From contig JALRDO010000011.1 in assembly GCA_023262185.1 (NCBI GenBank), positions 319-64,318 of the forward strand: DNA of 64,000 bases. The letters are read 5' to 3'. Both the position numbers and the translations under genes were made by a program. The DNA comes from Flavobacteriaceae bacterium. GTDB lineage: Bacteria > Bacteroidota > Bacteroidia > Flavobacteriales > Flavobacteriaceae. The stretch's first letter is position 1. Every line of letters starts with the position of its first letter. This document shows, one piece after another, positions 1 to 64,000 of the stretch. A model generated the notes under the pieces. That model was not told where the DNA came from, did no database searches, and saw nothing but the letters and a program-made list of their open reading frames with translations.

Positions 1-506
1 GCTTGTTTGAGTTGAGTCTCAAGGTCTTCCATGTTTCCGTTCTCGTAGCGGTAACGTTTTGCCTTGCACAAGCGAACCCCATCGATGATTGAGGCGTGGT
101 TGAGACTGTCTGAGACAATGGCGTCTTCAGGGCCTAGAAGAGGCTCAAAAAGACCTCCGTTGGCGTCAAAAGCCGCAGCGTACAAGATGGTGTCTTCTGT
201 ACCGTAAAAATGGGCAATCTCTGCCTCTAACTTTTTGTGGATGTCTTGAGTACCGCAGATAAAACGCACCGACGACATACCAAACCCATGTGTGTCTAGC
301 GTGTCTTTCGCTGCTTGAATCACTTCAGGATGCGAAGAGAGCCCTAAATAATTATTCGCACAGAAATTCAGTACTTCTTGTCCTGAATCTAGAATAATTT
401 CTGCTCCTTGCTTTGAAGTAATGACGCGTTCTGTCTTGAATAACCCTTGATCTTTTAATTCATCAAGAGTGTCTTGCAATTGCTTTTGGAAAGCTTTTGG
501 ATACAT
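1..506 (-). CDS. kbl: Glycine C-acetyltransferase (2-amino-3-ketobutyrate CoA ligase), N-terminal part
   Basis: The reading frame starts with ATG at 504-506 on minus and runs off the left edge, so only about 168 N-terminal residues are visible. It begins [17 protein letters not shown] and contains [27 protein letters not shown] and [11 protein letters not shown], all hallmarks of the PLP-dependent alpha-oxoamine synthase family and closest to Kbl. Kbl converts 2-amino-3-ketobutyrate plus CoA to glycine and acetyl-CoA in threonine breakdown, working with threonine dehydrogenase in the cytoplasm. The PLP lysine lies beyond the window. Only 10 nt separate it from the upstream helicase gene, so co-transcription is likely. 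Other alpha-oxoamine synthases such as BioF are possible but fit less well. Confidence 0.9.
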
Positions 507-516
507 AGATTGAAAA

Positions 517-3500
517 TTAAATGGAGTGAACCTCAAGTTCTTTTTCGTGTGCACTAAGATAAATAATGAAGCGCTGTTTTACGCTGCATTGACCCGATGG
601 ATCGAGCCGATTGATTAGGTCGCTGTACTGATTGACTTGTTCTAAATGCTTGGGTGATGGAAGCCCCGTTTTGTACTCAATGAGCGTATAGTCGTTTTCT
701 ATCTTCACTAGCCGATCTGGAATCGCGATGCTACCAGAAGGATCGAGAAGTTTTGCTTCGTTTTTTGCCCAGACCTCCTTTTTGTAATAGGTGTTAAGTT
801 CAGGATGCGTCAGTATTTCATTAGCCCATTTTTTGCATTGCTGGAGCTGTTCTTCATTAGCCTTGTCTTTTAGCGAATCCACAGCACCTTCTAAAGATTC
901 GATACTATGGATATGACTCATGAACTCATGAAATAAAGTGCCCAAGAGCTGTGCTTCTTGAAGTACAGGTTCTGGGTAGGATAATTCGAACGTAAGAGGT
1001 TCTGTTGCTGTTACGAACGGAATTTGGTCTTCTGTCTCGAGCTGTTCGCTCAGTCCTTGGGCACGTAAACATCCGATATCTGCCGCATTGCCGTTAAAAT
1101 GATCTGCAAAATGTGATGCTAAACAGCTGGTTAACAATGCCGGATAGTGTATGCCTTCTTTGCTTGATGAGGGCGTTTCAGCATAAATAAAGAGCGCTTG
1201 TTTGGCACGTGTACAGGCAACGTAAAATTGATTGAGATGGTCGAGTTCTGTTCTCATTCGCTCTTTCTCATATATCGCCTCTGATGGAGCGTGACCTTTT
1301 ACGGTTTTAGACGATAGAGGTAGCAGCATGTGTCGGATCGGGAGCAGGTCAGACACTTCGAGCCAATCTTTTTCGGTATTTAATGAACGAGAACGCTCTA
1401 CGGCAAAAGGGTAAAATACCACTTCGAATTCTAGCCCTTTTGATTTGTGAACGGTGGTGATTTGAATAGCCTCGGTGTTTTCTGGCAAGGGCAAAAAAAG
1501 CGCCTCTTGACTGTCGTAATAATTTAGAAATTCGTGAATCCCTTCTCCTCTTTGTTGTTGCCTTTCATAAACAAGCTCAAGTAAATAATTACAGAAGGCT
1601 GCATCAGTTTGATCGGCCTTAACAACGGCCCCCTCTACTGTGCTGAAGGGCAAATTGTCGATCACCTTCTTCACAAACACATAGGGATTCATTTTTATGA
1701 ATTCTTCAAGGGCGATTTGGTGTGCACTTAAATACCGCTCAAAACTATATATGCGTCGTTTGCCTTGATCGCTGAGGGCCTTTTGTACACGCTCGAACCG
1801 TTCTGGGTGGTGGCGTTCAATGCCGTCTACGACCTCAAAAGCATATAAAGCGTTAGAAGGTTCAAGGGTATAACGCATGAGAGCTATAACCACCTTGATG
1901 CGTTCGTTCAGTTTAAGGTCAAGGGCCTCCGAAGAGATGACCTCAAAGCCTTTATCCATAAGGTCGTTTGCTACTGTAGAGGCTTCGGCATTTTTGGAGA
2001 CTAAAACAGCCATGTCTCTGAGCGCATATCCGGCTGCAATGCATCGCTTTATGTCTTCGCGCAGCGCTTCTAATTGAAGTTCGACCTTGGACTTTTCGCT
2101 GCGTTCTATAAGGCGTACACCCACAAAGCCCTCTTCTTGTGAGCGGTGATCAGGGATGCGTTGACGGCCTGTATTTCGGTAAAGATCTTGATAAGAGCTA
2201 TCGGTTAGCACTTGTGCTCCAAGCGAAAAGAGTTGATTGTTGAAGTTTATAAGGGTTGAGGCGCTTCTGTAGTTCGTGTCAAGATTTGCTGCGGCAGCAG
2301 ACTTTGAGAAGTCGTTTGCCCCTTGGCTGTACAATCGAATGAACTGTTCGACATCTCCACCTCTCCAGCGGTAGATAGACTGCTTTGCGTCTCCTACAAT
2401 AAAGGCCAAGCCTTCGTCAATGGATTCTGACGAGGCTACTGTAGAAGCCAATAAGGGGTTCAAGTTGTTCCACTGAAATACCGACGTGTCTTGAAATTCA
2501 TCAATAAAGAAGTACTGGTATTTTGAGCCGATGCGCTCATAGATGTACGGAGAGGGCTGATCTGAAATGGCGGCACTGATAAGTGCATTGAATTCGGCTA
2601 TAGGTAGCACCTCTTTTCTTTTTAATACCGATTGGTATAATTTGAATATTCGGCCCATTAATGCAAAGCTTCCGATTTGTTGTGAAACCGCTTGAATGCG
2701 AATTCTTTCATGAAGGGCACCTACTATATCGGGATAGTCTTTCTCTATTTTTTCTTGAAGCGCTGCTGAAACTTCTTTGCCCTTTTTGAAATAAGCTGCC
2801 TCTTTAAGTTGCTTAAGTACAGTTTCACCCGTCAATTTGGGTTCATCAAGCCTTCCTTCAGCCATAGCCGTAAGATGATCTAGAATATTCACCTTGAAGA
2901 CTTCTTTGCCTCCGGCCGCTCTAAGTTCATCCAACAGCATTAGGGCGTTCTGCTCAACCTCTTTTTCTTTTTGCCGCCATTTCTCTTCAAGAATTTTCTG
3001 TAAGGCGAGCACGCTCTCTAGGTTGATGGCGTTTTCTTCAAAACGTAATCTTGATGCTTCATTGAGCAACTCTTTGCTGAAATCCAATAGAGATCGTGCA
3101 ATATCAAACGACTTCTCTTGATCAATGAGAGAGAGGGTCATGGTGCGCAGCAGTTCTTCAAGTTGCGGATTATCTTGAAGCTCATCGATTAATTCTTCAA
3201 TGGCCTCTCTCAAGTAATTCATGGGCTCTAGCGTGACCTCAAACCCTGGATTGAGCGCCAGATCTAAGGCAAAGCTTCTGATCAGCTTATGGGTAAATGC
3301 GTCTATAGTGGTCAGTTCAAACCTGGAATAATTGTGCAGGATCTCCTTTAAAACGGTCTCAGATCGTTTTTGAATAGAGGTTCTCGAAAGACCAAGGCTA
3401 TCTGAGAGCTCGTTAAGCATGGATTCTTTTGAGGCAGACAATCCTTCTTTCGCGTAAGCAAAATAATGCAGGCTAGAGAGCACGCGCTCTTTCATTTCAG

Positions 3501-3657
3501 CCGCTGCCTTATTCGTAAAGGTGAGGGCTAAGATGTGCTGAAAAATCCGGGTATCTGAAGAGCGAAGTAGCAGCCCCAAATACGTTTTAGCCAGGGTGTA
3601 GGTCTTACCAGAACCCGCAGCAGCACTATAAATTTGAAAGGGAGCCTCTATTAACAT
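517..3657 (-). CDS. UvrD-family helicase with C-terminal PD-(D/E)XK nuclease (AddA/RecB-like)
   Basis: A 1046-residue superfamily 1A DNA helicase. The Walker A motif AGSGKT is at residues 14-19, followed by a [10 protein letters not shown] motif near 45, the DEFQD Walker B motif near 386-390, [21 protein letters not shown], and a VHKSKGLEF motif further on. The C-terminus carries a RecB-type nuclease signature (PDR, then IEYKTG near 993, then QVNQY), with Asp, Glu, Lys and Gln all present, so the nuclease looks intact. The family resects double-strand breaks with a second subunit. The AddB-like partner is not in the window and may lie beyond the left edge past kbl. It is divergent from the superoxide dismutase gene. 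I call it AddA-like rather than AddA because the partner is unseen. Confidence 0.93.
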
Positions 3658-3687
3658 CTACTGTATGCAAAGTACACGCTTTAGCCT

Positions 3688-3695
3688 TATTTTTG
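3688..3695 (+). promoter_or_regulatory. Putative -7 promoter box for superoxide dismutase
   Basis: TATTTTTG matches the Bacteroidota -7 consensus TAnnTTTG. It lies 30 nt before the ATG at 3726, in the divergent gap between the helicase and the dismutase. No clear -33 TTG is seen. Confidence 0.6.
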
Positions 3696-3725
3696 TAGAA
3701 CTACTCATCTTAAAAACAGATAGCT

Positions 3726-4334
3726 ATGTCATTTGAATTACCCAATTTACCTTACGCACACGATGCACTTGAGCCGCATATCGATGCGCGCACCATGGAA
3801 ATTCACCACGGAAAACACCATGCTGGGTACACGGCGAAGTTAAATGCCGCTGTTGAAGGCACTGCAAACGAAGGTAAGTCTATTACCGATATTCTCAAAG
3901 GCTTAGACATGAGCAATGGAGCCCTTCGCAACAACGGAGGAGGTTATTTCAACCACAATTTGTTCTGGGAGGTCATGAGTCCTAATGGCGGTGGAGCTCC
4001 TAGTGGAGATCTGGCTGCTGCTATTGACAAGGCTTACGGTTCATTTGAGGGCTTCAAAGACGCTTTCAGTAATGCAGCCGCAACTCAATTTGGCTCAGGG
4101 TGGGCTTGGTTGTGTGTGCACAAAGGCGGAGCTGTTGAAGTATGCTCCACTCCGAACCAAGACAATCCACTTATGCCAGGGGTAAGCTGCGAAGGAACGC
4201 CGATCTTAGGATTAGATGTTTGGGAGCACGCCTACTACCTCAACTACCAAAACAGACGCCCAGATTACATCAATGCGTTCTTTAACGTGATCAACTGGGA
4301 TAAAGTAAGCGAGCTTTACGCTGCTGGAAAATAA
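3726..4334 (+). CDS. Superoxide dismutase, Fe/Mn family
   Basis: A 202-residue cytoplasmic enzyme that dismutates superoxide to hydrogen peroxide and oxygen. The N-terminus has the [18 protein letters not shown] block and the HHGKHHAGY helix, whose first His (27) is a metal ligand. The second ligand is in NHNLFW, and the last two (Asp and His) are in [18 protein letters not shown]. Length and motifs are those of the intact family with no signal peptide. Residues such as GSGWAWL and [10 protein letters not shown] lean towards the Mn or cambialistic group, but metal choice cannot be decided by eye. It is a single-gene unit with its own TAnnTTTG box and converges on the PurF-like gene with an 18-nt gap. 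Confidence 0.96.
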
Positions 4335-4352
4335 AAATTCTAGCGTTGAGGG

Positions 4353-6251
4353 TTAGTACGCCCGAGAGCGTTTTCCTTCAAAGAAATTTATAAATGCACG
4401 GTTGACTACCTTGCTCCCACCTGGAGTAGGGTAGTTCCCCGTGAAATACCAATCTCCTTTGTTTTCAGGGCAGGCCTTGTGAAGGTCTTCAATGGTTTGA
4501 AATAGAATCTTAACCGGAGCTTTCATATCGCTCGGACGCAGGAGTTCTGCAATTTTCTGATCGAGTTCTTCAGAGGTGAACGGAGCATAGACTTCTTTTA
4601 CATGATTCACCACTTCGCTTGCCTCTTTCTCTAGACTGGCTACACACTTCGCGTAAATTTCTTTGAGTTGCCCTTCAGTATTGCGCTCTTTATGTAAGGC
4701 TATCGCCGCTCTGAAAGCTATAAAGTCTTCAAGACGTGCCATGTCGATCCCGTAACAATCCGGATAGCGAATTTGAGGCGCAGACGACACGACCACAATC
4801 TGTTTGGGATTGAGACGGTCTAACATTCTTAAGATCGACTTTTTAAGGGTGGTTCCGCGTACAATACTGTCGTCTATGATGACCAGGTTATCGGTGGGTT
4901 TTACCGAGCCGTAGGTGATATCGTATACGTGAGCGACCAAATCGTCACGACTGCTGTCTTGGGTGATAAAGGTTCTCAGTTTTGCATCCTTGATGGCCAC
5001 TTTTTCTATCCGAGGACGAACCATAAGCAAGTCATCAAGCTCTTCTTCAGACATGCTACTGCCTTTCTCTAAAATTTGAGCCTTCTTGAATTTGTTGAGA
5101 CGTGTCTGCGCTTCAGAAATCAGCCCTAAGAATGAGGTTTCTGCTGTGTTTGGAATATATGAGAACACAGTGTTGAATAGATCGCCGTCAATGGCGTCGC
5201 TCACCCGGTTAAACACATAGCGACCAAGGGCCTTACGCTCTTGGTAGATATCTTCATCGCTGCCTCTTGAAAAGTAAATACGTTCAAACGAGCAGGCCTT
5301 TTTCTCTAAGGCTTCTAATACCTGTTCAAGCTGAACCTCTCCTGATTTCTTTACGATGAGCGCTTGACCCGGATCGATTTCACGAATCTGATCTTTCTTC
5401 ACATTAAAGACCGTTTGAATCGCAGGACGTTCTGAGGCCACAACTACAATCTCGTCGTCTTGGTAGAAATAGGCAGGACGTATTCCGGCAGGATCTCTCA
5501 AGACAAAAGAGTCTCCGTGCCCAATGAGGCCGGCCATGGCGTATCCGCCGTCCCAGTTTTTGGCAGCCTTTCTCAAGATACGTGCGACATCTAATCGCTC
5601 AGCAATAATAGCTGAGGCTTGTCTTTTATCGAAGCCTTCGCGCTTTGCGTCCTTGTATAACTTAGCAACGGCATCGTCTAAGAAGTGTCCGATGCGCTCC
5701 ATAACCGTCACCGTGTCTGCCATTGCCTTAGGATGCTGACCGATGCGCACGAGTTCATCGAACATCTCTTTTACATTAGTCATATTGAAGTTTCCGGCGA
5801 CGATGAGGTTACGATGCATCCAGTTGTTCTGGCGTAAAAACGGATGGACGCTTTCAATGCTGTTTTGTCCGAAAGTACCGTAGCGCACATGTCCGAGCAT
5901 GAGTTCACCCAGGTAAGGGACATTTTCTTTTAAAAAATCGAGGTCATCAACGTTTTCAGGATGGGTATCTAAAACTCCCTGAATGCGCGTGTTGATCTGG
6001 TCGAAGATGTCTTGAATGGGTTGTTTTTCAGCCGATCTGACACGAGCAATGTAGCGTTCTCCAGGCTCCATGTTGAATTTGATGGTGGCAATACCAGCCC
6101 CGTCTTGGCCGCGGTTGTGCTGCTTCTCCATCATGAGGTACATCTTGTTTACCGCATAGAAGGCAGACCCGTATTTTTCTTTATAATACTCGAGTGGTTT
6201 GAGCAGTCGGATAAGAGCTATTCCGCATTCGTGTTTGATCGCATCACTCAT
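4353..6251 (-). CDS. PurF-like amidophosphoribosyltransferase (long Bacteroidota form)
   Basis: A 632-residue protein with an N-terminal class II glutamine amidotransferase domain and a type I phosphoribosyltransferase domain. Cys9 (HECGI) would be the nucleophile after removal of an 8-residue propeptide. RGQDGAGIAT and GHVRYGTFG match glutaminase motifs, and IIDDSIVRGTT near residue 458 is the PRPP-binding loop. Known PurF makes phosphoribosylamine from PRPP and glutamine, the first step of purine synthesis. It is about 130 residues longer than classical PurF, and the usual HNG glutaminase motif reads GNF here, so it may be a paralogue of a standard PurF elsewhere. It follows the PfkB kinase by 12 nt. 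Family assignment is firm; the exact substrate is less so. Confidence 0.85.
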   Translation of the reverse strand: MSDAIKHECGIALIRLLKPLEYYKEKYGSAFYAVNKMYLMMEKQHNRGQDGAGIATIKFNMEPGERYIARVRSAEKQPIQDIFDQINTRIQGVLDTHPENVDDLDFLKENVPYLGELMLGHVRYGTFGQNSIESVHPFLRQNNWMHRNLIVAGNFNMTNVKEMFDELVRIGQHPKAMADTVTVMERIGHFLDDAVAKLYKDAKREGFDKRQASAIIAERLDVARILRKAAKNWDGGYAMAGLIGHGDSFVLRDPAGIRPAYFYQDDEIVVVASERPAIQTVFNVKKDQIREIDPGQALIVKKSGEVQLEQVLEALEKKACSFERIYFSRGSDEDIYQERKALGRYVFNRVSDAIDGDLFNTVFSYIPNTAETSFLGLISEAQTRLNKFKKAQILEKGSSMSEEELDDLLMVRPRIEKVAIKDAKLRTFITQDSSRDDLVAHVYDITYGSVKPTDNLVIIDDSIVRGTTLKKSILRMLDRLNPKQIVVVSSAPQIRYPDCYGIDMARLEDFIAFRAAIALHKERNTEGQLKEIYAKCVASLEKEASEVVNHVKEVYAPFTSEELDQKIAELLRPSDMKAPVKILFQTIEDLHKACPENKGDWYFTGNYPTPGGSKVVNRAFINFFEGKRSRAY

Positions 6252-6263
6252 GAGATAGTAGAT

Positions 6264-7190
6264 TTAGTCGAGTTCGATGACACATTGGGTGAGCGTTCTG
6301 AACACCTCTAATCGAGAGGCGATTTCATCACGTGTTAGGTTTTCCATTCGTCCCGTTCCTAATTCTTCAACACAGAACGATGCAAGATTGGCACCGTGTA
6401 TGAGTGCACTCTTGAGTCTATCAAATGAGATATGTCGAGATTCGGCCAGATAAGCCGAAAGCCCTCCTGCAAAAGTGTCACCGGCCCCTGTAGGGTCGTA
6501 TACTTCTTCTAGGGGCAAAGCTGGAGCAAAAAAGACGTGATCCTCGTGGAACAGTAGTGCTCCGTGCTCTCCTTTTTTAATTACTAAATATTTTGGGCCT
6601 TTGGTTAGGATTTTTTTTGCTGCTTTCACCAAAGAGTATTCTCCTGATAACAGACGCGCCTCTTCGTCATTGATTGCTAGCACATCGATACGCTCTAGAA
6701 CTGCATCTAGCTGGTTTGGGGTGTGCTCCATCCAGTAGTTCATAGTGTCGAGAATCACCAAGTTTGGACGCTTTTCCATCTGATCCAAAACACTCATTTG
6801 TATAGAGGGGTGTAGATTTCCGAGTAACAACACCTCTGCATCTTTAAAGTGATCTGGAACTTTAGGATTGAAATCTGCTAACGTATTGAGCTCGGTCAAA
6901 AGCGTATCACGGCTATTCATATCGTTGTGATACTTGCCCGACCAAAAGAAGGTTTTACCGTCTGGGATTTGCTCAACACCATCAAGATAGATATTCTTAC
7001 TTCTTAAGAGGTCTAGGTGTTTTTCTTCAAAGTCACCACCGATCACCGAGACAATACCAACTTCAACATTAAAATGACTTGCAGCAAGCGCGATGTAAGA
7101 GACAGAACCCCCAAGGGTTTTTTCAGTGCGATCGAATGGCGTTTCAATAGCGTCATATGCTAAAGTACCTACCGCCAATAATTTTGACAT
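6264..7190 (-). CDS. PfkB-family sugar/nucleoside kinase
   Basis: A 308-residue ribokinase-fold kinase. The N-terminus (LLAVGTLAYDAIETP) and the GGSVSYIALAAS segment fit the substrate-binding half. The C-terminal DPTGAGDTFAGG motif, near residue 230, holds the catalytic Asp and the anion hole. The family phosphorylates sugars or nucleosides (ribose, adenosine, fructose and others) in the cytoplasm, and substrate cannot be read from sequence. Its position directly before the PurF-like gene, with purN two genes upstream, makes a ribose or nucleoside substrate an attractive guess, but that is inference. A TAnnTTTG box sits 22 nt upstream of the ATG, so the kinase and PurF-like gene probably form one transcript. 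Confidence 0.9.
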   Translation of the reverse strand: MSKLLAVGTLAYDAIETPFDRTEKTLGGSVSYIALAASHFNVEVGIVSVIGGDFEEKHLDLLRSKNIYLDGVEQIPDGKTFFWSGKYHNDMNSRDTLLTELNTLADFNPKVPDHFKDAEVLLLGNLHPSIQMSVLDQMEKRPNLVILDTMNYWMEHTPNQLDAVLERIDVLAINDEEARLLSGEYSLVKAAKKILTKGPKYLVIKKGEHGALLFHEDHVFFAPALPLEEVYDPTGAGDTFAGGLSAYLAESRHISFDRLKSALIHGANLASFCVEELGTGRMENLTRDEIASRLEVFRTLTQCVIELD

Positions 7191-7212
7191 GAGCGTGATT
7201 TGACTACTTCTG

Positions 7213-7220
7213 CAAATATA
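7213..7220 (-). promoter_or_regulatory. Putative -7 promoter box for the PfkB kinase / PurF-like unit
   Basis: The plus strand reads CAAATATA, i.e. TATATTTG on minus, a full match to TAnnTTTG. It ends 22 nt before the kinase ATG at 7190, in the short gap after rnhA. It would start a transcript separate from purN-rnhA. Confidence 0.6.
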
Positions 7221-7226
7221 AAAGGT

Positions 7227-7697
7227 TTATTCGTTGTCAGAAGCTTCATTAAAACCAGAGTCTTCCTTTAAATTCGGCTGCTTTGATGCTGCCACGGCTA
7301 ATGCGTCACAACGCTCGTTTTGCGGATGATTGTTGTGTCCTTTGATCCACACGAAGCGCACCTGGTGCTTTCTAAACTCGACAAGAAACTGCATCCAGAG
7401 GTCGGCATTCTTTCGATCTCTAAAGTTTTTCCGCTCCCATCCAAAGACCCATTTTTTTTCTACCGCGTCTGCGACGTATTTTGAATCGGTATACACGGTG
7501 ACTTGCATACCGTCTGATCTTAGTTTTCTGAGACCTTCGATAACAGCCAATAGCTCCATTCGATTGTTCGTGGTGTGCTTAAAGCCTTCTGCGAATTCTT
7601 TGCGGTAGCGTTTTTCGGGCGATTCGAGAACGATCCCGTATCCGCCCGGACCTGGGTTTCCGCGGGCCGCACCGTCAGTGTACAGATTAACCTGCAT
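7227..7697 (-). CDS. rnhA: Ribonuclease HI
   Basis: A 156-residue enzyme that cleaves the RNA strand of RNA-DNA hybrids. The catalytic set is visible: Asp8 in LYTDGAARGNPGPGG, Glu in NNRMELLAVIEGL, Asp in VYTDSKYV, and the C-terminal Asp in NERCDALA, preceded by VWIKGHNNHPQNE. Length equals that of E. coli RNase HI. No hybrid-binding domain is fused to the N-terminus. The first 11 nt overlap the 3' end of purN, so the two are translationally coupled in one minus-strand unit. The C-terminal tail is acidic and variable. Confidence 0.97.
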   Translation of the reverse strand: MQVNLYTDGAARGNPGPGGYGIVLESPEKRYRKEFAEGFKHTTNNRMELLAVIEGLRKLRSDGMQVTVYTDSKYVADAVEKKWVFGWERKNFRDRKNADLWMQFLVEFRKHQVRFVWIKGHNNHPQNERCDALAVAASKQPNLKEDSGFNEASDNE

Positions 7698-8256
7698 GAG
7701 CGAGCAACTTTTCGATCACCTTGGGGTAATACTCGTGTTCTAGGCCGTGAATTTTTTCGGCCAGTGACGACGGGGTGTCTTGCGGACTGACTTCAATGGC
7801 GTATTGCGCGATGATGGCACCTTCGTCATAGTTTTCATTCACAAAATGTATGGTGATGCCGCTTTCTTTTTCGCGTGCCGCAATAACGGCTTCATGTACG
7901 TGAGCGCCATACATTCCTTTACCCCCGTATTTGGGCAGTAAGGCCGGATGAATATTGATGATGCGCTCTTGAAAGGCTGATATCCAAGGTTCGGGGATCT
8001 TAAGCAGGTAACCTGCCAGAACGATTAGCTCGGGGTTGAGCTGTTGAAGCATGTCTAGAAACGCCTTGCTTTTTAAAGCCTCTTTTGAGAGGTAGGCAGC
8101 ACTAACCTCGAGTTCTTTGCACCGCTCTAGAACTCTAGCGTCTTTTTTATTGGTGAAAACAAAAGTGATCTCTACCTCGCTATTGGATTGAAAATAACGA
8201 ACGATATTTTCAACGTTAGTTCCTGAACCTGAGGCAAAAAGCACTATTTTAGACAT
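7687..8256 (-). CDS. purN: Phosphoribosylglycinamide formyltransferase
   Basis: A 189-residue folate-dependent enzyme that formylates GAR to FGAR in purine synthesis. The N-terminal LFASGSGTNVENIV binds the phosphate. VLAGYLLKIPEPW and INIHPALLPKYGGKGMYG carry the catalytic Asn-His, and HFVNENYDEGAII holds the catalytic Asp and the Glu-Gly motif. Length is normal. The ATG at 8254-8256 is the only reasonable start. It is divergent from acpP across 119 nt and overlaps rnhA by 11 nt. No good TAnnTTTG box was seen on the minus strand here. Confidence 0.97.
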   Translation of the reverse strand: MSKIVLFASGSGTNVENIVRYFQSNSEVEITFVFTNKKDARVLERCKELEVSAAYLSKEALKSKAFLDMLQQLNPELIVLAGYLLKIPEPWISAFQERIINIHPALLPKYGGKGMYGAHVHEAVIAAREKESGITIHFVNENYDEGAIIAQYAIEVSPQDTPSSLAEKIHGLEHEYYPKVIEKLLAHAG

Positions 8257-8339
8257 AGAGAGTAAAGGCGTTATGCTGTAAAGCGAAGGTAAGAGAATCC
8301 GCCTTAAATCCTTAACCTTCTTTGTATAGCAAAGTTTTA

Positions 8340-8347
8340 TACATTTG
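8340..8347 (+). promoter_or_regulatory. Putative promoter for acpP
   Basis: TACATTTG matches TAnnTTTG and lies 28 nt before the acpP ATG. A TTTG at 8321-8324 could be the -33 element, although the 15-nt spacer is shorter than usual. Confidence 0.6.
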
Positions 8348-8375
8348 CCGAGATATAATTTTTAAAAACGAAGAT

Positions 8376-8609
8376 ATGTCAGACATTGCATCAAGAGTTA
8401 AAGCGATTATCGTTGACAAACTAGGGGTTGACGAGAACGAAGTTGTACCTGAGGCTAGTTTTACAAATGATTTGGGTGCAGACTCTTTAGATACAGTTGA
8501 GCTCATCATGGAATTTGAGAAAGAATTTGATATTCAGATTCCAGACGACCAAGCAGAAAATATTGCCACTGTAGGTCAAGCCATTTCTTATATAGAATCA
8601 TCTAAGTAA
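8376..8609 (+). CDS. acpP: Acyl carrier protein
   Basis: A 77-residue acidic carrier of the growing fatty acid. The start is set at MSDIASRV (8376). An upstream in-frame ATG at 8322 would add 18 residues unlike any ACP and would sit before the promoter box. The phosphopantetheine attachment serine is in [15 protein letters not shown]. It is followed by fabF, the usual partner, but a strong hairpin terminator stands between them, which would let acpP be made in excess over the downstream genes. Confidence 0.97.
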
Positions 8610-8633
8610 GACCTCAAACGGCTTAAAATTACT

Positions 8634-8667
8634 ATCCATGTGCGCCCAGGTGCACATGGATTTTTTA
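8634..8667 (+). terminator. Intrinsic terminator between acpP and fabF
   Basis: A 10-bp perfect stem (ATCCATGTGC, 8634-8643, with GCACATGGAT, 8652-8661) and an 8-nt loop are followed at once by a run of T. This is a good rho-independent terminator in the plus direction. Read-through or an internal promoter must feed fabF. Confidence 0.8.
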
Positions 8668-8695
8668 TATCTTCAATCGAATAAACACGCTTGTA

Positions 8696-9952
8696 ATGAA
8701 GAACCTAAAACGTGTAGTGGTGACGGGAATGGGCGCGTTAACACCCATAGGAAACACCCTCGAAACGTATTGGAATGCATTAATTGCAGGAAAGAGTGGA
8801 GCAGGAATGATTACGCGTTTCGACGCTGAAAAATTTAAAACACGCTTCGCCTGTGAACTAAAAGACTACGACGCAACGAATTATTTTGATCGCAAAGAAG
8901 CGCGCAAATTAGATCCTTTTGCACAATATGCGATGATTGCGGCCGATGAAGCCATTGCGAACTCAGGCCTTGATCTCGAGAAGATCGATAAATACAGAAC
9001 GGGTGTTATATGGGGTGCCGGAATTGGAGGACTCGAGACCTTTCAAAACGAAATCCTTGAGCACGCCAAGGGCGATGGAACACCACGCTTTAATCCATTC
9101 TTTATCCCGAAGATGATTGCTGATATTGCTCCAGGGCACATCTCGATCAAGCACGGGTTTATGGGTCCTAATTATACTACTGTATCGGCATGTGCTTCTT
9201 CAGCTAACGCCATTATAGACGCCATGAATACGATCCGTATGGGCTACTGCGATGTGGTCGTAACAGGCGGATCTGAGGCCGCCGTAAATATTGCCGGCGT
9301 GGCCGGATTTAATGCCATGCACGCCTTATCAACAAACAACGAATCTTTTGCGACAGCCTCGCGCCCTTTTGATGCGACAAGAGATGGTTTTGTGCTCGGT
9401 GAAGGAGCAGGGGCCCTTATCTTAGAAGATTTGGATCACGCTTTAGCGCGTGGTGCAAAGATCTACGCCGAAGTGATCGGTGGAGGTCTTTCTAGTGACG
9501 CCTATCACCTTACCGCTCCGCATCCAGAAGGAAAAGGGGTTACTCGAGTGATTCAGAACTGCCTGAGCGATGCTGGCATTGCTCCCGAAGAGGTTGATGC
9601 CATCAACACCCACGGAACCTCAACCCCGCTAGGAGACGTTGCTGAACTCAAAGCGATTACTACCGTATTCGGAGAACACGCCAAGAACATCAATATCAAC
9701 TCTACCAAGTCGATGACCGGCCACTTACTTGGGGCTGCAGGAGCGATAGAAGCGATTGCATCTGTGCTTTCGATTGAGCACGGAATCGTTCCGCCAACCA
9801 TTAACCATTCGACGGTAGATGACCAAATTGACTCGAGCTTAAACCTTACTTTGAACAAAGCTCAGAAGAGAGATGTTGAGGTGGTGATGAGCAATACTTT
9901 TGGTTTTGGCGGACACAACGCCTGTGTAGTACTTAGAAAACACAACGCTTAA
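8696..9952 (+). CDS. fabF: Beta-ketoacyl-ACP synthase II
   Basis: A 418-residue condensing enzyme that adds malonyl-ACP units to acyl-ACP in fatty-acid elongation. The catalytic Cys is in VSACASSANAI, the two active-site His residues are in NTHGTSTPLGD and SMTGHLLGAAGA, and the glycine-rich SNTFGFGGHNA closes the fold. Length is the family norm. It lies between acpP and rnc, the conserved order in Bacteroidota, with only 5 nt to rnc. It probably belongs to one plus-strand operon down to the CYTH gene. Confidence 0.98.
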   Translation: MKNLKRVVVTGMGALTPIGNTLETYWNALIAGKSGAGMITRFDAEKFKTRFACELKDYDATNYFDRKEARKLDPFAQYAMIAADEAIANSGLDLEKIDKYRTGVIWGAGIGGLETFQNEILEHAKGDGTPRFNPFFIPKMIADIAPGHISIKHGFMGPNYTTVSACASSANAIIDAMNTIRMGYCDVVVTGGSEAAVNIAGVAGFNAMHALSTNNESFATASRPFDATRDGFVLGEGAGALILEDLDHALARGAKIYAEVIGGGLSSDAYHLTAPHPEGKGVTRVIQNCLSDAGIAPEEVDAINTHGTSTPLGDVAELKAITTVFGEHAKNININSTKSMTGHLLGAAGAIEAIASVLSIEHGIVPPTINHSTVDDQIDSSLNLTLNKAQKRDVEVVMSNTFGFGGHNACVVLRKHNA

Positions 9953-9957
9953 GGTGT

Positions 9958-10704
9958 ATGAAATTTGGCCGTGCCTTTGAACGCTCTTCTACTTCAGATA
10001 AGGGTGAATTCAATACGGCTATGAAAGCCATCTTAGGGTTTAAGCCAAAAAACATCTCATGGTACCAGCGGGCCTTTACGCATCGTTCTATGAATCAAAA
10101 GGACGAAAAAGGAAATCCGTTAAACTATGAACGCCTAGAGTTTTTAGGAGACGCCATGTTAGGGGTGATCATTTCAAAGCACTTGTTTAAGGAGGTTCCT
10201 AACGGTAATGAGGGATATCTCACTAAGATGCGCTCTAAGATCGTGAGTAGGCAGCACCTAAATGAACTGGGAAAGGAGCTTCAGCTGAACACCTACTTAG
10301 AGAGTAAGATAGGTCCTGAGCAATTTGGTGACAATATCTACGGCAACCTCTTTGAAGCGCTTATAGGGGCTATTTACCTTGATAGGGGTCACGATTATTG
10401 TGAGCGTTTCATCCGCATGCGGGTGATAGATCCACATGTAGATATCGAGCGACTAGAAGGAAAGGTCATGTCTTACAAAAGCCTCATGATTGAGTGGTGT
10501 CAAAAACAGAAGAAAGATTTTCATTTTGAGATCGCCGAGGATCAAGGTGTCGATGACAGGCCTCATTTTTCGGTCAAGTTCACCATCGACCAACGCGTGG
10601 TAAGTAGGGCGCGCGAGACCTCTAAAAAACGCGCAGAAGAGAAGGCGGCACAGAGAGCCTATTACGCTATGCAAGATCACATAAACGCTTCGAAGAATGG
10701 CTAA
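9958..10704 (+). CDS. rnc: Ribonuclease III
   Basis: A 248-residue double-strand-specific endoribonuclease that processes rRNA precursors and structured mRNAs. The signature ERLEFLGDAMLG lies near residue 60, a second acidic pair is in NLFEALIGAIYLD, and a double-stranded-RNA-binding domain occupies roughly residues 170-240. The N-terminus is about 20 residues longer than in E. coli, which is common in this phylum. It follows fabF by 5 nt and overlaps the next gene by 8 nt, so it is translationally coupled. Confidence 0.97.
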   Translation: MKFGRAFERSSTSDKGEFNTAMKAILGFKPKNISWYQRAFTHRSMNQKDEKGNPLNYERLEFLGDAMLGVIISKHLFKEVPNGNEGYLTKMRSKIVSRQHLNELGKELQLNTYLESKIGPEQFGDNIYGNLFEALIGAIYLDRGHDYCERFIRMRVIDPHVDIERLEGKVMSYKSLMIEWCQKQKKDFHFEIAEDQGVDDRPHFSVKFTIDQRVVSRARETSKKRAEEKAAQRAYYAMQDHINASKNG

Positions 10705-11161
10705 GCACATCTTAAAGGTAGCGGTAGATCAAGACGACACCGCGGTCATTGCCTTGCACAGCGAGTTGCCCGATTATCAAATGGCCTTTCGATTGAACAA
10801 AGAATTCGGGATAGGATTGAAGCGCGAAGCTGAAGACCTAGAATACGGTCAAGGGTATTACTTTCCTTGGTACGCTTTCGATCACCAAAAGCACTTTAGC
10901 CGCTATACTTTGATTCAAAATAAGCTCAAAACTTCAATTGACACCAGCACACAAACCGATCTATTCTCGGCAAACGCCTTTGAATCAAATTATTATGTGC
11001 TTCCGGAGTACAAGCGCATCGACTATTTACTTAAAATAGAAGGAGAATCTGAAGATCATTTATCCTTCATCTTAGAGAAACTTAAGGCACTTGATGAAAT
11101 AGTTATGGCCTATGCCCTAAATTCGCAGCAAATCAAGTCAAAAACGAACCTAATCTACTAA
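10697..11161 (+). CDS. IPExxxVDY-family protein of unknown function
   Basis: A 154-residue protein with no signal peptide or membrane segment. The segment LPEYKRIDY, near residue 105, is a variant of the IPExxxVDY motif for which this Bacteroidota family is named (Leu for Ile, Ile for Val). FDHQKHFSRYTLIQNK precedes it. It begins inside rnc (8-nt overlap) and ends 4 nt before pyk, the position this family usually holds. No function is established. The overlap with rnc suggests tight co-expression, but a role in RNA processing would be a guess. Confidence 0.85.
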   Translation: MAKHILKVAVDQDDTAVIALHSELPDYQMAFRLNKEFGIGLKREAEDLEYGQGYYFPWYAFDHQKHFSRYTLIQNKLKTSIDTSTQTDLFSANAFESNYYVLPEYKRIDYLLKIEGESEDHLSFILEKLKALDEIVMAYALNSQQIKSKTNLIY

Positions 11162-11165
11162 TCAC

Positions 11166-12590
11166 ATGTCTTTGAAAAAAACTAAGATACTCGCAACCCT
11201 TGGACCTGCATCTTCTTCTAAAGAAGTGTTGAAAGAAATGATGCTTGCCGGAGCGGATGTTTTTCGTTTGAATTTTTCTCACGCCGATTACGAAGGAGTT
11301 AAAGAAAAGGTGCGCATTATACGTGAATTGAATCAAGAATTAGGTCGTAACACAGGAATTCTGGCGGATCTTCAAGGACCAAAGCTCAGAGTTGGCGCGA
11401 TGAAAGAAGGCGTTGTTCTTGAGCCAGGAGATAAGATTGCATTTAAGACTGGAGAGCGTTTTGAAGGAGACGCCAACGCGGCATACATGACCTATGAGGC
11501 TTTTCCTAGAGATGTGAAGCCAGGAGAGCGCATTTTGCTTGATGACGGTAAGCTCATATTCAAGGTGCTAGACACTAATAAAGTAGATACGGTAACTGCT
11601 GAAGTAGTTCAAGGGGGCCCTTTGAAGTCTAACAAAGGGGTGAACCTACCCAACACCGCTATTTCTTTACCTGCACTTACAGAGAAAGACATAGAAGATG
11701 CCATCTTCGCCATCTCTTTAGAGGTAGATTGGATGGCCCTTTCTTTCGTTCGTCACTCACAAGACATCAAAGACTTACAAGAGCTTATAGCTAAGCATTC
11801 TTCTTACAAGATTCCGATCATTTCAAAAATTGAGAAGCCAGAAGCGATCACCAACATCGACGAAATTGTCGCACACAGTGACGGTATCATGGTGGCTAGA
11901 GGAGACCTCGGGGTTGAGGTTCCTGCAGAAGAAGTTCCGCTATTACAGAAACAACTCGTTCAAAAGTCTAAAGAGGCCAGAATACCTGTGGTCATAGCGA
12001 CTCAGATGATGGAAACCATGATGGACAGTCTCACTCCAACACGCGCTGAGGTAAATGATGTTGGGAACTCGGTCATGGATGGTGCAGATGCGGTAATGCT
12101 CTCAGGAGAAACCTCTGTGGGTAAATATCCTGTGCAGGTAGTTGCCAAAATGGCGGCTATAATTCGTGCGGTTGAAAATGTAGAGACGGTATGCCGTCCG
12201 ACAGCGCTTCCGCGCCTTAAGACAGAACGTTTTGTCACTAAGGCAGTGTGTTATCACGCAGCTGTAATGGCAACTGAGATTCAGGCCAAGGTGATCGGAA
12301 CACTAACCAATTCAGGCTACACGGCCTTTCAGGTTTCTGCATGGCGTCCGAATTCTTATATATTGGCGTTCACCGACAATAAGCATATCTTGGGCCGTTT
12401 GAATCTGCTATGGGGGGTTTACGCCTTCTATTACGACAAGTACAGCTCTACAGACACTACGGTGACAGACATCAATCAGATGGCGAAAGACAAGGGCTTC
12501 ATAGAAACGGGAGACATGGCGATTACACTCACCTCGGTTCCTATTGAAGAAAAAGGAATGGTGAACAGTCTCCGCGTTACCCAAATCTAA
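11166..12590 (+). CDS. pyk: Pyruvate kinase
   Basis: A 474-residue glycolytic enzyme converting phosphoenolpyruvate and ADP to pyruvate and ATP. Visible motifs are KKTKILATLGPAS at the N-terminus, FRLNFSHADYE, ILADLQGPKLRVG, the catalytic-lysine segment IISKIEKPEAI, the metal-binding MVARGDLGVEVP, and IATQMMETMM. The C-terminal regulatory domain is present and of normal size. It is the fifth gene of the acpP-fabF-rnc cluster and is followed 2 nt later by the CYTH gene. Confidence 0.98.
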   Translation: MSLKKTKILATLGPASSSKEVLKEMMLAGADVFRLNFSHADYEGVKEKVRIIRELNQELGRNTGILADLQGPKLRVGAMKEGVVLEPGDKIAFKTGERFEGDANAAYMTYEAFPRDVKPGERILLDDGKLIFKVLDTNKVDTVTAEVVQGGPLKSNKGVNLPNTAISLPALTEKDIEDAIFAISLEVDWMALSFVRHSQDIKDLQELIAKHSSYKIPIISKIEKPEAITNIDEIVAHSDGIMVARGDLGVEVPAEEVPLLQKQLVQKSKEARIPVVIATQMMETMMDSLTPTRAEVNDVGNSVMDGADAVMLSGETSVGKYPVQVVAKMAAIIRAVENVETVCRPTALPRLKTERFVTKAVCYHAAVMATEIQAKVIGTLTNSGYTAFQVSAWRPNSYILAFTDNKHILGRLNLLWGVYAFYYDKYSSTDTTVTDINQMAKDKGFIETGDMAITLTSVPIEEKGMVNSLRVTQI

Positions 12591-12592
12591 GA

Positions 12593-13081
12593 ATGCCGCT
12601 AGAGGTCGAAAAAAAGTTTTTAGTCAAGCCTGAAGTTTTGGCTGTTGAAATTGAGCTTGAAAAGCTTAAAGTCAAGACCTTAAAACAGGCTTATCTCGCT
12701 TCTTCTTCAACTGCGGTGGTGCGTGTTCGACGCGACGAGCGCAAGGCTTACTTAACCGTGAAACAAAGAGCTTCTGGCTTGAAACGCATTGAGGTAGAGC
12801 GAGAGCTTACTATTGCTGAGGCAGAAGAACTATTCGAGCTATGCCCTTCATCTTTGGTAGAAAAACAGCGCTATTACATTCCCTTAAATGAGCTGACAAT
12901 CGAGCTAGACGTTTTCTTGGGAGCAAATGAAGGACTGGTATTGGCCGAGGTTGAATTTGCCGATGAACAACAAGCCGAAGCTTTTATACCGCCCTCTTGG
13001 TTCTCAGATGAAGTCAGTGGAGATTACAGGTATTACAATCATTACCTGAGTGAGCACCCTTATTCGAGCTGGAAGTCTTAA
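12593..13081 (+). CDS. CYTH-domain (triphosphate tunnel) protein
   Basis: A 162-residue protein with the N-terminal ExExK signature (EVEKKF, residues 4-9) and the alternating charged strands of a tunnel fold: VRVRRDERKAYLTVKQ, RIEVERELT, then VLAEVEFADE. Members hydrolyse inorganic triphosphate or thiamine triphosphate, or rarely cyclise ATP. Size and single-domain form fit the bacterial triphosphatase group best. It is probably the last gene of the operon. Its stop overlaps the stop of convergent pheS by 4 nt, leaving no room for a terminator of its own. Confidence 0.88.
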   Translation: MPLEVEKKFLVKPEVLAVEIELEKLKVKTLKQAYLASSSTAVVRVRRDERKAYLTVKQRASGLKRIEVERELTIAEAEELFELCPSSLVEKQRYYIPLNELTIELDVFLGANEGLVLAEVEFADEQQAEAFIPPSWFSDEVSGDYRYYNHYLSEHPYSSWKS

Positions 13082-14100
13082 ACGACCCCTTTGAACTGTT
13101 CTAAAAAGCGCATGTCATTTTCACTTAGCATGCGGATATCTGGAATTTGGTAAAGCAGAAGTGCGATACGATCAATCCCCATTCCGAAGGCATATCCTGA
13201 GTATACCTCTGGATCGATTCCGCAATTGCGCAACACATTAGGGTCTACCATTCCACATCCCATAATTTCTAACCAACCTGTACCCTTGGTCATTCGGTAG
13301 TCGGTTTCTGTCTCTAAGCCCCAATATACATCTACCTCAGCGCTCGGCTCGGTGAAGGGGAAGTAAGATGGGCGAAGCCTGATTTTAGATTTTCCAAAAA
13401 GCTTAGTGGTGAAGTACTGTAAAGTCTGCTTGAGATCTGCGAATGAGACGTCTTTGTCGATGTACAATCCTTCAATCTGATGAAAGAAGCAATGCGATCG
13501 TGCTGAGATATCCTCGTTGCGGTACACTCTACCCGGAGAAATGGTTCGAATAGGAGGTTGATGCTCTTCCATATGGCGCACTTGAACCGACGAGGTATGG
13601 GTGCGAAGCAGTATATCTGGATTGGTCTGAATGAAAAAGGTGTCTTGCATGTCTCTTGCCGGATGGTAGTCGGGCAAGTTTAATGCGGTAAAATTGTGCC
13701 AATCGTCTTCAATTTCGGGACCCTCTGACACCCCAAATCCGATAGAAGAGAAAATATCGATGATCTTATTTCTTACAATACTGATCGGATGACGACTTCC
13801 TAACTCATAAGGAAATCCTGGTCTACTAAGATCAAGTGTAGGCCCTGCAGAAGAGGCTTTAGTGGCAGCACTCTCTTGCTTGAGTTGCTCTACCTTTTCA
13901 GTCGCGGCTTGCTTAAGCCTGTTGATAGCTTGACCTACTGATTTTCGCTCAGAAGCCTCTACGTTCTTAAAGGATGCGAATAAATCGTTCAGCTTTCCTT
14001 TCTTACCGAGATATTCAATCCTAAATGCTTCAATCTCTTTTGGATCGTTACTCTGAAAGGCCTCAACCTGTTTTAATAATTCTTCGATTTGAGCAATCAT
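13078..14100 (-). CDS. pheS: Phenylalanine--tRNA ligase alpha subunit
   Basis: A 340-residue class II synthetase subunit. It has an N-terminal coiled-coil of about 90 residues for tRNA binding, then the catalytic domain with motif 2 (GRVYRNEDISARSHCFFHQIEG) and the C-terminal motif 3 region (GYAFGMGIDRIALL). EGPEIEDDWHNFTALNLP is a PheS marker. It pairs with PheT, whose gene is not in the window, so the subunits are unlinked here. It is convergent and overlaps the CYTH gene by 4 nt. Confidence 0.98.
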   Translation of the reverse strand: MIAQIEELLKQVEAFQSNDPKEIEAFRIEYLGKKGKLNDLFASFKNVEASERKSVGQAINRLKQAATEKVEQLKQESAATKASSAGPTLDLSRPGFPYELGSRHPISIVRNKIIDIFSSIGFGVSEGPEIEDDWHNFTALNLPDYHPARDMQDTFFIQTNPDILLRTHTSSVQVRHMEEHQPPIRTISPGRVYRNEDISARSHCFFHQIEGLYIDKDVSFADLKQTLQYFTTKLFGKSKIRLRPSYFPFTEPSAEVDVYWGLETETDYRMTKGTGWLEIMGCGMVDPNVLRNCGIDPEVYSGYAFGMGIDRIALLLYQIPDIRMLSENDMRFLEQFKGVV

Positions 14101-14185
14101 CGCCTCGTTTTTGGGGCCTTAAAAGTAGTAAAGGATTTTCAAAGACTCTAGCCTGAAGGTCTTCTAAAAGTTAAAACAGCCCTAA

Positions 14186-14193
14186 TAACTTTG
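14186..14193 (+). promoter_or_regulatory. Putative -7 promoter box before the small exported protein
   Basis: TAACTTTG fits TAnnTTTG exactly and stands 45 nt before the ATG at 14239. It probably drives both the small gene and the SulP transporter. Confidence 0.55.
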
Positions 14194-14238
14194 CATGCCG
14201 CGCTCATAGAGTTATATTTATGATACTAATTCAATAGA

Positions 14239-14574
14239 ATGAGTGTTTTGGCGTTATCACGTTTTCAATCCATTATTGCAGCGGTTTTTTTACTTATGTT
14301 TTGTGCGTCTGAATGTTCAATCTTTGCTTTTGAAGTTGACGATATAGTGGTTCAGATAGAACTAGAGACAGAAGACTCTAGTGATGCCGATGAAACCTCT
14401 AAAGTCAATGACCAATTGATTGATGTTTTTTTTAAAGAGGAAAATTCTAATTCACATTTTATAGCTGGTTTAGCAGCATTATTTTCCAACATTCCTAAAG
14501 GTAAAACTTCTTTAGGTTTTTGTGAGACCTTATCTGATCCACCTGAATATAACAATCATCTCACGCTTTTCTAA
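14239..14574 (+). CDS. Small exported protein of unknown function
   Basis: A 111-residue protein I do not recognise. Residues 9-24 (FQSIIAAVFLLMFCAS) are a hydrophobic stretch that can serve as a signal peptide or membrane anchor. The remainder is acidic (IELETEDSSDADETS) and ends SDPPEYNNHLTLF. It precedes the SulP gene by 73 nt and shares its A+T-rich composition, unlike the genes on either side. A hairpin with CCCC/GGGG arms at 14619-14630 stands between the two. The pairing suggests an accessory role at the membrane for the transporter, but this is inference from context only. Confidence 0.65.
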   Translation: MSVLALSRFQSIIAAVFLLMFCASECSIFAFEVDDIVVQIELETEDSSDADETSKVNDQLIDVFFKEENSNSHFIAGLAALFSNIPKGKTSLGFCETLSDPPEYNNHLTLF

Positions 14575-14647
14575 TTCCCCATCACAGGGATACAAACATT
14601 TATCATTTTAATTATTTTCCCCTATTGGGGAGTAAAAACATTTAGCA

Positions 14648-16483
14648 TTGAAAAATATATTTGAAAATATAAAAGGTGACTTTTTGGGAGGATTAACTGC
14701 TGGAATTGTTGCTCTTCCCCTTGCATTAGCTTTTGGAGTAAGTTCTGGATTAGGTCCAAGTGCTGGCCTTTACGGAGCAATATTTCTAAGTTTTTTTGCA
14801 GCACTATTTGGGGGTACTCCATCTCAAATTTCAGGTCCAACAGCCCCAATGACAGCAGTCAGTATGGTTGTTATTGCCACAATAATAGGGGTTCACAACG
14901 GCTCATTAGAACATGCTCTACCATATATTTTGGGAGTATTTTTATTAAGCGGGCTATTTCAGATTGCGCTGGGCTTACTCGGAGCAGGAAAATTTATTAA
15001 ATACATTCCTTATCCAGTAGTTTCTGGTTTTATGACTGCAATTGGAGTGATTATTTTGATCACCCAAATCCTTCCCGTTATGGGATTTGATGTTAAAGAG
15101 GATCAAGCCTATATTGAACAATTTAAACCCTTAGCAGAAGAAAAAATTTTAGAAAAAATTCTACTGGAGGAATCCCAGGAAGGGCTGCTGGTTTTAGAAG
15201 ATTTTGAAGAAACAATAAAAAGGGCTAAAGAGGTTAATGAAAAAACTATATATGAGGAAGCCACAAACATTGCAAAAAACAGTACTTCAGGAGTTATTGG
15301 AACAATAAAAACTATCCCTAGAGCACTAAATGGAGTTAATTGGATTGAAGTTTTATTAGCCATTGGCACTATAATTATAGTATATGGATTTAAGAAAATA
15401 ACTACAACAGTCCCAAGCACCCTTGTTGCACTTATTGTGGTCACTTCCTTGGCTATTGGTTTAGGGATTGAATACAAATCAATTCAGCAAATCCCAGATG
15501 GATTTCCAAAAATTCAATGGGAATTATTTTCAGAATTTAGCTTTATTAAGCTTTTGCCTTATGTCCTAACCGCATTGACATTGTCTCTTTTAGGAGCTAT
15601 AGACTCACTCCTTACATCAGTCGTTGCAGATAACCTTACTAAAACAAGGCACTTACCAAACAAAGAGTTAATAGGGCAAGGTATAGGAAATTCCGTAGCT
15701 GCAATTTTTGGCGGTATTCCTGGTGCTGGAGCAACTATAAGAACAGTTGTTAATATACAGTCCGGAGGTAAGACAAAACTTTCAGGGATGATAGCTGCAA
15801 TAACTCTCCTTATTACACTTTTGATTCTTAGTCCAATAGCATCACAAATTCCAGCTGCTGTTCTTGCCGGGATTTTAGTAACCGTTGGCATTGGAGTAAT
15901 GGATTATAAAGGCCTAAGTATTATTATGAAAATACCTAAAACTGAAATAATAGTTATGCTAGTAGTACTAGTGCTTTCAGTTTTCTGGAACTTAGTATTC
16001 GCAGTCGGAATAGGGTTAGTTATAGCCTCTTTGTTTTTTATGAAAAAAATGGCTGATATCTCTAAAAAAGAATTAAGGTTAGTAAATCTTAATATTGAGA
16101 ATTTATGGGAGGATGAAAAAAATTTAAGCCAATCATTTAAAGAAAAAGTATTTATAAAACATTTAAGTGGCCCACTCTTTTTTGGGTTTACAGCTGATTT
16201 TGTTAACATTTCAAATCAAATACCACAAAGCGCAAAAATTTTAATTATTCGGATGGATGAAGTTCCTTATGTAGATCAATCAGGGCTTTTTGCATTAGAA
16301 GATGTGCTCATAGATTTAAGTAAAAAAAACACCGAAGTTTATATTGTGGGGCTTAAAGCTCAACCCAAATACTTAATGAATATTGTTGGAATTTTTCAAG
16401 AGCTAATTCCTAAAGAAAGATTATTTCAAAATTTTGAAGATTGCAAAAACTTTATTGTTGAATCCCAAAGCATTGAAGTCTAA
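14648..16483 (+). CDS. SulP-family inorganic anion transporter with STAS domain
   Basis: A 611-residue membrane protein. The first two-thirds has the SulP/SLC26 core (GGLTAGIVALPLALAFG at residues 14-30, then a GLYGAIF helix and many hydrophobic spans). Residues about 505-600 form a cytoplasmic STAS domain (ILIIRMDEVPYVDQSGL). The family carries sulfate, bicarbonate or other anions, often with sodium. A beta-carbonic anhydrase gene lies next door, which favours bicarbonate, though sulfate is not excluded. The start is TTG at 14648: an in-frame stop lies at 14633-14635 and no ATG occurs before residue 60. An unusual loop of about 100 acidic/lysine-rich residues (near 155-225) interrupts the membrane core. 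Composition is very A+T-rich (14 of 60 G+C on line 16081). Confidence 0.9.
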   Translation: MKNIFENIKGDFLGGLTAGIVALPLALAFGVSSGLGPSAGLYGAIFLSFFAALFGGTPSQISGPTAPMTAVSMVVIATIIGVHNGSLEHALPYILGVFLLSGLFQIALGLLGAGKFIKYIPYPVVSGFMTAIGVIILITQILPVMGFDVKEDQAYIEQFKPLAEEKILEKILLEESQEGLLVLEDFEETIKRAKEVNEKTIYEEATNIAKNSTSGVIGTIKTIPRALNGVNWIEVLLAIGTIIIVYGFKKITTTVPSTLVALIVVTSLAIGLGIEYKSIQQIPDGFPKIQWELFSEFSFIKLLPYVLTALTLSLLGAIDSLLTSVVADNLTKTRHLPNKELIGQGIGNSVAAIFGGIPGAGATIRTVVNIQSGGKTKLSGMIAAITLLITLLILSPIASQIPAAVLAGILVTVGIGVMDYKGLSIIMKIPKTEIIVMLVVLVLSVFWNLVFAVGIGLVIASLFFMKKMADISKKELRLVNLNIENLWEDEKNLSQSFKEKVFIKHLSGPLFFGFTADFVNISNQIPQSAKILIIRMDEVPYVDQSGLFALEDVLIDLSKKNTEVYIVGLKAQPKYLMNIVGIFQELIPKERLFQNFEDCKNFIVESQSIEV

Positions 16484-16520
16484 AATTATTGACGCCAGAA
16501 CCAGAAGCCTGATAGTATAA

Positions 16521-16733
16521 CTTTTCCGTCTAAGGAATACTCTTGTAATTGTAAGCATTTTTGGATGTGCTAGAGCTCATCCAAAAAAGCCTCCTTCAAG
16601 AGAAGGATGTGTGCAAGATATAATTTCGCTTTTTTATGAATTTGAAATATTGCAAGACTTTGGCTACAAGGCTAAAGAACGCAACATCAATATGAAGGTA
16701 GTGTCTCAACGAGGGGGTGGAAGAAGACCTTAG
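16521..16733 (+). pseudogene. Start-less small lipoprotein-like ORF
   Basis: The stretch 16484-16783 between the transporter and the carbonic anhydrase holds one notable open frame, 16521-16733 (70 codons plus TAG). It reads as a lipoprotein leader: basic RLRN, hydrophobic TLVIVSIF, then Gly-Cys in a lipobox (IFGC), and a tail ending QRGGGRRP. No ATG, GTG or TTG begins it; the preceding in-frame codon is a TAA at 16518-16520. It may be a decayed gene that lost its first codons, or use a rare start such as ATT. I do not recognise the family. Nothing else was seen in this stretch. Confidence 0.35.
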
Positions 16734-16783
16734 CAATCTAGTCACGTTTTTCACGAAACCCTATTCTAAGCCCTAGTTAACTT

Positions 16784-17413
16784 TTAATCTAAGAAAGCTA
16801 CTTCGCCGGTCTTAACATCATACATAGCGCCGACTATTTTGATTGCACCTTCTTCTTCCATGCCTCTAAGCACATTCGAATAGGTTCTGATGTTTTTTAC
16901 GGTCAGTTTTACGTTTTCTAAAGCAACCGCATCAACAAAACTGCTGTTTTCAGAAGTGCGTTGCTTAGCATCATTGGGTTCTTTTATGTTTTGTATTGCT
17001 GGATTGATCTTAGCAAGCAAGGAGGTGAGATTACCCAACTCTGCCTTGTCACAAGCGCCTTTAACGGCTCCACAAGAGGTGTGGCCAAGAACAACCACTA
17101 GTTTTGCACCTGCAATTTTACATCCGAACTCAAGACTTCCTAAAATGTCTTCGTTGACAATGTTACCGGCAATCGTAGCCCCAAAAACATCCCCGATTCC
17201 TTGATCAAAAATGAGCCTAATCGGCACCCTAGAATCTATACAACCAAGTATGCAGGCGAAGGGGTATTGCCCCGATGCCGTTTCTGCAATTTGAGTTTGG
17301 ATTTCACGCTTTTGTCTAATTCCTTCCAGAAAACGCAAATTGCCGTTTTTCAAAATTTGGATGGCAGTTTCAGGGGTTATTTTAGATTGAGCTTCGGCAG
17401 TAAGGGTATGCAT
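16784..17413 (-). CDS. Beta-class carbonic anhydrase
   Basis: A 209-residue zinc enzyme interconverting carbon dioxide and bicarbonate. Zinc ligands are in GCIDSRVP (Cys, with the Asp-Arg dyad) and LGHTSCGAVKGA (His and Cys). AGNIVNEDILGSLEFG is also typical. No signal peptide is visible, so it should be cytoplasmic. It faces the SulP gene tail to tail, 300 nt away. SulP transporters and beta-carbonic anhydrases often occur together as bicarbonate-supply modules, which supports that reading. It has its own TAnnTTTG box and therefore need not share regulation with the aerotolerance operon behind it. Confidence 0.95.
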   Translation of the reverse strand: MHTLTAEAQSKITPETAIQILKNGNLRFLEGIRQKREIQTQIAETASGQYPFACILGCIDSRVPIRLIFDQGIGDVFGATIAGNIVNEDILGSLEFGCKIAGAKLVVVLGHTSCGAVKGACDKAELGNLTSLLAKINPAIQNIKEPNDAKQRTSENSSFVDAVALENVKLTVKNIRTYSNVLRGMEEEGAIKIVGAMYDVKTGEVAFLD

Positions 17414-17439
17414 TTCTTGGAAATTTAAGGGAATAAACT

Positions 17440-17447
17440 CAAAGATA
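17440..17447 (-). promoter_or_regulatory. Putative -7 promoter box for carbonic anhydrase
   Basis: The plus strand CAAAGATA reads TATCTTTG on minus, matching TAnnTTTG, 26 nt before the ATG at 17413. Confidence 0.6.
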
Positions 17448-17475
17448 AGACAATTTAATTCTTTAAGCAGACACC

Positions 17476-18237
17476 TTAGTTACTCAGCTTTATTCTTCGT
17501 AATTCACGGTCTTTCATCCAGCCCGATTGCCCATTTGCGATACGAATATGGGTATAATCTTGATAGCGTTCTAGAAGTTGAACTTTGGTACCCTCATGCA
17601 GTTCAAACACTACCGGCGCCTCTTCTTTTGGCTCTGATAAGACCAATACTCTAGCGGCATAAATGATTGCGGATTGATCTTTTTCTGCGAGATTTTTTGC
17701 TTTTAAGGTGAGTCCAAACACACTCAGAGCCAAAGCGTAGAAAGTGATTGATGCAGTGAACCAAAGTCGTTTGCTCGTCTTTCTATAGTATAAGAAGAGA
17801 ACAAGACCAGCGACACCCAAAACCATACTGATCAATGCCCAAACCACTGTCGATAACGAAGAAAAGAAGCTTTTAACTACGCGTTGCCCAAGAGGCAATG
17901 GGAGCGGATCGATCTTATCTAACCGCTGATTCTCGGCGAAGGTGAGGTTGTTTAAAATGCGCTCGTCTGACGGGTCAACCAATAAACCCCGTTCGTAGTA
18001 GAGTATGCTTGCAGCAGTGTTATCGCTTTTAAAGTAGGCATTGCCAAGGTTGAAATAGAGCTCTGCCGAATGTATCCCTTGACCTAATATCGTTTGATAA
18101 AGCGATATGGCTTCATCGTAGTCTTCAGCGACATAGGCTTCATTCGCCCTATCAAATAATTCATTCGGATCATCAGACTGCGCGAGTACGAAGGTTGTGC
18201 ATAAAAGAAAAGCGAAAAGTATTCTTAAACGGCTCAT
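17476..18237 (-). CDS. batE: Aerotolerance protein BatE (TPR and SH3-like)
   Basis: A 253-residue protein with a signal peptide (1-20, ending VLAQ), two to three TPR units to about residue 110 (AYVAEDYDEAISLYQTIL, AELYFNLGNAYFKSD), two membrane spans near 130-175, and a C-terminal bacterial SH3 domain (VFELHEGTKVQLLERY, ending NGQSGWMKDRELRRI). This architecture is that of BatE, the last product of the Bacteroidota aerotolerance operon, thought to act at the inner membrane and periplasm with the other Bat proteins. It overlaps batD by 4 nt. The molecular function of the complex is not settled. Confidence 0.88.
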   Translation of the reverse strand: MSRLRILFAFLLCTTFVLAQSDDPNELFDRANEAYVAEDYDEAISLYQTILGQGIHSAELYFNLGNAYFKSDNTAASILYYERGLLVDPSDERILNNLTFAENQRLDKIDPLPLPLGQRVVKSFFSSLSTVVWALISMVLGVAGLVLFLYYRKTSKRLWFTASITFYALALSVFGLTLKAKNLAEKDQSAIIYAARVLVLSEPKEEAPVVFELHEGTKVQLLERYQDYTHIRIANGQSGWMKDRELRRIKLSN

Positions 18238-20030
18238 TTCTCGTTTGCTTTTGATTGAATGAGTTCCACTAAGCGTTGCAGACTTACCAAATCAGATTGC
18301 ATATCGCTGCTGCTTGCAGGACTATATTTAATCAGGTTAACCTTGTTCATGAGACTGACAATTTCATGCGAGTCTTTTTCTTCAAATGACGTTTTATTCA
18401 GTAGTTCTTTGAGATGGTTCTCAGAAATGCCCAGTGTACTTTGAGTCATTACCAATGACAAAGAATGATCTAAGATTTTTGAGACCGCATCATAGAAAGC
18501 ATCTTTGCTGTTAGAAGCCAATGCTTTTTCGGCCTCAGCTGACAATTGTTTAAGACGTTTTTGATGCGAACGCTTAACTTTTGAGGCGCTTGATCTCTGA
18601 GAATTCACTACGAATTTTTGTACGAGGCTTATAGCAAGAGGTGCTGCTATGAGCAATAGAAGAATCATGAGATGCACACTTCCGCCAGGCCAGGTTGTCT
18701 TTGAAATAGGTAAAAAAACCGAGCTAAAGGAATTTGAGACGAACGCATTGGCTGCATTGATAGAAGGACTAACCTCTTTCGCTGTCTCAGCAGTTGCCGA
18801 TGAAGAAGCCGCCGCTCTGCGCGGTCCGTTTTCGACCTCTACAGTGAGAGGAATAGAACTCAGCTCGATATAGACTTCTTTTTCAGGATCAAAATAATTG
18901 AAGCTTAGCGCATCTACAGGGTAACTTCCGACATACCGAGGTACCACGGTATAGGTGTCACTCACCTTACCGCGCATACCATTGCTGCTTACGGTCACTT
19001 CATCGCTAAACTCGGGCTCGTATAGCTCTAAAGAAGAAGGGAGGTTCAATTCAGGAAGCCTTAAGAGCTTCAAGTTTCCTGATCCAGAAACTTCTACACG
19101 AATTTGCATCGATTCGTTGGCATCGAGACGAGTCTTATCTGCAGTAGCATCAAAACTAAATGACCCTACGGCTCCACTGAAGTTCTCTGGACGCCCTTCT
19201 GTGGGCAAGGCTTTGACGTTAATTACTGACGAACCCGCAGAAACCACCTTAGTGGCGGATCTGAGTATAGGATCTCCAAAAAAGTCTCTACGGCCAGTAG
19301 GAATCTGAACATAGAGCTCAAGCGAAAAAGGTTCAATAGGAAGCTCACCTGATTTTTGCGGATAGAGAACAACCTGCTTAAGATCTACTGCATTAAAGAC
19401 CTCGTTTCTATAAGTTGTTTTGCGCGTTTCATACTCACTTATAGAAATATCTTGACTCCAGAAATTATTGTAGGCCGGATTGTCTGCGGGAACAAAGTTG
19501 TTAATGTAAACTTGCGGAGAAAAGTAGAGGGTATAGGTTACCAACACAGCCTCGTTTTCATAAGGATTGGGCTTAGAAATAGAGGCCACCAAATACAGGC
19601 TTTCATTGGCAACATCTTGGGCGGTTTTCGGGGCATTCGGATTCGCCACTGCCGCTGTAATCTCAACCTTTTTTTCTTCGGTGGCGTAGCGCTCCCCTTC
19701 TATGGTGATGAATGCGGGGCCGATCTCGAGAAGTCCTTGCTTTTTGGGTCTAAGCACATAGGTGTAAGATTTTGAAAAGCTTCGTTTACCATTAATCCAC
19801 GAAGAACTGATAGACTGAGAAGGCCCCATCAACACTTCAAAATCGTCAAATGCAGGAGGCTCAAACAGATCTCCGTCTTTATTCATCTCGAACGATACGC
19901 GAAGTCGCTCGTTTAGCCCCAAACGGTTTTTACTCACAACCACCTCAAACTTCGTCTGCTCTTCTTGAGAATAGCCCAAGAAAGCAGAAAGCAGCAGCGT
20001 CGTAAATAGTAAATACCGTTTCATTACCAA
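18234..20030 (-). CDS. batD: Aerotolerance protein BatD
   Basis: A 598-residue protein: signal peptide 1-21, a series of beta-rich domains each starting with the kind of sequence RLGLNERLRVSFEM, then one membrane span near 440-460 (MILLLLIAAPLAISLV), and a basic cytoplasmic tail of about 130 residues. It matches BatD (oxygen-tolerance family). It overlaps batC by 7 nt and batE by 4 nt. The low-complexity Ala/Ser stretch before the membrane span probably links the periplasmic part to it. Bat proteins are linked to survival of oxidative stress and envelope integrity in Bacteroides and related bacteria. Confidence 0.88.
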   Translation of the reverse strand: MVMKRYLLFTTLLLSAFLGYSQEEQTKFEVVVSKNRLGLNERLRVSFEMNKDGDLFEPPAFDDFEVLMGPSQSISSSWINGKRSFSKSYTYVLRPKKQGLLEIGPAFITIEGERYATEEKKVEITAAVANPNAPKTAQDVANESLYLVASISKPNPYENEAVLVTYTLYFSPQVYINNFVPADNPAYNNFWSQDISISEYETRKTTYRNEVFNAVDLKQVVLYPQKSGELPIEPFSLELYVQIPTGRRDFFGDPILRSATKVVSAGSSVINVKALPTEGRPENFSGAVGSFSFDATADKTRLDANESMQIRVEVSGSGNLKLLRLPELNLPSSLELYEPEFSDEVTVSSNGMRGKVSDTYTVVPRYVGSYPVDALSFNYFDPEKEVYIELSSIPLTVEVENGPRRAAASSSATAETAKEVSPSINAANAFVSNSFSSVFLPISKTTWPGGSVHLMILLLLIAAPLAISLVQKFVVNSQRSSASKVKRSHQKRLKQLSAEAEKALASNSKDAFYDAVSKILDHSLSLVMTQSTLGISENHLKELLNKTSFEEKDSHEIVSLMNKVNLIKYSPASSSDMQSDLVSLQRLVELIQSKANEK

Positions 20031-20857
20031 TCTTTTTCCACTTTTAATTTACGCCCTTGTACCTTCTGAGCGTTCATTTTTTCTTGAACTTTATTTTCCT
20101 CGTTTTGAAGCGCCTGTAATAAGGCCTCTATTTGCTCTTTAGAAAGTTCTTGCGGCTGTGGGCTGTTGTTTTGAGGTTGATCTTCTGGCTTTCTTCCTTG
20201 TTCTTGCTTCTGATCTCCGTCTCCTTTCTTCTGTTCTTCTTTTTCTTGCTGATCGTCTCCACCTTTGTCAGACTGATCTTGTTCTGAATCCGACTCATCC
20301 TGATCTCCTTTCTCTTCAGAATCTCCTCCTTCATTCTGCTGATCTTGATCTTGATTCTCTTGGTCCTGATCTTGGTTCTGATCTTGGTCTTGATTCTGAT
20401 CGTTTTGTTGTTGTTCGTCTTCAAGCATTTTTTTTGCTAAAGCATAATTGTAGCGCGTTTCATCGTCATCTGGATTCTTCTTGAGCGCCTCTTTGTAGGC
20501 CTGAACGGCATTTTCGTAATCCTTCCGTTTCATGAAGACATTTCCCATGTTGTGAAAGGCCTGATGACTTAAGCTTTCACTTGTAGCCTTTTGGCTAGCC
20601 GCCTTAAAATGTCCAAAAGATTCTTCTGCTGCCCCAATCTCGAAAAGGGTATTACCCAAATTGTAGTCTGCAATAGCATTCAAGGTGTCTTGAGCACTAG
20701 CAGTTCTGAACGACTGCTCGGCTTTGCTGCTTTCTGATTGGTCAATAAAGAGCACGCCTTCATAGGTGTTCTTTAGGCTTTCTTTTGGCGACTGCTGCGC
20801 CAGCGAGGCTCCAGAAGTACCTACAATCAACATTAAAAACAAAATCAAACTTCTCAT
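20024..20857 (-). CDS. batC: Aerotolerance TPR protein BatC
   Basis: A 277-residue exported protein. A signal peptide (1-20, ending SLAQ) is followed by TPR units around residues 60-140 (LSHQAFHNMGNVFMKRKDYENAVQAYKEAL). Residues about 145-230 are an unusual Asp/Gln/Glu/Lys-rich low-complexity run built from DQ and NQ dipeptides. The C-terminal 45 residues are charged and may be helical. TPR content and position between batB and batD identify BatC. The repeat tract may vary in length between strains. Overlaps are 4 nt with batB and 7 nt with batD. Confidence 0.87.
   Translation of the reverse strand: MRSLILFLMLIVGTSGASLAQQSPKESLKNTYEGVLFIDQSESSKAEQSFRTASAQDTLNAIADYNLGNTLFEIGAAEESFGHFKAASQKATSESLSHQAFHNMGNVFMKRKDYENAVQAYKEALKKNPDDDETRYNYALAKKMLEDEQQQNDQNQDQDQNQDQDQENQDQDQQNEGGDSEEKGDQDESDSEQDQSDKGGDDQQEKEEQKKGDGDQKQEQGRKPEDQPQNNSPQPQELSKEQIEALLQALQNEENKVQEKMNAQKVQGRKLKVEKDW
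20338..20402. repeat. Simple hexanucleotide-like repeat inside batC
   Basis: Degenerate copies of a 6-nt unit (GATCAG / AACCAA / GATCAA on minus) encode the DQDQNQ run. Such tracts can slip during replication by whole codons. Boundaries are approximate. Confidence 0.6.
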
Positions 20858-21909
20858 TTGCGTCGCAATCTTATTCTTGAAATTAGACTTTTAGTTTTTC
20901 GTTCGAATAATGCGGCATCGATAAACAACAGGAGTAGCGCCGCACCGATGAACCATTGAAATTGATCTTTGTAAGCCGAATAGGTTTGGGTTTCAAAAGC
21001 GGTTTTATCCAGTCGATCTAAGAAAGACTTGAGGGCTTCAATGGCTTCTGCTGTATCTGAAGATTCTATAAAGGTTCCTGACGTCTGTTCAGAGAGCATC
21101 ATGAGGTAGGTGTCGTTTCGCTTAGAGATCACGACGTTGCCGTCGGAGTCTTTCTTAAAGCTTTGACCCTTTCCATTGGATTTTTCAGGTATTGGAGCTC
21201 CTTCTGGAGTTCCTAAGGCGATACTTACTATATAGATACCAGACTCTTTTGCGATCGAACCTGCTGCTTCGATCCCTGCTTCGCTGTGATCTTCTCCATC
21301 TGATAGCAGAACGAGCACTTTGCTTGTCACTCCTTGTGGATCGTAGAAGGTGCTCGCAAGTTTTACCGCTTCATTGATCGCAGTTCCTTGCGAAGACATC
21401 ATGTCGGTATTGACACCGCGCAAGAACATTTTTGCTGCTCCGTAGTCTGTTGTGATTGGAAGTTGAGGAAAAGCAGTGGCCGCATAAGTAATCATTCCAA
21501 TGCGATCACCAGTCAGTTGATTCAGCGTTTCAGACACGATGCGCTTTGCCTTCTCAATGCGGTTTGGCGCAATGTCTTCTGCGAGCATACTTTTTGACAC
21601 ATCTATGGCAAAAACAATGTCAACCCCTTCGCGTTTTACGGTGCCCAGTTGAGTTCCAATTTTCGGATTTGCCAATGCTACAAAAAGAAGGCCAACTGAT
21701 AACAACAGGAGAACAAACTTTAAGACAGGTCTAACTTTTGAACGCTCTGGGGCCAAGCGATCAAGCACAACTGCCCTCAGCTCTGGGTTGGGCTGCGCAG
21801 CGCTTAATACCTTTCTTTGCCACCAACGTTTGTATGCGTAAAGCGCCAATAGAACCCCTAGGGCTATTAGCCCGTAATTCAGATAATATGGAAGGTCTAG
21901 GAGTATCAC
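20854..21909 (-). CDS. batB: Aerotolerance VWA protein BatB
   Basis: A 351-residue membrane-anchored von Willebrand A protein. Membrane spans lie near residues 7-24 and 60-80 and at the C-terminus (WFIGAALLLLFIDAALF). The VWA domain (about 85-300) has a complete metal-ion-dependent adhesion site: DVSKS, the Thr in PITTDYG, and LSDGEDHS. It overlaps batA by 4 nt and batC by 4 nt. BatA and BatB are paralogues thought to form a membrane complex that may be acted on by the MoxR ATPase. Confidence 0.9.
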   Translation of the reverse strand: MILLDLPYYLNYGLIALGVLLALYAYKRWWQRKVLSAAQPNPELRAVVLDRLAPERSKVRPVLKFVLLLLSVGLLFVALANPKIGTQLGTVKREGVDIVFAIDVSKSMLAEDIAPNRIEKAKRIVSETLNQLTGDRIGMITYAATAFPQLPITTDYGAAKMFLRGVNTDMMSSQGTAINEAVKLASTFYDPQGVTSKVLVLLSDGEDHSEAGIEAAGSIAKESGIYIVSIALGTPEGAPIPEKSNGKGQSFKKDSDGNVVISKRNDTYLMMLSEQTSGTFIESSDTAEAIEALKSFLDRLDKTAFETQTYSAYKDQFQWFIGAALLLLFIDAALFERKTKSLISRIRLRRK

Positions 21910-22910
21910 GACAAGGCCTCTTTAAACAAGGTATATTTTAAAAGTGCTTCTATTAAGAGCAGCGTTAAGGCTGCGATTACCCAAAATCTATAATGTTCAT
22001 CATAGGTGTAGAAAGAGAATTCTTCTACCTCTGTTTTCTCGAGCTGATTGATCTCATCATAAATCTCTTCAAGACTTTGGTTGTCAGTGGCACGGTAGTA
22101 GGCACCTCCTGTTAAGGAGGCAATTTCTTCTAGCAGTTGCTCGTCAATTTCAACGGTTCTCATCCCATATCTAAAGCTTCCGTCTGCATTGTAGGCAATA
22201 GGGGTTAATGAGTTGCCGTTAGTTCCGATACCTATTGTATAAATTTTGATGCCGTATTCTAAGGCCATATTGGCGGCCGTTTGAGGCTCTATGAATCCAC
22301 TGTTGTTCACCCCGTCTGTAAGCAGAATGATCACCTTTGAGAGCCCATCGCTTTCTTTGAGACGATTTACTGCAGTGGCGAGTCCCATGCCTATGGCGGT
22401 GCCGTCTTCTATCGCTCCATAATCTAGCTCTTTTAAGGCAGAAAGCGTGATTTCAGTGTCGGTGGTCAGAGGGGTTTTTGTATAACTTTCTCCGGCATAG
22501 ACGACTAGGCCCAAGCGGTCGTTTAAGCGATCGAGTACAAACTTAGAAGCAACCTCTTTTAAGGCCTCTAATCTGTTCGGCTTGAGATCTTTTGCCAACA
22601 TACTCGAACTCACATCAATAGAGAGCACGATGTCTATCCCTTCTGTTGTGGTCGTTCTTGTATTCACCCCTGAGGTCTGAGGACGAGCTAGAGCTGCCAC
22701 CAGAAAGCCTAAGGCCAAAAACCTCAGCAGGTACAACGATCTGCGACCTTTTGCCACCCATGAGTCAAGGCTTGCGCGATCTGAAGAGAAGTAGAATACT
22801 GCTGATTGAGGTCCTTTTCGCGTGAGTCGCCATAGCAATAGGGCGGCTATTGGAACCAAAGCCCAAAACCAGTACGCGTCTCTAAAAGATTGCCAAATTC
22901 CAGGGTTCAT
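21906..22910 (-). CDS. batA: Aerotolerance VWA protein BatA
   Basis: A 334-residue VWA protein with N-terminal spans near 12-25 and 58-76 and a C-terminal span (FWVIAALTLLLIEALL). The metal site is intact (DVSSS, TPLTTDTE, LTDGVNNSG). The DLKPNRLEALK segment after the metal loop is shared with BatB. It overlaps both neighbours by 4 nt. It is the first of the two VWA genes, the usual place for BatA. Confidence 0.9.
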   Translation of the reverse strand: MNPGIWQSFRDAYWFWALVPIAALLLWRLTRKGPQSAVFYFSSDRASLDSWVAKGRRSLYLLRFLALGFLVAALARPQTSGVNTRTTTTEGIDIVLSIDVSSSMLAKDLKPNRLEALKEVASKFVLDRLNDRLGLVVYAGESYTKTPLTTDTEITLSALKELDYGAIEDGTAIGMGLATAVNRLKESDGLSKVIILLTDGVNNSGFIEPQTAANMALEYGIKIYTIGIGTNGNSLTPIAYNADGSFRYGMRTVEIDEQLLEEIASLTGGAYYRATDNQSLEEIYDEINQLEKTEVEEFSFYTYDEHYRFWVIAALTLLLIEALLKYTLFKEALS

Positions 22911-24421
22911 AACTCGGTACTTACATTAATAGAATCTAAGATTCGTTTAATTGCTTTGTTCGCCCAACGGTCTTCGGCCTCTCCGAGTATAACTACCTCT
23001 TGAGCAAACTTAGGTCCTCCGAAGATCAAGTGCTCGTAATGTATGAGGGTATTGTCTTTATTGGTTGCCGTCCCATATGAACGATATCCTTGAATATCAT
23101 TCGGAGTAGTGAATAGCTCTCCTTTGGGTATAATATTAGTGAGTCCATCCGCCTCAAAAGCACTGAGCTGTTCTTCAGATTTTGCCCTGAAATCAAGTTC
23201 TGCTTGAGATTCGTCTAAGAGGACTTTTACGAGAATCTTAAAATGAGTTGAGGGGTGTTGGTATACAAAGACACCCTCTTCGCGAATGAGCGCTTCAGGA
23301 CTCTCTATAGTTACCGGAGGAAATCCGTAAGAAGATTGTACCCATTCTTGTTCATACATTCTTTTAGAGCGGTTCAGCATCAAGGCGTCTACTGCGTTAT
23401 CAAATCCTACCTGCAGGCCGTAAATTCCAAAAGAAGCTAAGGCTAAAACCACCATAGATACGGCGATCAAAATTTTGGTCCGCCTTGATTTTTGTTGCAC
23501 GGGTTGAACGACCACTTCTTCGATTTCGGCTTTTTTCTTCTCTTCAAGCTGTGTCAAGATTCTCATGAACAGCTCTAGATCCTTATGCACTTCATCGATG
23601 CCTACTGACCAATTGGCGAACTTGGCCAAATCACTGCGCTCTAAAGTCTTCTCAAGGGTTAAAAGTTGTTCTTGTGCAATATCGTACCGCTCGCTTTCGT
23701 TGAGTTGATACAACAAGAGCATCAGTTCAGCCGAGGTGCGTTCGTTCGCTGAAAAGCCTAGACGGACACTGATGTATCTTTTGAACCCAACTGAGGCCCT
23801 GTAATACAACTGCGTAATTTCAATGTCGTTAGTGTTTGCTCTTAGCGATTCAAACAAACGTTGGGTCTCTTCAAATGGATCTAAAGGAGGCGTAGCCTCT
23901 TTCTTTATTTTTTTATAAATGAAGTAGCCCAGAGCTGCTGCTGCCAGAACAACAATAGCAATAATAAGGTAGAACAAGGAACGATCCGGACGGTCGACCT
24001 TCACTAAAGATTTGATTCCGTATAGACCTTGTTTGGTGGTGTCTACCGCCACATCTTGAATGTAAATTTCAAGCTTGGGCGTTAAGTAAGGCCTTTTATC
24101 TATTGTGACCTGTTGAGGAGTAATTTTAAAATTCCCGGGGTCAAAGGCACTGAGTACATAAGACTTTTCTAGAATCAATTGAGGTCTTTGAGCCAAGGTG
24201 TCTGTACTTCCTATTTTAATCACCTCGATCGGACTGAAGGTCTGCCCTTCAGGAAACACCACTGTAGATTCTGGCTCAGCTTGCGCGGTGATGGTGGCAG
24301 TCAGCTGTTCGCCAATCAGTAAGCTGTCGCGATCGATCGCTATAGACACGTCTTGCCCATAGGCGCTCAGAAAGCCCCCAAAAAGAGAAAGAAGAGAAAA
24401 AGCAATTTGACGAATGGACAT
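22907..24421 (-). CDS. BatD-like / DUF4381-type membrane protein in the Bat operon
   Basis: A 504-residue protein with a signal peptide (1-22), a short BatD-like beta domain (about 24-125), a membrane span near 150-168 (FYLIIAIVVLAAAALGYF) and a cytoplasmic helical domain (about 180-300) that resembles DUF4381. A second span near 315-335 is followed by a C-terminal periplasmic domain of about 160 residues. The upper half fits the protein normally found between DUF58 and batA. The last 160 residues (IESPEALIREEGVFVYQHP and after) I do not recognise. It overlaps DUF58 by 1 nt and batA by 4 nt. Confidence 0.75.
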   Translation of the reverse strand: MSIRQIAFSLLSLFGGFLSAYGQDVSIAIDRDSLLIGEQLTATITAQAEPESTVVFPEGQTFSPIEVIKIGSTDTLAQRPQLILEKSYVLSAFDPGNFKITPQQVTIDKRPYLTPKLEIYIQDVAVDTTKQGLYGIKSLVKVDRPDRSLFYLIIAIVVLAAAALGYFIYKKIKKEATPPLDPFEETQRLFESLRANTNDIEITQLYYRASVGFKRYISVRLGFSANERTSAELMLLLYQLNESERYDIAQEQLLTLEKTLERSDLAKFANWSVGIDEVHKDLELFMRILTQLEEKKKAEIEEVVVQPVQQKSRRTKILIAVSMVVLALASFGIYGLQVGFDNAVDALMLNRSKRMYEQEWVQSSYGFPPVTIESPEALIREEGVFVYQHPSTHFKILVKVLLDESQAELDFRAKSEEQLSAFEADGLTNIIPKGELFTTPNDIQGYRSYGTATNKDNTLIHYEHLIFGGPKFAQEVVILGEAEDRWANKAIKRILDSINVSTEL

Positions 24422-25308
24422 TAGCTTTTCGATTTAAAAAAGGCGAGTAATTTTTTTACGTGATCGTCATTAATTTCACAGCGTACCACCGGTGCGCCGA
24501 CCTTTTTAAAGGTGTCTTCGAAATAACTTTGCTGCCGCTGAATCTTTTCTTCATAGGCCTTTCTGAGCTTTGTCGAAGAGGTGTCTATATAAGCCGTTTT
24601 GCCACTCTCAAGGTCTTTGATCGGAACCAACCCCAGTTGAGGCAACTGCAATTCATTGGCATCGTATACACAGATTGCATTGAGGTCATGTCGTTTATTT
24701 ACAATTCTCAAGGCCTTTTCGTAGTTCTCGTCAATGAAATCAGATAGCACGAAAACAATAGTTTTCTTTTTGAGGTATTTAGAAATACCACTAAAGGCCT
24801 CATTCAGATTGGTGCCTCTCTGGCTGTTCATCCGCTCTCTATCACCTAAAACAAGTAGTTCTCGAATGATTCTAAGCAGGTGAGACTTCCCTTTTTTTGG
24901 AGCGATAAAACGCTCAACAGTGTCTGAGAATGCAAGTAAGCCTACCTTATCGTTGTTTTGTAGGGCTGAAAAAGCTAGAATAGCAGCGATTTCAATACTT
25001 TTTTCGATTTTGGTTTGGCTTGAAGTCGAAAAAATACCAGACGGGCTAACGTCTACTACGAGCATCAGTGTGAGCTCTCGCTCTTCTTCAAACACTTTAG
25101 AATAGGGCTCGCGGTTGCGTGCAGTCACATTCCAGTCGATGGTTCTAACGTCGTCTCCGTACTCATATTTTCGCACCTCGCTAAAGGTCATACCACGACC
25201 CTTGAATGAAGAGTGATAGGCACCTCCAAACAAATCGTCAGAAAGCCTGCGCGTTTTAAGCTCAATCTTGCGAACGCGGGCGAGAATATCAGATACGTTT
25301 TTATCCAT
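24421..25308 (-). CDS. DUF58 domain protein of the Bat operon
   Basis: A 295-residue cytoplasmic protein. SSFKGRGMTFSEVRKYEYGDDVRTIDW spans the DUF58 core, and a VWA-like second half has DVSPSGIF, RGTNLNEA and LSDFIDENY, so a DxSxS metal site appears intact. DUF58 proteins are constant partners of MoxR ATPases and are thought to be substrates or adaptors in assembly of metal-binding complexes. It lies 4 nt after moxR. ATG at 25306-25308 is the natural start. Confidence 0.92.
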   Translation of the reverse strand: MDKNVSDILARVRKIELKTRRLSDDLFGGAYHSSFKGRGMTFSEVRKYEYGDDVRTIDWNVTARNREPYSKVFEEERELTLMLVVDVSPSGIFSTSSQTKIEKSIEIAAILAFSALQNNDKVGLLAFSDTVERFIAPKKGKSHLLRIIRELLVLGDRERMNSQRGTNLNEAFSGISKYLKKKTIVFVLSDFIDENYEKALRIVNKRHDLNAICVYDANELQLPQLGLVPIKDLESGKTAYIDTSSTKLRKAYEEKIQRQQSYFEDTFKKVGAPVVRCEINDDHVKKLLAFFKSKS

Positions 25309-25312
25309 TGCG

Positions 25313-26296
25313 TTAAGGCACTTGAACGGCGCTTACAATCTTATCGATGATGGCTTCTGAAGTGATGAGATCGGCTTCTGCTTCATAGGTCAGACCGATA
25401 CGGTGACGCAATACGTCTTTAATAATAGCACGCACATCTTCAGGAATCACAAACCCTCGGCCTTGGATAAAGGCATAGCACTTCGCTGCCTTGGCCAGTG
25501 AAATACTACCACGAGGAGAAGCTCCAAAATTGATGTAGGCCTCTAATGAATCTAAACCATATTTCGCAGGATATCGCGTGGCGAAGATGAGGTCTACAAT
25601 GTAGGTCTCTATTTTTTCGTCTAAGTACACTTCAGCGGCAGCCTCCTGAGCTTTAAGCAGGGCTTTAGCGGTCATCACGGGCTTGATAGCCTCACCGGCT
25701 TGGTCAAGGTTTTGGCGGATGATCACGCGTTCTTCCTCAGCTTGGGGATAGTCAATTACTACCTTAAGCATGAAGCGGTCTACCTGTGCTTCAGGTAGGG
25801 TATAGGTTCCTTCTTGTTCTACAGGGTTTTGAGTAGCCATCACCAAGAAAGGACTTTCAAGTTTGAAAGTCTCGTCTCCAATAGTGACTTGGCGTTCTTG
25901 CATCGCTTCTAGAAGAGCAGACTGCACCTTAGCAGGAGCCCTGTTGATCTCGTCTGCCAAGACAAAATTTGCGAAAACCGGCCCTTTCTTTACGTCAAAC
26001 CGCTGCTCGTTCATATTGTAAATCACTGTTCCGATGACATCGGCAGGCAAGAGGTCTGGTGTAAATTGAATTCTGCTAAAGCTTCCCTTTACAGCCTGTG
26101 CAAGCGAGTTGATGGCTAAGGTTTTGGCCAATCCAGGGACACCCTCTAGCAAAATGTGTCCCTTTGCTAAAAGCCCAATCAGTAAGCTGTCAACCATGTG
26201 CTTTTGACCCACAACCTTCTTAGAAAGCTCGGATCTTAAGACACTTATAAACGCACTTTCTTGTGCAATTTTCTCATTCAAAGCAGTTATATCCAC
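25313..26296 (-). CDS. moxR: MoxR-family AAA ATPase
   Basis: A 327-residue AAA+ ATPase. Walker A is GVPGLAKT, Walker B is LADEINRAP, sensor 1 is in MATQNPVEQEG, and a helical lid follows (FGASPRGSISLAKAAK). MoxR proteins act as chaperones on VWA-domain proteins, in line with the downstream DUF58, BatA and BatB genes. It is the first gene of an eight-gene minus-strand operon. The 155-nt gap to the divergent aldo/keto reductase holds no exact TAnnTTTG box on either strand, so the operon promoter was not located. Confidence 0.96.
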   Translation of the reverse strand: MDITALNEKIAQESAFISVLRSELSKKVVGQKHMVDSLLIGLLAKGHILLEGVPGLAKTLAINSLAQAVKGSFSRIQFTPDLLPADVIGTVIYNMNEQRFDVKKGPVFANFVLADEINRAPAKVQSALLEAMQERQVTIGDETFKLESPFLVMATQNPVEQEGTYTLPEAQVDRFMLKVVIDYPQAEEERVIIRQNLDQAGEAIKPVMTAKALLKAQEAAAEVYLDEKIETYIVDLIFATRYPAKYGLDSLEAYINFGASPRGSISLAKAAKCYAFIQGRGFVIPEDVRAIIKDVLRHRIGLTYEAEADLITSEAIIDKIVSAVQVP

Positions 26297-26451
26297 GATC
26301 TTCGGTTTTTACTCAGATTTTTGTGGGCGCAAATTGATAATTCTATCCCGACCTCCTTGTTAATTATTGGTTAAAAAAGCCCAATTTATCTAGGCTTGAG
26401 GCTTATTTAGACCGTTTTAAAAATCGTATTTTCAACCCAAAGAATTTTCAC

Positions 26452-27312
26452 ATGCACTTTTCAGAGATTATTGCGGGCACCATGACTTGGGGAAAATGGG
26501 GAAAAGCCCTGAGCACAGACCAAATGACAGAACGCATTGAATCTGCTGTTTCTATGGGAGTTAGCTCATTTGACCATGCAGATATTTACGGCGATTACAC
26601 CACTGAAACAGAATTTGGCGCTGCCTTTGAACAGAGCAACATTGAGCGTTCCTCTGTTCAACTGATCACAAAATGTGGAATTCAAATGACCCGAGGTCGA
26701 GATCATCAGGTGAAACACTATCAGTACGACTACGATTACATTATGTGTTCGGTGCAACGCAGTCTAGAACAACTAAGAACATCATACATTGATGCGCTAT
26801 TGCTTCATCGACCCAGCCCCCTGTTGGTTCCTGAAGAAATCGGTAGAGCTATTGCGGCCCTTCTTGAAAGCGGCCAGATCAAATCATTTGGATTGTCGAA
26901 CTTCTTGCCTCACCAGGTAGATGCCATTTCGCGCTTTACTCCGGTTCAATACAATCAAGTACAGTTTTCGATAACCCACACTGACGTGATGTATGACGGC
27001 ACACTAGATCAGGCCCTCGCCCAATCTATTGTTCCTATGGCTTGGAAGCCTCTTGGCGAACTTTTTGATGCCCAAGACGAGAGGGCAGCGCGCATTCGTG
27101 AGGTGGCCGATCCGCTTTGTAAGAAATACGGCCTTTCATTAGCAGGACTTGGTATTGCTTTTATCAAAAAACATCCTTCTGGAGTGCTCCCCGTTGTTGG
27201 AACCACCGAGCCCGAGCGACTCGCCGACCTACTAAAGGCCTCAAAGGTTGATCTCGAACTTCAAGATTGGTTTGTACTTCTAGAGGCAAGTCAAGGAAGA
27301 AGAGTCCCATAG
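26452..27312 (+). CDS. Aldo/keto reductase
   Basis: A 286-residue NADPH-dependent reductase of the (beta/alpha)8 AKR family, resembling E. coli YdhF. The N-terminus IIAGTMTWGKWGKAL, the catalytic Asp-Tyr pair in FDHADIYGDY, and the lysine in LITKCGIQ are visible. DALLLHRPSP carries the catalytic His, and LPVVGTTEPERL holds the coenzyme phosphate site. The substrate is unknown. It is divergent from moxR and only 3 nt from the following AlbA_2-type gene, implying an operon of two. Confidence 0.93.
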   Translation: MHFSEIIAGTMTWGKWGKALSTDQMTERIESAVSMGVSSFDHADIYGDYTTETEFGAAFEQSNIERSSVQLITKCGIQMTRGRDHQVKHYQYDYDYIMCSVQRSLEQLRTSYIDALLLHRPSPLLVPEEIGRAIAALLESGQIKSFGLSNFLPHQVDAISRFTPVQYNQVQFSITHTDVMYDGTLDQALAQSIVPMAWKPLGELFDAQDERAARIREVADPLCKKYGLSLAGLGIAFIKKHPSGVLPVVGTTEPERLADLLKASKVDLELQDWFVLLEASQGRRVP

Positions 27313-27315
27313 CCT

Positions 27316-28449
27316 ATGATTAATAAACGCCTTCTGATCAAGAATCTTCTCGCGCACAACGACGAGAATAGTTTTTACGACAAGAAGCGCTTTATTGCTA
27401 TTGGAGAAAAAGAAGGCAAAGCAAAGTTCTTGAAGCACATATGTGCTCTAGCAAACAGCAACCCGAAGAACAATTCTTTTATCGTAATAGGGGTCGAAGA
27501 CCGAGACAATGCGATCGTAGGAGTAGATTTCTTTGACGACAGTAAGATTCAAAACCTAGTCAATGCCTATCTCGAAAACCCTCCATTAGTTTCTTACGAG
27601 AATATTCCCTTTCCGCACTTGCCTGAAAACAGGGTGGTGGGCCTAGTGACTATTCGCTCTATCGGAAAGATTTGCGCCCTGCGAAAAAATATATGGAAGT
27701 ACTACGGCGGATCGGTATTCTACAGAGACGGAAGTATTAGCATGCCGAAAAACTTCAAGTCAGACCTCGTCGATGTCAATTCTGAGGTGGTTGCCGGCCT
27801 CGAGAAGCAGGCCGAAAACAATATAGAGTTGACCCTAGATGGAGTTATTGACTTCATGAAAAACAGACATCCTGACCTCCCTAGTTTTTACAAGGTTTTT
27901 AAAGAGCAGTTTGTGGTGTGTTGGGCCGGTCAATCCAAAAAAGTAAAAGGAAAAGAGTACTTCTCTCGTGTTGATATTGAGCTGATCAATGAACAGGTTA
28001 GGCTCTTCTTTTCTGCCCTTGATGAGGTTGAAATACAGGTAACCGATGACAGTTTTAGCCTCTTAGAGTATGTCTATATGGGCTTGGGTTCAAAAAAATA
28101 CTATCCGCTCGAACGCCTCGACATTACGTTTAACGACAACGGATCTTACACCATGAATTCTGAGCTGGTATTTGAGCCTCCTAGATACGAGACTAAAGAC
28201 CTTTTTCACGTTTACAACACCAATAATACATTGCTGCAATTAATGAAGCAAAAGACAGCATTGACCCAGCAACAAAGAGCCGACCTAAAGCAATTGCCCG
28301 ACACCTATTTGATATGTTATCTCAATGGTTTCGATGCAGCCAAGGATCAAATGGAGTTGGCCAAAGAACTGCTAAAGTCTATTGATGAAAATGTATACAG
28401 GACGGCCAAACAGGCGCTTCGCATTTTGCGCAAGGTGCATTACAGTTGA
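27316..28449 (+). CDS. AlbA_2 / Schlafen-like domain protein
   Basis: A 377-residue protein without signal peptide. Residues about 15-140 resemble the AlbA_2 (Schlafen-like, formerly ATP-binding) domain: FLKHICALANSNPKNNSFIVIGVED followed by GVDFF and the strand VVGLVTI. The rest has no motif I recognise; it is rich in aromatic and charged residues and contains a helical C-terminus. AlbA_2 proteins are variously transcriptional regulators or nucleases, so function is open. It is 3 nt downstream of the aldo/keto reductase and convergent (6-nt gap) with the PfkB kinase. Confidence 0.7.
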   Translation: MINKRLLIKNLLAHNDENSFYDKKRFIAIGEKEGKAKFLKHICALANSNPKNNSFIVIGVEDRDNAIVGVDFFDDSKIQNLVNAYLENPPLVSYENIPFPHLPENRVVGLVTIRSIGKICALRKNIWKYYGGSVFYRDGSISMPKNFKSDLVDVNSEVVAGLEKQAENNIELTLDGVIDFMKNRHPDLPSFYKVFKEQFVVCWAGQSKKVKGKEYFSRVDIELINEQVRLFFSALDEVEIQVTDDSFSLLEYVYMGLGSKKYYPLERLDITFNDNGSYTMNSELVFEPPRYETKDLFHVYNTNNTLLQLMKQKTALTQQQRADLKQLPDTYLICYLNGFDAAKDQMELAKELLKSIDENVYRTAKQALRILRKVHYS

Positions 28450-28455
28450 TTGGCT

Positions 28456-29403
28456 TTACAAGCTTTCAAGGTCTTTTGCATAGGGTAAGGCCTCAATGGC
28501 ACCATACGATTGAGTGGTATAGGCGCCAGCTTTGTTCGCATAACGAACCATCTCCTTTATGATTTCTATATCACTCATGCAGGTTAAGGGATCTTCTTGT
28601 TGTGAAAATTGATACAAGAGGGCTCCAATAAAGGCATCTCCGGCTGCCGTGGTGTCTACAGGTTGTGCTGCGATACTCTCAACATAGCATGCGCTGCCGT
28701 CAACACTTAAAAAAGTACCTTTTTTGCCCAAGGTTATGCAAATCATACGAGTTCCTAAGCGATGAAAAAATGCCGCAGCCTCTTCATGGGATGCTTGCTC
28801 AGATAGAAAGTAGGCCTCCTCTTCGCTGAATTTACAGAGATGAGCCTTTTGGCTAAACTCAAGACATTGTTCAACAAACGAGTCGCTGTTAACTTTCCAT
28901 AAATCTGACCGATAATTCGGATCAAAACTCACCAGCTTAGCCGATGAAAGAGCGTCATTCAAATAGCGGTGATAGGTTTCGTTCAGCGATCCTTCAAGAA
29001 AGGCTGTAGCTGAACCAAAATGCACTATAGAATCTTTGAACTGAGCAGCTAATTTCGAATCGTATGTCAATCCTGCATCTGCGCCCCTTGAAAAAAAGAA
29101 GTCGCGCTCTCCCTCATCTGATAAGGCTACAAAGGCAAGCGTAGTAAATGCTCTGGTTCGTTGCATGAACGAAACATCTATGTCTTCAGCTTCGAGCGTA
29201 TGAACTAGAAAGTTACCCATGGGGTCATTACCTACCGCTCCGGCAAATAGTGCTTTCTGTCCTAAGCGCCGCACTGCGCAGGCAACATTGGCGGGTGCCC
29301 CTCCCGCTTTTTTGGTGAAATTTTCGGCTGATTCAATCGCCGCCGAATGGTGCTTCGCTACAAAGTCGATCAGCAGTTCTCCAACGCAAATTACTTGTGA
29401 CAT
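28456..29403 (-). CDS. PfkB-family carbohydrate kinase (fructokinase-like)
   Basis: A 315-residue ribokinase-fold kinase. The N-terminus has GELLIDFV and KKAGGAPANVACAVRRLG, and the C-terminus has DTTAAGDAFIGALL with the catalytic Asp. This pattern is closest to fructokinases, which make fructose 6-phosphate. The usual DTTGAGD motif has Ala in place of the first Gly, a tolerated change. It is divergent from the metallophosphoesterase across 32 nt. Confidence 0.9.
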   Translation of the reverse strand: MSQVICVGELLIDFVAKHHSAAIESAENFTKKAGGAPANVACAVRRLGQKALFAGAVGNDPMGNFLVHTLEAEDIDVSFMQRTRAFTTLAFVALSDEGERDFFFSRGADAGLTYDSKLAAQFKDSIVHFGSATAFLEGSLNETYHRYLNDALSSAKLVSFDPNYRSDLWKVNSDSFVEQCLEFSQKAHLCKFSEEEAYFLSEQASHEEAAAFFHRLGTRMICITLGKKGTFLSVDGSACYVESIAAQPVDTTAAGDAFIGALLYQFSQQEDPLTCMSDIEIIKEMVRYANKAGAYTTQSYGAIEALPYAKDLESL

Positions 29404-29430
29404 AGACTAGACATAAGAGTTCCAAAGTAC

Positions 29431-29438
29431 TACTTTTG
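29431..29438 (+). promoter_or_regulatory. TAnnTTTG box overlapping the proposed start of the phosphoesterase
   Basis: TACTTTTG matches the -7 consensus but covers the TTG proposed as start codon (29436). If it is a true promoter, translation must start later, for example at the TTG at 29454. Confidence 0.35.
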
Positions 29439-30185
29439 GGCAAAACTTTTGATTTGGGAAGAACCCTAGTTGTTGGAGACGTTCACTCAGGAAAACGAGC
29501 ACTTGAGCAAGCATTAGAAAGAGCAAATCTAAAACCCGACGACCATCTTATTTTTCTTGGAGACTATGTAGATGCATGGAGTGAAGCGGCCGAAACGGTT
29601 GATTTTCTAATCACTCTTGGAGGCACTATCAACTGCACCTTTTTAAGAGGTAATCATGACGATTTATGTTTGAATTATCTCACCAAATCAGAAGCTCCAG
29701 AGACGTGGTTGTTACATGGCGGACAACAAACAAAAGACAGTTACGACGCCCAGAGTCAACAGAAAGTCGATCAACACATTGCCTTTCTACAGCGTCTAGA
29801 AGACTATTATTTGGACCCTGTAAGCAACCGCTTGTTTTTGCATGCCGGGTTTACCAATCTAAGAGGTGTGCAGCACGAGTATTTTGCTAAGATGTACTAC
29901 TGGGACCGCACCCTATGGGAGCTCGCTAGAGTAGTAGAGCAGTCAGGAGCTCAAGAACTACCTCAACGGCTGAACAATTACCACGAAATCTTTATCGGGC
30001 ATACACCTATCTCAAAGAAAGGGGTCGTAACTCCCACACGTGCGGCGAATGTTTGGAATATAGACACCGGAGCGGCATTTAAAGGGGCGGTAAGCGTGCT
30101 TGATGTGCAATCGAAAGAATTCTGGCAAAGCGACCCCGTTGAACAGCACTATCCCGGAGAACCCGGTAGAAATCTAGCCCCATAA
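29436..30185 (+). CDS. Metallophosphoesterase (PPP-type, diadenosine-tetraphosphatase-like)
   Basis: A 249-residue hydrolase with the calcineurin-like signature in order: GDVHSG near residue 13, GDYVDAW near 44, GNHDD near 72, then two His-containing segments, LFLHAGFT and IFIGHTPISKKG. These bind two metal ions. Relatives dephosphorylate proteins or cleave diadenosine tetraphosphate; the substrate here cannot be set. No ATG or GTG is available in frame after the stop at 29403, so the start is TTG at 29436 or TTG at 29454. The latter removes six residues and avoids overlapping the promoter box. A strong terminator follows. Confidence 0.85.
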   Translation: MGKTFDLGRTLVVGDVHSGKRALEQALERANLKPDDHLIFLGDYVDAWSEAAETVDFLITLGGTINCTFLRGNHDDLCLNYLTKSEAPETWLLHGGQQTKDSYDAQSQQKVDQHIAFLQRLEDYYLDPVSNRLFLHAGFTNLRGVQHEYFAKMYYWDRTLWELARVVEQSGAQELPQRLNNYHEIFIGHTPISKKGVVTPTRAANVWNIDTGAAFKGAVSVLDVQSKEFWQSDPVEQHYPGEPGRNLAP

Positions 30186-30190
30186 ACCAA

Positions 30191-30224
30191 AAAACCCTCT
30201 TCGGCTAAGAAGAGGGTTTTAACG
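30191..30224 (+). terminator. Intrinsic terminator after the metallophosphoesterase
   Basis: A 12-bp perfect stem (AAAACCCTCTTC, 30191-30202, with GAAGAGGGTTTT, 30209-30220) and a 6-nt loop. The arm itself ends in TTTT, giving a classical terminator 5 nt after the stop codon. Confidence 0.88.
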
Positions 30225-30370
30225 GGTTTGTTTGGTATCGTCAAGACTGAAGAATTGGATCAAACAAAACTAATCTAACACACCATCTAATGTACTTCTA
30301 AACCAGGTAGATGCGACATTTATGGGCGCTATAAAAATTAGAAAACACTGTATTGCGCATAATATGTCCC

Positions 30371-30378
30371 TAATTTTG
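30371..30378 (+). promoter_or_regulatory. -7 promoter box 4 nt before the ATG of the 117-residue protein
   Basis: TAATTTTG is an exact TAnnTTTG. Only 4 nt separate it from the ATG at 30383, so transcription would begin at or beside the start codon. Confidence 0.55.
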
Positions 30379-30382
30379 TGTC

Positions 30383-30736
30383 ATGAGTGAGCCTAAGAGC
30401 CTAAAAGAACAATACGACGCTTTGGTGCTGAAGTTGTCTGATCAATTCTCAGACGCCGACCCACTTGAGCTAGATCAAATACTGTTTATTGTAGGACTGC
30501 AAGAGCTCGGGCAGTTACACCGTAAGTTTAGTAAAGACGAAAAGATTAATGTGATCCATATCGCTATTTGCAGATTGCTCGAGCCCTACGGCTATTACGC
30601 TTTCTCCCATTACGATGAAGACATGTGGCCACATTATCATGTTGTTGAAGAACTCCCATTCCTTAAGGCAGGAGAACAATCACGACTTATGAAAGAGGCC
30701 TTAGTGCACTATTTCGTTGAAAAAGAATACCTCTAA
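30383..30736 (+). CDS. Hypothetical protein
   Basis: A 117-residue soluble protein that I do not recognise. It is acidic, has no signal peptide, and is predicted by eye to be mostly helical with a central aromatic segment GYYAFSHYDEDMWPHYH. It lies alone between a terminator and the 3' end of gpsA, whose stop codon abuts its own (convergent, no gap). Codon use is like that of its neighbours, so it appears a genuine gene. Its promoter box stands unusually close to the ATG. Confidence 0.75.
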   Translation: MSEPKSLKEQYDALVLKLSDQFSDADPLELDQILFIVGLQELGQLHRKFSKDEKINVIHIAICRLLEPYGYYAFSHYDEDMWPHYHVVEELPFLKAGEQSRLMKEALVHYFVEKEYL

Positions 30737-31738
30737 TTAGGTAAGCTTAAGCTTTAGCGCTTCAAAAATTTTCTGCGGGTCTTGCTGATTGGCTAAAACT
30801 TCGTAGACAGCATCAAGTATTGGGGTTTTTAGCTTTCGATCTTGTTTTTTGGCAATGGCATATAAAGGTCGAACTGCAAAAGCTCCTTCGGCCACCATAG
30901 ACATCGACTGTTTAATTTCGTTTTCGGTCTTGCCCTGTGCCAACAAAAGCCCAAACTGTCTATTTCTACTGTGTTTTGAATAGGCGGTTACCAAAAGGTC
31001 TCCTAGATAGGCCGAATGATTGATGTTCCGTTTGATTTTGTGGACTCTCGAAATAAAACGCTTCATTTCTCGAATGGCATTCGAAATGAGAACGCTCTGA
31101 AAATTGTCTCCAAAATCTAGACCATCTGCAATACCCGAAGCGATGGCATAAACGTTTTTTAGTACTGCGGCATATTCTATACCTATACTGTCAACGGTGA
31201 GGTTTACTTTGACGTAGTGATTTGACAGTGCTTGTTGGATCATGATAGCCCATGGGGTTGCATTAGAGGCCACGGTTAAATAAGACATGTGCTCTAAGGC
31301 AATCTCTTCAGCATGTGCTGGGCCCGCGATCACCCCAAAGGTTTTTTCGCTGACATTGCAATGATCGATGAGGTATTCTTGGATGACTTGTCCGGTCTCA
31401 GGAACGATTCCCTTAATGGCAGAAAACACCACTTGATCTTTGAGTAAGAATTTTCGATCGTGCAATAAGCTGTGCACAAACGCAGAGGGCACCACGAGAA
31501 AGACCACAGATACTCCATCTAGGCTTTCTGAAAGTGAAACACTCGCCCGAACAAGATCTGTATTCAGGCTGACCTCCTTGAGGTAATTTGGATTCTTGCC
31601 TGTGGCGTTAATAGCATTGGCCACGGATTCTTCATGTACATACCACTGCACAGGGTATCCGTTGTCATTGAGAATTTTAGTTAAGGCGGTACCGAAACTT
31701 CCACCCCCAATAACGCCAAAGATTGGCTTGGTGGGCAT
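30737..31738 (-). CDS. gpsA: Glycerol-3-phosphate dehydrogenase [NAD(P)+]
   Basis: A 333-residue enzyme making sn-glycerol 3-phosphate from dihydroxyacetone phosphate for phospholipid synthesis. The N-terminal Rossmann motif GVIGGGSFGTAL, the AIKGIVPETG segment, the catalytic lysine in AAVLKNVYAIASGIADGLDFGDN, and YLGDLLVT are all typical. Length is normal. It follows the cytochrome c gene by 8 nt and probably shares its transcript. Confidence 0.97.
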   Translation of the reverse strand: MPTKPIFGVIGGGSFGTALTKILNDNGYPVQWYVHEESVANAINATGKNPNYLKEVSLNTDLVRASVSLSESLDGVSVVFLVVPSAFVHSLLHDRKFLLKDQVVFSAIKGIVPETGQVIQEYLIDHCNVSEKTFGVIAGPAHAEEIALEHMSYLTVASNATPWAIMIQQALSNHYVKVNLTVDSIGIEYAAVLKNVYAIASGIADGLDFGDNFQSVLISNAIREMKRFISRVHKIKRNINHSAYLGDLLVTAYSKHSRNRQFGLLLAQGKTENEIKQSMSMVAEGAFAVRPLYAIAKKQDRKLKTPILDAVYEVLANQQDPQKIFEALKLKLT

Positions 31739-31746
31739 GGGATTTA

Positions 31747-32223
31747 TTAAAGTGTTCTTAAGTACTCGGCAACGGCTTTCGCCTCGTCTTCAGAGAGGTT
31801 CTGGTTGTTCATGATCGCATTGTTGTGCTCTTTGAGGAGCGCAATGGTAATGGGATCTTTCTTCAACATCTCATCTGTATTCAAGAGTAGATTAAGCACC
31901 CATTCAGGACTTCTTCTTTCATATACTCCGCTGATTGCAGGTCCGATCATGCGCTGATTGGCCATGTGACAGGCAGTACATTTAGAGTTGTAAATGCCTT
32001 TTCCTTGTTCAGACAAAGTGGTATTTACTTCAGTTGAAAAACTGTAAGAACTAATTGGGCCGATACCTTTATTGTTCAAATCAACCGGAACCCCCTCAGA
32101 TTCGCTGGTGCTTGCTTGAGTTTTGGTTCTCGACATTTCGAAGCCTTTGCTTTCTTCTCTCTTAGGGCTTTCTCCACAGCTGAAAAGCACGACTGATAGG
32201 GCGAGTAATAAGGTCTTTTTCAT
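31747..32223 (-). CDS. Cytochrome c-type lipoprotein
   Basis: A 158-residue protein with a lipoprotein leader (lipobox LFSC, Cys16), a variable linker of about 55 residues, and a single cytochrome c domain. The haem-binding motif CTACH is at residues 82-86, after GKGIYNSK. A Met in the IMNNQNLSEDEAKA segment is a likely sixth ligand. It would be anchored on the periplasmic side and carry electrons, probably to a terminal oxidase or reductase not in the window. It stands between nitronate monooxygenase and gpsA, with no obvious functional link to either. Confidence 0.9.
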   Translation of the reverse strand: MKKTLLLALSVVLFSCGESPKREESKGFEMSRTKTQASTSESEGVPVDLNNKGIGPISSYSFSTEVNTTLSEQGKGIYNSKCTACHMANQRMIGPAISGVYERRSPEWVLNLLLNTDEMLKKDPITIALLKEHNNAIMNNQNLSEDEAKAVAEYLRTL

Positions 32224-32274
32224 TGAAATCAGATTAGATGTGTAAAGTTAAACTACCCCTTTGGGTAAGGCAAG

Positions 32275-33255
32275 TTACACTAATGATTTTAACCAATCTA
32301 GTCGCTGTTGTTGGGTTTCCATAGCCTCTAGGAGTTCAGCTCTTAATCGGTCAATAAGCTCCTTTGTTGAAGGAACATCGTCAATCGCACTTACTCCATG
32401 TCCTGCAGACCATATTGTTTTCCATGCCTTAGCCTCAGAATTCATGTCGAGCCCTGGATCTAATTTGCCCTCTTTCTTGTAGTCTTCTGGTTTTATTCCC
32501 GCGGCCTCAAGACTGGCCTCCATAAAGTTGGCAGGGATACCCGAGACTGCGGCGGTATGTATGATTTTGTCAGAGGTGCTGTTTACGATCATCTCTTTGT
32601 ATTCCTCTTGTGCTCGGCTTTCGGTGGTATTGATAAAGCGTGTTCCCATATAGGCCATGTCAGCACCCATTTGTAAAACGCTTGCGATATCTGTTCCGGT
32701 ACTGATGGCTCCGGCCAGTACGATTGTCTTGTCAAACACCTTTCGCACATCCTTAATGAGCGCCATTGGATTGATAGTACCGGCATGTCCTCCCGCTCCT
32801 GCAGACACAAGAATGAGCCCGTCTACTCCCGCCTCTGCTGCCTTCTCGGCATGACGTTTTTTGACAATATCGTGGTACACGAGTCCGCCGTAACTGTGGA
32901 TGGCATCAACTAAAATTGAAATGGCACCCAATGAGGTAATAACTAATGGGACTTTGTGTTTGACGCAGATTTCTACATCTTTTTGAAGTCGGGTATTGGT
33001 CGGATGCACAATGAGATTCACCCCAAAAGGAGCAGCCTTCTTACCGGTTGTCTTCTCGAATTCCGATAGGGCCTCTTTGATTTCAATTAGCCACTGTTCA
33101 AATCCCTCACTTGTTCTTTCATTTAAAGCTGGAAAGGTTCCGACAACTCCGTTTTTACAACACTCGATGACGAGTTCGGGTCCTGAAACTAAAAACATTG
33201 GAGCCGCGATCACGGGCAAAGATGCTCCTTCGAGACCTTTAGGAATGGTATTCAT
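32275..33255 (-). CDS. Nitronate monooxygenase / 2-nitropropane dioxygenase-like FMN protein
   Basis: A 326-residue TIM-barrel flavoprotein. LPVIAAPMFLVSGPELV at the N-terminus, HDIVKKRHAEKAAEAGVDGLIL and SAGAGGHAG identify the NPD group, which oxidises nitronates such as propionate 3-nitronate using FMN. The His in GGHAG is near the active site. FMN-binding residues continue in VLAGAISTG and MGADMAYMGTRF. It follows the EamA gene by 22 nt. FabK-type enoyl reductase is a related fold but lacks this C-terminus. Confidence 0.88.
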   Translation of the reverse strand: MNTIPKGLEGASLPVIAAPMFLVSGPELVIECCKNGVVGTFPALNERTSEGFEQWLIEIKEALSEFEKTTGKKAAPFGVNLIVHPTNTRLQKDVEICVKHKVPLVITSLGAISILVDAIHSYGGLVYHDIVKKRHAEKAAEAGVDGLILVSAGAGGHAGTINPMALIKDVRKVFDKTIVLAGAISTGTDIASVLQMGADMAYMGTRFINTTESRAQEEYKEMIVNSTSDKIIHTAAVSGIPANFMEASLEAAGIKPEDYKKEGKLDPGLDMNSEAKAWKTIWSAGHGVSAIDDVPSTKELIDRLRAELLEAMETQQQRLDWLKSLV

Positions 33256-33277
33256 AGCATTTTTGAATTTCTTAAAG

Positions 33278-34180
33278 CTACGAAACTTCTTTGGGTTTGG
33301 CCTTTTTACGGGTGGCCATAAATACCCCCGTAAAGACTAGGGTAGCCGCAGCAATTTTGGTAGCCGTAAAGCGATCCTTTCCGGCAATAACAGCGAAAAC
33401 GATTGCAATGACGGGCTGCACATAAGAGAATACTCCGATGGTCGAGGCTTTTAGTTCACTCATGGCATAAGCATTGAGCAAGAAGGTCATACAGGTAACA
33501 CCGATGACCACAAAGGCTATGGTGCCGTATCCCCAAAGCGGAATGCCCGGCCAATCTATAGCCATAAAATCGTTCAAGGTTATAGGCGTGTTGAGCAGGA
33601 GCGAAAAGGTGAAAATCCATTTGAGGATCGTAAAGGCATTGTATTTCTGCATCAGGTTCCGCACAATGATCAGATAGATACTGTACGAAATAGAATTTAG
33701 CATGATAAGTGTGTTACCCAAGGTGGGGTTAGGGGCGTCAGAGCGAACCTCTTGGCCAAGGAGAATGAGGCTTAGGGCGCCTAAGAATCCTAGGGCAATC
33801 CCTGAGGTTTTGAGCTTGGTTACTTCCTCTTTCAGAAATATGACAGAGAGTACCAGGGTAGTGATCGGAGTGGTGGTGACAATAAGGGCACTATTGATCG
33901 GAGTCGACAGTTCTAATCCAGAGAAAAACGAGAGCATGTTGATACATGCTCCAAAAACAGCTGCTAAGAATATGTTTTTGAAATCAGCCCCATCTATTCG
34001 CTCTTTAGGCGCAAACCAGGTAGCGGCCCAGAAAAACACAAATCCACCGATCACCCGAAGAAAAATAAAGGCAAAAGGACTGAGGTGCTCCGGCATAATT
34101 CCCTTTGCCACCGTGTGATTCAGACCGTATAAAGTGGTCGCTCCAAGGGCTGCTAAAAGCGCAAGTATTCTTTTTTTCAT
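33278..34180 (-). CDS. EamA-family (DMT) transporter
   Basis: A 300-residue membrane protein with ten hydrophobic spans in two EamA repeats; the first begins ALLAALGATTLYGLNHTVAKG and the second near residue 155. The C-terminus is basic (TRKKAKPKEVS), as in the drug/metabolite transporter superfamily. The substrate is unknown; relatives export amino acids or metabolites. Its start overlaps the ArsC-like gene by 4 nt, so the two are coupled. Confidence 0.92.
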   Translation of the reverse strand: MKKRILALLAALGATTLYGLNHTVAKGIMPEHLSPFAFIFLRVIGGFVFFWAATWFAPKERIDGADFKNIFLAAVFGACINMLSFFSGLELSTPINSALIVTTTPITTLVLSVIFLKEEVTKLKTSGIALGFLGALSLILLGQEVRSDAPNPTLGNTLIMLNSISYSIYLIIVRNLMQKYNAFTILKWIFTFSLLLNTPITLNDFMAIDWPGIPLWGYGTIAFVVIGVTCMTFLLNAYAMSELKASTIGVFSYVQPVIAIVFAVIAGKDRFTATKIAAATLVFTGVFMATRKKAKPKEVS

Positions 34181-34530
34181 GAATGTAAGGCCGACTTAGC
34201 AACCTCTAAAACCGCTTTTGAATTTCCGATGAAAATCTCACGATCGGTGACTACAACCGGACGTTTCAAAAAGGTATAATGCTCTAGTATCAGGTTTTTA
34301 TAATCGTCTTCGCTCAGTTGTTGTTCTCCTAAATTGCGCTGGCGATACAAAATGGCTCTTCGACTAAAGAGCGCCTCATAGCTCCCTGCGAGTTGCGCCA
34401 TGTGTTCTAATGCCTCTTTACTGATCCCTTGAGACTTGATCTCAATGAGTTCTGTCCCTTGATCTGGACTCAGAAGCGCTAAGGCTTTTTGGCAGGTTTT
34501 ACACGTTTCAAGGTGGTAAATCTGTTTCAT
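34177..34530 (-). CDS. ArsC/Spx-family thioredoxin-fold protein
   Basis: A 117-residue protein with an N-terminal CKTCQ motif (Cys10 and Cys13) and the later segment FLKRPVVVTDREIFIGNSK, which fit the ArsC-like family (glutaredoxin-type arsenate reductases, YffB and Spx). The Arg-Pro of RPVVV is a family mark. True arsenate reduction is not shown; no arsenic genes lie nearby. It starts the arsC-EamA-nitronate monooxygenase run on minus and has its own TAnnTTTG box. Confidence 0.85.
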   Translation of the reverse strand: MKQIYHLETCKTCQKALALLSPDQGTELIEIKSQGISKEALEHMAQLAGSYEALFSRRAILYRQRNLGEQQLSEDDYKNLILEHYTFLKRPVVVTDREIFIGNSKAVLEVAKSALHS

Positions 34531-34552
34531 AAGCAGGTGTTAAGGACGTCTA

Positions 34553-34560
34553 CAAAAGTA
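34553..34560 (-). promoter_or_regulatory. Putative -7 promoter box for the ArsC-like gene
   Basis: The plus strand CAAAAGTA is TACTTTTG on minus, an exact TAnnTTTG, 22 nt before the ATG. Confidence 0.6.
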
Positions 34561-34638
34561 AGAAAGCCCTACCGCCCACATAGGTAAAAACTTTTGCGAA
34601 TTTGAAAATTTAAGCCCTCTATCAGATCGGAAATAGCA

Positions 34639-34646
34639 TAATTTTG
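34639..34646 (+). promoter_or_regulatory. Putative -7 promoter box for gdhA
   Basis: TAATTTTG fits TAnnTTTG and stands 26 nt before the gdhA ATG. With the box at 34553 it makes a divergent promoter pair. Confidence 0.6.
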
Positions 34647-34672
34647 CATCATAATTCATAATTGTTCAAAAA

Positions 34673-36028
34673 ATGCACTCAGATACCCAAAGCGCGATTG
34701 ACAACTTCATGCAAGAAGTATGTAATCGAAATGGTCATGAACCCGAGTTTTTACAGGCGGTTCAAGAGGTGGCCGACACCGTGATTCCTTACATTGTGCA
34801 ACACGATATTTACCATGGCAAGAATATTCTGCTGCGCATGGTTGAGCCTGAACGTTTGATTTCATTTCGAGTAGCCTGGGTTGACGACAGGGGTGAGATT
34901 CACGTAAATCGCGGTTATAGAATTCAGATGAATTCTGCGATTGGTCCGTATAAAGGAGGATTGCGCTTTCACCCTACAGTGAATGCCAGCGTGCTTAAGT
35001 TTTTGGCTTTCGAACAGGTGTTTAAAAATAGTTTGACTACTCTTCCGATGGGAGGAGCAAAAGGCGGATCAGACTTTGATCCCAAGGGAAAGTCTGACGA
35101 CGAGGTGATGCGTTTCTGTCACGCCTTCATGGCTGAATTGTGCCGACACATCGGGCCAAACACCGACGTTCCGGCCGGGGATATCGGGGTTGGTGCACGC
35201 GAGATCGGATACCTTTTCGGTGCTTATAAAAAGACGAGAAATGAATTTACCGGGGTACTTACTGGTAAAGGATTGAGCTGGGGGGGCTCTCAAATTCGCC
35301 CTGAGGCAACAGGGTATGGAACGGTCTATTTTGCACAAAGCATGCTTCAAACCAAAGGAGAAAGCCTAGAAGGCAAAGAGGTAGTCATCTCAGGTTCTGG
35401 AAACGTGGCACAGTTTGCTGCTGAGAAAGTACTTCAGCTTGGCGGAAAGGTGTTGACGCTCTCAGATTCTGGCGGATTTATCTATGACCCGGATGGAATT
35501 GACGCTCAAAAACTTGAGTTCGTGAAAGACCTCAAGAACAATAAGCGTGGCCGTATTATGACCTATGTAAAGGAGTATCCGAATGCCACATACCACGAAG
35601 GAAAGCGACCATGGGAGGTTAAATGCCAAATTGCAATGCCTTGTGCGACTCAAAACGAACTCACAGGTGAAGATGCGGCACTACTTATCAAAAATGGTGT
35701 AATCGCTGTTTCTGAAGGAGCCAACATGCCTTCAACCCCAGAAGCTATTCATACCTTCCACGACCATAAAATACTTTTTGCTCCAGGTAAAGCTTCAAAT
35801 GCAGGAGGTGTTGCAACCTCAGGACTTGAGATGTCTCAAAATTCGCTGCGCATTAGCTGGACACGAGAAGAGGTAGACGTGAAACTCAAAGGAATTATGG
35901 CAGACATTCACGATGCGTGTACGCGATTCGGAATGGAAGAAGACGGATATTGCAATTACGTGAAAGGCGCAAATATTGCAGGATTCGTTAAAGTTGCCGA
36001 TGCCATGTTAGCCCAAGGAGTGATTTAA
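34673..36028 (+). CDS. gdhA: NADP-type glutamate dehydrogenase
   Basis: A 451-residue hexameric-type enzyme that aminates 2-oxoglutarate to glutamate. Substrate-binding KGGLRFHP and the catalytic-lysine region LPMGGAKGGSDFDPKGKSD are present. ISGSGNVAQFAAEKV is the nucleotide-binding loop, followed by LSDSGGFIYD, typical of NADP-linked forms. Length and sequence agree with the biosynthetic enzymes. It is monocistronic or leads into recO, which starts 6 nt later. Confidence 0.97.
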   Translation: MHSDTQSAIDNFMQEVCNRNGHEPEFLQAVQEVADTVIPYIVQHDIYHGKNILLRMVEPERLISFRVAWVDDRGEIHVNRGYRIQMNSAIGPYKGGLRFHPTVNASVLKFLAFEQVFKNSLTTLPMGGAKGGSDFDPKGKSDDEVMRFCHAFMAELCRHIGPNTDVPAGDIGVGAREIGYLFGAYKKTRNEFTGVLTGKGLSWGGSQIRPEATGYGTVYFAQSMLQTKGESLEGKEVVISGSGNVAQFAAEKVLQLGGKVLTLSDSGGFIYDPDGIDAQKLEFVKDLKNNKRGRIMTYVKEYPNATYHEGKRPWEVKCQIAMPCATQNELTGEDAALLIKNGVIAVSEGANMPSTPEAIHTFHDHKILFAPGKASNAGGVATSGLEMSQNSLRISWTREEVDVKLKGIMADIHDACTRFGMEEDGYCNYVKGANIAGFVKVADAMLAQGVI

Positions 36029-36033
36029 GCCTA

Positions 36034-36759
36034 TTGAGCACCCAGACCGTACACACCGACCTCATTGTTCTAAATAGACTCAGGTATGGAGAAACGAGTC
36101 TGATTGTGCGTGCCTTTACGAGAGAGCTTGGCCTACAGTCTTATCTCGTAAAGGGCGTACTCGGTGTAAAAAAAAAAGGGTTAAGGGCCTCATATTTTCA
36201 ATCTTTGACACTGCTTAATGCGGTGGTCACTACATCAAATACATCTCAGTTATATACTATCAAAGAGGCCAAACCTTTGTTGATCGGACAAGGTTACCTT
36301 TCTGATGTTATAAAGTCTAATGTTGCACTATTTATGGCCGAGGTCATTGCCTCTGTACTCTCTGAGGGTCATCCAGAGCTAGATCTCTTTGACTTTGCCT
36401 TAGATCAGGTTGCGCTGCTTGAGAGCGAGAAACCTCGCTCTGATTTTCTTATTAGATTTTTAATTGGAACCACCCGATTTTTAGGGTGTTATCCTGACCA
36501 AGAATACAAGAAAGGACAGGTTTTTGATTTGAATGAGGGGACTTTTACATACACATTCTCAGCCTCTCAGGCACTTTCTGTGCAGGCTTCTGCACGATTG
36601 GCGGTTTATTTAGGCATAGATTTTGATAAAGAAACGCCGCATAATGATGTCAAAGCGATGCGGAAAGAACTTATAGAAGGTCTGTTAGGCTATCTATCGG
36701 CTCAAATCGCAGGATTTAAATATCCTAAGTCGCTTGAGATCATTCAGTCGATTTTTTAA
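36034..36759 (+). CDS. recO: DNA repair protein RecO
   Basis: A 241-residue protein with an N-terminal OB fold (TDLIVLNRLRYGETSLIVRAFTRELG) and a helical C-terminal domain, the RecO layout. RecO works with RecR (and RecF) to load RecA on gapped DNA. The start is TTG at 36034, 6 nt after the gdhA stop; no ATG gives a complete OB fold. The C-terminal zinc Cys residues of some RecO proteins are lacking, as in many relatives. Its TAA overlaps the ATG of the TonB-dependent receptor by 1 nt. Confidence 0.9.
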   Translation: MSTQTVHTDLIVLNRLRYGETSLIVRAFTRELGLQSYLVKGVLGVKKKGLRASYFQSLTLLNAVVTTSNTSQLYTIKEAKPLLIGQGYLSDVIKSNVALFMAEVIASVLSEGHPELDLFDFALDQVALLESEKPRSDFLIRFLIGTTRFLGCYPDQEYKKGQVFDLNEGTFTYTFSASQALSVQASARLAVYLGIDFDKETPHNDVKAMRKELIEGLLGYLSAQIAGFKYPKSLEIIQSIF

Positions 36760-39152
36760 TGAAGAACCTTGTTCTACTTTTTATAAGCCTATTCAGCCTC
36801 TCTGCTGTCGCGCAAAGGGTGGTGGTAAAGGATTCGCTGAGCGGAGACCCGCTTTCAGGGGTTATTATCTACAACGAATCACGCAGTACGTTCACCACCA
36901 CTGATGGGGCTGGACGTGCCGAGCTGGATCGCTTCAACCCTAAAGAAGTACTCTTTTTTAGACATATGGGGCATGGCTTGGTTACGCGACTGAAATCTAC
37001 CATAAAGCAACGCGAAACCATCTTACTTTCAACCCAATCTGAAGGGCTAGACGAAATAGTTATTTCTGCCTCGAGATTTGCCGATGTTGCACGCAAGATA
37101 CCTGTGCATATTAGAAAAATTGGATCCCAAGAAATTGAACTCTTTCAGCCCCAAACCGCGGCCGATTTATTGGAGCGTTCAGGAGCCGTTTTTGTGCAAA
37201 AGAGCCAACTCGGAGGTGGAAGTCCAATGATTCGCGGATTTGCGACCAATCGCGTACTTATTACCGTTGACGGCATCCGCATGAATAATGCCATCTTTAG
37301 AGGCGGAAACATCCAAAATGTAATATCTATAGATCCGTTTGCACTTGATCGTGCAGAGGTATTATACGGACCAGGTACCGTAATTTCAGGTAGCGATGCG
37401 ATTGGGGGAGTGATGAATTTTTACACCAGAACCCTTGAAGCGCCTGAATTGACCGATAAAACCTTGCATCAGACCGATTACGCATTGCGCGCAGCTACGG
37501 CCTCTTCAGAACGTACCGTTCATGTCTCTCACAAGGTAGTGAGCCCGAAGATATCGGGCTTAATTAGCGTTTCACGTATGTCGCTCGGAGACCTAGAGAT
37601 GGGTAAAAATGGGCCCGAAGAATACCTACGCACTTTTTATGTTAGCTCGACATCGGCAGGTGATAAAGTTGTCGAAAATCCTAATCCAAGACGTCAGGTT
37701 TCAAGTGGTTTTGACTCGTATCATTTTCTGGTAAAAGCAAAACACCGAATTAGCACTACCCTCGATCAACAAGTGGGGGTTTTTTACAACACTACCTCTG
37801 ATTTTGCGCGATACGATCGCCTGATCCAAACTCGAGACGGATTACCTCGGGCGGCAGAATGGTATTATGGTCCACAGCAATGGTTTATGACCTATTACAA
37901 GCTCAATCATGAGGCAGAGAAAACAAGACATCAATTGAGTTCAGCCTATCAGCGTTTCAATGAATCGCGATTCGACAGAGGATTTCAGCACCCCCTTCTA
38001 AATGAAGCCTCAGAAACGGTAGATGTGATCAACCTCTCTTTAGATGGCGAGCGTATTTTTTCTGAGAGAAGTCTAGTGCGTTATGGGGTAGCGCTAGATT
38101 TAAATCGCATTGGATCTAGTGCGGCTATGCTTGATCCAGAAAGCGATACGCGAACACCCATTGTCTCTCGTTATCCGGATGGAGCTGAGTGGAATGCAGC
38201 AGCAGCCTATCTCGCACTTCAACACGAACTTTTGAAACGCCTTGTATTTAATGGTGGAATGCGCCTGAATCACGTTCAAAGCACCATAGATTTTTCAAAG
38301 CATCCATTTACCGAGATGTTTGGCCTACAAGAGACAGACGTAACAGCGCTTACCTATTCGGCAGGACTGAATTACGATCACAGCAGAGAATGGTACTTTA
38401 GGTTGAACGCCTCATCTGCTTTTCGCGCACCTAATATTGACGACCTCGCCAAGGTGTTTGATTCTGAACCCGGTAGCTTGGTGGTGCCTAATCCAAACCT
38501 AGATCCTGAAAGGGCCTTCTCTACAGAGTTAGGGATACGCAGAAGATGGAAGCGCAGGCTATGGCTTGACACTAGCTTTTTTCACTCTGTTTTGAATGAT
38601 GCTCTCATCCGCAGGCCCTTTACGTATAGAGGGGCTTCCACCATTGATTATCGAGGTGCATTGAGTGAGGTGCTGGCTATACAAAACGGTTCTGATGCAC
38701 GCGTTTATGGAGCAGAGATCTCGCTCTTCAGTGCAATTAGCCGTCAGTTTTCAGCATGGGCTTTGGCCAATTTTACCCGTGGCATTGAAACCGATGAGCA
38801 AGATGAAGAATCGTATATGAGGCATGCGCCCCCCTTTTTTGGAAGGTTTCAGATGCGCTATTTGAACGGAAAGTTTAGCGCCTTAGCAGGATGGGATATG
38901 AACGGTGCTATACCCTATGAAAGACTTGCTCTTTCTGAGCGCTCAAAAGCATTTATGTACGCCTTGGATGCAGAAGGAAACCCGTATAGTCCGTCTTGGC
39001 ACACAATGAATCTCAGATTCAATTATGAGCTGCGCAAATGGCAGGCTTTTATGGCACTTGAAAACATAACTAATCAGCGTTACCGGCCGTATTCTTCTGG
39101 AATAGCTGGCCCGGGTAGGCAGCTTGTTCTAGGTGTTCAAACTCGTCGCTAG
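36759..39152 (+). CDS. TonB-dependent outer-membrane receptor
   Basis: A 797-residue protein: signal peptide (1-19, ending AVAQ), a carboxypeptidase-like regulatory domain to about 90, a plug domain (LDEIVISASRFADVARKIP through GPGTVISGSDAIGGVMNF), and a 22-strand barrel. FRAP and NPNL boxes, marks of haem receptors, are present, but the His normally between them is absent. Haem or siderophore uptake is possible; the ligand is not decided. No SusD-type partner follows. It is coupled to recO by TAATG. Confidence 0.9.
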   Translation: MKNLVLLFISLFSLSAVAQRVVVKDSLSGDPLSGVIIYNESRSTFTTTDGAGRAELDRFNPKEVLFFRHMGHGLVTRLKSTIKQRETILLSTQSEGLDEIVISASRFADVARKIPVHIRKIGSQEIELFQPQTAADLLERSGAVFVQKSQLGGGSPMIRGFATNRVLITVDGIRMNNAIFRGGNIQNVISIDPFALDRAEVLYGPGTVISGSDAIGGVMNFYTRTLEAPELTDKTLHQTDYALRAATASSERTVHVSHKVVSPKISGLISVSRMSLGDLEMGKNGPEEYLRTFYVSSTSAGDKVVENPNPRRQVSSGFDSYHFLVKAKHRISTTLDQQVGVFYNTTSDFARYDRLIQTRDGLPRAAEWYYGPQQWFMTYYKLNHEAEKTRHQLSSAYQRFNESRFDRGFQHPLLNEASETVDVINLSLDGERIFSERSLVRYGVALDLNRIGSSAAMLDPESDTRTPIVSRYPDGAEWNAAAAYLALQHELLKRLVFNGGMRLNHVQSTIDFSKHPFTEMFGLQETDVTALTYSAGLNYDHSREWYFRLNASSAFRAPNIDDLAKVFDSEPGSLVVPNPNLDPERAFSTELGIRRRWKRRLWLDTSFFHSVLNDALIRRPFTYRGASTIDYRGALSEVLAIQNGSDARVYGAEISLFSAISRQFSAWALANFTRGIETDEQDEESYMRHAPPFFGRFQMRYLNGKFSALAGWDMNGAIPYERLALSERSKAFMYALDAEGNPYSPSWHTMNLRFNYELRKWQAFMALENITNQRYRPYSSGIAGPGRQLVLGVQTRR

Positions 39153-39158
39153 GCAGGG

Positions 39159-39188
39159 TTTGAATTGGCGCTCAAATGCTTACTTTTG
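39159..39188 (+). promoter_or_regulatory. Putative promoter for the ileS operon
   Basis: TTTG at 39159-39162 and TACTTTTG at 39181-39188 are 18 nt apart, a good -33/-7 pair for the Bacteroidota primary sigma factor. The box ends 25 nt before the GTG start. Confidence 0.7.
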
Positions 39189-39213
39189 CTTCTTCTAAAA
39201 TGAAGCGGTCAAG

Positions 39214-42200
39214 GTGAGCAGTAATTTTAACGAATACAAGCAGTTAGACCTACCAAAGGTAGCCGAAGAAATTCTCGACTTCTGGAAGAAAGAAGATGTC
39301 TTTGAGAAAAGCGTAAGCACGCGATCTGAAAACCCTTCATTTGTCTTTTACGAAGGCCCACCTTCAGCGAATGGAATGCCCGGAATTCACCACGTCATGG
39401 CACGTACGCTCAAGGATATCTTTCCGCGTTACAAGACGATGAAAGGCTTTAAGGTGAGTCGCAAAGCCGGATGGGATACTCACGGACTTCCGATTGAACT
39501 CGGTGTAGAAAAAGAGTTGGGTATCACCAAAGAAGACATCGGAAAATCCATCTCTGTAGAGGAGTACAATCAGGCATGCCGTGAGGCGGTCATGAAGTAC
39601 ACTGGAGTATGGAATACGTTGACCGAAAAGATGGGTTACTGGGTCGATATGAACGACCCCTATGTGACCTATACCTCAAAATATATGGAGTCTGTTTGGT
39701 GGTTGCTCAAACAGATTTACGATAAGGGGTTATTGTACAAGGGGTATACCATTCAACCCTATTCTCCAATGGCCGGAACAGGATTGAGCTCGCACGAACT
39801 CAATCAGCCAGGGACCTATCAAGACGTAACCGACACCACGATTACCGCTCAATTCAAGGCCGTTTCTGCTAGCATGCCAGAGGCATTTAGTCAGGCGTAT
39901 TCAGGGTCAATATACTTCTTGGCCTGGACGACCACACCCTGGACATTGCCGTCAAATACAGCACTAACAGTTGGTCCATCGATCACCTATGAGCTGATTG
40001 AAACTTTCAACCAATATACCTTTGACCCCGTCGCGGTGGTCATTGCCAAAGATTTAGTTGGTGCACAGTTCGGTTCAAAATATGTTGAAGCCGAAGCTTC
40101 TGAGCGCCCACTTGCCGTTGACCCTTCGTCAAAGACGATTCCGTATAGAAGATTGGCTAGTGTAACGGGTAAAGAATTATCAGGTGCGCGCTACGAGCAG
40201 CTTCTAGATTTTGTGCAACCCGTTGATCAACCAGAGGATGCCTTTCGAGTTATCCTTGGAGATTTTGTAACGACAGAGGATGGGACCGGAATTGTGCACA
40301 CAGCCCCAACCTTTGGAGCTGATGATGCATTAGCCGCAAAACAAGCCAATCCGCCTGTTCCACCGATGCTCATTTTAGACGAAAATGGGGTAAAAGTTCC
40401 GCTTGTAGATTTGCAGGGACGCTTTAGAAAAGAGTTGGGTCTTTACGGTGGCAAGTTTGTTAAGAACGCTTATTATTCGGAGGGAGAGGCGCCTGAGAAA
40501 TCGGTAGACGTAGAAATTGCCATTCAGCTAAAAACAGAGAACAAGGCCTTTAAGGTCGAGAAATACGTCCACTCTTATCCAAACTGCTGGAGAACCGATA
40601 AACCCGTATTGTATTACCCGCTCGACTCTTGGTTTGTGAAGATGACCGAGGTTAAAGAACGCATGGCCGAATTGAATACCCAGATCAATTGGAAACCCAA
40701 GTCTACAGGTGAAGGAAGATTCGGAAATTGGCTGGCCAACGCCAACGACTGGAACCTTTCGCGCTCGCGATATTGGGGAATTCCGCTCCCAATCTGGAGA
40801 AGCGAAGACGCAACAGAAGAGCGTATTATTGGATCGGTAGCCGAGTTGAAAATCGCGATTGAAGAGGCGATTGAAGCAGGAGTGATGCAATCGAATCCGT
40901 TCGAGAACTTCGATCCAAAAGATATGAGCGAGGCAAACTACGATCAGATCGATTTGCACAAGCATGTCGTTGATACCATCGTCCTCGTTTCACCTTCAGG
41001 CAAGCCGATGCATCGCGAGTCTGATTTGATCGACGTTTGGTTCGATAGCGGATCTATGCCTTATGCGCAATGGCACTATCCTTTTGAAAATAAAGACCTG
41101 ATTGACCAAGGCACTTCTTTTCCGGCAGATTTTATTGCCGAAGGCGTCGACCAAACACGCGGATGGTTTTATACCCTCCATGCAATCGGAACACTGGTGT
41201 TTGACAGCATTGCCTACAAGGCGGTGATTTCGAATGGATTGGTCCTCGACAAAGAGGGCAAAAAGATGTCAAAGCGACTGGGCAATGCCATTGACCCTTT
41301 TGAAACTTTGGATGAATATGGGGCGGATGCCACACGTTGGTACATGATTTCAAACGCAAACCCTTGGGACAATCTCAAGTTTGACCTAGAGGGTGTCGCT
41401 GAGGTGAGACGTAAGTTTTTCGGAACACTTTACAACACCTATTCATTCTTTGCTTTATACGCCAATATCGATGGGTTTTCGACAAAAGAAGAGGAGGTTC
41501 CGTTAGAAGACCGTACGGAGCTCGATCGATGGATTCTTTCTGAATTGAATACCTTGATTGATCAAGCGTCCAAGGCTTATGACGACTACGATGCAACTAA
41601 GGCCACGCGCCTCATCTCATATTTTGTGCAAGAAAACCTGAGTAACTGGTATGTGCGACTAGGTCGTAGAAGATTCTGGAAGGGGTCTTTCGGACAAGAC
41701 AAGCTCGCGGCCTATCAGACCCTATACCATTGCCTGCTTCAAACTGCCAAGCTCATCGCACCGGTAGCTCCTTTCTTCGCAGAACGTCTATACAAAGACC
41801 TCGCACCGAAAGACGAATCAAAATTGAGTGTTCATCTTGAAGATTTTCCGGTAGGTGAAGACCGTTTTAGGGAACCTGAATTAGAATCAAAGATGCAGCT
41901 GGCTCAAAAGCTAACTTCATTGGCACTTTCGCTTAGACAAAAAGAGAAGATCAAGGTGCGTCAACCGCTTCAGCGCATGATGATTCCGCTCGATAGCAAC
42001 ACAGTAACCCGTGCCGCGGTAGAGCCTATACTCAACTTACTCGCCTCAGAGGTAAACGTAAAAGAGATAGAGCTTTTAGAAGATGCAAGTTCGGTAATCG
42101 TAAAAGAGATCAAGCCCAACTTTAAAACCTTAGGTCCGAAATACAAGCCTCAAATGAAGGCTATTGCAGCAACAATTGCACAAATGACCGCTGAGGATAT

Positions 42201-42621
42201 TGCCCAAATCGAGCGTGAAGGATTGTTTAATATCACAGTAGACGGTCAGGCCATATCACTCGAACTTGACGACGTCTTAATTACAAACAAGGATATCGAG
42301 GGCTGGCTCGTAGCTTCGTCAGGAAGTTACACGGTTGCCCTTGATGTCAGTTTAAGTGAAACTCTTGTAAATGAGGGTATTGCAAGAGAATTAGTTAATC
42401 GCATACAAAATTTCCGAAAAGACAGCGGACTTGAGGTAACCGATAAAATTTTGCTTAATATTGAAGGCGATGAAGGTATTCAAAAAGCGGTTGAACAAAA
42501 CCGAGAGTACCTAATGAATGAAACGCTCTGCGAACACCTAGAATTAAAAGAAACTTTTGAGCCTAGCATTGAGGTGGCATTTGATTCTTATCAAGCGAAG
42601 CTCTCTTTAAAAAAGCTATAG
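39214..42621 (+). CDS. ileS: Isoleucine--tRNA ligase (IleRS2 type)
   Basis: A 1135-residue class I synthetase that charges tRNA-Ile. Its length and sequence (SRKAGWDTHGLPIELGVEKELG) mark the eukaryote-like IleRS2 branch. The HIGH signature, at residues 57-60, reads GIHH: positions one and three are exchanged, a form reported as causing extreme mupirocin resistance. KMSKR stands at 684-688. The CP1 editing domain is present. Start is GTG at 39214, after the promoter. It begins the ileS - DksA-like - exported protein - lspA run, a conserved order in this phylum. It is followed 2 nt later by the DksA-like gene. Confidence 0.97.
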   Translation: MSSNFNEYKQLDLPKVAEEILDFWKKEDVFEKSVSTRSENPSFVFYEGPPSANGMPGIHHVMARTLKDIFPRYKTMKGFKVSRKAGWDTHGLPIELGVEKELGITKEDIGKSISVEEYNQACREAVMKYTGVWNTLTEKMGYWVDMNDPYVTYTSKYMESVWWLLKQIYDKGLLYKGYTIQPYSPMAGTGLSSHELNQPGTYQDVTDTTITAQFKAVSASMPEAFSQAYSGSIYFLAWTTTPWTLPSNTALTVGPSITYELIETFNQYTFDPVAVVIAKDLVGAQFGSKYVEAEASERPLAVDPSSKTIPYRRLASVTGKELSGARYEQLLDFVQPVDQPEDAFRVILGDFVTTEDGTGIVHTAPTFGADDALAAKQANPPVPPMLILDENGVKVPLVDLQGRFRKELGLYGGKFVKNAYYSEGEAPEKSVDVEIAIQLKTENKAFKVEKYVHSYPNCWRTDKPVLYYPLDSWFVKMTEVKERMAELNTQINWKPKSTGEGRFGNWLANANDWNLSRSRYWGIPLPIWRSEDATEERIIGSVAELKIAIEEAIEAGVMQSNPFENFDPKDMSEANYDQIDLHKHVVDTIVLVSPSGKPMHRESDLIDVWFDSGSMPYAQWHYPFENKDLIDQGTSFPADFIAEGVDQTRGWFYTLHAIGTLVFDSIAYKAVISNGLVLDKEGKKMSKRLGNAIDPFETLDEYGADATRWYMISNANPWDNLKFDLEGVAEVRRKFFGTLYNTYSFFALYANIDGFSTKEEEVPLEDRTELDRWILSELNTLIDQASKAYDDYDATKATRLISYFVQENLSNWYVRLGRRRFWKGSFGQDKLAAYQTLYHCLLQTAKLIAPVAPFFAERLYKDLAPKDESKLSVHLEDFPVGEDRFREPELESKMQLAQKLTSLALSLRQKEKIKVRQPLQRMMIPLDSNTVTRAAVEPILNLLASEVNVKEIELLEDASSVIVKEIKPNFKTLGPKYKPQMKAIAATIAQMTAEDIAQIEREGLFNITVDGQAISLELDDVLITNKDIEGWLVASSGSYTVALDVSLSETLVNEGIARELVNRIQNFRKDSGLEVTDKILLNIEGDEGIQKAVEQNREYLMNETLCEHLELKETFEPSIEVAFDSYQAKLSLKKL

Positions 42622-42623
42622 TT

Positions 42624-43001
42624 ATGTCTGAAATTGCACGTTATTCTGATGCCGACTTAAAAGAATTTAAGACACTTATTGAAGAAAAAATCGTCAAGGC
42701 ACAACAACACCTAGACTTGCTTAAGAGCGCCTATATGAATGACGGAAACAATGGTACCGACGACACCTCTCCGACATTCAAGGCATTTGAAGAAGGCTCT
42801 GAAACCATGAGCAAAGAGGCCAACACTCAATTGGCATTACGTCAAGAGAAATTTATCCGTGACCTGAAGAGCGCTCTTGTGCGTATCGAGAACAAGACCT
42901 ACGGAGTCTGCAGAGTTACCGGTAAATTAATTTCTAAAGAGCGCTTAAAACTCGTTCCTCACGCCACCTTGAGCATAGAGGCGAAGAAGATGCAGAAATA
43001 G
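42624..43001 (+). CDS. TraR/DksA-family protein with degenerate zinc finger
   Basis: A 125-residue protein with an N-terminal coiled-coil (about 10-85) and a C-terminal finger region YGVCRVTGKLISKERLKLVPHATLSIE that resembles DksA. Only one of the four usual zinc cysteines (the first) remains; the others are Thr/Gly, Ser and Ala. DksA modulates RNA polymerase in the stringent response; whether this variant does is not known. It lies between ileS and lspA, the usual site. Its TAG overlaps the following GTG start by 1 nt. Confidence 0.85.
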   Translation: MSEIARYSDADLKEFKTLIEEKIVKAQQHLDLLKSAYMNDGNNGTDDTSPTFKAFEEGSETMSKEANTQLALRQEKFIRDLKSALVRIENKTYGVCRVTGKLISKERLKLVPHATLSIEAKKMQK

Positions 43002-43618
43002 TGTCTAGAGCTCTTCTTTGGTGTATGCTATGCGTGGGTTTAGTGGCCCATGGTCAGGTTCAATGGAACAAAACCTTATCTGATCTTGAATTACGCGGAA
43101 TCACCATCGACATGCGATTCATCCAAGGGCTGCAGCTCTCTACTCATGCTTCAAAAGATGTATTACTCAACACCAAGAGTGAAGGTGAATACCAGATGCA
43201 ATATGTGGTGGTCACTCAACAAGAAGACCAGTGGCTTACTGTTTATCCACAACGAGTACCGGCATTTAATTCCCTTAACGATAAATTGAGTGCGCACAAG
43301 GTGATTGCAATGACCCTTGAGATGCGTATACCTGAAGCTGTTCTTGTTGAGATTGAAGCCCAACAAGGAAGGTTAGAGGTGAGCGGATTGTACCGTGAAT
43401 TAAATGTACAGTTAGATGAAGGCAGTCTAATCCTGTCGCATAGAGCTGAACAAAGCACCATAAAAACAAAGACTGCTGCAGTGCACCTCAATGTGCCTTC
43501 TGGTAATTTGGATTCTCATTTAGAAAAAGGACAGATCTTTGGGGCTATAAAACCAAATGATAATTACCACTATTCTGTAAGTAGTCAGTCAGGTTCTCTC
43601 TACCTAAACCAATTGTAG
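43001..43618 (+). CDS. Putative exported protein (DUF4097-like adhesin fold)
   Basis: A 205-residue protein starting at GTG, with a signal peptide (1-18, ending AHGQ). The mature part is beta-rich, repeating short strands such as VLVEIEAQQGRLEVSG, LNVQLDEGSLILS and VHLNVPSGNLDSH, which recalls the right-handed beta-solenoid of DUF4097-type adhesins. No catalytic motif is seen. It is sandwiched between the DksA-like gene and lspA and likely co-transcribed. Weak similarity only; function unknown. Confidence 0.7.
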   Translation: MSRALLWCMLCVGLVAHGQVQWNKTLSDLELRGITIDMRFIQGLQLSTHASKDVLLNTKSEGEYQMQYVVVTQQEDQWLTVYPQRVPAFNSLNDKLSAHKVIAMTLEMRIPEAVLVEIEAQQGRLEVSGLYRELNVQLDEGSLILSHRAEQSTIKTKTAAVHLNVPSGNLDSHLEKGQIFGAIKPNDNYHYSVSSQSGSLYLNQL

Positions 43619-43619
43619 C

Positions 43620-44246
43620 ATGTCTTTAAAAAAGTCGTATTTCTTAGCATTTCTCATATTGATCATTGATCAATGGTCAAAGATTTATGTGAAAACGCAC
43701 TTTCGCTATCAAGAACAGGTTGAGGTTTTTTCTTGGTTTAAGCTCTTATTTATAGAGAATCGTGGCGCTGCTTGGGGGACACAACTCAGTGATTTTTTGC
43801 CGATTTCTGAGGCCAATGCAAAGCTTATTCTTACCCTCTTTCGAATTGTTGCCATCATCGGAATTGGTATCTGGATGTACCGCTCATCAAAACCAAGAGG
43901 ACGTTCGATGCTACTAAGCGTCTCTATTGCACTCATCTTTGCAGGAGCATTGGGCAATCTCATCGATTCTATTTTCTATGGCCAATTGTTCACTGAGAGC
44001 ACCCCCTATAGAGTAGCTGAAATTGCATGGAACTCTCCAAAGGAGGCCTATGAGCGCTTTTTTTTCGGACGTGTTGTTGATCTCTTTTACTTTCCCTTAA
44101 TCGATACGGTTTGGCCTGAATGGGTTCCGGGATTAGGTGGCAAATCGTTTCGGTTTTTCGAACCCGTCTTTAACGTCGCAGATAGTGCAATAAGCTTGGG
44201 AGTCTTCATTTTGCTCGTCTTTAACAAGAGAATCTTTAAGGCGTAA
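43620..44246 (+). CDS. lspA: Lipoprotein signal peptidase
   Basis: A 208-residue inner-membrane aspartyl protease that removes the signal peptide of prolipoproteins. Four membrane spans are seen, with LIIDQWSKIYVKTHF in the first, ENRGAAWG after it, and the two catalytic Asp in GRVVDLFYFPL and FNVADSAIS. It is somewhat longer than E. coli LspA because of a loop of about 40 residues between spans three and four, common in Bacteroidota. Several lipoproteins in this window would be substrates. Its 3' end overlaps the cyclo-ligase gene by 11 nt (convergent). Confidence 0.97.
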   Translation: MSLKKSYFLAFLILIIDQWSKIYVKTHFRYQEQVEVFSWFKLLFIENRGAAWGTQLSDFLPISEANAKLILTLFRIVAIIGIGIWMYRSSKPRGRSMLLSVSIALIFAGALGNLIDSIFYGQLFTESTPYRVAEIAWNSPKEAYERFFFGRVVDLFYFPLIDTVWPEWVPGLGGKSFRFFEPVFNVADSAISLGVFILLVFNKRIFKA

Positions 44247-44802
44247 AACGATACACCGTTTCTGGAGTGACGGCTAAGTGTAATGGGATGTCATGGGTTG
44301 CAGGTTCGAGGTCATTCTCAAGCTTATCTAGTAGGCTCAAGCCAATGAATAAAGTGTTAGCTTTAGTTTTAGAGAGAAATCGATCGTAATAGCCCTTCCC
44401 ATATCCCAAACGGTTTCCGTTTCGATCAAAGCACAATAGGGGCACAAAAACGACGTCTATCTGGTCGTCTGAAATGGTATTACCGTTAAGGGGTTCTGGA
44501 ACTCCAAAACGCTGTATCGCAATTACTGTGCTTTCCTCTAATAAAATGTGATCTAGCTCATTGTTTTCATTCATTCTCGGAACAACAATGGTTTTGTCTT
44601 TGCCCTGAAGAAGGGTAATTAAAGGCTCTGTCTGAACTTCTTTTTGATGTGCTATACTCAAGAAGGTGTGGTATACTTCATGCATCCAGATATCAAGTCT
44701 AAGAAGTTGATTGGTAATCTTTAGACTTTGCTCTTGGACGTATTCTGAAGGCAAGGCCTTGCGTTTTTCAAGGGCCTCGGCTCGAAGTTCTTGCTTGTTC
44801 AC
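44236..44802 (-). CDS. 5-formyltetrahydrofolate cyclo-ligase
   Basis: A 188-residue ATP-dependent enzyme that returns 5-formyl-THF to the folate pool as 5,10-methenyl-THF. N-terminal KQELRAEALEKRKALP, the DVVFVPLLCFDRNGNRLGYGKGYYDRFL block (nucleotide- and folate-binding) and the C-terminus are standard. Length is normal. It is divergent from uvrC (48-nt gap) and overlaps lspA by 11 nt at its end. Confidence 0.94.
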   Translation of the reverse strand: MNKQELRAEALEKRKALPSEYVQEQSLKITNQLLRLDIWMHEVYHTFLSIAHQKEVQTEPLITLLQGKDKTIVVPRMNENNELDHILLEESTVIAIQRFGVPEPLNGNTISDDQIDVVFVPLLCFDRNGNRLGYGKGYYDRFLSKTKANTLFIGLSLLDKLENDLEPATHDIPLHLAVTPETVYRFTP

Positions 44803-44838
44803 GATTTAAAGCTATCTCAAAATTTTGAAATCAATGGC

Positions 44839-44846
44839 TACTTTTA
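44839..44846 (+). promoter_or_regulatory. Weak -7-like box 4 nt before the uvrC ATG
   Basis: TACTTTTA differs from TAnnTTTG at the last base and ends exactly 4 nt before the ATG at 44851. No good -33 element is seen. Confidence 0.3.
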
Positions 44847-44850
44847 CATC

Positions 44851-46659
44851 ATGTCTGAACGCAAGTCTTCTGCTCCTCTGGCTATTCAAGTTGCCTCTTT
44901 GCCCAATACACCGGGGGTCTACCAGTTTTTTGACGACAAAGAATCGCTGCTGTATGTCGGTAAAGCTAAAGACTTAAAAAAACGCGTCTCTTCTTACTTT
45001 TCTAAACATCACGAATACGGAAAGACCCGAGTGATGGTTTCAAAAATCGCCTCGATTCAACATATTGTTGTTGCCACAGAGTCAGATGCATTGCTGCTAG
45101 AGAACTCAATGATAAAGCAACATCAGCCTCGATACAACGTGCTGCTTAAAGACGATAAGACCTATCCGTATATCTGTATTAAGAACGAGGCTTTTCCTCG
45201 TGTATTTGCAACGAGAAGGCGCATTGACGACGGATCAAAGTACTTTGGGCCTTACACCTCAATGAAGACCGTGAAGACCTTGCTAGAACTCATCCGATCG
45301 GTATATCCGCTGAGAAGTTGTAATTACGATTTAAGTGAAGAGAAGGTGCAAGCCAAAAGGTACAAGCTGTGTTTAGAATACCATATCGGCAACTGCGGAG
45401 GACCTTGTCAAGCCTTACAGTCAGAAAAATCGTATGACGACCAGATTGAGGCGATTGAAGGGATTATAAAAGGAAACATTCGTCCCTCTTTGCAGGTACT
45501 TGAGAAAAGGATGCACAATTACGCGGCTACACTCGAATTTGAAAAAGCGCAAGCCGTAAAAGAGAAAATACGCATACTGAAGGCTTATCAAGCGAAGTCA
45601 ACAGTCGTAAATCCTAAGATCACAGCAGTAGACGTGTTTACCATTCTCGATGATGTCCAGCACGCCTATGTTAATTATCTGCAGGTACAAGAGGGTGCCG
45701 TTGTAATGTCGAACACCTTCGAGTTTAAGAAAAAGCTCGACGAGAGCCAAAAAGACCTTCTGAGCCTAGCGATCGTAGAGTTGAGAGCGCGCTATAACGC
45801 TCAATCGAAGACACTGTTCTTGCCGTTTGCTGTTTCTGTTTCTGATGAGCTAAAGGTTGAAATCCCCAAGCTTGGAGATAAGAAAAGTCTGGTAGATCTG
45901 TCATTGCGCAATGCCAAATTTTACAGGCAAGACCGCCTTAAGCAAATGAAGGTGGTCGATCCAGACCGTCATGCGAACCGTATTTTAGAACAGGCGAAAG
46001 TTGACCTTCGACTCAATGCACTTCCGGTCCATATCGAATGCTTTGACAATTCGAATATCCAAGGGACAAATCCGGCCTCAGCATGCGTGGTATTTAAAAA
46101 TGCGAAGCCTTCGAAGGCTGATTATCGCAAGTTTACTATTAAGACTGTCAAGGGTCCTAACGATTTTGCGAGTATGGAAGAGGTGGTTTACAGGCGTTAC
46201 CGAAGACTTTTAGAAGAAGGTGAAAACCTTCCGCAATTGATCGTCATTGACGGCGGTAAAGGTCAGCTATCCTCGGCCTTGAAGTCACTAGAAATTTTAG
46301 GGTTGCGAAGAAAGATTGCCATTATAGGTATTGCAAAGCGCCTAGAGGAAATTTACTTTCCCGGAGACAGTGTTCCGCTCTATTTAGACAAGCGTTCTGA
46401 AACGCTCAAACTTATCCAACAACTTCGCAATGAGGCACACCGTTTTTCACTTAAGTTTCACCGTCAAAAACGAAGCGCTACAGCCATTCAAAGTGAGTTA
46501 GAGCAAGTGCCAGGGATAGGAACTAAAACCGCAGATAAATTGTTACGACATTTTAAGAGCGTTTCGAAGATTAAGAATGCTCCTATAGAGGCTTTGTTGT
46601 CTACAGTCACCTCTTCTCAAGCACAGGCGATACGATCTTTTTTTGACGCTCAGAAGTGA
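44851..46659 (+). CDS. uvrC: UvrABC excinuclease subunit C
   Basis: A 602-residue nuclease making both incisions in nucleotide-excision repair. The GIY-YIG domain is at the start (PGVYQFFDDK, LLYVGKAKDLKKRVSSYF), a UvrB-binding UVR helix lies near 205-240, an RNase H-like domain (IECFDNSNIQGTNPASACVVF and LIVIDGGKGQL) follows, and a helix-hairpin-helix pair closes the protein (VPGIGTKTADKLL). I set the start at ATG 44851 (MSERKSS); an upstream in-frame codon at 44791 would add 20 residues without homology and overlap the cyclo-ligase start. Confidence 0.96.
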   Translation: MSERKSSAPLAIQVASLPNTPGVYQFFDDKESLLYVGKAKDLKKRVSSYFSKHHEYGKTRVMVSKIASIQHIVVATESDALLLENSMIKQHQPRYNVLLKDDKTYPYICIKNEAFPRVFATRRRIDDGSKYFGPYTSMKTVKTLLELIRSVYPLRSCNYDLSEEKVQAKRYKLCLEYHIGNCGGPCQALQSEKSYDDQIEAIEGIIKGNIRPSLQVLEKRMHNYAATLEFEKAQAVKEKIRILKAYQAKSTVVNPKITAVDVFTILDDVQHAYVNYLQVQEGAVVMSNTFEFKKKLDESQKDLLSLAIVELRARYNAQSKTLFLPFAVSVSDELKVEIPKLGDKKSLVDLSLRNAKFYRQDRLKQMKVVDPDRHANRILEQAKVDLRLNALPVHIECFDNSNIQGTNPASACVVFKNAKPSKADYRKFTIKTVKGPNDFASMEEVVYRRYRRLLEEGENLPQLIVIDGGKGQLSSALKSLEILGLRRKIAIIGIAKRLEEIYFPGDSVPLYLDKRSETLKLIQQLRNEAHRFSLKFHRQKRSATAIQSELEQVPGIGTKTADKLLRHFKSVSKIKNAPIEALLSTVTSSQAQAIRSFFDAQK

Positions 46660-46700
46660 GCAGTAAAAGATTTGATTATCAATTACTTCAAAGGTTAAAT

Positions 46701-46719
46701 AACGTTAAAATTTAACGTT
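46701..46719. repeat. Perfect palindrome downstream of uvrC
   Basis: Two 9-nt arms (AACGTTAAA and TTTAACGTT) around a single A. It covers the stop codon of a possible small minus-strand ORF. It could be an operator, or a weak terminator in the minus direction. Confidence 0.5.
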
Positions 46720-46794
46720 TTGGGGACGCCTTTTTGTAACTTTCTTCAAGAATCTCAAAAGTGGTCGATACCAAGCTATCTTTTGTTTTTTCAT
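46705..46794 (-). CDS. Possible 29-residue basic small protein
   Basis: The frame starts MKKQKIAWYRPLLRFLKK and ends NVKF, with 11 Lys/Arg in 29 residues and an amphipathic look. The sequence before its ATG on minus (AACCAACCAAACTTTAAATC) is A/C-rich, like many efficient Bacteroidota leaders. Its stop lies in a perfect palindrome. No promoter box was found and the family is unknown to me. It could also be chance, since short frames are common. Confidence 0.3.
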   Translation of the reverse strand: MKKQKIAWYRPLLRFLKKVTKRRPQNVKF

Positions 46795-46820
46795 GATTTA
46801 AAGTTTGGTTGGTTAGTAAG

Positions 46821-46851
46821 AAAAGCCCCGGCAGCCTGTCTGGGCTTTTTT
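46821..46851 (+). terminator. Intrinsic terminator before the DUF3108 gene
   Basis: AAAAGCCC (46821-46828) pairs with GGGCTTTT (46842-46849), with a 13-nt loop, followed by more T. It lies 162 nt after the uvrC stop, so it ends a long uvrC 3' untranslated region or a separate short RNA. The opposite strand also has a short T run. Confidence 0.75.
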
Positions 46852-46856
46852 AATGC

Positions 46857-46864
46857 TAAATTTG
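46857..46864 (+). promoter_or_regulatory. Putative -7 promoter box for the DUF3108 gene
   Basis: TAAATTTG fits TAnnTTTG. It lies between an early in-frame ATG (46853) and the ATG pair at 46880/46883, which shows that the later start is the likely one. Confidence 0.6.
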
Positions 46865-46879
46865 CAGAAAAATAGAGCC

Positions 46880-47671
46880 ATGATGCGCTACTTTTTAGGT
46901 ATACTCCTCTCGGCTTCTCTACTCTCTTTTGGGTATGCTCAGGAGAAGGACCCTCATCAAACCTTTCAGTCAGGTGAGTGGTTGAAGTACCGCTTACACT
47001 ATGGATTTCTAAACGCTAGCTATGCTACACTTTCGGTAAAAGACACGATTTTTGAAGGACAACCAGCCTACCATGCTGTAGGAGAAGGTCGTACGACCGG
47101 ATTTGCTTCTATCTTCTTCAAGGTTGAGGATGTCTATCAAAGCATTTTCTCAGTGGAGCCTATCCGTCCGATATATTTTATAAGAGACATTGACGAAGGC
47201 GGATATACCAAAAACATTGACATCGATTTCGATTTCAAAAAGGAAGCGGCTTTAATCAGAAACAAAAAGAAAGACAGTTCTTTCAGTATTCCTATTCATC
47301 GTAAAATTCAAGATATTCTTTCTGCCACCTATTACTTGCGAGAGAGTTTTGACAAAGAGGATACGGCGGTTGGAGAAGAGGTGGCATTAGACATGCTCTT
47401 TGATGACGATGGCATTTACGATTTTAAGTTGCTATATCTGGGCGAGGAGGTTGTTAAAACCGCCTTTGGTAAAGTCAAGTGTCTTGCCTTTAGGCCCTTA
47501 GTAAAATCAGGACGAATTTTTCGTGCCGAAGAATCCTTAACCCTTTGGGTAAGTGATGATGCCAATCGCGTTCCCATTCGAATTCAGGCCGACCTGCGAT
47601 TTGGGTCGATCAAGGCTGATCTAGATGCCTTTGAGGGGCTTAAGCACTCTTTTATGGTCTTAGGAGATTAA
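46880..47671 (+). CDS. DUF3108 domain-containing exported protein
   Basis: A 263-residue protein with a signal peptide (MMRYFLGILLSASLLSFGYAQ). It has the DUF3108 pattern: GEWLKYRLHYGFLNASYATL, then VKDTIFEGQPAYHAVGEGRT, and the late AEESLTLWVSDDANRVPIRIQADL segment. The family is periplasmic or outer-membrane, beta-barrel-like, and of unknown function. The start is set at 46880 because a TAnnTTTG box precedes it by 15 nt; the ATG at 46853 is upstream of that box. It is followed 52 nt later by the M23 gene. Confidence 0.85.
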   Translation: MMRYFLGILLSASLLSFGYAQEKDPHQTFQSGEWLKYRLHYGFLNASYATLSVKDTIFEGQPAYHAVGEGRTTGFASIFFKVEDVYQSIFSVEPIRPIYFIRDIDEGGYTKNIDIDFDFKKEAALIRNKKKDSSFSIPIHRKIQDILSATYYLRESFDKEDTAVGEEVALDMLFDDDGIYDFKLLYLGEEVVKTAFGKVKCLAFRPLVKSGRIFRAEESLTLWVSDDANRVPIRIQADLRFGSIKADLDAFEGLKHSFMVLGD

Positions 47672-47688
47672 TTCTACTGTACCACAAG

Positions 47689-47719
47689 TTGACAGCTCAT
47701 GGTAAATGCTCGAATTTTG
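47689..47719 (+). promoter_or_regulatory. Putative promoter for the M23 peptidase
   Basis: TTG at 47689-47691 and GAATTTTG at 47712-47719 (one mismatch to TAnnTTTG) are 20 nt apart. The box ends exactly 4 nt before the ATG at 47724. Confidence 0.45.
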
Positions 47720-47723
47720 TAAA

Positions 47724-49022
47724 ATGTCTAGATCGTATTTTTTACTTGTAGCTATTGTCGGATTGCTCTTTTCATGTGGATCAGCAGAAGAGGCAGATAG
47801 CACATCAGCAGAAGAGGTTAAAATGCCTGTTGATATGCAATTTGGGTTTGACATGATTTCTTATGAAGTGGAGTACGACACGATTCGCAGAGGAGATACC
47901 TTCGGAAAGATCATGCTTGGTCGAGACGCCGATTACCAAAAAGTAGATCAAGCGGCTCGCGCTTCACGCTCTTCATTTGACCTACGAAAAATTCAGGTCG
48001 GAAAGCCGTATCGCATCCTTAGAACTTGTGACGATGAGCAACGCCCTGTAGTTTTCATTTACGAAAACGACTTTCTTAACTACACTGTCGCAGACTTGCG
48101 AGATGAGGTCAAGGTATACGAAGAAAAACACCCTTATGATTTGGTGGAGCGTCAGCTCTCAGGGGTTATTGAGGGGTCTTTATACGAAACCCTACAGCGT
48201 CAAGGAATTGATCAGAACCTGAGCCAAGAATTGGCAAATATTTACGCATGGAACATTGACTTTTTCAGACTATACGAAGGAGACAAGTTTAAAGTTATTG
48301 CCCACGAACGCAGGCTTCGAGACGGAACTATGGCGGGCATAAAGTCGATCAAAGCTGCGGTATTTGAGCACCAAGGAGAAACGTATTACGCCTTTGCAGC
48401 CAATATTAATGAGAAGACACTTCAGACCGAATACTACGATGAAGAAGGAGAAAGTTTGAGAAGGACCTTTCTAAAAGCCCCATTAAAATTCAATGCTTAC
48501 CGTATCTCTTCGCGCTACAACTTGCAGCGAAAAATTGCCTTTTACGGCAATCGCACAAGAGCCCACAAAGGAACTGACTACGCCGCGCCAGTGGGCACAC
48601 CTATCATTGCCACGGCAAACGGAGAAGTCATTGAAGCTACACGTAGAGGAGGCAACGGTATTTATGCCAAGATTCGTCACAACGTCACCTATAGCACCCA
48701 GTATTTACACATGCGTGCTCTGAATGTCAAAAAAGGACAGCGTGTGAAACAAGGTGATATCATAGGTTGGATCGGAATGACCGGAAACACATCAGGCCCT
48801 CACGTTTGCTATCGCTTTTGGAAAAATGGCAGACAGGTTGATCCTTTACAAGAAAAACTCCCTGCGGCCGCTCCTATAGCCAAGTCTTTCGCCAAGGATT
48901 ATTTTGACTACATCAAATTGCCCTTTGAACAACTGGCGTGTATACCATACCCTGGTGAAAATGACTTAAATTCATGGCCTCAAATCTCGATCAAAGACGA
49001 TAATGCCCTTACCTCAAAATAA
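47724..49022 (+). CDS. M23-family metallopeptidase lipoprotein
   Basis: A 432-residue protein with a lipoprotein leader (lipobox LFSC, Cys18), an N-terminal LysM-like/helical region of about 230 residues, and a C-terminal LytM domain. The zinc site has HKGTD (His and Asp), YLHMRA and GPHVCYRFW, where the usual second His of HxH is Cys. The start at 47724 gives a normal leader; an ATG at 47706 precedes the promoter box. M23 enzymes cut peptidoglycan cross-links or act as amidase activators. Its end overlaps pgi by 20 nt. Confidence 0.88.
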   Translation: MSRSYFLLVAIVGLLFSCGSAEEADSTSAEEVKMPVDMQFGFDMISYEVEYDTIRRGDTFGKIMLGRDADYQKVDQAARASRSSFDLRKIQVGKPYRILRTCDDEQRPVVFIYENDFLNYTVADLRDEVKVYEEKHPYDLVERQLSGVIEGSLYETLQRQGIDQNLSQELANIYAWNIDFFRLYEGDKFKVIAHERRLRDGTMAGIKSIKAAVFEHQGETYYAFAANINEKTLQTEYYDEEGESLRRTFLKAPLKFNAYRISSRYNLQRKIAFYGNRTRAHKGTDYAAPVGTPIIATANGEVIEATRRGGNGIYAKIRHNVTYSTQYLHMRALNVKKGQRVKQGDIIGWIGMTGNTSGPHVCYRFWKNGRQVDPLQEKLPAAAPIAKSFAKDYFDYIKLPFEQLACIPYPGENDLNSWPQISIKDDNALTSK

Positions 49023-50637
49023 TCCAGAGCAAAGCCCTAGTTGGGCAAGGCTCAAGACGCTAGCGAACACCCTAAATTCTACAACCCTCATTGAGCTCTT
49101 TAAGAATGATGCAAAACGCACGTCGAATATGAGCATCGAATGGAAGGACTTTTATGTAGACTTCTCAAAAAATCTGATTACTGAAGAGGCTTGGAACGCT
49201 CTTTATGAATTGGCGGCATACGCTGATTTGGATGCTGCAATAAATGCATATTTTAATGGAGACTTGATTAATGAAACCGAAGGAAGAGCCGTTCTTCACA
49301 CGGCCTTAAGAGCCGCTCATAGCGATGCAAAGGTCAATGGAGAAGAGGTGAACGAAGAGGTGGCTGATGTCAAGCGTCGCATTCAAGCGTTATCTGATGC
49401 CGTCATTTCTGGAGCAAAAAAAGGGTACACCAATAAACCCTTCACAGACATTGTAAACATTGGAATCGGCGGATCTGACTTAGGCCCAGTAATGGTTACT
49501 GAGGCCCTTGCCCACTATAAAAATCACTTGAAGGTGCATTTTATGAGCAATGTAGATCCAGATCATAGTGTTGAAGTCTTGAAAGGATTAAATCCTGAAA
49601 CCACATTATTTCTAGTGGTTTCAAAGTCTTTTGGTACCCAAGAAACCTTAATGAATGCCCAAACCGTTCGACGTTGGTTTGTCGAAAAGGCTTCTGAAGA
49701 GGCAATAGCTGCACACTTTGCTGCAGTCTCAACAAATCTGACTCAAACCTCAAGCTTTGGAATTTCTAATGACATGGTGTTTCCAATGGCAGACTGGGTC
49801 GGAGGAAGATTTTCGTTGTGGAGTGCAGTAGGCCTGTCGATTGCATTAAGTGTAGGCTATGAACATTTTGAGGCCTTGCTCGCAGGAGCCGCCGCCATGG
49901 ATCAGCACTTTGCAGAGGCCCCTGCAGCAGAGAATCTTCCGGTAAAAATGGCACTGCTTGGAATATGGTATACCAATTTTATGCAGGCTGAAACAGAGGC
50001 AGTCATCCCTTACACACAATACCTACATCGTTTTTCAGCATATCTGCAACAGGCTTCAATGGAGAGCAACGGAAAATCGACTTCACGTTCTGGAAAGGTT
50101 GTATCGTATCAAACGGGTTCTATTGTTTGGGGGGAGCCCGGAACAAATTCGCAACACGCCTTTTTTCAATTGATTCATCAAGGAACAAAACTCATCCCTT
50201 GTGATTTTATAGGTTTTAGGACTTCTCTCAATAAAAACCAACCCCACCAAGATGCCTTGATGGCAAACTTTTTTGCTCAGACTGAGGCGCTCATGAAAGG
50301 AAAGACTATTGAAGAGGTGACCGCTGAATTCGTTGAGAAAGGGGTTGAGCTGAAGTCAGTACAATACATTATCCCTCACAAGGTATTTGCAGGAAATAAG
50401 CCTACAACTACCTTCTTAATTGAATCCCTGACCCCTTACAATCTCGGGGCACTTATCAGTGCATATGAGCATAAGATATTCGTTCAAGGAGTTGTTTGGA
50501 ATGTGTTCAGCTACGATCAATGGGGGGTAGAACTCGGAAAGCAATTGGCTAACCGTATACTTGCTGAATGGCAAAATGGAACCTTTGCCGAACACGATCA
50601 GTCGACCCAAGCCTTGTTGAAGCGTTACAAAAATTGA
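49003..50637 (+). CDS. pgi: Glucose-6-phosphate isomerase
   Basis: A 544-residue enzyme interconverting glucose 6-phosphate and fructose 6-phosphate. Signatures: VNIGIGGSDLGPVMVTEAL, FLVVSKSFGTQETL, VGGRFSLWSAVGLSIAL, the catalytic Glu in SMESNGKS and His in PGTNSQHAFFQLIHQG, and QGVVWNVFSYDQWGVELGK. Length is normal. The ATG at 49003 lies within the M23 coding end; the overlap of 20 nt implies coupling. Confidence 0.98.
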   Translation: MPLPQNNPEQSPSWARLKTLANTLNSTTLIELFKNDAKRTSNMSIEWKDFYVDFSKNLITEEAWNALYELAAYADLDAAINAYFNGDLINETEGRAVLHTALRAAHSDAKVNGEEVNEEVADVKRRIQALSDAVISGAKKGYTNKPFTDIVNIGIGGSDLGPVMVTEALAHYKNHLKVHFMSNVDPDHSVEVLKGLNPETTLFLVVSKSFGTQETLMNAQTVRRWFVEKASEEAIAAHFAAVSTNLTQTSSFGISNDMVFPMADWVGGRFSLWSAVGLSIALSVGYEHFEALLAGAAAMDQHFAEAPAAENLPVKMALLGIWYTNFMQAETEAVIPYTQYLHRFSAYLQQASMESNGKSTSRSGKVVSYQTGSIVWGEPGTNSQHAFFQLIHQGTKLIPCDFIGFRTSLNKNQPHQDALMANFFAQTEALMKGKTIEEVTAEFVEKGVELKSVQYIIPHKVFAGNKPTTTFLIESLTPYNLGALISAYEHKIFVQGVVWNVFSYDQWGVELGKQLANRILAEWQNGTFAEHDQSTQALLKRYKN

Positions 50638-50668
50638 TTAAATTCAAAGAACTAAATCACCTTAACCT

Positions 50669-51103
50669 ATGAATACCATTATCTCTCTACACTCTTATAT
50701 TGCTTTTCTAGCCTTGAGCGTTGTGCTATTAGCATTCGTCAATGCGCTTAATGGATTTCTTACGGGTCGCGAATTCATAGACTCTAGAGACCGCAAACTT
50801 TCTCTAGCTGGAGTTGCTTTCTTTCACTTGCAGTTTCTAATTGGTGTAGTGGTTTACTTTACTTCGGCCAAAGGATTTCATGCGATTGCTGAATTGGGAA
50901 TAGGGGGATTGAATGCTGCTGCGCGATTGACGGCGCTCGAACACCCAGTAACCAATATTATCGCTGTAGCTTTAGTTACAGTGGGGTGGTCGCGTCATAA
51001 AAAGACGTCTGACAACAAAGCGAAGTTCAAGAGCATTGCCCTTTTCTACGGCATAGGACTACTCATGATCCTCAGTCGTATTCCTTGGGGACAGTGGTCT
51101 TAA
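50669..51103 (+). CDS. Small membrane protein, cytochrome b-like
   Basis: A 144-residue protein with four membrane spans (about 7-27, 45-65, 92-108 and 120-138). Histidines 8, 53, 71 and 92 stand at or near span ends, as required for haem binding. It resembles proteins annotated as cytochrome B in Bacteroidota, but haem binding is inferred. It follows pgi by 31 nt. Its 3' end overlaps the tail of a nuclease remnant on minus by 32 nt. Confidence 0.7.
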   Translation: MNTIISLHSYIAFLALSVVLLAFVNALNGFLTGREFIDSRDRKLSLAGVAFFHLQFLIGVVVYFTSAKGFHAIAELGIGGLNAAARLTALEHPVTNIIAVALVTVGWSRHKKTSDNKAKFKSIALFYGIGLLMILSRIPWGQWS

Positions 51104-51330
51104 GCAGGGCGATCACCGGAAAGTGATCGCTGTATCCTCCGCTGTATTGAGTTCCGACATAGGTTCTAAACGGATAGTTTTTATACCTCCCATTTTTCTG
51201 AGTCAAAAAGGGCCTTTTAAACACGCCCGCCCCTGTGAGTTGTAGGGCACCCTCTGTTTTAAAGTTTGGGGTAAAGATGAGCTGGTCAAAGAGGTGCCAG
51301 CGATCTTGACGCGCAAGAGGTTTCTCATGT
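51072..51330 (-). pseudogene. C-terminal remnant of an endonuclease/exonuclease/phosphatase-family protein
   Basis: About 86 codons on minus end in a TGA (51072-51074). They encode WHLFDQLIFTPNF, then FKRPFLTQKNGRYKNYPFRTY and GGYSDHFPVIA, the last third of an EEP-fold nuclease including the catalytic Asp-His (SDHFP). Homology fades before 51330 and the frame is closed by a TAG at 51360-51362. No start codon or N-terminal domain is present. It appears truncated at a junction with the LTD remnant on the other strand. Confidence 0.75.
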
Positions 51331-51331
51331 G

Positions 51332-51721
51332 ATAGATCTTTCAGGAATGTATGTGCCGCCTAAATCACCCCTGGTTATTGCTGCGCATGCCGAAGGCTTT
51401 ATGGCCCTTTATGGTTTTCAGCCGCATCTGGTGGCAGGCTCTAATAGTGCCGCAAATTCTAACGGAGACGATACCATAGCCCTAGTGAATCCGAGTGGAC
51501 AGGTCGTTGACCTCTTTGGTCAGATCGGAATTGACGGTAGCGGAACTGCTCATGAGTTTGAAGACGGTAGAGCTCTAAGAGTCCCCGGGGTGTTGAGAGG
51601 ATCTCAAAGCTTTAAGCCTTCAGAATGGATCATTCACAATGATACGGGATCATCAGGGACGATTAAGCAACCTTTAAGCGCTCCTCAAGATTACAATCCA
51701 GGAACGCATTTAATCGAGTAA
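51332..51721 (+). pseudogene. C-terminal remnant of a lamin-tail-domain (LTD) protein
   Basis: The fragment begins at IDLSG and encodes most of an LTD fold: SPLVIAAHAEGFMALYGF, NGDDTIALV, VVDLFGQIG, then EFEDGRALRVPGV and PSEWIIHNDTG. It ends APQDYNPGTHLIE with TAA. LTD domains occur in extracellular nucleases and T9SS-type surface proteins of Bacteroidota. A GTG at 51329 could start translation, but no signal peptide or N-terminal half exists. It lies back to back with the nuclease remnant. The 3' end overlaps the Ig-like gene by 12 nt (convergent). Confidence 0.7.
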
Positions 51722-53353
51722 TTTGAAGTTTAGCCGCTCCTCCCAATTCGCTCGAACCTCTATGGTTTCGGGAACATAAATAATGCGTTCTGGTTCGCGC
51801 TTTTGAAGAAAGTTTCCGGTATCATAGCGCCTATTTCCGTTACTGTCGACAGTGATCCTTATCGAATATTTTCCGGGATTTACGTATTCAAAGACGGCGT
51901 CTTGTGCTGAGGTAATATAGACCTGCTGTACAAAGGTGTCTTTCTCATCTAAAAGTTCGATGAGCATTGGATAGTCATTCGGCTTTGCGTTTTCAAGTTC
52001 AAAGCGCAAAGTTCCAAAATCTTCTAATGCCTTAAAGTTGAATTGAAACGAGAGACTGTCATTCGTCTGCTCAAAGTAATCTTGAATGGCCCCGGGCAGC
52101 ATGGCCATTCGATAAGAGTCCTCTGGCTTTGGCTCAAGCTCTAGTGTCAGCGTTCTACGATCAGCCCCTATAGCAAAGACGTTACTGAGTTGTATGGTGT
52201 CAGATAAAGTCAATGCAATAAGGCTACTGTCTATTTCTTTAATCGGGGTGCTGCTTCGAAACTGCACACGCTCATTAAGCGCTAGACTTGATTTTGAGAT
52301 CATCTTGAAGGTGAGCGTGTCTTTGTCAAGACGCCCAACCGGTTTTACCTTAAAAGTATCAATCGCCTGACCTCCTGCTAGCGTGAACAGCAAAGAATCA
52401 ACCTTTGAGGGTGCTTCAAACCAGAAGTTGAGGCTGTCTTTGTCCGCTACCTTCTCTGTAAAACTCCATAAAGAGTCTACTTGAGATAAAAGCTCTAGTC
52501 TTGGCAGGCTGTCTAGATCAGATTGGTAGCCGAAGGTGATATGATTTGAGCCTGTAAACTTTGGACGCTCAGCCTTAAAGAGAACCTTTTCTTTGAAGAG
52601 TTCAAGTAAATAAAGACTATCTGTGGGCAGCGTGATCGGCTTTTTCAGAAAGGCGAGCTTATCGAGATACGGATCGTATTTGTTATTCTTGTTCTCGTCT
52701 TTCAAGGCAAACATGTAATAAGAACCTTTGCTTAGAAAACTCAATTCAAAAGTGGGTAGGCTATCTAAGGTGGTGGTCAGGTAACGCGGTGGCTGCTTGT
52801 AAATGATAGAGTCGGTATAACTTGTATCATTGGCGTATAAGACCACGTTGATGTACTCCTCGGCCTTTCTCAGGTAAGCATCTTTAACCATACCCTTTAG
52901 GTTAAGCGAATCGATTTGTTCACCGGTCGCCATCACATAATTGAGGTAGGGATACGGATTCTCTTCGTTATTGTCTACCACGGCATTCCCAAAGTAAAAG
53001 CTATAGGTCGTATTGGGTAGCAGGCTATCTTGAAGTTCTATCTCAAGGTATTTGCTTGGGCTGGCCTGTGGACTTAGAATGGGAGCTGTACCCATCGGCG
53101 GAGAAACCAAGAACTGATCTTCAACGCCTTTGAATTTGATGTACTCATCGAAGTAAATTCGGATGCGTTCTCCTTTGAAATTGGTGCTTCCTAAAGGAGG
53201 ATCAGCCTTTATGATCACAGGAGGTATGGTGTCTTTAGCTCCCCCACTCGGGGTGCCGCGTTTTGCACAAGACACGACCATCAGCACAATAAAAATCAAT
53301 CCCAAAAAGGGAGTTGCTTTTGAAAACCAAGAGGTGTTGTGCTGCTGCTTCAC
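51710..53353 (-). CDS. Ig-like domain lipoprotein
   Basis: About 547 residues. A lipoprotein leader (ATPFLGLIFIVLMVVSC) is followed by GGAKDTIPPVIIKADPPLGSTNF, the start of a Big_5/Ig-like domain, and a long beta-rich region. The family is common in Bacteroidota and probably faces the periplasm or outer surface; its function is unknown. I chose GTG at 53353: it leaves a normal 12-residue basic region and a 19-nt gap after comF, whereas the ATG at 53401 gives a 28-residue lead and overlaps comF by 29 nt. The longer start cannot be excluded. Confidence 0.82.
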   Translation of the reverse strand: MKQQHNTSWFSKATPFLGLIFIVLMVVSCAKRGTPSGGAKDTIPPVIIKADPPLGSTNFKGERIRIYFDEYIKFKGVEDQFLVSPPMGTAPILSPQASPSKYLEIELQDSLLPNTTYSFYFGNAVVDNNEENPYPYLNYVMATGEQIDSLNLKGMVKDAYLRKAEEYINVVLYANDTSYTDSIIYKQPPRYLTTTLDSLPTFELSFLSKGSYYMFALKDENKNNKYDPYLDKLAFLKKPITLPTDSLYLLELFKEKVLFKAERPKFTGSNHITFGYQSDLDSLPRLELLSQVDSLWSFTEKVADKDSLNFWFEAPSKVDSLLFTLAGGQAIDTFKVKPVGRLDKDTLTFKMISKSSLALNERVQFRSSTPIKEIDSSLIALTLSDTIQLSNVFAIGADRRTLTLELEPKPEDSYRMAMLPGAIQDYFEQTNDSLSFQFNFKALEDFGTLRFELENAKPNDYPMLIELLDEKDTFVQQVYITSAQDAVFEYVNPGKYSIRITVDSNGNRRYDTGNFLQKREPERIIYVPETIEVRANWEERLNFKLLD

Positions 53354-53372
53354 AAAGGCAAAGAAACGAACT

Positions 53373-54113
53373 TTATGGGTCAAGTGTAACCTTGACCTCA
53401 TATTCTAAAGGTGTAAAGAACAGGCTCAAAAAGCTTACCCTTTCAACGCCTTGATTTTTAAGTTCCCAATAGCATGCCGCCAAGGTGGCTCCAGTAGTGC
53501 ACACATCATCAACAAGCAGCACGTGAAGCCTTTTTTGCTTTTGTGTCACCTTGGCCCGAAACGTTTCGGGTGGTATCTGTGTGCGTTGATGCTTGTCGTT
53601 CAAGGCCTGTGCTGCTTTTCTTTTGGGTTGCAAAAGCAATTTTGAACTGACGGCCACACGCTGTTCTTTTGCAATCTCGCGTGCGATTAATTCAGCAGGA
53701 TTGTATCCTCTTTTTAATTTTTTCAAAAAGTGTGAAGGAACAGGAACGAGGATGTCAAAGTGGTGATGCTCAAAAAATGCGCTTAGCTGTGGACGCGCTA
53801 AAGCACATAGTGTTTTAGCGGCAAACGGTTGTTTCTTGTACTTCAAAGCGTGTAAAATCCGAATCAATTGTGCCGAATAGGCGGTATTGTTGAACGGAGC
53901 ATAGGCGGCCTCTACAATGACTTGATTTGTAAGCTGCAGTCGCATGGGATGAATGCCATTATATTCATAGATTGACAGGTGTATAGAAGATGCGCATGAC
54001 ACACATAAATGAGAATAACTATGCTCAATAATGCGTTCACAGATCATACAATGTTTTGGAAAAAACAGTGCTGCCAGCCCCATGGGATTAAAATTCTGTT
54101 TCTTTTCTGTCAA
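53373..54113 (-). CDS. comF: ComF-family phosphoribosyltransferase-like protein
   Basis: A 246-residue protein with an N-terminal zinc-ribbon-like set of cysteines (HCMICE and CVSCASS) and a C-terminal type I PRT fold: ILVPVPSHFLKKLKRGYNPAE and VLLVDDVCTTGATL. ComF (GntX-like) proteins assist DNA uptake in competent bacteria, acting inside the cell with the translocase. An alternative start at residue 11 (54083) is possible. It precedes the Ig-like lipoprotein. Confidence 0.9.
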   Translation of the reverse strand: MTEKKQNFNPMGLAALFFPKHCMICERIIEHSYSHLCVSCASSIHLSIYEYNGIHPMRLQLTNQVIVEAAYAPFNNTAYSAQLIRILHALKYKKQPFAAKTLCALARPQLSAFFEHHHFDILVPVPSHFLKKLKRGYNPAELIAREIAKEQRVAVSSKLLLQPKRKAAQALNDKHQRTQIPPETFRAKVTQKQKRLHVLLVDDVCTTGATLAACYWELKNQGVERVSFLSLFFTPLEYEVKVTLDP

Positions 54114-54150
54114 AACCCTGCAGTATTGTGATTTGTTGAGGCTATAGCCT

Positions 54151-54179
54151 TTTGAGTCTATGTGATTGTTCTATTTTTG
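54151..54179 (+). promoter_or_regulatory. Putative promoter for glyS
   Basis: TTTG at 54151-54154 and TATTTTTG at 54172-54179 are 17 nt apart. The -7 box ends 16 nt before the glyS ATG. Confidence 0.65.
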
Positions 54180-54195
54180 CCTCAAACAACTCTAC

Positions 54196-55740
54196 ATGAA
54201 GCCAGCTGAAGATCTTTTTAAAAATGTGGTGTCTCACGCAAAGGAATACGGATTTATTTTTCAATCGAGTGAGATATACGATGGCCTGAGCGCGGTTTAT
54301 GATTATGCCCAATTGGGTGTGTTGTTGAAAAACAATATCCGAACCTATTGGTGGGAAGCCATGGTGCGCCTACACGAAAACATTGTAGGGCTCGATGCAG
54401 CCATTCTCATGCATCCGACTACATGGAAGGCTTCAGGGCACGTAGACGCCTTTAACGACCCGCTGATTGACAATAAAGACTCGAAAAAGCGTTACCGCGC
54501 AGATGTACTGATCGAAGATTACGTGGCCAAATTAGAGGCAAAGATTGACAAAGAAGTTCAAAAAGCCGATAAGCGATTTGGAGACGCCTTTGACAAAGAG
54601 CAGTTTTTAGCTACCAACGGAAGAGTGATTGAGATTCGCGAGCGTTCAGAGACTATCATCAAGCGCATGTCAAAGTCGCTCGAAGAAGAGAATCTCGCAG
54701 ATGTTAAGGCGCTGATTGAGGAGCTAGAGATTGTCTGTCCGGTATCGGGTTCTAAAAATTGGACAGAGGTTAAGCAGTTCAATTTGATGTTTGGAACAAA
54801 GCTTGGCGCCTCGGCAGAAAATGCGATGGAGCTCTACCTGAGACCAGAAACGGCCCAAGGGATATTCGTTAACTTCTTGAACGTCCAAAAAACAGGACGA
54901 ATGAAGATTCCCTTCGGAATCGCTCAAACCGGAAAGGCTTTTAGAAATGAGATCGTAGCGCGACAGTTCATCTTTAGAATGCGTGAATTCGAGCAAATGG
55001 AGATGCAGTTTTTTATTCCTCCAGGGACACAAAAAACCTGGTACGAACACTGGAAAGAAACACGCCTTAAATGGCACCTGTCTCTGGGGATGGGCCAAGA
55101 AAATTACCGTTTTCACGATCATGAAAAATTGGCACACTACGCAGATGCAGCTGCAGATATTGAGTTTAAATTTCCATTCGGATTCAAAGAGCTCGAAGGG
55201 ATACACTCTAGGACAGACTTTGATTTAAGTCGACACGAATCGTTTTCAGGCAAAAAGATGCAGTACTACGATGCCGAACAAGAGCAGTCGTACACTCCTT
55301 ATGTCATTGAAACCTCGATAGGGTTAGACCGTATGTTCTTGGCAGTTTTCTCTTCGTCATTGCAAGAAGAAGAGCTCGAGAATGGAACACGCACAGTGAT
55401 GCGTATCCCAGCCGTACTAGCTCCCTACAAAGCAGCAGTACTTCCGCTTGTTAAAAAAGACGGTTTGCCAGAGTTGGCGCATCAGATTATCGACGACCTC
55501 AAATTTGATTTCAACGTGGCATATGATGAAAAGGATGCTGTTGGCCGTCGTTACCGTAGACAAGACGCTATTGGGACTCCTTTTTGTATCACCGTAGATC
55601 ATCAGTCGTTAGAAGATCAGACTGTGACCATCAGACACAGAGATTCTATGGAGCAAGAACGTATTGCCATTAGCGAATTAAAGAACGTGCTTGATCGAGA
55701 AGTCTCGTTAGCAGCATGGCTCAAAAAATTAGAGGCATAG
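54196..55740 (+). CDS. glyS: Glycine--tRNA ligase (dimeric, eukaryote-like type)
   Basis: A 514-residue class II synthetase that charges tRNA-Gly. EYGFIFQSSEIYDGLSAVYDYAQLG, LRPETAQGIFVNF, the motif 2 segment GKAFRNEIVARQFIFRMREFEQME, and the motif 3 region IETSIGLDRMFLAVF are all present, marking the alpha2 GlyRS type. The start is set at MKPAEDLF (54196); an in-frame ATG 30 nt upstream precedes the -7 box. xth begins at the next base after its stop, so the two are co-transcribed. Confidence 0.97.
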   Translation: MKPAEDLFKNVVSHAKEYGFIFQSSEIYDGLSAVYDYAQLGVLLKNNIRTYWWEAMVRLHENIVGLDAAILMHPTTWKASGHVDAFNDPLIDNKDSKKRYRADVLIEDYVAKLEAKIDKEVQKADKRFGDAFDKEQFLATNGRVIEIRERSETIIKRMSKSLEEENLADVKALIEELEIVCPVSGSKNWTEVKQFNLMFGTKLGASAENAMELYLRPETAQGIFVNFLNVQKTGRMKIPFGIAQTGKAFRNEIVARQFIFRMREFEQMEMQFFIPPGTQKTWYEHWKETRLKWHLSLGMGQENYRFHDHEKLAHYADAAADIEFKFPFGFKELEGIHSRTDFDLSRHESFSGKKMQYYDAEQEQSYTPYVIETSIGLDRMFLAVFSSSLQEEELENGTRTVMRIPAVLAPYKAAVLPLVKKDGLPELAHQIIDDLKFDFNVAYDEKDAVGRRYRRQDAIGTPFCITVDHQSLEDQTVTIRHRDSMEQERIAISELKNVLDREVSLAAWLKKLEA

Positions 55741-56502
55741 ATGAAGGTCATCTCGTATAACGTCAACGGTATCCGAGCTGCACTCAATAAGGGATTAGAC
55801 CAGTGGCTGTCTGCGGTGAACGCCGATGTTGTTTGTCTACAAGAAATAAAGGCTACCGAAGATCAGATTGATAAGTCGGCCTTTGAGGCTTTAGGATTTG
55901 AGCATCAATATTATTTCTCGGCACAGAAAAAGGGTTACTCTGGGGTTGCTATTTTGAGCAAGACCAAGCCTGACAAGGTGGTTGAGGGTACGGGTATCGA
56001 CTATATGGATCACGAGGGTAGAAACCTCAGGGCAGATTTTGGCGATATTTCGATCATGAGCATGTATTTGCCATCAGGAACAAATACCGATCGTCTCGAT
56101 TATAAGTTTACCTACATGGACGACTTTTTAGACTATGCGGTGAGCTTGATAAATGAGCGTCCAAAGTTGTTAGTGGTTGGGGATTACAATATCTGTCATC
56201 AAGCTATTGACATACACGATCCGATTCGCAACAAGAACGTATCTGGTTTCTTACCTGAAGAGCGCGAATGGATGACGCGTTTTCTAGATGCTGGATTCAT
56301 CGATTCGTTCCGTCACTTTAACGAAGAGCCGCACCAGTATACCTGGTGGAGTTATCGCGCCAACGCCCGTTCGAACAATAAAGGATGGAGACTCGACTAC
56401 GCCATGGCTTCAGAAGCCTTAGGGGCACATTTGAAAAGAGCTGTTATTCTCTCAGAAGCAGTACATAGCGATCACTGCCCTATTTTAACCGAACTCGCAT
56501 AA
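55741..56502 (+). CDS. xth: Exodeoxyribonuclease III
   Basis: A 253-residue EEP-family AP endonuclease and 3'-5' exonuclease in base excision repair. MKVISYNVNGIRAAL, CLQEIKATEDQ (metal Glu), VVGDYNICHQAIDIHDP and the terminal SDHCPILTEL (catalytic Asp-His) are visible. Length is normal. It abuts the glyS stop and is 3 nt from the aldo/keto reductase. Confidence 0.96.
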   Translation: MKVISYNVNGIRAALNKGLDQWLSAVNADVVCLQEIKATEDQIDKSAFEALGFEHQYYFSAQKKGYSGVAILSKTKPDKVVEGTGIDYMDHEGRNLRADFGDISIMSMYLPSGTNTDRLDYKFTYMDDFLDYAVSLINERPKLLVVGDYNICHQAIDIHDPIRNKNVSGFLPEEREWMTRFLDAGFIDSFRHFNEEPHQYTWWSYRANARSNNKGWRLDYAMASEALGAHLKRAVILSEAVHSDHCPILTELA

Positions 56503-56505
56503 ACC

Positions 56506-57552
56506 ATGAAATACAATACGCTTCCGAATACAAACATCAAAGTAAGTGAGCTTTGTTTAGGAACCATGACATGGGGTCGACAAAACACTCAAGAAGAAGG
56601 ATTCGAACAAATGAATTACGCCTTCGATCAAGGGATACAGTTTTGGGATACTGCCGAATTGTATCCTGTGCCCACCCTTACTGAGCTCTATGGGGGCACT
56701 GAGCGGATCATCGGAAATTGGTTAAAAGCCAACGGTAAACGTTCAGAGATTGTGCTTGCCACTAAGATTGCCGGTAAGGCCCCTTTCACCAAGCATATTC
56801 GCACTACAGGATTTACGCCTGAGGGCATTGATGAGGCTATTGGCAATAGCCTAAAGCGCTTGCAAACAGATTATATTGATCTCTACCAACTGCATTGGCC
56901 AACGCGAAATACTAACTTTTTTGGGAAGCGTGACTATCCGTCTGAGGCCTTCAGTTCAGACGAATGGAAAGATAATATCTATGAGGTATTAACTGCACTC
57001 GCAGGGCATATCAAGGCCGGACGCATTCGTTATGTTGGCCTCTCAAATGAGACCCCTTGGGGAGTTATGCGTTTCATTGAGGAACACAAGAAAGACAGTT
57101 CGCTGCCGAAAATGATTACGGTTCAAAATCCGTACAGCCTACTGAATCGTCTCTATGAAGTGGGATTGGCTGAGGTCAGTCATCGCGAAAACGTCGGACT
57201 ACTCCCGTATTCTCCTCTAGGTTTTGGAGTGCTTTCAGGTAAGTATCTAGGGGGTGAAGAACCTAAAGACGCTCGGGTGACGCTTTTTCCGAATTACAAT
57301 CGTTACAGTGGTCCGGTGGCAACTTCAGCGACTGAAGCTTATGCAGAAATTGCTAAAAAATACGAGTTGTCCTTGCCTCAAATGGCGCTTGCGTATTTGC
57401 GTACTAAACCTTTCGTGACTTCTACGATAATCGGTGCAACCAACATATCTCAATTGATAGAGAACATCGATAGTGTTCGCCTTGATCTGAGCGATGAGGT
57501 TCTAGCTCAAATTGAGGCGGTGCACCAAATGCACCCTAACCCTGCGCCTTAG
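56506..57552 (+). CDS. Aldo/keto reductase (Tas-like)
   Basis: A 348-residue AKR-family reductase. LCLGTMTWGRQNTQEEGFEQMNYAFDQG and FWDTAELYPVP carry the catalytic Asp and Tyr; LATKIAGK holds the Lys and YQLHWPTRNTNFFG the His. It resembles E. coli Tas. The substrate is unknown. It ends within radA (17-nt convergent overlap). Confidence 0.92.
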   Translation: MKYNTLPNTNIKVSELCLGTMTWGRQNTQEEGFEQMNYAFDQGIQFWDTAELYPVPTLTELYGGTERIIGNWLKANGKRSEIVLATKIAGKAPFTKHIRTTGFTPEGIDEAIGNSLKRLQTDYIDLYQLHWPTRNTNFFGKRDYPSEAFSSDEWKDNIYEVLTALAGHIKAGRIRYVGLSNETPWGVMRFIEEHKKDSSLPKMITVQNPYSLLNRLYEVGLAEVSHRENVGLLPYSPLGFGVLSGKYLGGEEPKDARVTLFPNYNRYSGPVATSATEAYAEIAKKYELSLPQMALAYLRTKPFVTSTIIGATNISQLIENIDSVRLDLSDEVLAQIEAVHQMHPNPAP

Positions 57553-58903
57553 CGAAGATTTTAGCGATTACCTCTTCGATCTTAGTGACCTGGATTACCC
57601 TTATGCTTCTTTTTTGGCTGGTGTCTGTTGCCGTTGAGGCAATGAATATGGCTTTGAACCCTAGTTTTTCAGCTTCACTTATGCGTTGATCAACGCGTTG
57701 AACAGGGCGTATCTCTCCAGCGAGACCGACCTCTGCAGCAAAACATACTCCCTTAGGCAAGGGCAGGTCAGCATTGCTTGAAAGAACCGCCATAACTACC
57801 GCCAGATCGGTGGCAGGATCATCTACCGAAATTCCTCCTGTGATATTCAAGAACACGTCTTTAGAGGCGAGGTTGAATCCGGCCTTTTTCTCTAGAACTG
57901 CAAGCAGCATATTCAAGCGTTTGCTGTTGAATCCAGTAGCTGAGCGCTGAGGGGTTCCGTATACCGCAGAGCTCACCAAGGCCTGAATCTCGATGAGCAA
58001 AGGGCGTTGCCCTTCAAGATTTGCCGCCACAGATACTCCACTCAAAGGCTCATTGTAATTCGAAAGTAAAAGTTCTGAGGGGTTCTTAACCTCTCTCAGG
58101 CCAGACCCTTGCATCTCGTAAATGCCTAGTTCTGCTGTGCTTCCAAAACGATTTTTAAGGGAGCGTAAAATCCGGTAGACGTAATTGCGATCTCCTTCAA
58201 ATTGCAGCACGGTATCTACCATGTGCTCGAGCAGCTTGGGTCCTGCGAGTTGTCCATCTTTGGTAATGTGTCCGACCAAGATTAGGGGGATACCCGTCGA
58301 CTTGGCGTAATACGTTAGCTCAGCCGTGCATTCTCTAATTTGAGATACTGTTCCGGCAGCCGATTCAATCTTTGGTGACTGAAGCGTCTGAATCGAATCG
58401 ATAATAATGAGGTTGGGGGCGTGCTGTTCTATCTGTTGTCCGATGCGATCGGTGACCGTTTCGGTGAGAATAAAGCAGTTGTTTTGTCGATCAGAAATAC
58501 GATCTGCTCTAAGCTTGAGCTGACGCTCGCTTTCTTCACCTGACACATAAAGTACTTTCAGCCCGATATTGAGAGCGATCTGTAAGAGAAGGGTGCTTTT
58601 TCCGATCCCGGGTTCTCCGCCTAAAAGAATGACAGAGCCAGGAACAAGACCTGATCCTAAAACGCGATTAAACTCTTGGTCTTTAGTGTCGATGCGCGCC
58701 TCGAGTTCGTATGAGATTTGATCGAGTGCAATGGCTTTGTGCGGGCTTTGTTTTGCGGCCGCTTTTATTCCTGAAGATTCGGGCTTTGAGACAATCTCTT
58801 CTTGAAGGGTATTCCACTGTTTACATGAGCTGCATTGCCCGGTCCACTTTGCGGATTGGGCACCACAGTTTTGACAGAAATAAGCCGTTTTTGTTTTAGC
58901 CAT
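57536..58903 (-). CDS. radA: DNA repair protein RadA
   Basis: A 455-residue RecA-like ATPase that processes recombination intermediates. N-terminal zinc finger (CQNCGAQSAKWTGQCSSC), Walker A LGGEPGIGKSTLL, the KNRFGSTAELGIYEM motif (KNRFG is specific to RadA), and a C-terminal Lon-like domain. The C-terminus is slightly shorter than in E. coli. It starts within the YbhN-like gene (8-nt overlap). Confidence 0.97.
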   Translation of the reverse strand: MAKTKTAYFCQNCGAQSAKWTGQCSSCKQWNTLQEEIVSKPESSGIKAAAKQSPHKAIALDQISYELEARIDTKDQEFNRVLGSGLVPGSVILLGGEPGIGKSTLLLQIALNIGLKVLYVSGEESERQLKLRADRISDRQNNCFILTETVTDRIGQQIEQHAPNLIIIDSIQTLQSPKIESAAGTVSQIRECTAELTYYAKSTGIPLILVGHITKDGQLAGPKLLEHMVDTVLQFEGDRNYVYRILRSLKNRFGSTAELGIYEMQGSGLREVKNPSELLLSNYNEPLSGVSVAANLEGQRPLLIEIQALVSSAVYGTPQRSATGFNSKRLNMLLAVLEKKAGFNLASKDVFLNITGGISVDDPATDLAVVMAVLSSNADLPLPKGVCFAAEVGLAGEIRPVQRVDQRISEAEKLGFKAIFIASTATDTSQKRSIRVIQVTKIEEVIAKIFAKAQG

Positions 58904-59885
58904 TGAGGAATAATCGACGTTTTACCTTGTACCATAAAGGTAAACTAAGAAAAGAGATCGCACCGAATACCACAATCATTAGGGTCTGAGAAGACCACAC
59001 GATCCAACCGAAGGCTTCGCCAGAGGCGTACGAGATTCCGAATAGCCCTAACGAGGCACGAACTACAATAGGGTATAATCCGACTCCGCCATTGGTTGCG
59101 GTCATTGCGAATGACCCAGCGATAAAGGCTACGAGTAATTCAGATAGCCCGAGAGACGCGGTTTCTGCGACGGTATATTTGATCACAACGAACATCCCAA
59201 CATAGCAGGCCCAAATGAATAGTGTGTGGGCGATGAAATAGCTTTTATTTTTCATCTGTAAGATAGAAGAGAGCCCTTCTTGAATGCCTTTGAAAAATTC
59301 GTGCAGCTTGATTCCCCAAGGGCTTGTTGCCTTTGAAGAAAGGCGTACCATAAAGATCAATCCGGCTATGGCTACAACTAAAAAGAGCACACTGAATATA
59401 AGTGTAGCGGTGTTGGCTGAGATCCAATCTAGAATAAGACGGGTTTGGAGTAAAAGGCTTAGTCCTATTATCAAAAACAGCATTACAAGGTCGATCACTC
59501 GCTCGGTCACAATGGTTCCGAACGCCTTTTCAAAAGGAACCTTTTCATAGGTACGCAATGAACTTGCTCTTAATACTTCACCTGACCTAGGGATTCCGAG
59601 ATTGGCGAAGTACGCCATGAAAACAAAAAAAACGCTCGGTACGACCCCGACTGAATAGCCCATAGGACGAAGCAGGTAATTCCAGCGAACCGCTCTTGAA
59701 ATGTGGCTTAAAACAGCCATCACTAAAGAAGCAAAAACGTAGCGCAAATCTACCGTGCTGATGTAACTGAAGATTTGCTCGCGTACAAGCGGAGGTGTGC
59801 TCCAATACGAGTAGGCGACTAAACCCAATCCGATGAAAATAGGAAGGACGGTTTTCAATGCAGAGAAGCGCTTTGCTCTTTGCAT
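58896..59885 (-). CDS. YbhN/LPG-synthase-TM-like membrane protein (flippase-like)
   Basis: A 329-residue membrane protein with about eight spans. The SRAVRWNYLLRPMGY and PRSGEVLRASSLRTYEKVPFEKAFGTIVTERVIDL segments are typical of the lysylphosphatidylglycerol synthase transmembrane family. Some relatives move lipids, others are of unknown role. No catalytic domain is fused. It follows panD by 1 nt of overlap at 59885 and is coupled with radA. Confidence 0.9.
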   Translation of the reverse strand: MQRAKRFSALKTVLPIFIGLGLVAYSYWSTPPLVREQIFSYISTVDLRYVFASLVMAVLSHISRAVRWNYLLRPMGYSVGVVPSVFFVFMAYFANLGIPRSGEVLRASSLRTYEKVPFEKAFGTIVTERVIDLVMLFLIIGLSLLLQTRLILDWISANTATLIFSVLFLVVAIAGLIFMVRLSSKATSPWGIKLHEFFKGIQEGLSSILQMKNKSYFIAHTLFIWACYVGMFVVIKYTVAETASLGLSELLVAFIAGSFAMTATNGGVGLYPIVVRASLGLFGISYASGEAFGWIVWSSQTLMIVVFGAISFLSLPLWYKVKRRLFLNG

Positions 59886-60232
59886 TACGATAAGCGATTG
59901 TGCTGATCAGGAAAGATAAGCGCAGGTTTGAAGGCGCGGGCCTCATCTGGTGTCAATTGGGCGTAAGAGATCACGATTAAGATGTCTCCGACGGCGACCT
60001 TGCGAGCGGCTGCCCCGTTCAACGTTACTTCACCTGATTTTCGAGGTCCCGGAATGGCATAGGTTTCAAGTCGCTCACCGTTGTTGTTGTTTACCACTTG
60101 TACTTTCTCTCCGGGTACGATCTGGGCAGCATCTAAAAGGTCTTCGTCGATAGTGATGCTACCTATATAATTAAGGTCAGCACCTGTAACCGTTACACGG
60201 TGGAGTTTTGATTTTAAAACCTCTATTAACAT
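59885..60232 (-). CDS. panD: Aspartate 1-decarboxylase
   Basis: A 115-residue proenzyme that makes beta-alanine for pantothenate. Cleavage between Gly and Ser in [12 protein letters not shown] creates the pyruvoyl group. [25 protein letters not shown] is the usual tail region. Length is normal. It is downstream of panC (17-nt gap), and a further TAnnTTTG box lies 4 nt before its ATG. Confidence 0.97.
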
Positions 60233-60236
60233 GGGG

Positions 60237-60244
60237 CAAAGGTA
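60237..60244 (-). promoter_or_regulatory. -7 promoter box 4 nt before panD
   Basis: The plus strand CAAAGGTA is TACCTTTG on minus, an exact TAnnTTTG, with exactly 4 nt to the panD ATG at 60232. Confidence 0.5.
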
Positions 60245-60249
60245 CGACC

Positions 60250-61101
60250 TTATTCGTTTAAGGCAATAGAATCTATGAGGCGTACCCCCTCGAATCTGGC
60301 CGCGATAAATGCGCGGTATTTCTTGTTTTTCTTGCGAGATACGCTCAGCTCAAGACTTGGCACTTCGGCGATTTCGAAATACTCAAGCCTCCAGTCTTCA
60401 GTATCCTTGAAGGCCATTGAAACCGCCTCTCTAATGACCTCAAACTCTACAGAAGAGAAACGTCTTTTGACCCACTTCAATTGTTGATAGATGAACGCCG
60501 CTTTGATGCGTCCTTGAGCACTTAATCTCTCATTTCTTGAGCTCCGTGCTAATCCATTAGATTCTCTGGTGGTCGGACACACTTCAATGCGCACCTGAAG
60601 CCGTTCTTGTTTGACTAACGATTTTACAATTAAAGTTTGTTGGTAATCCTTTTCTCCAAAATAAGCCACTGTAGGACGAACCGCTTTGAACAGTAAGTCG
60701 ACTACTGTCGCCACCCCATCAAAGTGCCCCGGGCGATAAGCCCCCTCCATCACTTTATCTAGGCCTTTAAAGTCAAAAGATCTCGACTGAGGTTGGTCGG
60801 TGTAAAGGGCATTGACGTCTGGATGAAAAACAATGAGTTCGTCTGAGAGGCTGCGCAGGTTATTTAAATCGCTTTCTAGGGTTCTAGGGTATGCTTCAAG
60901 GTCTTTGGGGTCGTTAAATTGAGTCGGGTTGACGAAAATACTCACCACCACTACTTCTGATTTAAACAAGGCTCGTTTAACGAGATTGAGGTGACCTTCA
61001 TGCAAGGCACCCATGGTAGGGAAAAACCCAATTGTCGATTTTGATTGGTATGCCGGAGTCAAAATTTCTTTGAGCTCGGCGACAGTTTGAGTAAGCTTCA
61101 T
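60250..61101 (-). CDS. panC: Pantoate--beta-alanine ligase
   Basis: A 283-residue ATP-dependent enzyme making pantothenate. [17 protein letters not shown] holds the HxGH nucleotide motif, [22 protein letters not shown] and [13 protein letters not shown] follow, and [18 protein letters not shown] is the KMSKS-like loop. Length is normal. With panD it covers two steps of pantothenate synthesis. It is divergent from the glycogen-synthase-like gene. Confidence 0.97.
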
Positions 61102-61118
61102 GAGCGCCGCTAAGGGCC

Positions 61119-61126
61119 CAAAAATA
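61119..61126 (-). promoter_or_regulatory. Putative -7 promoter box for panC
   Basis: The plus strand CAAAAATA reads TATTTTTG on minus, an exact TAnnTTTG, 17 nt before the panC ATG. Confidence 0.6.
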
Positions 61127-61156
61127 CATCAAATAGGCTTATACACAATAAATTCG

Positions 61157-61164
61157 TATCTTTG
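61157..61164 (+). promoter_or_regulatory. Putative -7 promoter box for the glycogen-synthase-like gene
   Basis: TATCTTTG matches TAnnTTTG and ends 35 nt before the ATG at 61200. Together with the box at 61119 it forms a divergent pair. Confidence 0.6.
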
Positions 61165-61199
61165 TCCCTTCTTTTTTGACGCACAAAAATCTAGGGTTT

Positions 61200-62003
61200 A
61201 TGAATAGAAAAAAGATATTGTTTGTATCGTCTGAACTAGTACCCTACCTGCCAGAGAATCAAGTCTCATTAATGTCTTATGAATCTCCTAGGGTAGTGAA
61301 CAGCAATGGCGGTCAAATCCGAATTTTCATGCCTAGATACGGAGTGATTAACGAAAGACGCCATCAGCTTCATGAAGTGATCCGCCTTTCAGGAATGAAT
61401 TTGGTGGTAAACGACATGGATATGCCGCTCATCATCAAGGTGGCCTCGATCCCGAAAGAGCGCATACAGGTTTATTTTATAGACAACGACGAATATTTTA
61501 AGCGCAAGTCTACCTTCGCTGATTCGAAAGGCAAGATGCATGAAGACAACGATGAACGCGCTATTTTCTTTGCCAAAGGAGTGATTGAGACCGTGAAGAA
61601 GCTCAATTGGGCTCCTGACATTATTCACGTACACGGATGGATGGCTTCTTTGCTTCCGCTATACTTAAAAAACTTCTACAAAGACGAGGCGATGTTTAAC
61701 GATACTAAGATCATCACCTCTATTTATGAAGAGGAATTTGAAGGAGAGATTCCTGGAAAAATTTGCGAGAAGATTGCGTTTGACAACATTGACCTCTCTA
61801 CTTTCGAGTGCCTTCAAAACCCAAATCATACAAATTTGTTAAAGGTAGCAGCAGATCACTCTGATGGCCTTATATTCGCCGGTGAAAACATCTCTGACGA
61901 CCTTCAGAATTACTGTAAGTCTTCAGGAAAACCAATCCTTGAATATGTTCCAGTTCAAGAAACCGAAGAGTCCTACATCAAGTTCTACAATTCTTATTTC
62001 TAG
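61200..62003 (+). CDS. Short glycogen/starch-synthase-like protein (GT5 N-terminal domain only)
   Basis: A 267-residue protein similar to the N-terminal half of GlgA: KKILFVSSELVPYLPE, then GGQIRIFMPRYGVINERRHQLHEVIRL and PDIIHVHGWMASLLPLYLK. The C-terminal nucleotide-sugar domain is missing, and the KxGGL motif that binds ADP-glucose is replaced by a LPENQV sequence, so glycogen synthesis is unlikely. It may be a regulatory or sugar-binding relic, conserved next to panC in Flavobacteriia. Start is ATG 61200, after the promoter box; a TTG at 61176 is less likely. It precedes DUF4270 by 10 nt. Confidence 0.85.
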   Translation: MNRKKILFVSSELVPYLPENQVSLMSYESPRVVNSNGGQIRIFMPRYGVINERRHQLHEVIRLSGMNLVVNDMDMPLIIKVASIPKERIQVYFIDNDEYFKRKSTFADSKGKMHEDNDERAIFFAKGVIETVKKLNWAPDIIHVHGWMASLLPLYLKNFYKDEAMFNDTKIITSIYEEEFEGEIPGKICEKIAFDNIDLSTFECLQNPNHTNLLKVAADHSDGLIFAGENISDDLQNYCKSSGKPILEYVPVQETEESYIKFYNSYF

Positions 62004-62013
62004 GAGCGTTTCT

Positions 62014-63837
62014 ATGTTGAAGCATTTGAAAGGAAAAGCGCAAGCTTTACTGGCTCTTAGCATCTTCTTTTTGGGTTTGGTTTCGTGTGAAACGGAATCC
62101 TTTACTCTTGGTGAGTCACTGGTTTACGGAGAACCCTTTATCCTCAGCAAGAAAACCTATACCGTTGAGTCAATTAGTCAATTGGCTATAGACCGTGTGC
62201 AAACCAATAAAGTTCCTGTTTATCAATTAGGAAACTATAAAGACCCTGTTTTTGGTGAGACCAATGCCTCTATTTTGTCTCAGGTACAACTTTCTACTCC
62301 GAATCCTTCATTTGGAGAACTCTCTGCAGCGGGTGAAATAGACAACGATTTAGATGAACGCGAAATCGTTACGAAGGCTACATTATACATTCCTTTTTTT
62401 AAAGCTTCTACAGCCTCTTCGGACAGCGATTCTGACGGCGTTTTGGATATTTTTGATGCAGACCCAAACGACCCATTGAGTGATAGCGATGGAGATGGAC
62501 TAACAGACAATGAGGAGCGTTTGCTTGGATGGAATCCACTTTCATCAGACACCGACAATGACGGAATACCGGATGCTGAAGACGACGACACGGCTTCAAA
62601 TTCTTATGCACGACGTTACGACTTAGACAGTATTTATTCCTTTTCAAATCAAGGTCGATTTAATCTAAAGGTGAGAACCTCAGATTATTACTTGCGTGAT
62701 CGTGATCCGCAGACCGATTTCTTAGAGTCTCAGTCCTATTTTTCAGACAAAGCTGCTGTTTATGAACCTTTTTTAGGAAAGGATCTATTCCAAGGAGCAG
62801 TGGTTATAAGTGATTATCAGTACGTGTACTACAACGAAGATGATCCGGCAACCGAGGATGTAGATGAGTCACTCACCTTAGATGTGGCCAAGTCGAAAGA
62901 TCCAGGAATTTTGGTAGAGCTAGATAAATTCTTCTTTCAAGACAGAATAATGGGTCAAGAAGGGAGTGATGCACTTCGTTCACAAGCCAATTTCGTCGAC
63001 CATCTTAGAGGACTTCACTTAAGTATTGATCCAAACGACGATCTCATGCTCTTGCTAGACATGAGTCAGGCCTATATTGAGATTGAATACGAGTACGATT
63101 CTATAAATACGCAGGGGACTACAGACACCGCAGACGATACGCGAGACCAGGTCACCTCAACCTTGCGCCTAAACTTTTTGACCGGAAGCTCTACCGGATT
63201 TACCCAAGGAAACGCCATCAATACCTGGACGTATTCAAAGGCAGTAACATTTGCCACTCAAAAAGAGGCAACACCTGATCGTTTATTTCTAAAAGGAGGT
63301 AGTGGATCAGTATTTCAACTTGAAATTCCGCAAGCGGTGATCGATGAGGTCCGGCAAAATAATTGGCTCGTGAATGAAGTCAGTTTTGAATTCTTTGTCG
63401 ATCAAGACAAAATGGCACTCACTCCGTATGAGCCTCCGCGCCTTTACATGTACAAATCTACCAACAGTTTGCCCTTGTACAATGCAAGTAACGAGACGTC
63501 TTCAAGTCAAACAGCATTGGGGGTGTATCTCAATTACGATGGTGCACTGAGAAAGAACACCGCCGGAAGGGGAGAAGCCTATAAAACGAATATTACTGAT
63601 TACTTTAACGACATTATCATTCGCGATTCGTTGAATGTTCCTATTAATGTCGCAGTAAGTGCTAATATAGCTTTCCCTCAGGTTCAACAGGCCATATTAG
63701 ACAATCAAACCGCTGTGGATTATCCGTTGATGTCAGGTATTTCGCCTCTCGGCACAGTACTTTACGGACCGAGTTTGAGTGTGCCAGAAGACAAGCGACT
63801 CAAGCTCACGATTTACTATACAGAGCTCAATCAGTAG
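62014..63837 (+). CDS. DUF4270 lipoprotein with calcium-binding-like repeats
   Basis: A 607-residue protein with a lipoprotein leader (lipobox LVSC, Cys25). DUF4270 features are the beta-rich start FILSKKTYTVESISQLAIDRVQTNK and DPVFGETNASILSQVQL. Residues about 134-196 hold Asp-rich repeats of the thrombospondin-3 kind (DSDSDGVLDIFDADPNDP, SDSDGDGLTDNEE, DTDNDGIPDAEDD), which bind calcium in relatives. The start is ATG 62014, 10 nt after the previous stop. The function of DUF4270 is not established; its position before glmS is conserved in Flavobacteriia. Confidence 0.88.
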   Translation: MLKHLKGKAQALLALSIFFLGLVSCETESFTLGESLVYGEPFILSKKTYTVESISQLAIDRVQTNKVPVYQLGNYKDPVFGETNASILSQVQLSTPNPSFGELSAAGEIDNDLDEREIVTKATLYIPFFKASTASSDSDSDGVLDIFDADPNDPLSDSDGDGLTDNEERLLGWNPLSSDTDNDGIPDAEDDDTASNSYARRYDLDSIYSFSNQGRFNLKVRTSDYYLRDRDPQTDFLESQSYFSDKAAVYEPFLGKDLFQGAVVISDYQYVYYNEDDPATEDVDESLTLDVAKSKDPGILVELDKFFFQDRIMGQEGSDALRSQANFVDHLRGLHLSIDPNDDLMLLLDMSQAYIEIEYEYDSINTQGTTDTADDTRDQVTSTLRLNFLTGSSTGFTQGNAINTWTYSKAVTFATQKEATPDRLFLKGGSGSVFQLEIPQAVIDEVRQNNWLVNEVSFEFFVDQDKMALTPYEPPRLYMYKSTNSLPLYNASNETSSSQTALGVYLNYDGALRKNTAGRGEAYKTNITDYFNDIIIRDSLNVPINVAVSANIAFPQVQQAILDNQTAVDYPLMSGISPLGTVLYGPSLSVPEDKRLKLTIYYTELNQ

Positions 63838-63860
63838 GCCCTCAAACCGATTTGATTTCA

Positions 63861-63868
63861 TAACTTTG
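63861..63868 (+). promoter_or_regulatory. Putative -7 promoter box for glmS
   Basis: TAACTTTG matches TAnnTTTG, 17 nt before the glmS ATG. Confidence 0.6.
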
Positions 63869-63885
63869 CGCCAAACCCAATTGAC

Positions 63886-64000
63886 ATGTGTGGAATTGTT
63901 GGCTATCTCGGTCATCGAGAAGCCTTTGACGTCATAGTTAAAGGACTCCAACGCCTCGAATATAGAGGTTACGACAGCGCCGGTTTAATGCTCTTCGACG
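63886..64000 (+). CDS. glmS: Glutamine--fructose-6-phosphate aminotransferase (isomerizing), N-terminal part
   Basis: The first 38 residues are seen before the right edge: [18 protein letters not shown] then [14 protein letters not shown]. Cys2, exposed after Met removal, is the glutaminase nucleophile, and YRGYDSAG is the standard motif. GlmS makes glucosamine 6-phosphate for the cell wall. The rest lies beyond the window. Confidence 0.97.

Follow-up and report, generated by a model that had tools for sequence, protein, structure and literature searches.

A small-genomed Flavobacteriaceae bacterium (assembly GCA_023262185.1, contig JALRDO010000011.1) carries the scar of a single internal deletion, about 4.2 kb long, which took out most of a three-gene module and left two gene ends facing away from each other. 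Our confidence in this reading is high, and it attaches to the deletion and not to the function of the module. Gene loss by short homology is ordinary, and the weight of the site lies in what was lost and how often: two of the 11 genomes examined from one small-genome genus have lost the module, each in a separate event. The first-pass annotation of this DNA had recognised the two remnants and proposed a deletion; comparison with relatives adds a lost barrel gene, a short-homology junction, a parallel loss that arose independently and a possible connection with the uptake of DNA during transformation. By the window we mean the whole 64,000-nucleotide stretch analysed, which lies in a contig of 67,987 bases; the genome to which it belongs is 1.64 Mb in 87 contigs and 93.84% complete.

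The scar and its junction

The features of the site, with the lost barrel gene as it is preserved in the genus relative G008, are these:

50669..51103, plus strand: left flanking gene, 144 aa, without a Pfam match; intact and in the same position in relatives
51072..51308, minus strand: 3' remnant of an EEP-fold nuclease gene (PF19580), the last 78 of 338 codons plus the stop
51308..51316, no strand: deletion junction, from the overlap of the blastn arms and base comparison; the word in the window is GACGCGCAA
51317..51721, plus strand: 3' remnant of a DUF5689-LTD lipoprotein gene, the last 134 of 451 codons plus the stop
51710..53401, minus strand: right flanking gene, encoding a Big_5/DUF2141 (Ig-like) protein of 563 aa; intact and in the same position in relatives
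7311-9689 of the G008 locus L017, plus strand: barrel gene, 792 aa, without a Pfam match

Both remnant frames are open as far as their stops. The minus-strand frame (51308-51075) matches the Pfam family PF19580 (Exo_endo_phos_3) with an E-value of 7.6e-19, over profile positions 237-309 of 311 only; it is 93% identical to residues 257-338 of the G008 nuclease, and its stop end overlaps the left neighbour gene by 32 bases. The lipoprotein remnant is cut within the LTD domain (residues 275-386 in G008). Its frame of 130 aa (51329 to 51718) is 92% identical to the end of the G008 protein and 86% to that of a further relative, G005, and its last 12 bases are shared with the Ig-like gene. The annotation of a minus-strand EEP nuclease and a plus-strand LTD protein, each with only its end left, is therefore upheld on both counts. 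A promoter and terminator scan returned nothing, with no promoter-like site within 50600-51800 by the sigma-70 consensus, which is of limited value here. The remnants presumably encode no working protein.

Comparison with the G008 locus by blastn yields two arms: 44841-51316 of the window corresponds to 1-6477, and 51308-55138 to 10634-14464. The alignment offsets put the missing block at 4165 bp in G008 coordinates and at 4163 in G005, and the flanks are collinear with both relatives at 82-92% DNA identity. According to the alignment, the deletion removed about three quarters of the nuclease gene, the divergent intergenic space, the entire barrel gene and about 314 lipoprotein codons. The proposal that a divergent pair had lost the region between its genes in a single event is thus sustained, as is the claim that both breaks fall at one point; the junction itself, earlier placed at 51310-51345, lies at the lower edge of that range, at 51308-51316. 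A full divergent nuclease/LTD locus, the comparison suggested at the outset, does stand in relatives between the 144-aa gene and the Ig-like gene.

The two arms overlap by 9 bases at the junction in the G008 comparison. In G005 both arms read GATGCGCAA, where the window has GACGCGCAA, and the event therefore resembles an ordinary deletion between short homologies; the arms of G008 are unlike each other within the junction word, so we infer the ancestral word at the time of the deletion. Random pairs of breakpoints in the G005 locus (n=200,000), G005 being the better of the two relatives for the word match, overlap by at least 9 bases at a frequency of 8.5e-5 and by at least 6 at 0.0016. The ancestor would have carried an EEP nuclease gene on the minus strand and, divergent from it on the plus strand, the gene for a TonB-dependent-transporter-like barrel followed by that for a DUF5689-LTD lipoprotein. 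The deletion would have run from the interior of the nuclease gene to the interior of the lipoprotein gene, between two copies of a word of 6-9 bases, with replication slippage or end-joining as the probable mechanism. Overlap with the intact flanking genes may explain why the two 3' ends were kept.

The deleted stretch has no DNA match elsewhere in the window's own genome, an absence that is not absolute at 93.84% completeness. No DUF5689 was found in that genome, and its sole match to the G008 nuclease protein is the remnant. The barrel protein as query finds matches with E-values of 2e-63 or better in 8 of 10 genus relatives, and only an 18-bit match in the own genome; this match, on contig C22, falls within an 843-aa frame recognised by eye as a likely TonB receptor, and was rejected as a back-up barrel. 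A second EEP-fold gene, full length, is found 4 kb off at 55741-56502 of the window; it belongs to a different Pfam family from the remnant (PF03372 rather than PF19580) and reads as exodeoxyribonuclease III.

The deletion is probably young relative to the split from G008. With G005 as outgroup, the window branch of the nuclease remnant has collected 5 synonymous changes and 0 nonsynonymous ones against 6 and 1 on the G008 branch, and the lipoprotein remnant 12 and 5 against 19 and 5. There is no excess of amino-acid changes in the remnants on the window branch, and the counts, small as they are, give no sign of long decay, hence the probable youth of the event. The remnant frames align with G008 without gaps, and the nuclease remnant with G005 with two gap openings. 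A phosphoribosyltransferase gene nearby (53376-54113; Pfam Pribosyltran over the cut-off), which reads as comF, shows 21 synonymous and 18 nonsynonymous changes on one branch and 25 and 23 on the other, against 53 and 15, and 52 and 18, in the Big_5 gene; this suggests that the comF-like gene is under weaker constraint than its neighbours on both branches.

The module in relatives and its second loss

G008 and G005 keep the intact locus at the same place. In G008, between the same flanking genes, a 338-aa nuclease is encoded on the minus strand and, divergent from it on the plus strand, a 792-aa protein followed by a 451-aa DUF5689-LTD protein. The nuclease matches PF19580 over its full length (313 bits against a cut-off of 27), and the lipoprotein scores over the cut-off for both DUF5689 (98.2 bits) and LTD (56.6 bits). 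Sequence searches of solved structures returned weak matches only, with E-values of 0.097 or worse. A structure model of the 792-aa protein, built from an alignment of 14 sequences, is of moderate quality (pLDDT 66.4, pTM 0.71), with residues 1-67 at low confidence. A Foldseek search with this model gave TonB-type transporters by title in all 50 of the matches listed, with a best E-value of 1.6e-16 and TM scores of about 0.4-0.6; these include the SusCD (5fq6), B12 (8bmx) and XusA (9gbc) transporters of Bacteroides. On the basis of the model, the protein is read as a TonB-dependent transporter with a poorly modelled N-terminal part. The model of the DUF5689-LTD protein is of low confidence (pLDDT 59.6, pTM 0.37) and was left out of the interpretation.

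The same module has been lost a second time within the genus. On a contig of 4608 bases in genome G003, nuclease and lipoprotein genes are again truncated and abutting, with other breakpoints and shorter remnants. Set against its sister G001, G003 lacks 4500 bases by the alignment offsets, with 4 shared bases at the junction; overlaps of at least 4 bases arise in random pairs at a frequency of 0.017. A tree of two flanking proteins, the Big_5 protein and a class II tRNA synthetase (GlyS by reading), some rows of it being partial (for example G008 and G001), groups the window's genome, G005 and G008 with full support and sets G001 and G003 together in a separate clade; the branching order inside the former trio is poorly supported (57% or 0.33). 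Since G008, G005 and G001 are intact, two separate deletions are needed, and by this sequence comparison the losses in the window and in G003 are independent. In G001, the Big_5 gene is split across two frames by a frameshift or a sequence error.

All three genes are open in 7 of the 11 genus genomes, and two (the window's and G003) carry scars. In G002 (locus L047), the frames for barrel and DUF5689 are open and that for the EEP nuclease contains one stop codon, which is either a genuine nonsense mutation or an error in the sequence. The remaining genome, G006, gave no EEP or barrel match and was considered as a third loss; its locus is divided between two contig ends, one of which (contig C22) still shows the last part of a nuclease frame, and the genome is counted neither as intact nor as a loss.

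Outside the genus the arrangement recurs. Through the Ig-like neighbour gene, 79 named loci were collected. At 13 of them nuclease and barrel both fall within the fetched stretch, and in all 13 they are divergent, with a DUF5689 gene adjoining the barrel; eight of these lie outside the genus, in Muricauda, Croceivirga, four Sinomicrobium, a Maribacter MAG and a Bacteroidia MAG. The other named loci comprise 5 with barrel and lipoprotein and without a nuclease in the stretch, the G003 scar, and 60 with none of the three genes in the stretch. Across the family, DUF5689 is present in 138 of 149 genomes of at least 90% completeness. Genomes of at most 2.2 Mb make up 9 of the 11 without DUF5689 and 7 of the 138 with it (Fisher p 7e-9), a figure that uses rounded sizes and a cut picked after the list was seen, counts the window's genome, and ignores relatedness beyond taking mostly one genome per genus. 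The DUF5689 model also matches Bacillus subtilis and Bacteroides ihuae among 14 controls, so the domain itself is no marker of competence.

What the module may have done, and other readings of the site

The likeliest function of the module, to which we give roughly even odds, is that it bound and cleaved extracellular DNA and brought it in through the outer membrane, possibly as the outer-membrane stage of natural transformation. The only directly relevant literature found for the pair of barrel and DUF5689 protein consists of papers on Riemerella. According to the available text of one of these (PMC8459023), the barrel gene RA0C_RS04915 and the DUF5689 gene RA0C_RS04920 of Riemerella anatipestifer form one predicted operon, markerless mutants of either gene show no transformation, and adjacent homologues are reported to be widespread in Flavobacteriaceae. 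The same text records that all the homologues are present in Flavobacterium johnsoniae, for which no competence was detected under the same conditions. Mutants of R. anatipestifer in tonBA and tonBB were reduced in transformation, as far as the accessible part of PMC8383284 goes; its authors suspect iron supply for tonBB. The divergent nuclease adjoining the pair in our loci suggests that it, too, may have a role in uptake.

A bolder version, which we advance tentatively and think unlikely to hold in full, would make the EEP nuclease, barrel and DUF5689-LTD lipoprotein an outer-membrane DNA-uptake gate of the Flavobacteriaceae, with the nuclease cutting DNA at the surface; streamlining lineages would repeatedly drop the whole gate in one step and become non-transformable, and the window and G003 would be losses caught early. 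If the module is such a gate, these genomes are natural knock-outs for the questions of what competence is for, recombination or food, and of when a lineage can afford to lose it. ComEC (PF03772) is found in 10 of the 11 genus genomes, including the window's, the miss being G003 at 75% completeness, and a NamZ_N/DUF1343 gene in 8 of 11, again including the window's. A loss of dprA (PF02481) was also considered, as the gene is over the cut-off in 10 of the 11 genus genomes and missing only from the window's. The matches to its neighbourhood run out precisely where contigs C86 and C10 end, which marks an assembly gap, and the idea of a second competence loss was dropped. Together with dprA, part of recA is absent at these ends (C86 at 82209, C10 at 25442; loci L160 and L161), the gene names coming from family search and reading. 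Given this gap and the retention of comEC and the NamZ_N/DUF1343 gene, the evidence covers the loss of the putative gate only and not a general decay of competence.

Could the junction be an artefact of assembly, with flanks wrongly joined or a minor strain variant assembled? The species of the window is represented by one genome, with the junction known from its assembly alone; the genome is fragmented into its 87 contigs, and its dprA region is missing at a contig break. We nevertheless think this very unlikely: the junction lies in the interior of its contig, the missing DNA is without a match elsewhere in the assembly, and a different deletion of the same module is seen in G003. Moreover, the words used by assemblers are longer than the 6-9 bases shared here, which also counts against an artefact. 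That the short forms are functional small genes is scarcely credible. Their frames are indeed open to the stops, with mostly synonymous changes, but the same short forms are absent as genes from the 10 genus relatives examined (G003 has other remnants, and G006 has the locus at contig ends), and the promoter scan described above was empty. The scar is thus that of a real, ordinary deletion.

A real deletion may still have had nothing to do with competence. The first-pass annotation had suggested that a DNA-scavenging pair may have been lost, which is plausible, although it missed the whole 792-aa barrel gene that went with the pair, and the closest experimental evidence for barrel and DUF5689, in the available text of PMC8459023, concerns natural transformation. 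Somewhat short of an even chance, in our estimate, is the reading that the module served phosphorus or nucleotide scavenging and that its loss was unrelated to competence. The nuclease belongs to the module at all 13 of the 79 named loci that show both nuclease and barrel, and comEC and the NamZ_N/DUF1343 gene are retained in the window's genome. EndA1 and EndA2 of F. johnsoniae, LTD-bearing extracellular nucleases with a pf04231 nuclease domain rather than an EEP one, appear with positive fold values for phosphate depletion in the part of PMC8115612 available. Against this, retention of comEC is expected if the loss is young, the distribution of DUF5689 (138 of 149 genomes of the family) suits a basic role no worse than an optional one, and the only knock-out data found for the pair are an absence of detectable transformation (PMC8459023, available text). 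It is also conceivable, if improbable, that selection favoured loss of the barrel, for instance if phages or bacteriocins used it as their receptor. Phages are known to exploit TonB-dependent transporters in this way, and selection would account for two independent losses among 11 species-level genomes; however, small genomes predominate among those lacking DUF5689, an indication of streamlining, with the size cut picked after the list was seen.

Comparison with known systems

Deletions between short homologies (microhomologies) are known in bacterial genomes, and those described here are alike in being single deletions, with 6-9 shared junction bases in the window and 4 in G003; no difference was found. 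The lost module also resembles the pairs of TonB transporter and surface lipoprotein of Bacteroidota (SusCD, B12, XusA/XusB) in the predicted barrel fold, as matched by the model, and in the adjoining lipoprotein gene; it differs from them in that the lipoprotein is DUF5689-LTD by Pfam and the barrel is without a Pfam match. A likeness to ExeM/NucH, LTD-bearing extracellular nucleases, extends to both the LTD and the EEP part, each of which resembles portions of their models; the scores here are far under the curated cut-offs, and EEP and LTD are on separate proteins. For the lipoprotein there is a further partial likeness, to the M949_1556 family: its NCBIfam model (NF052645) overlaps the DUF5689 part of the relatives' lipoproteins far below the cut-off, with 59.8 bits in G008 and 207.9 and 170 in two named relatives against a cut-off of 475. 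The Riemerella lipoprotein M949_1556 is cited, in the accessible portions of PMC12566107 and PMC4976936, as linked to LPS and antigenicity, which is a different role.

The closest likeness in arrangement and proposed role is to RA0C_RS04915/RS04920, with a barrel and then an adjoining DUF5689 protein, a likeness by domain description and adjacency and not by sequence. RS04915 is described with a carboxypeptidase-regulatory-like domain; among the barrels of four named relatives (908-914 aa), two match this domain at the curated cut-off, one falls just under it and one has no match, while the genus barrel (G008, 792 aa) is without it. In a comparison of the G008 barrel with loci L059, L065 and L066, the domain is N-terminal in some of the larger relatives. 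RS04920 is described with DUF5689 and DUF5017/choice-of-anchor J, where the lipoprotein here has DUF5689 and LTD. The module here includes a nuclease, and the available text of PMC8459023 makes no mention of one beside the Riemerella pair.
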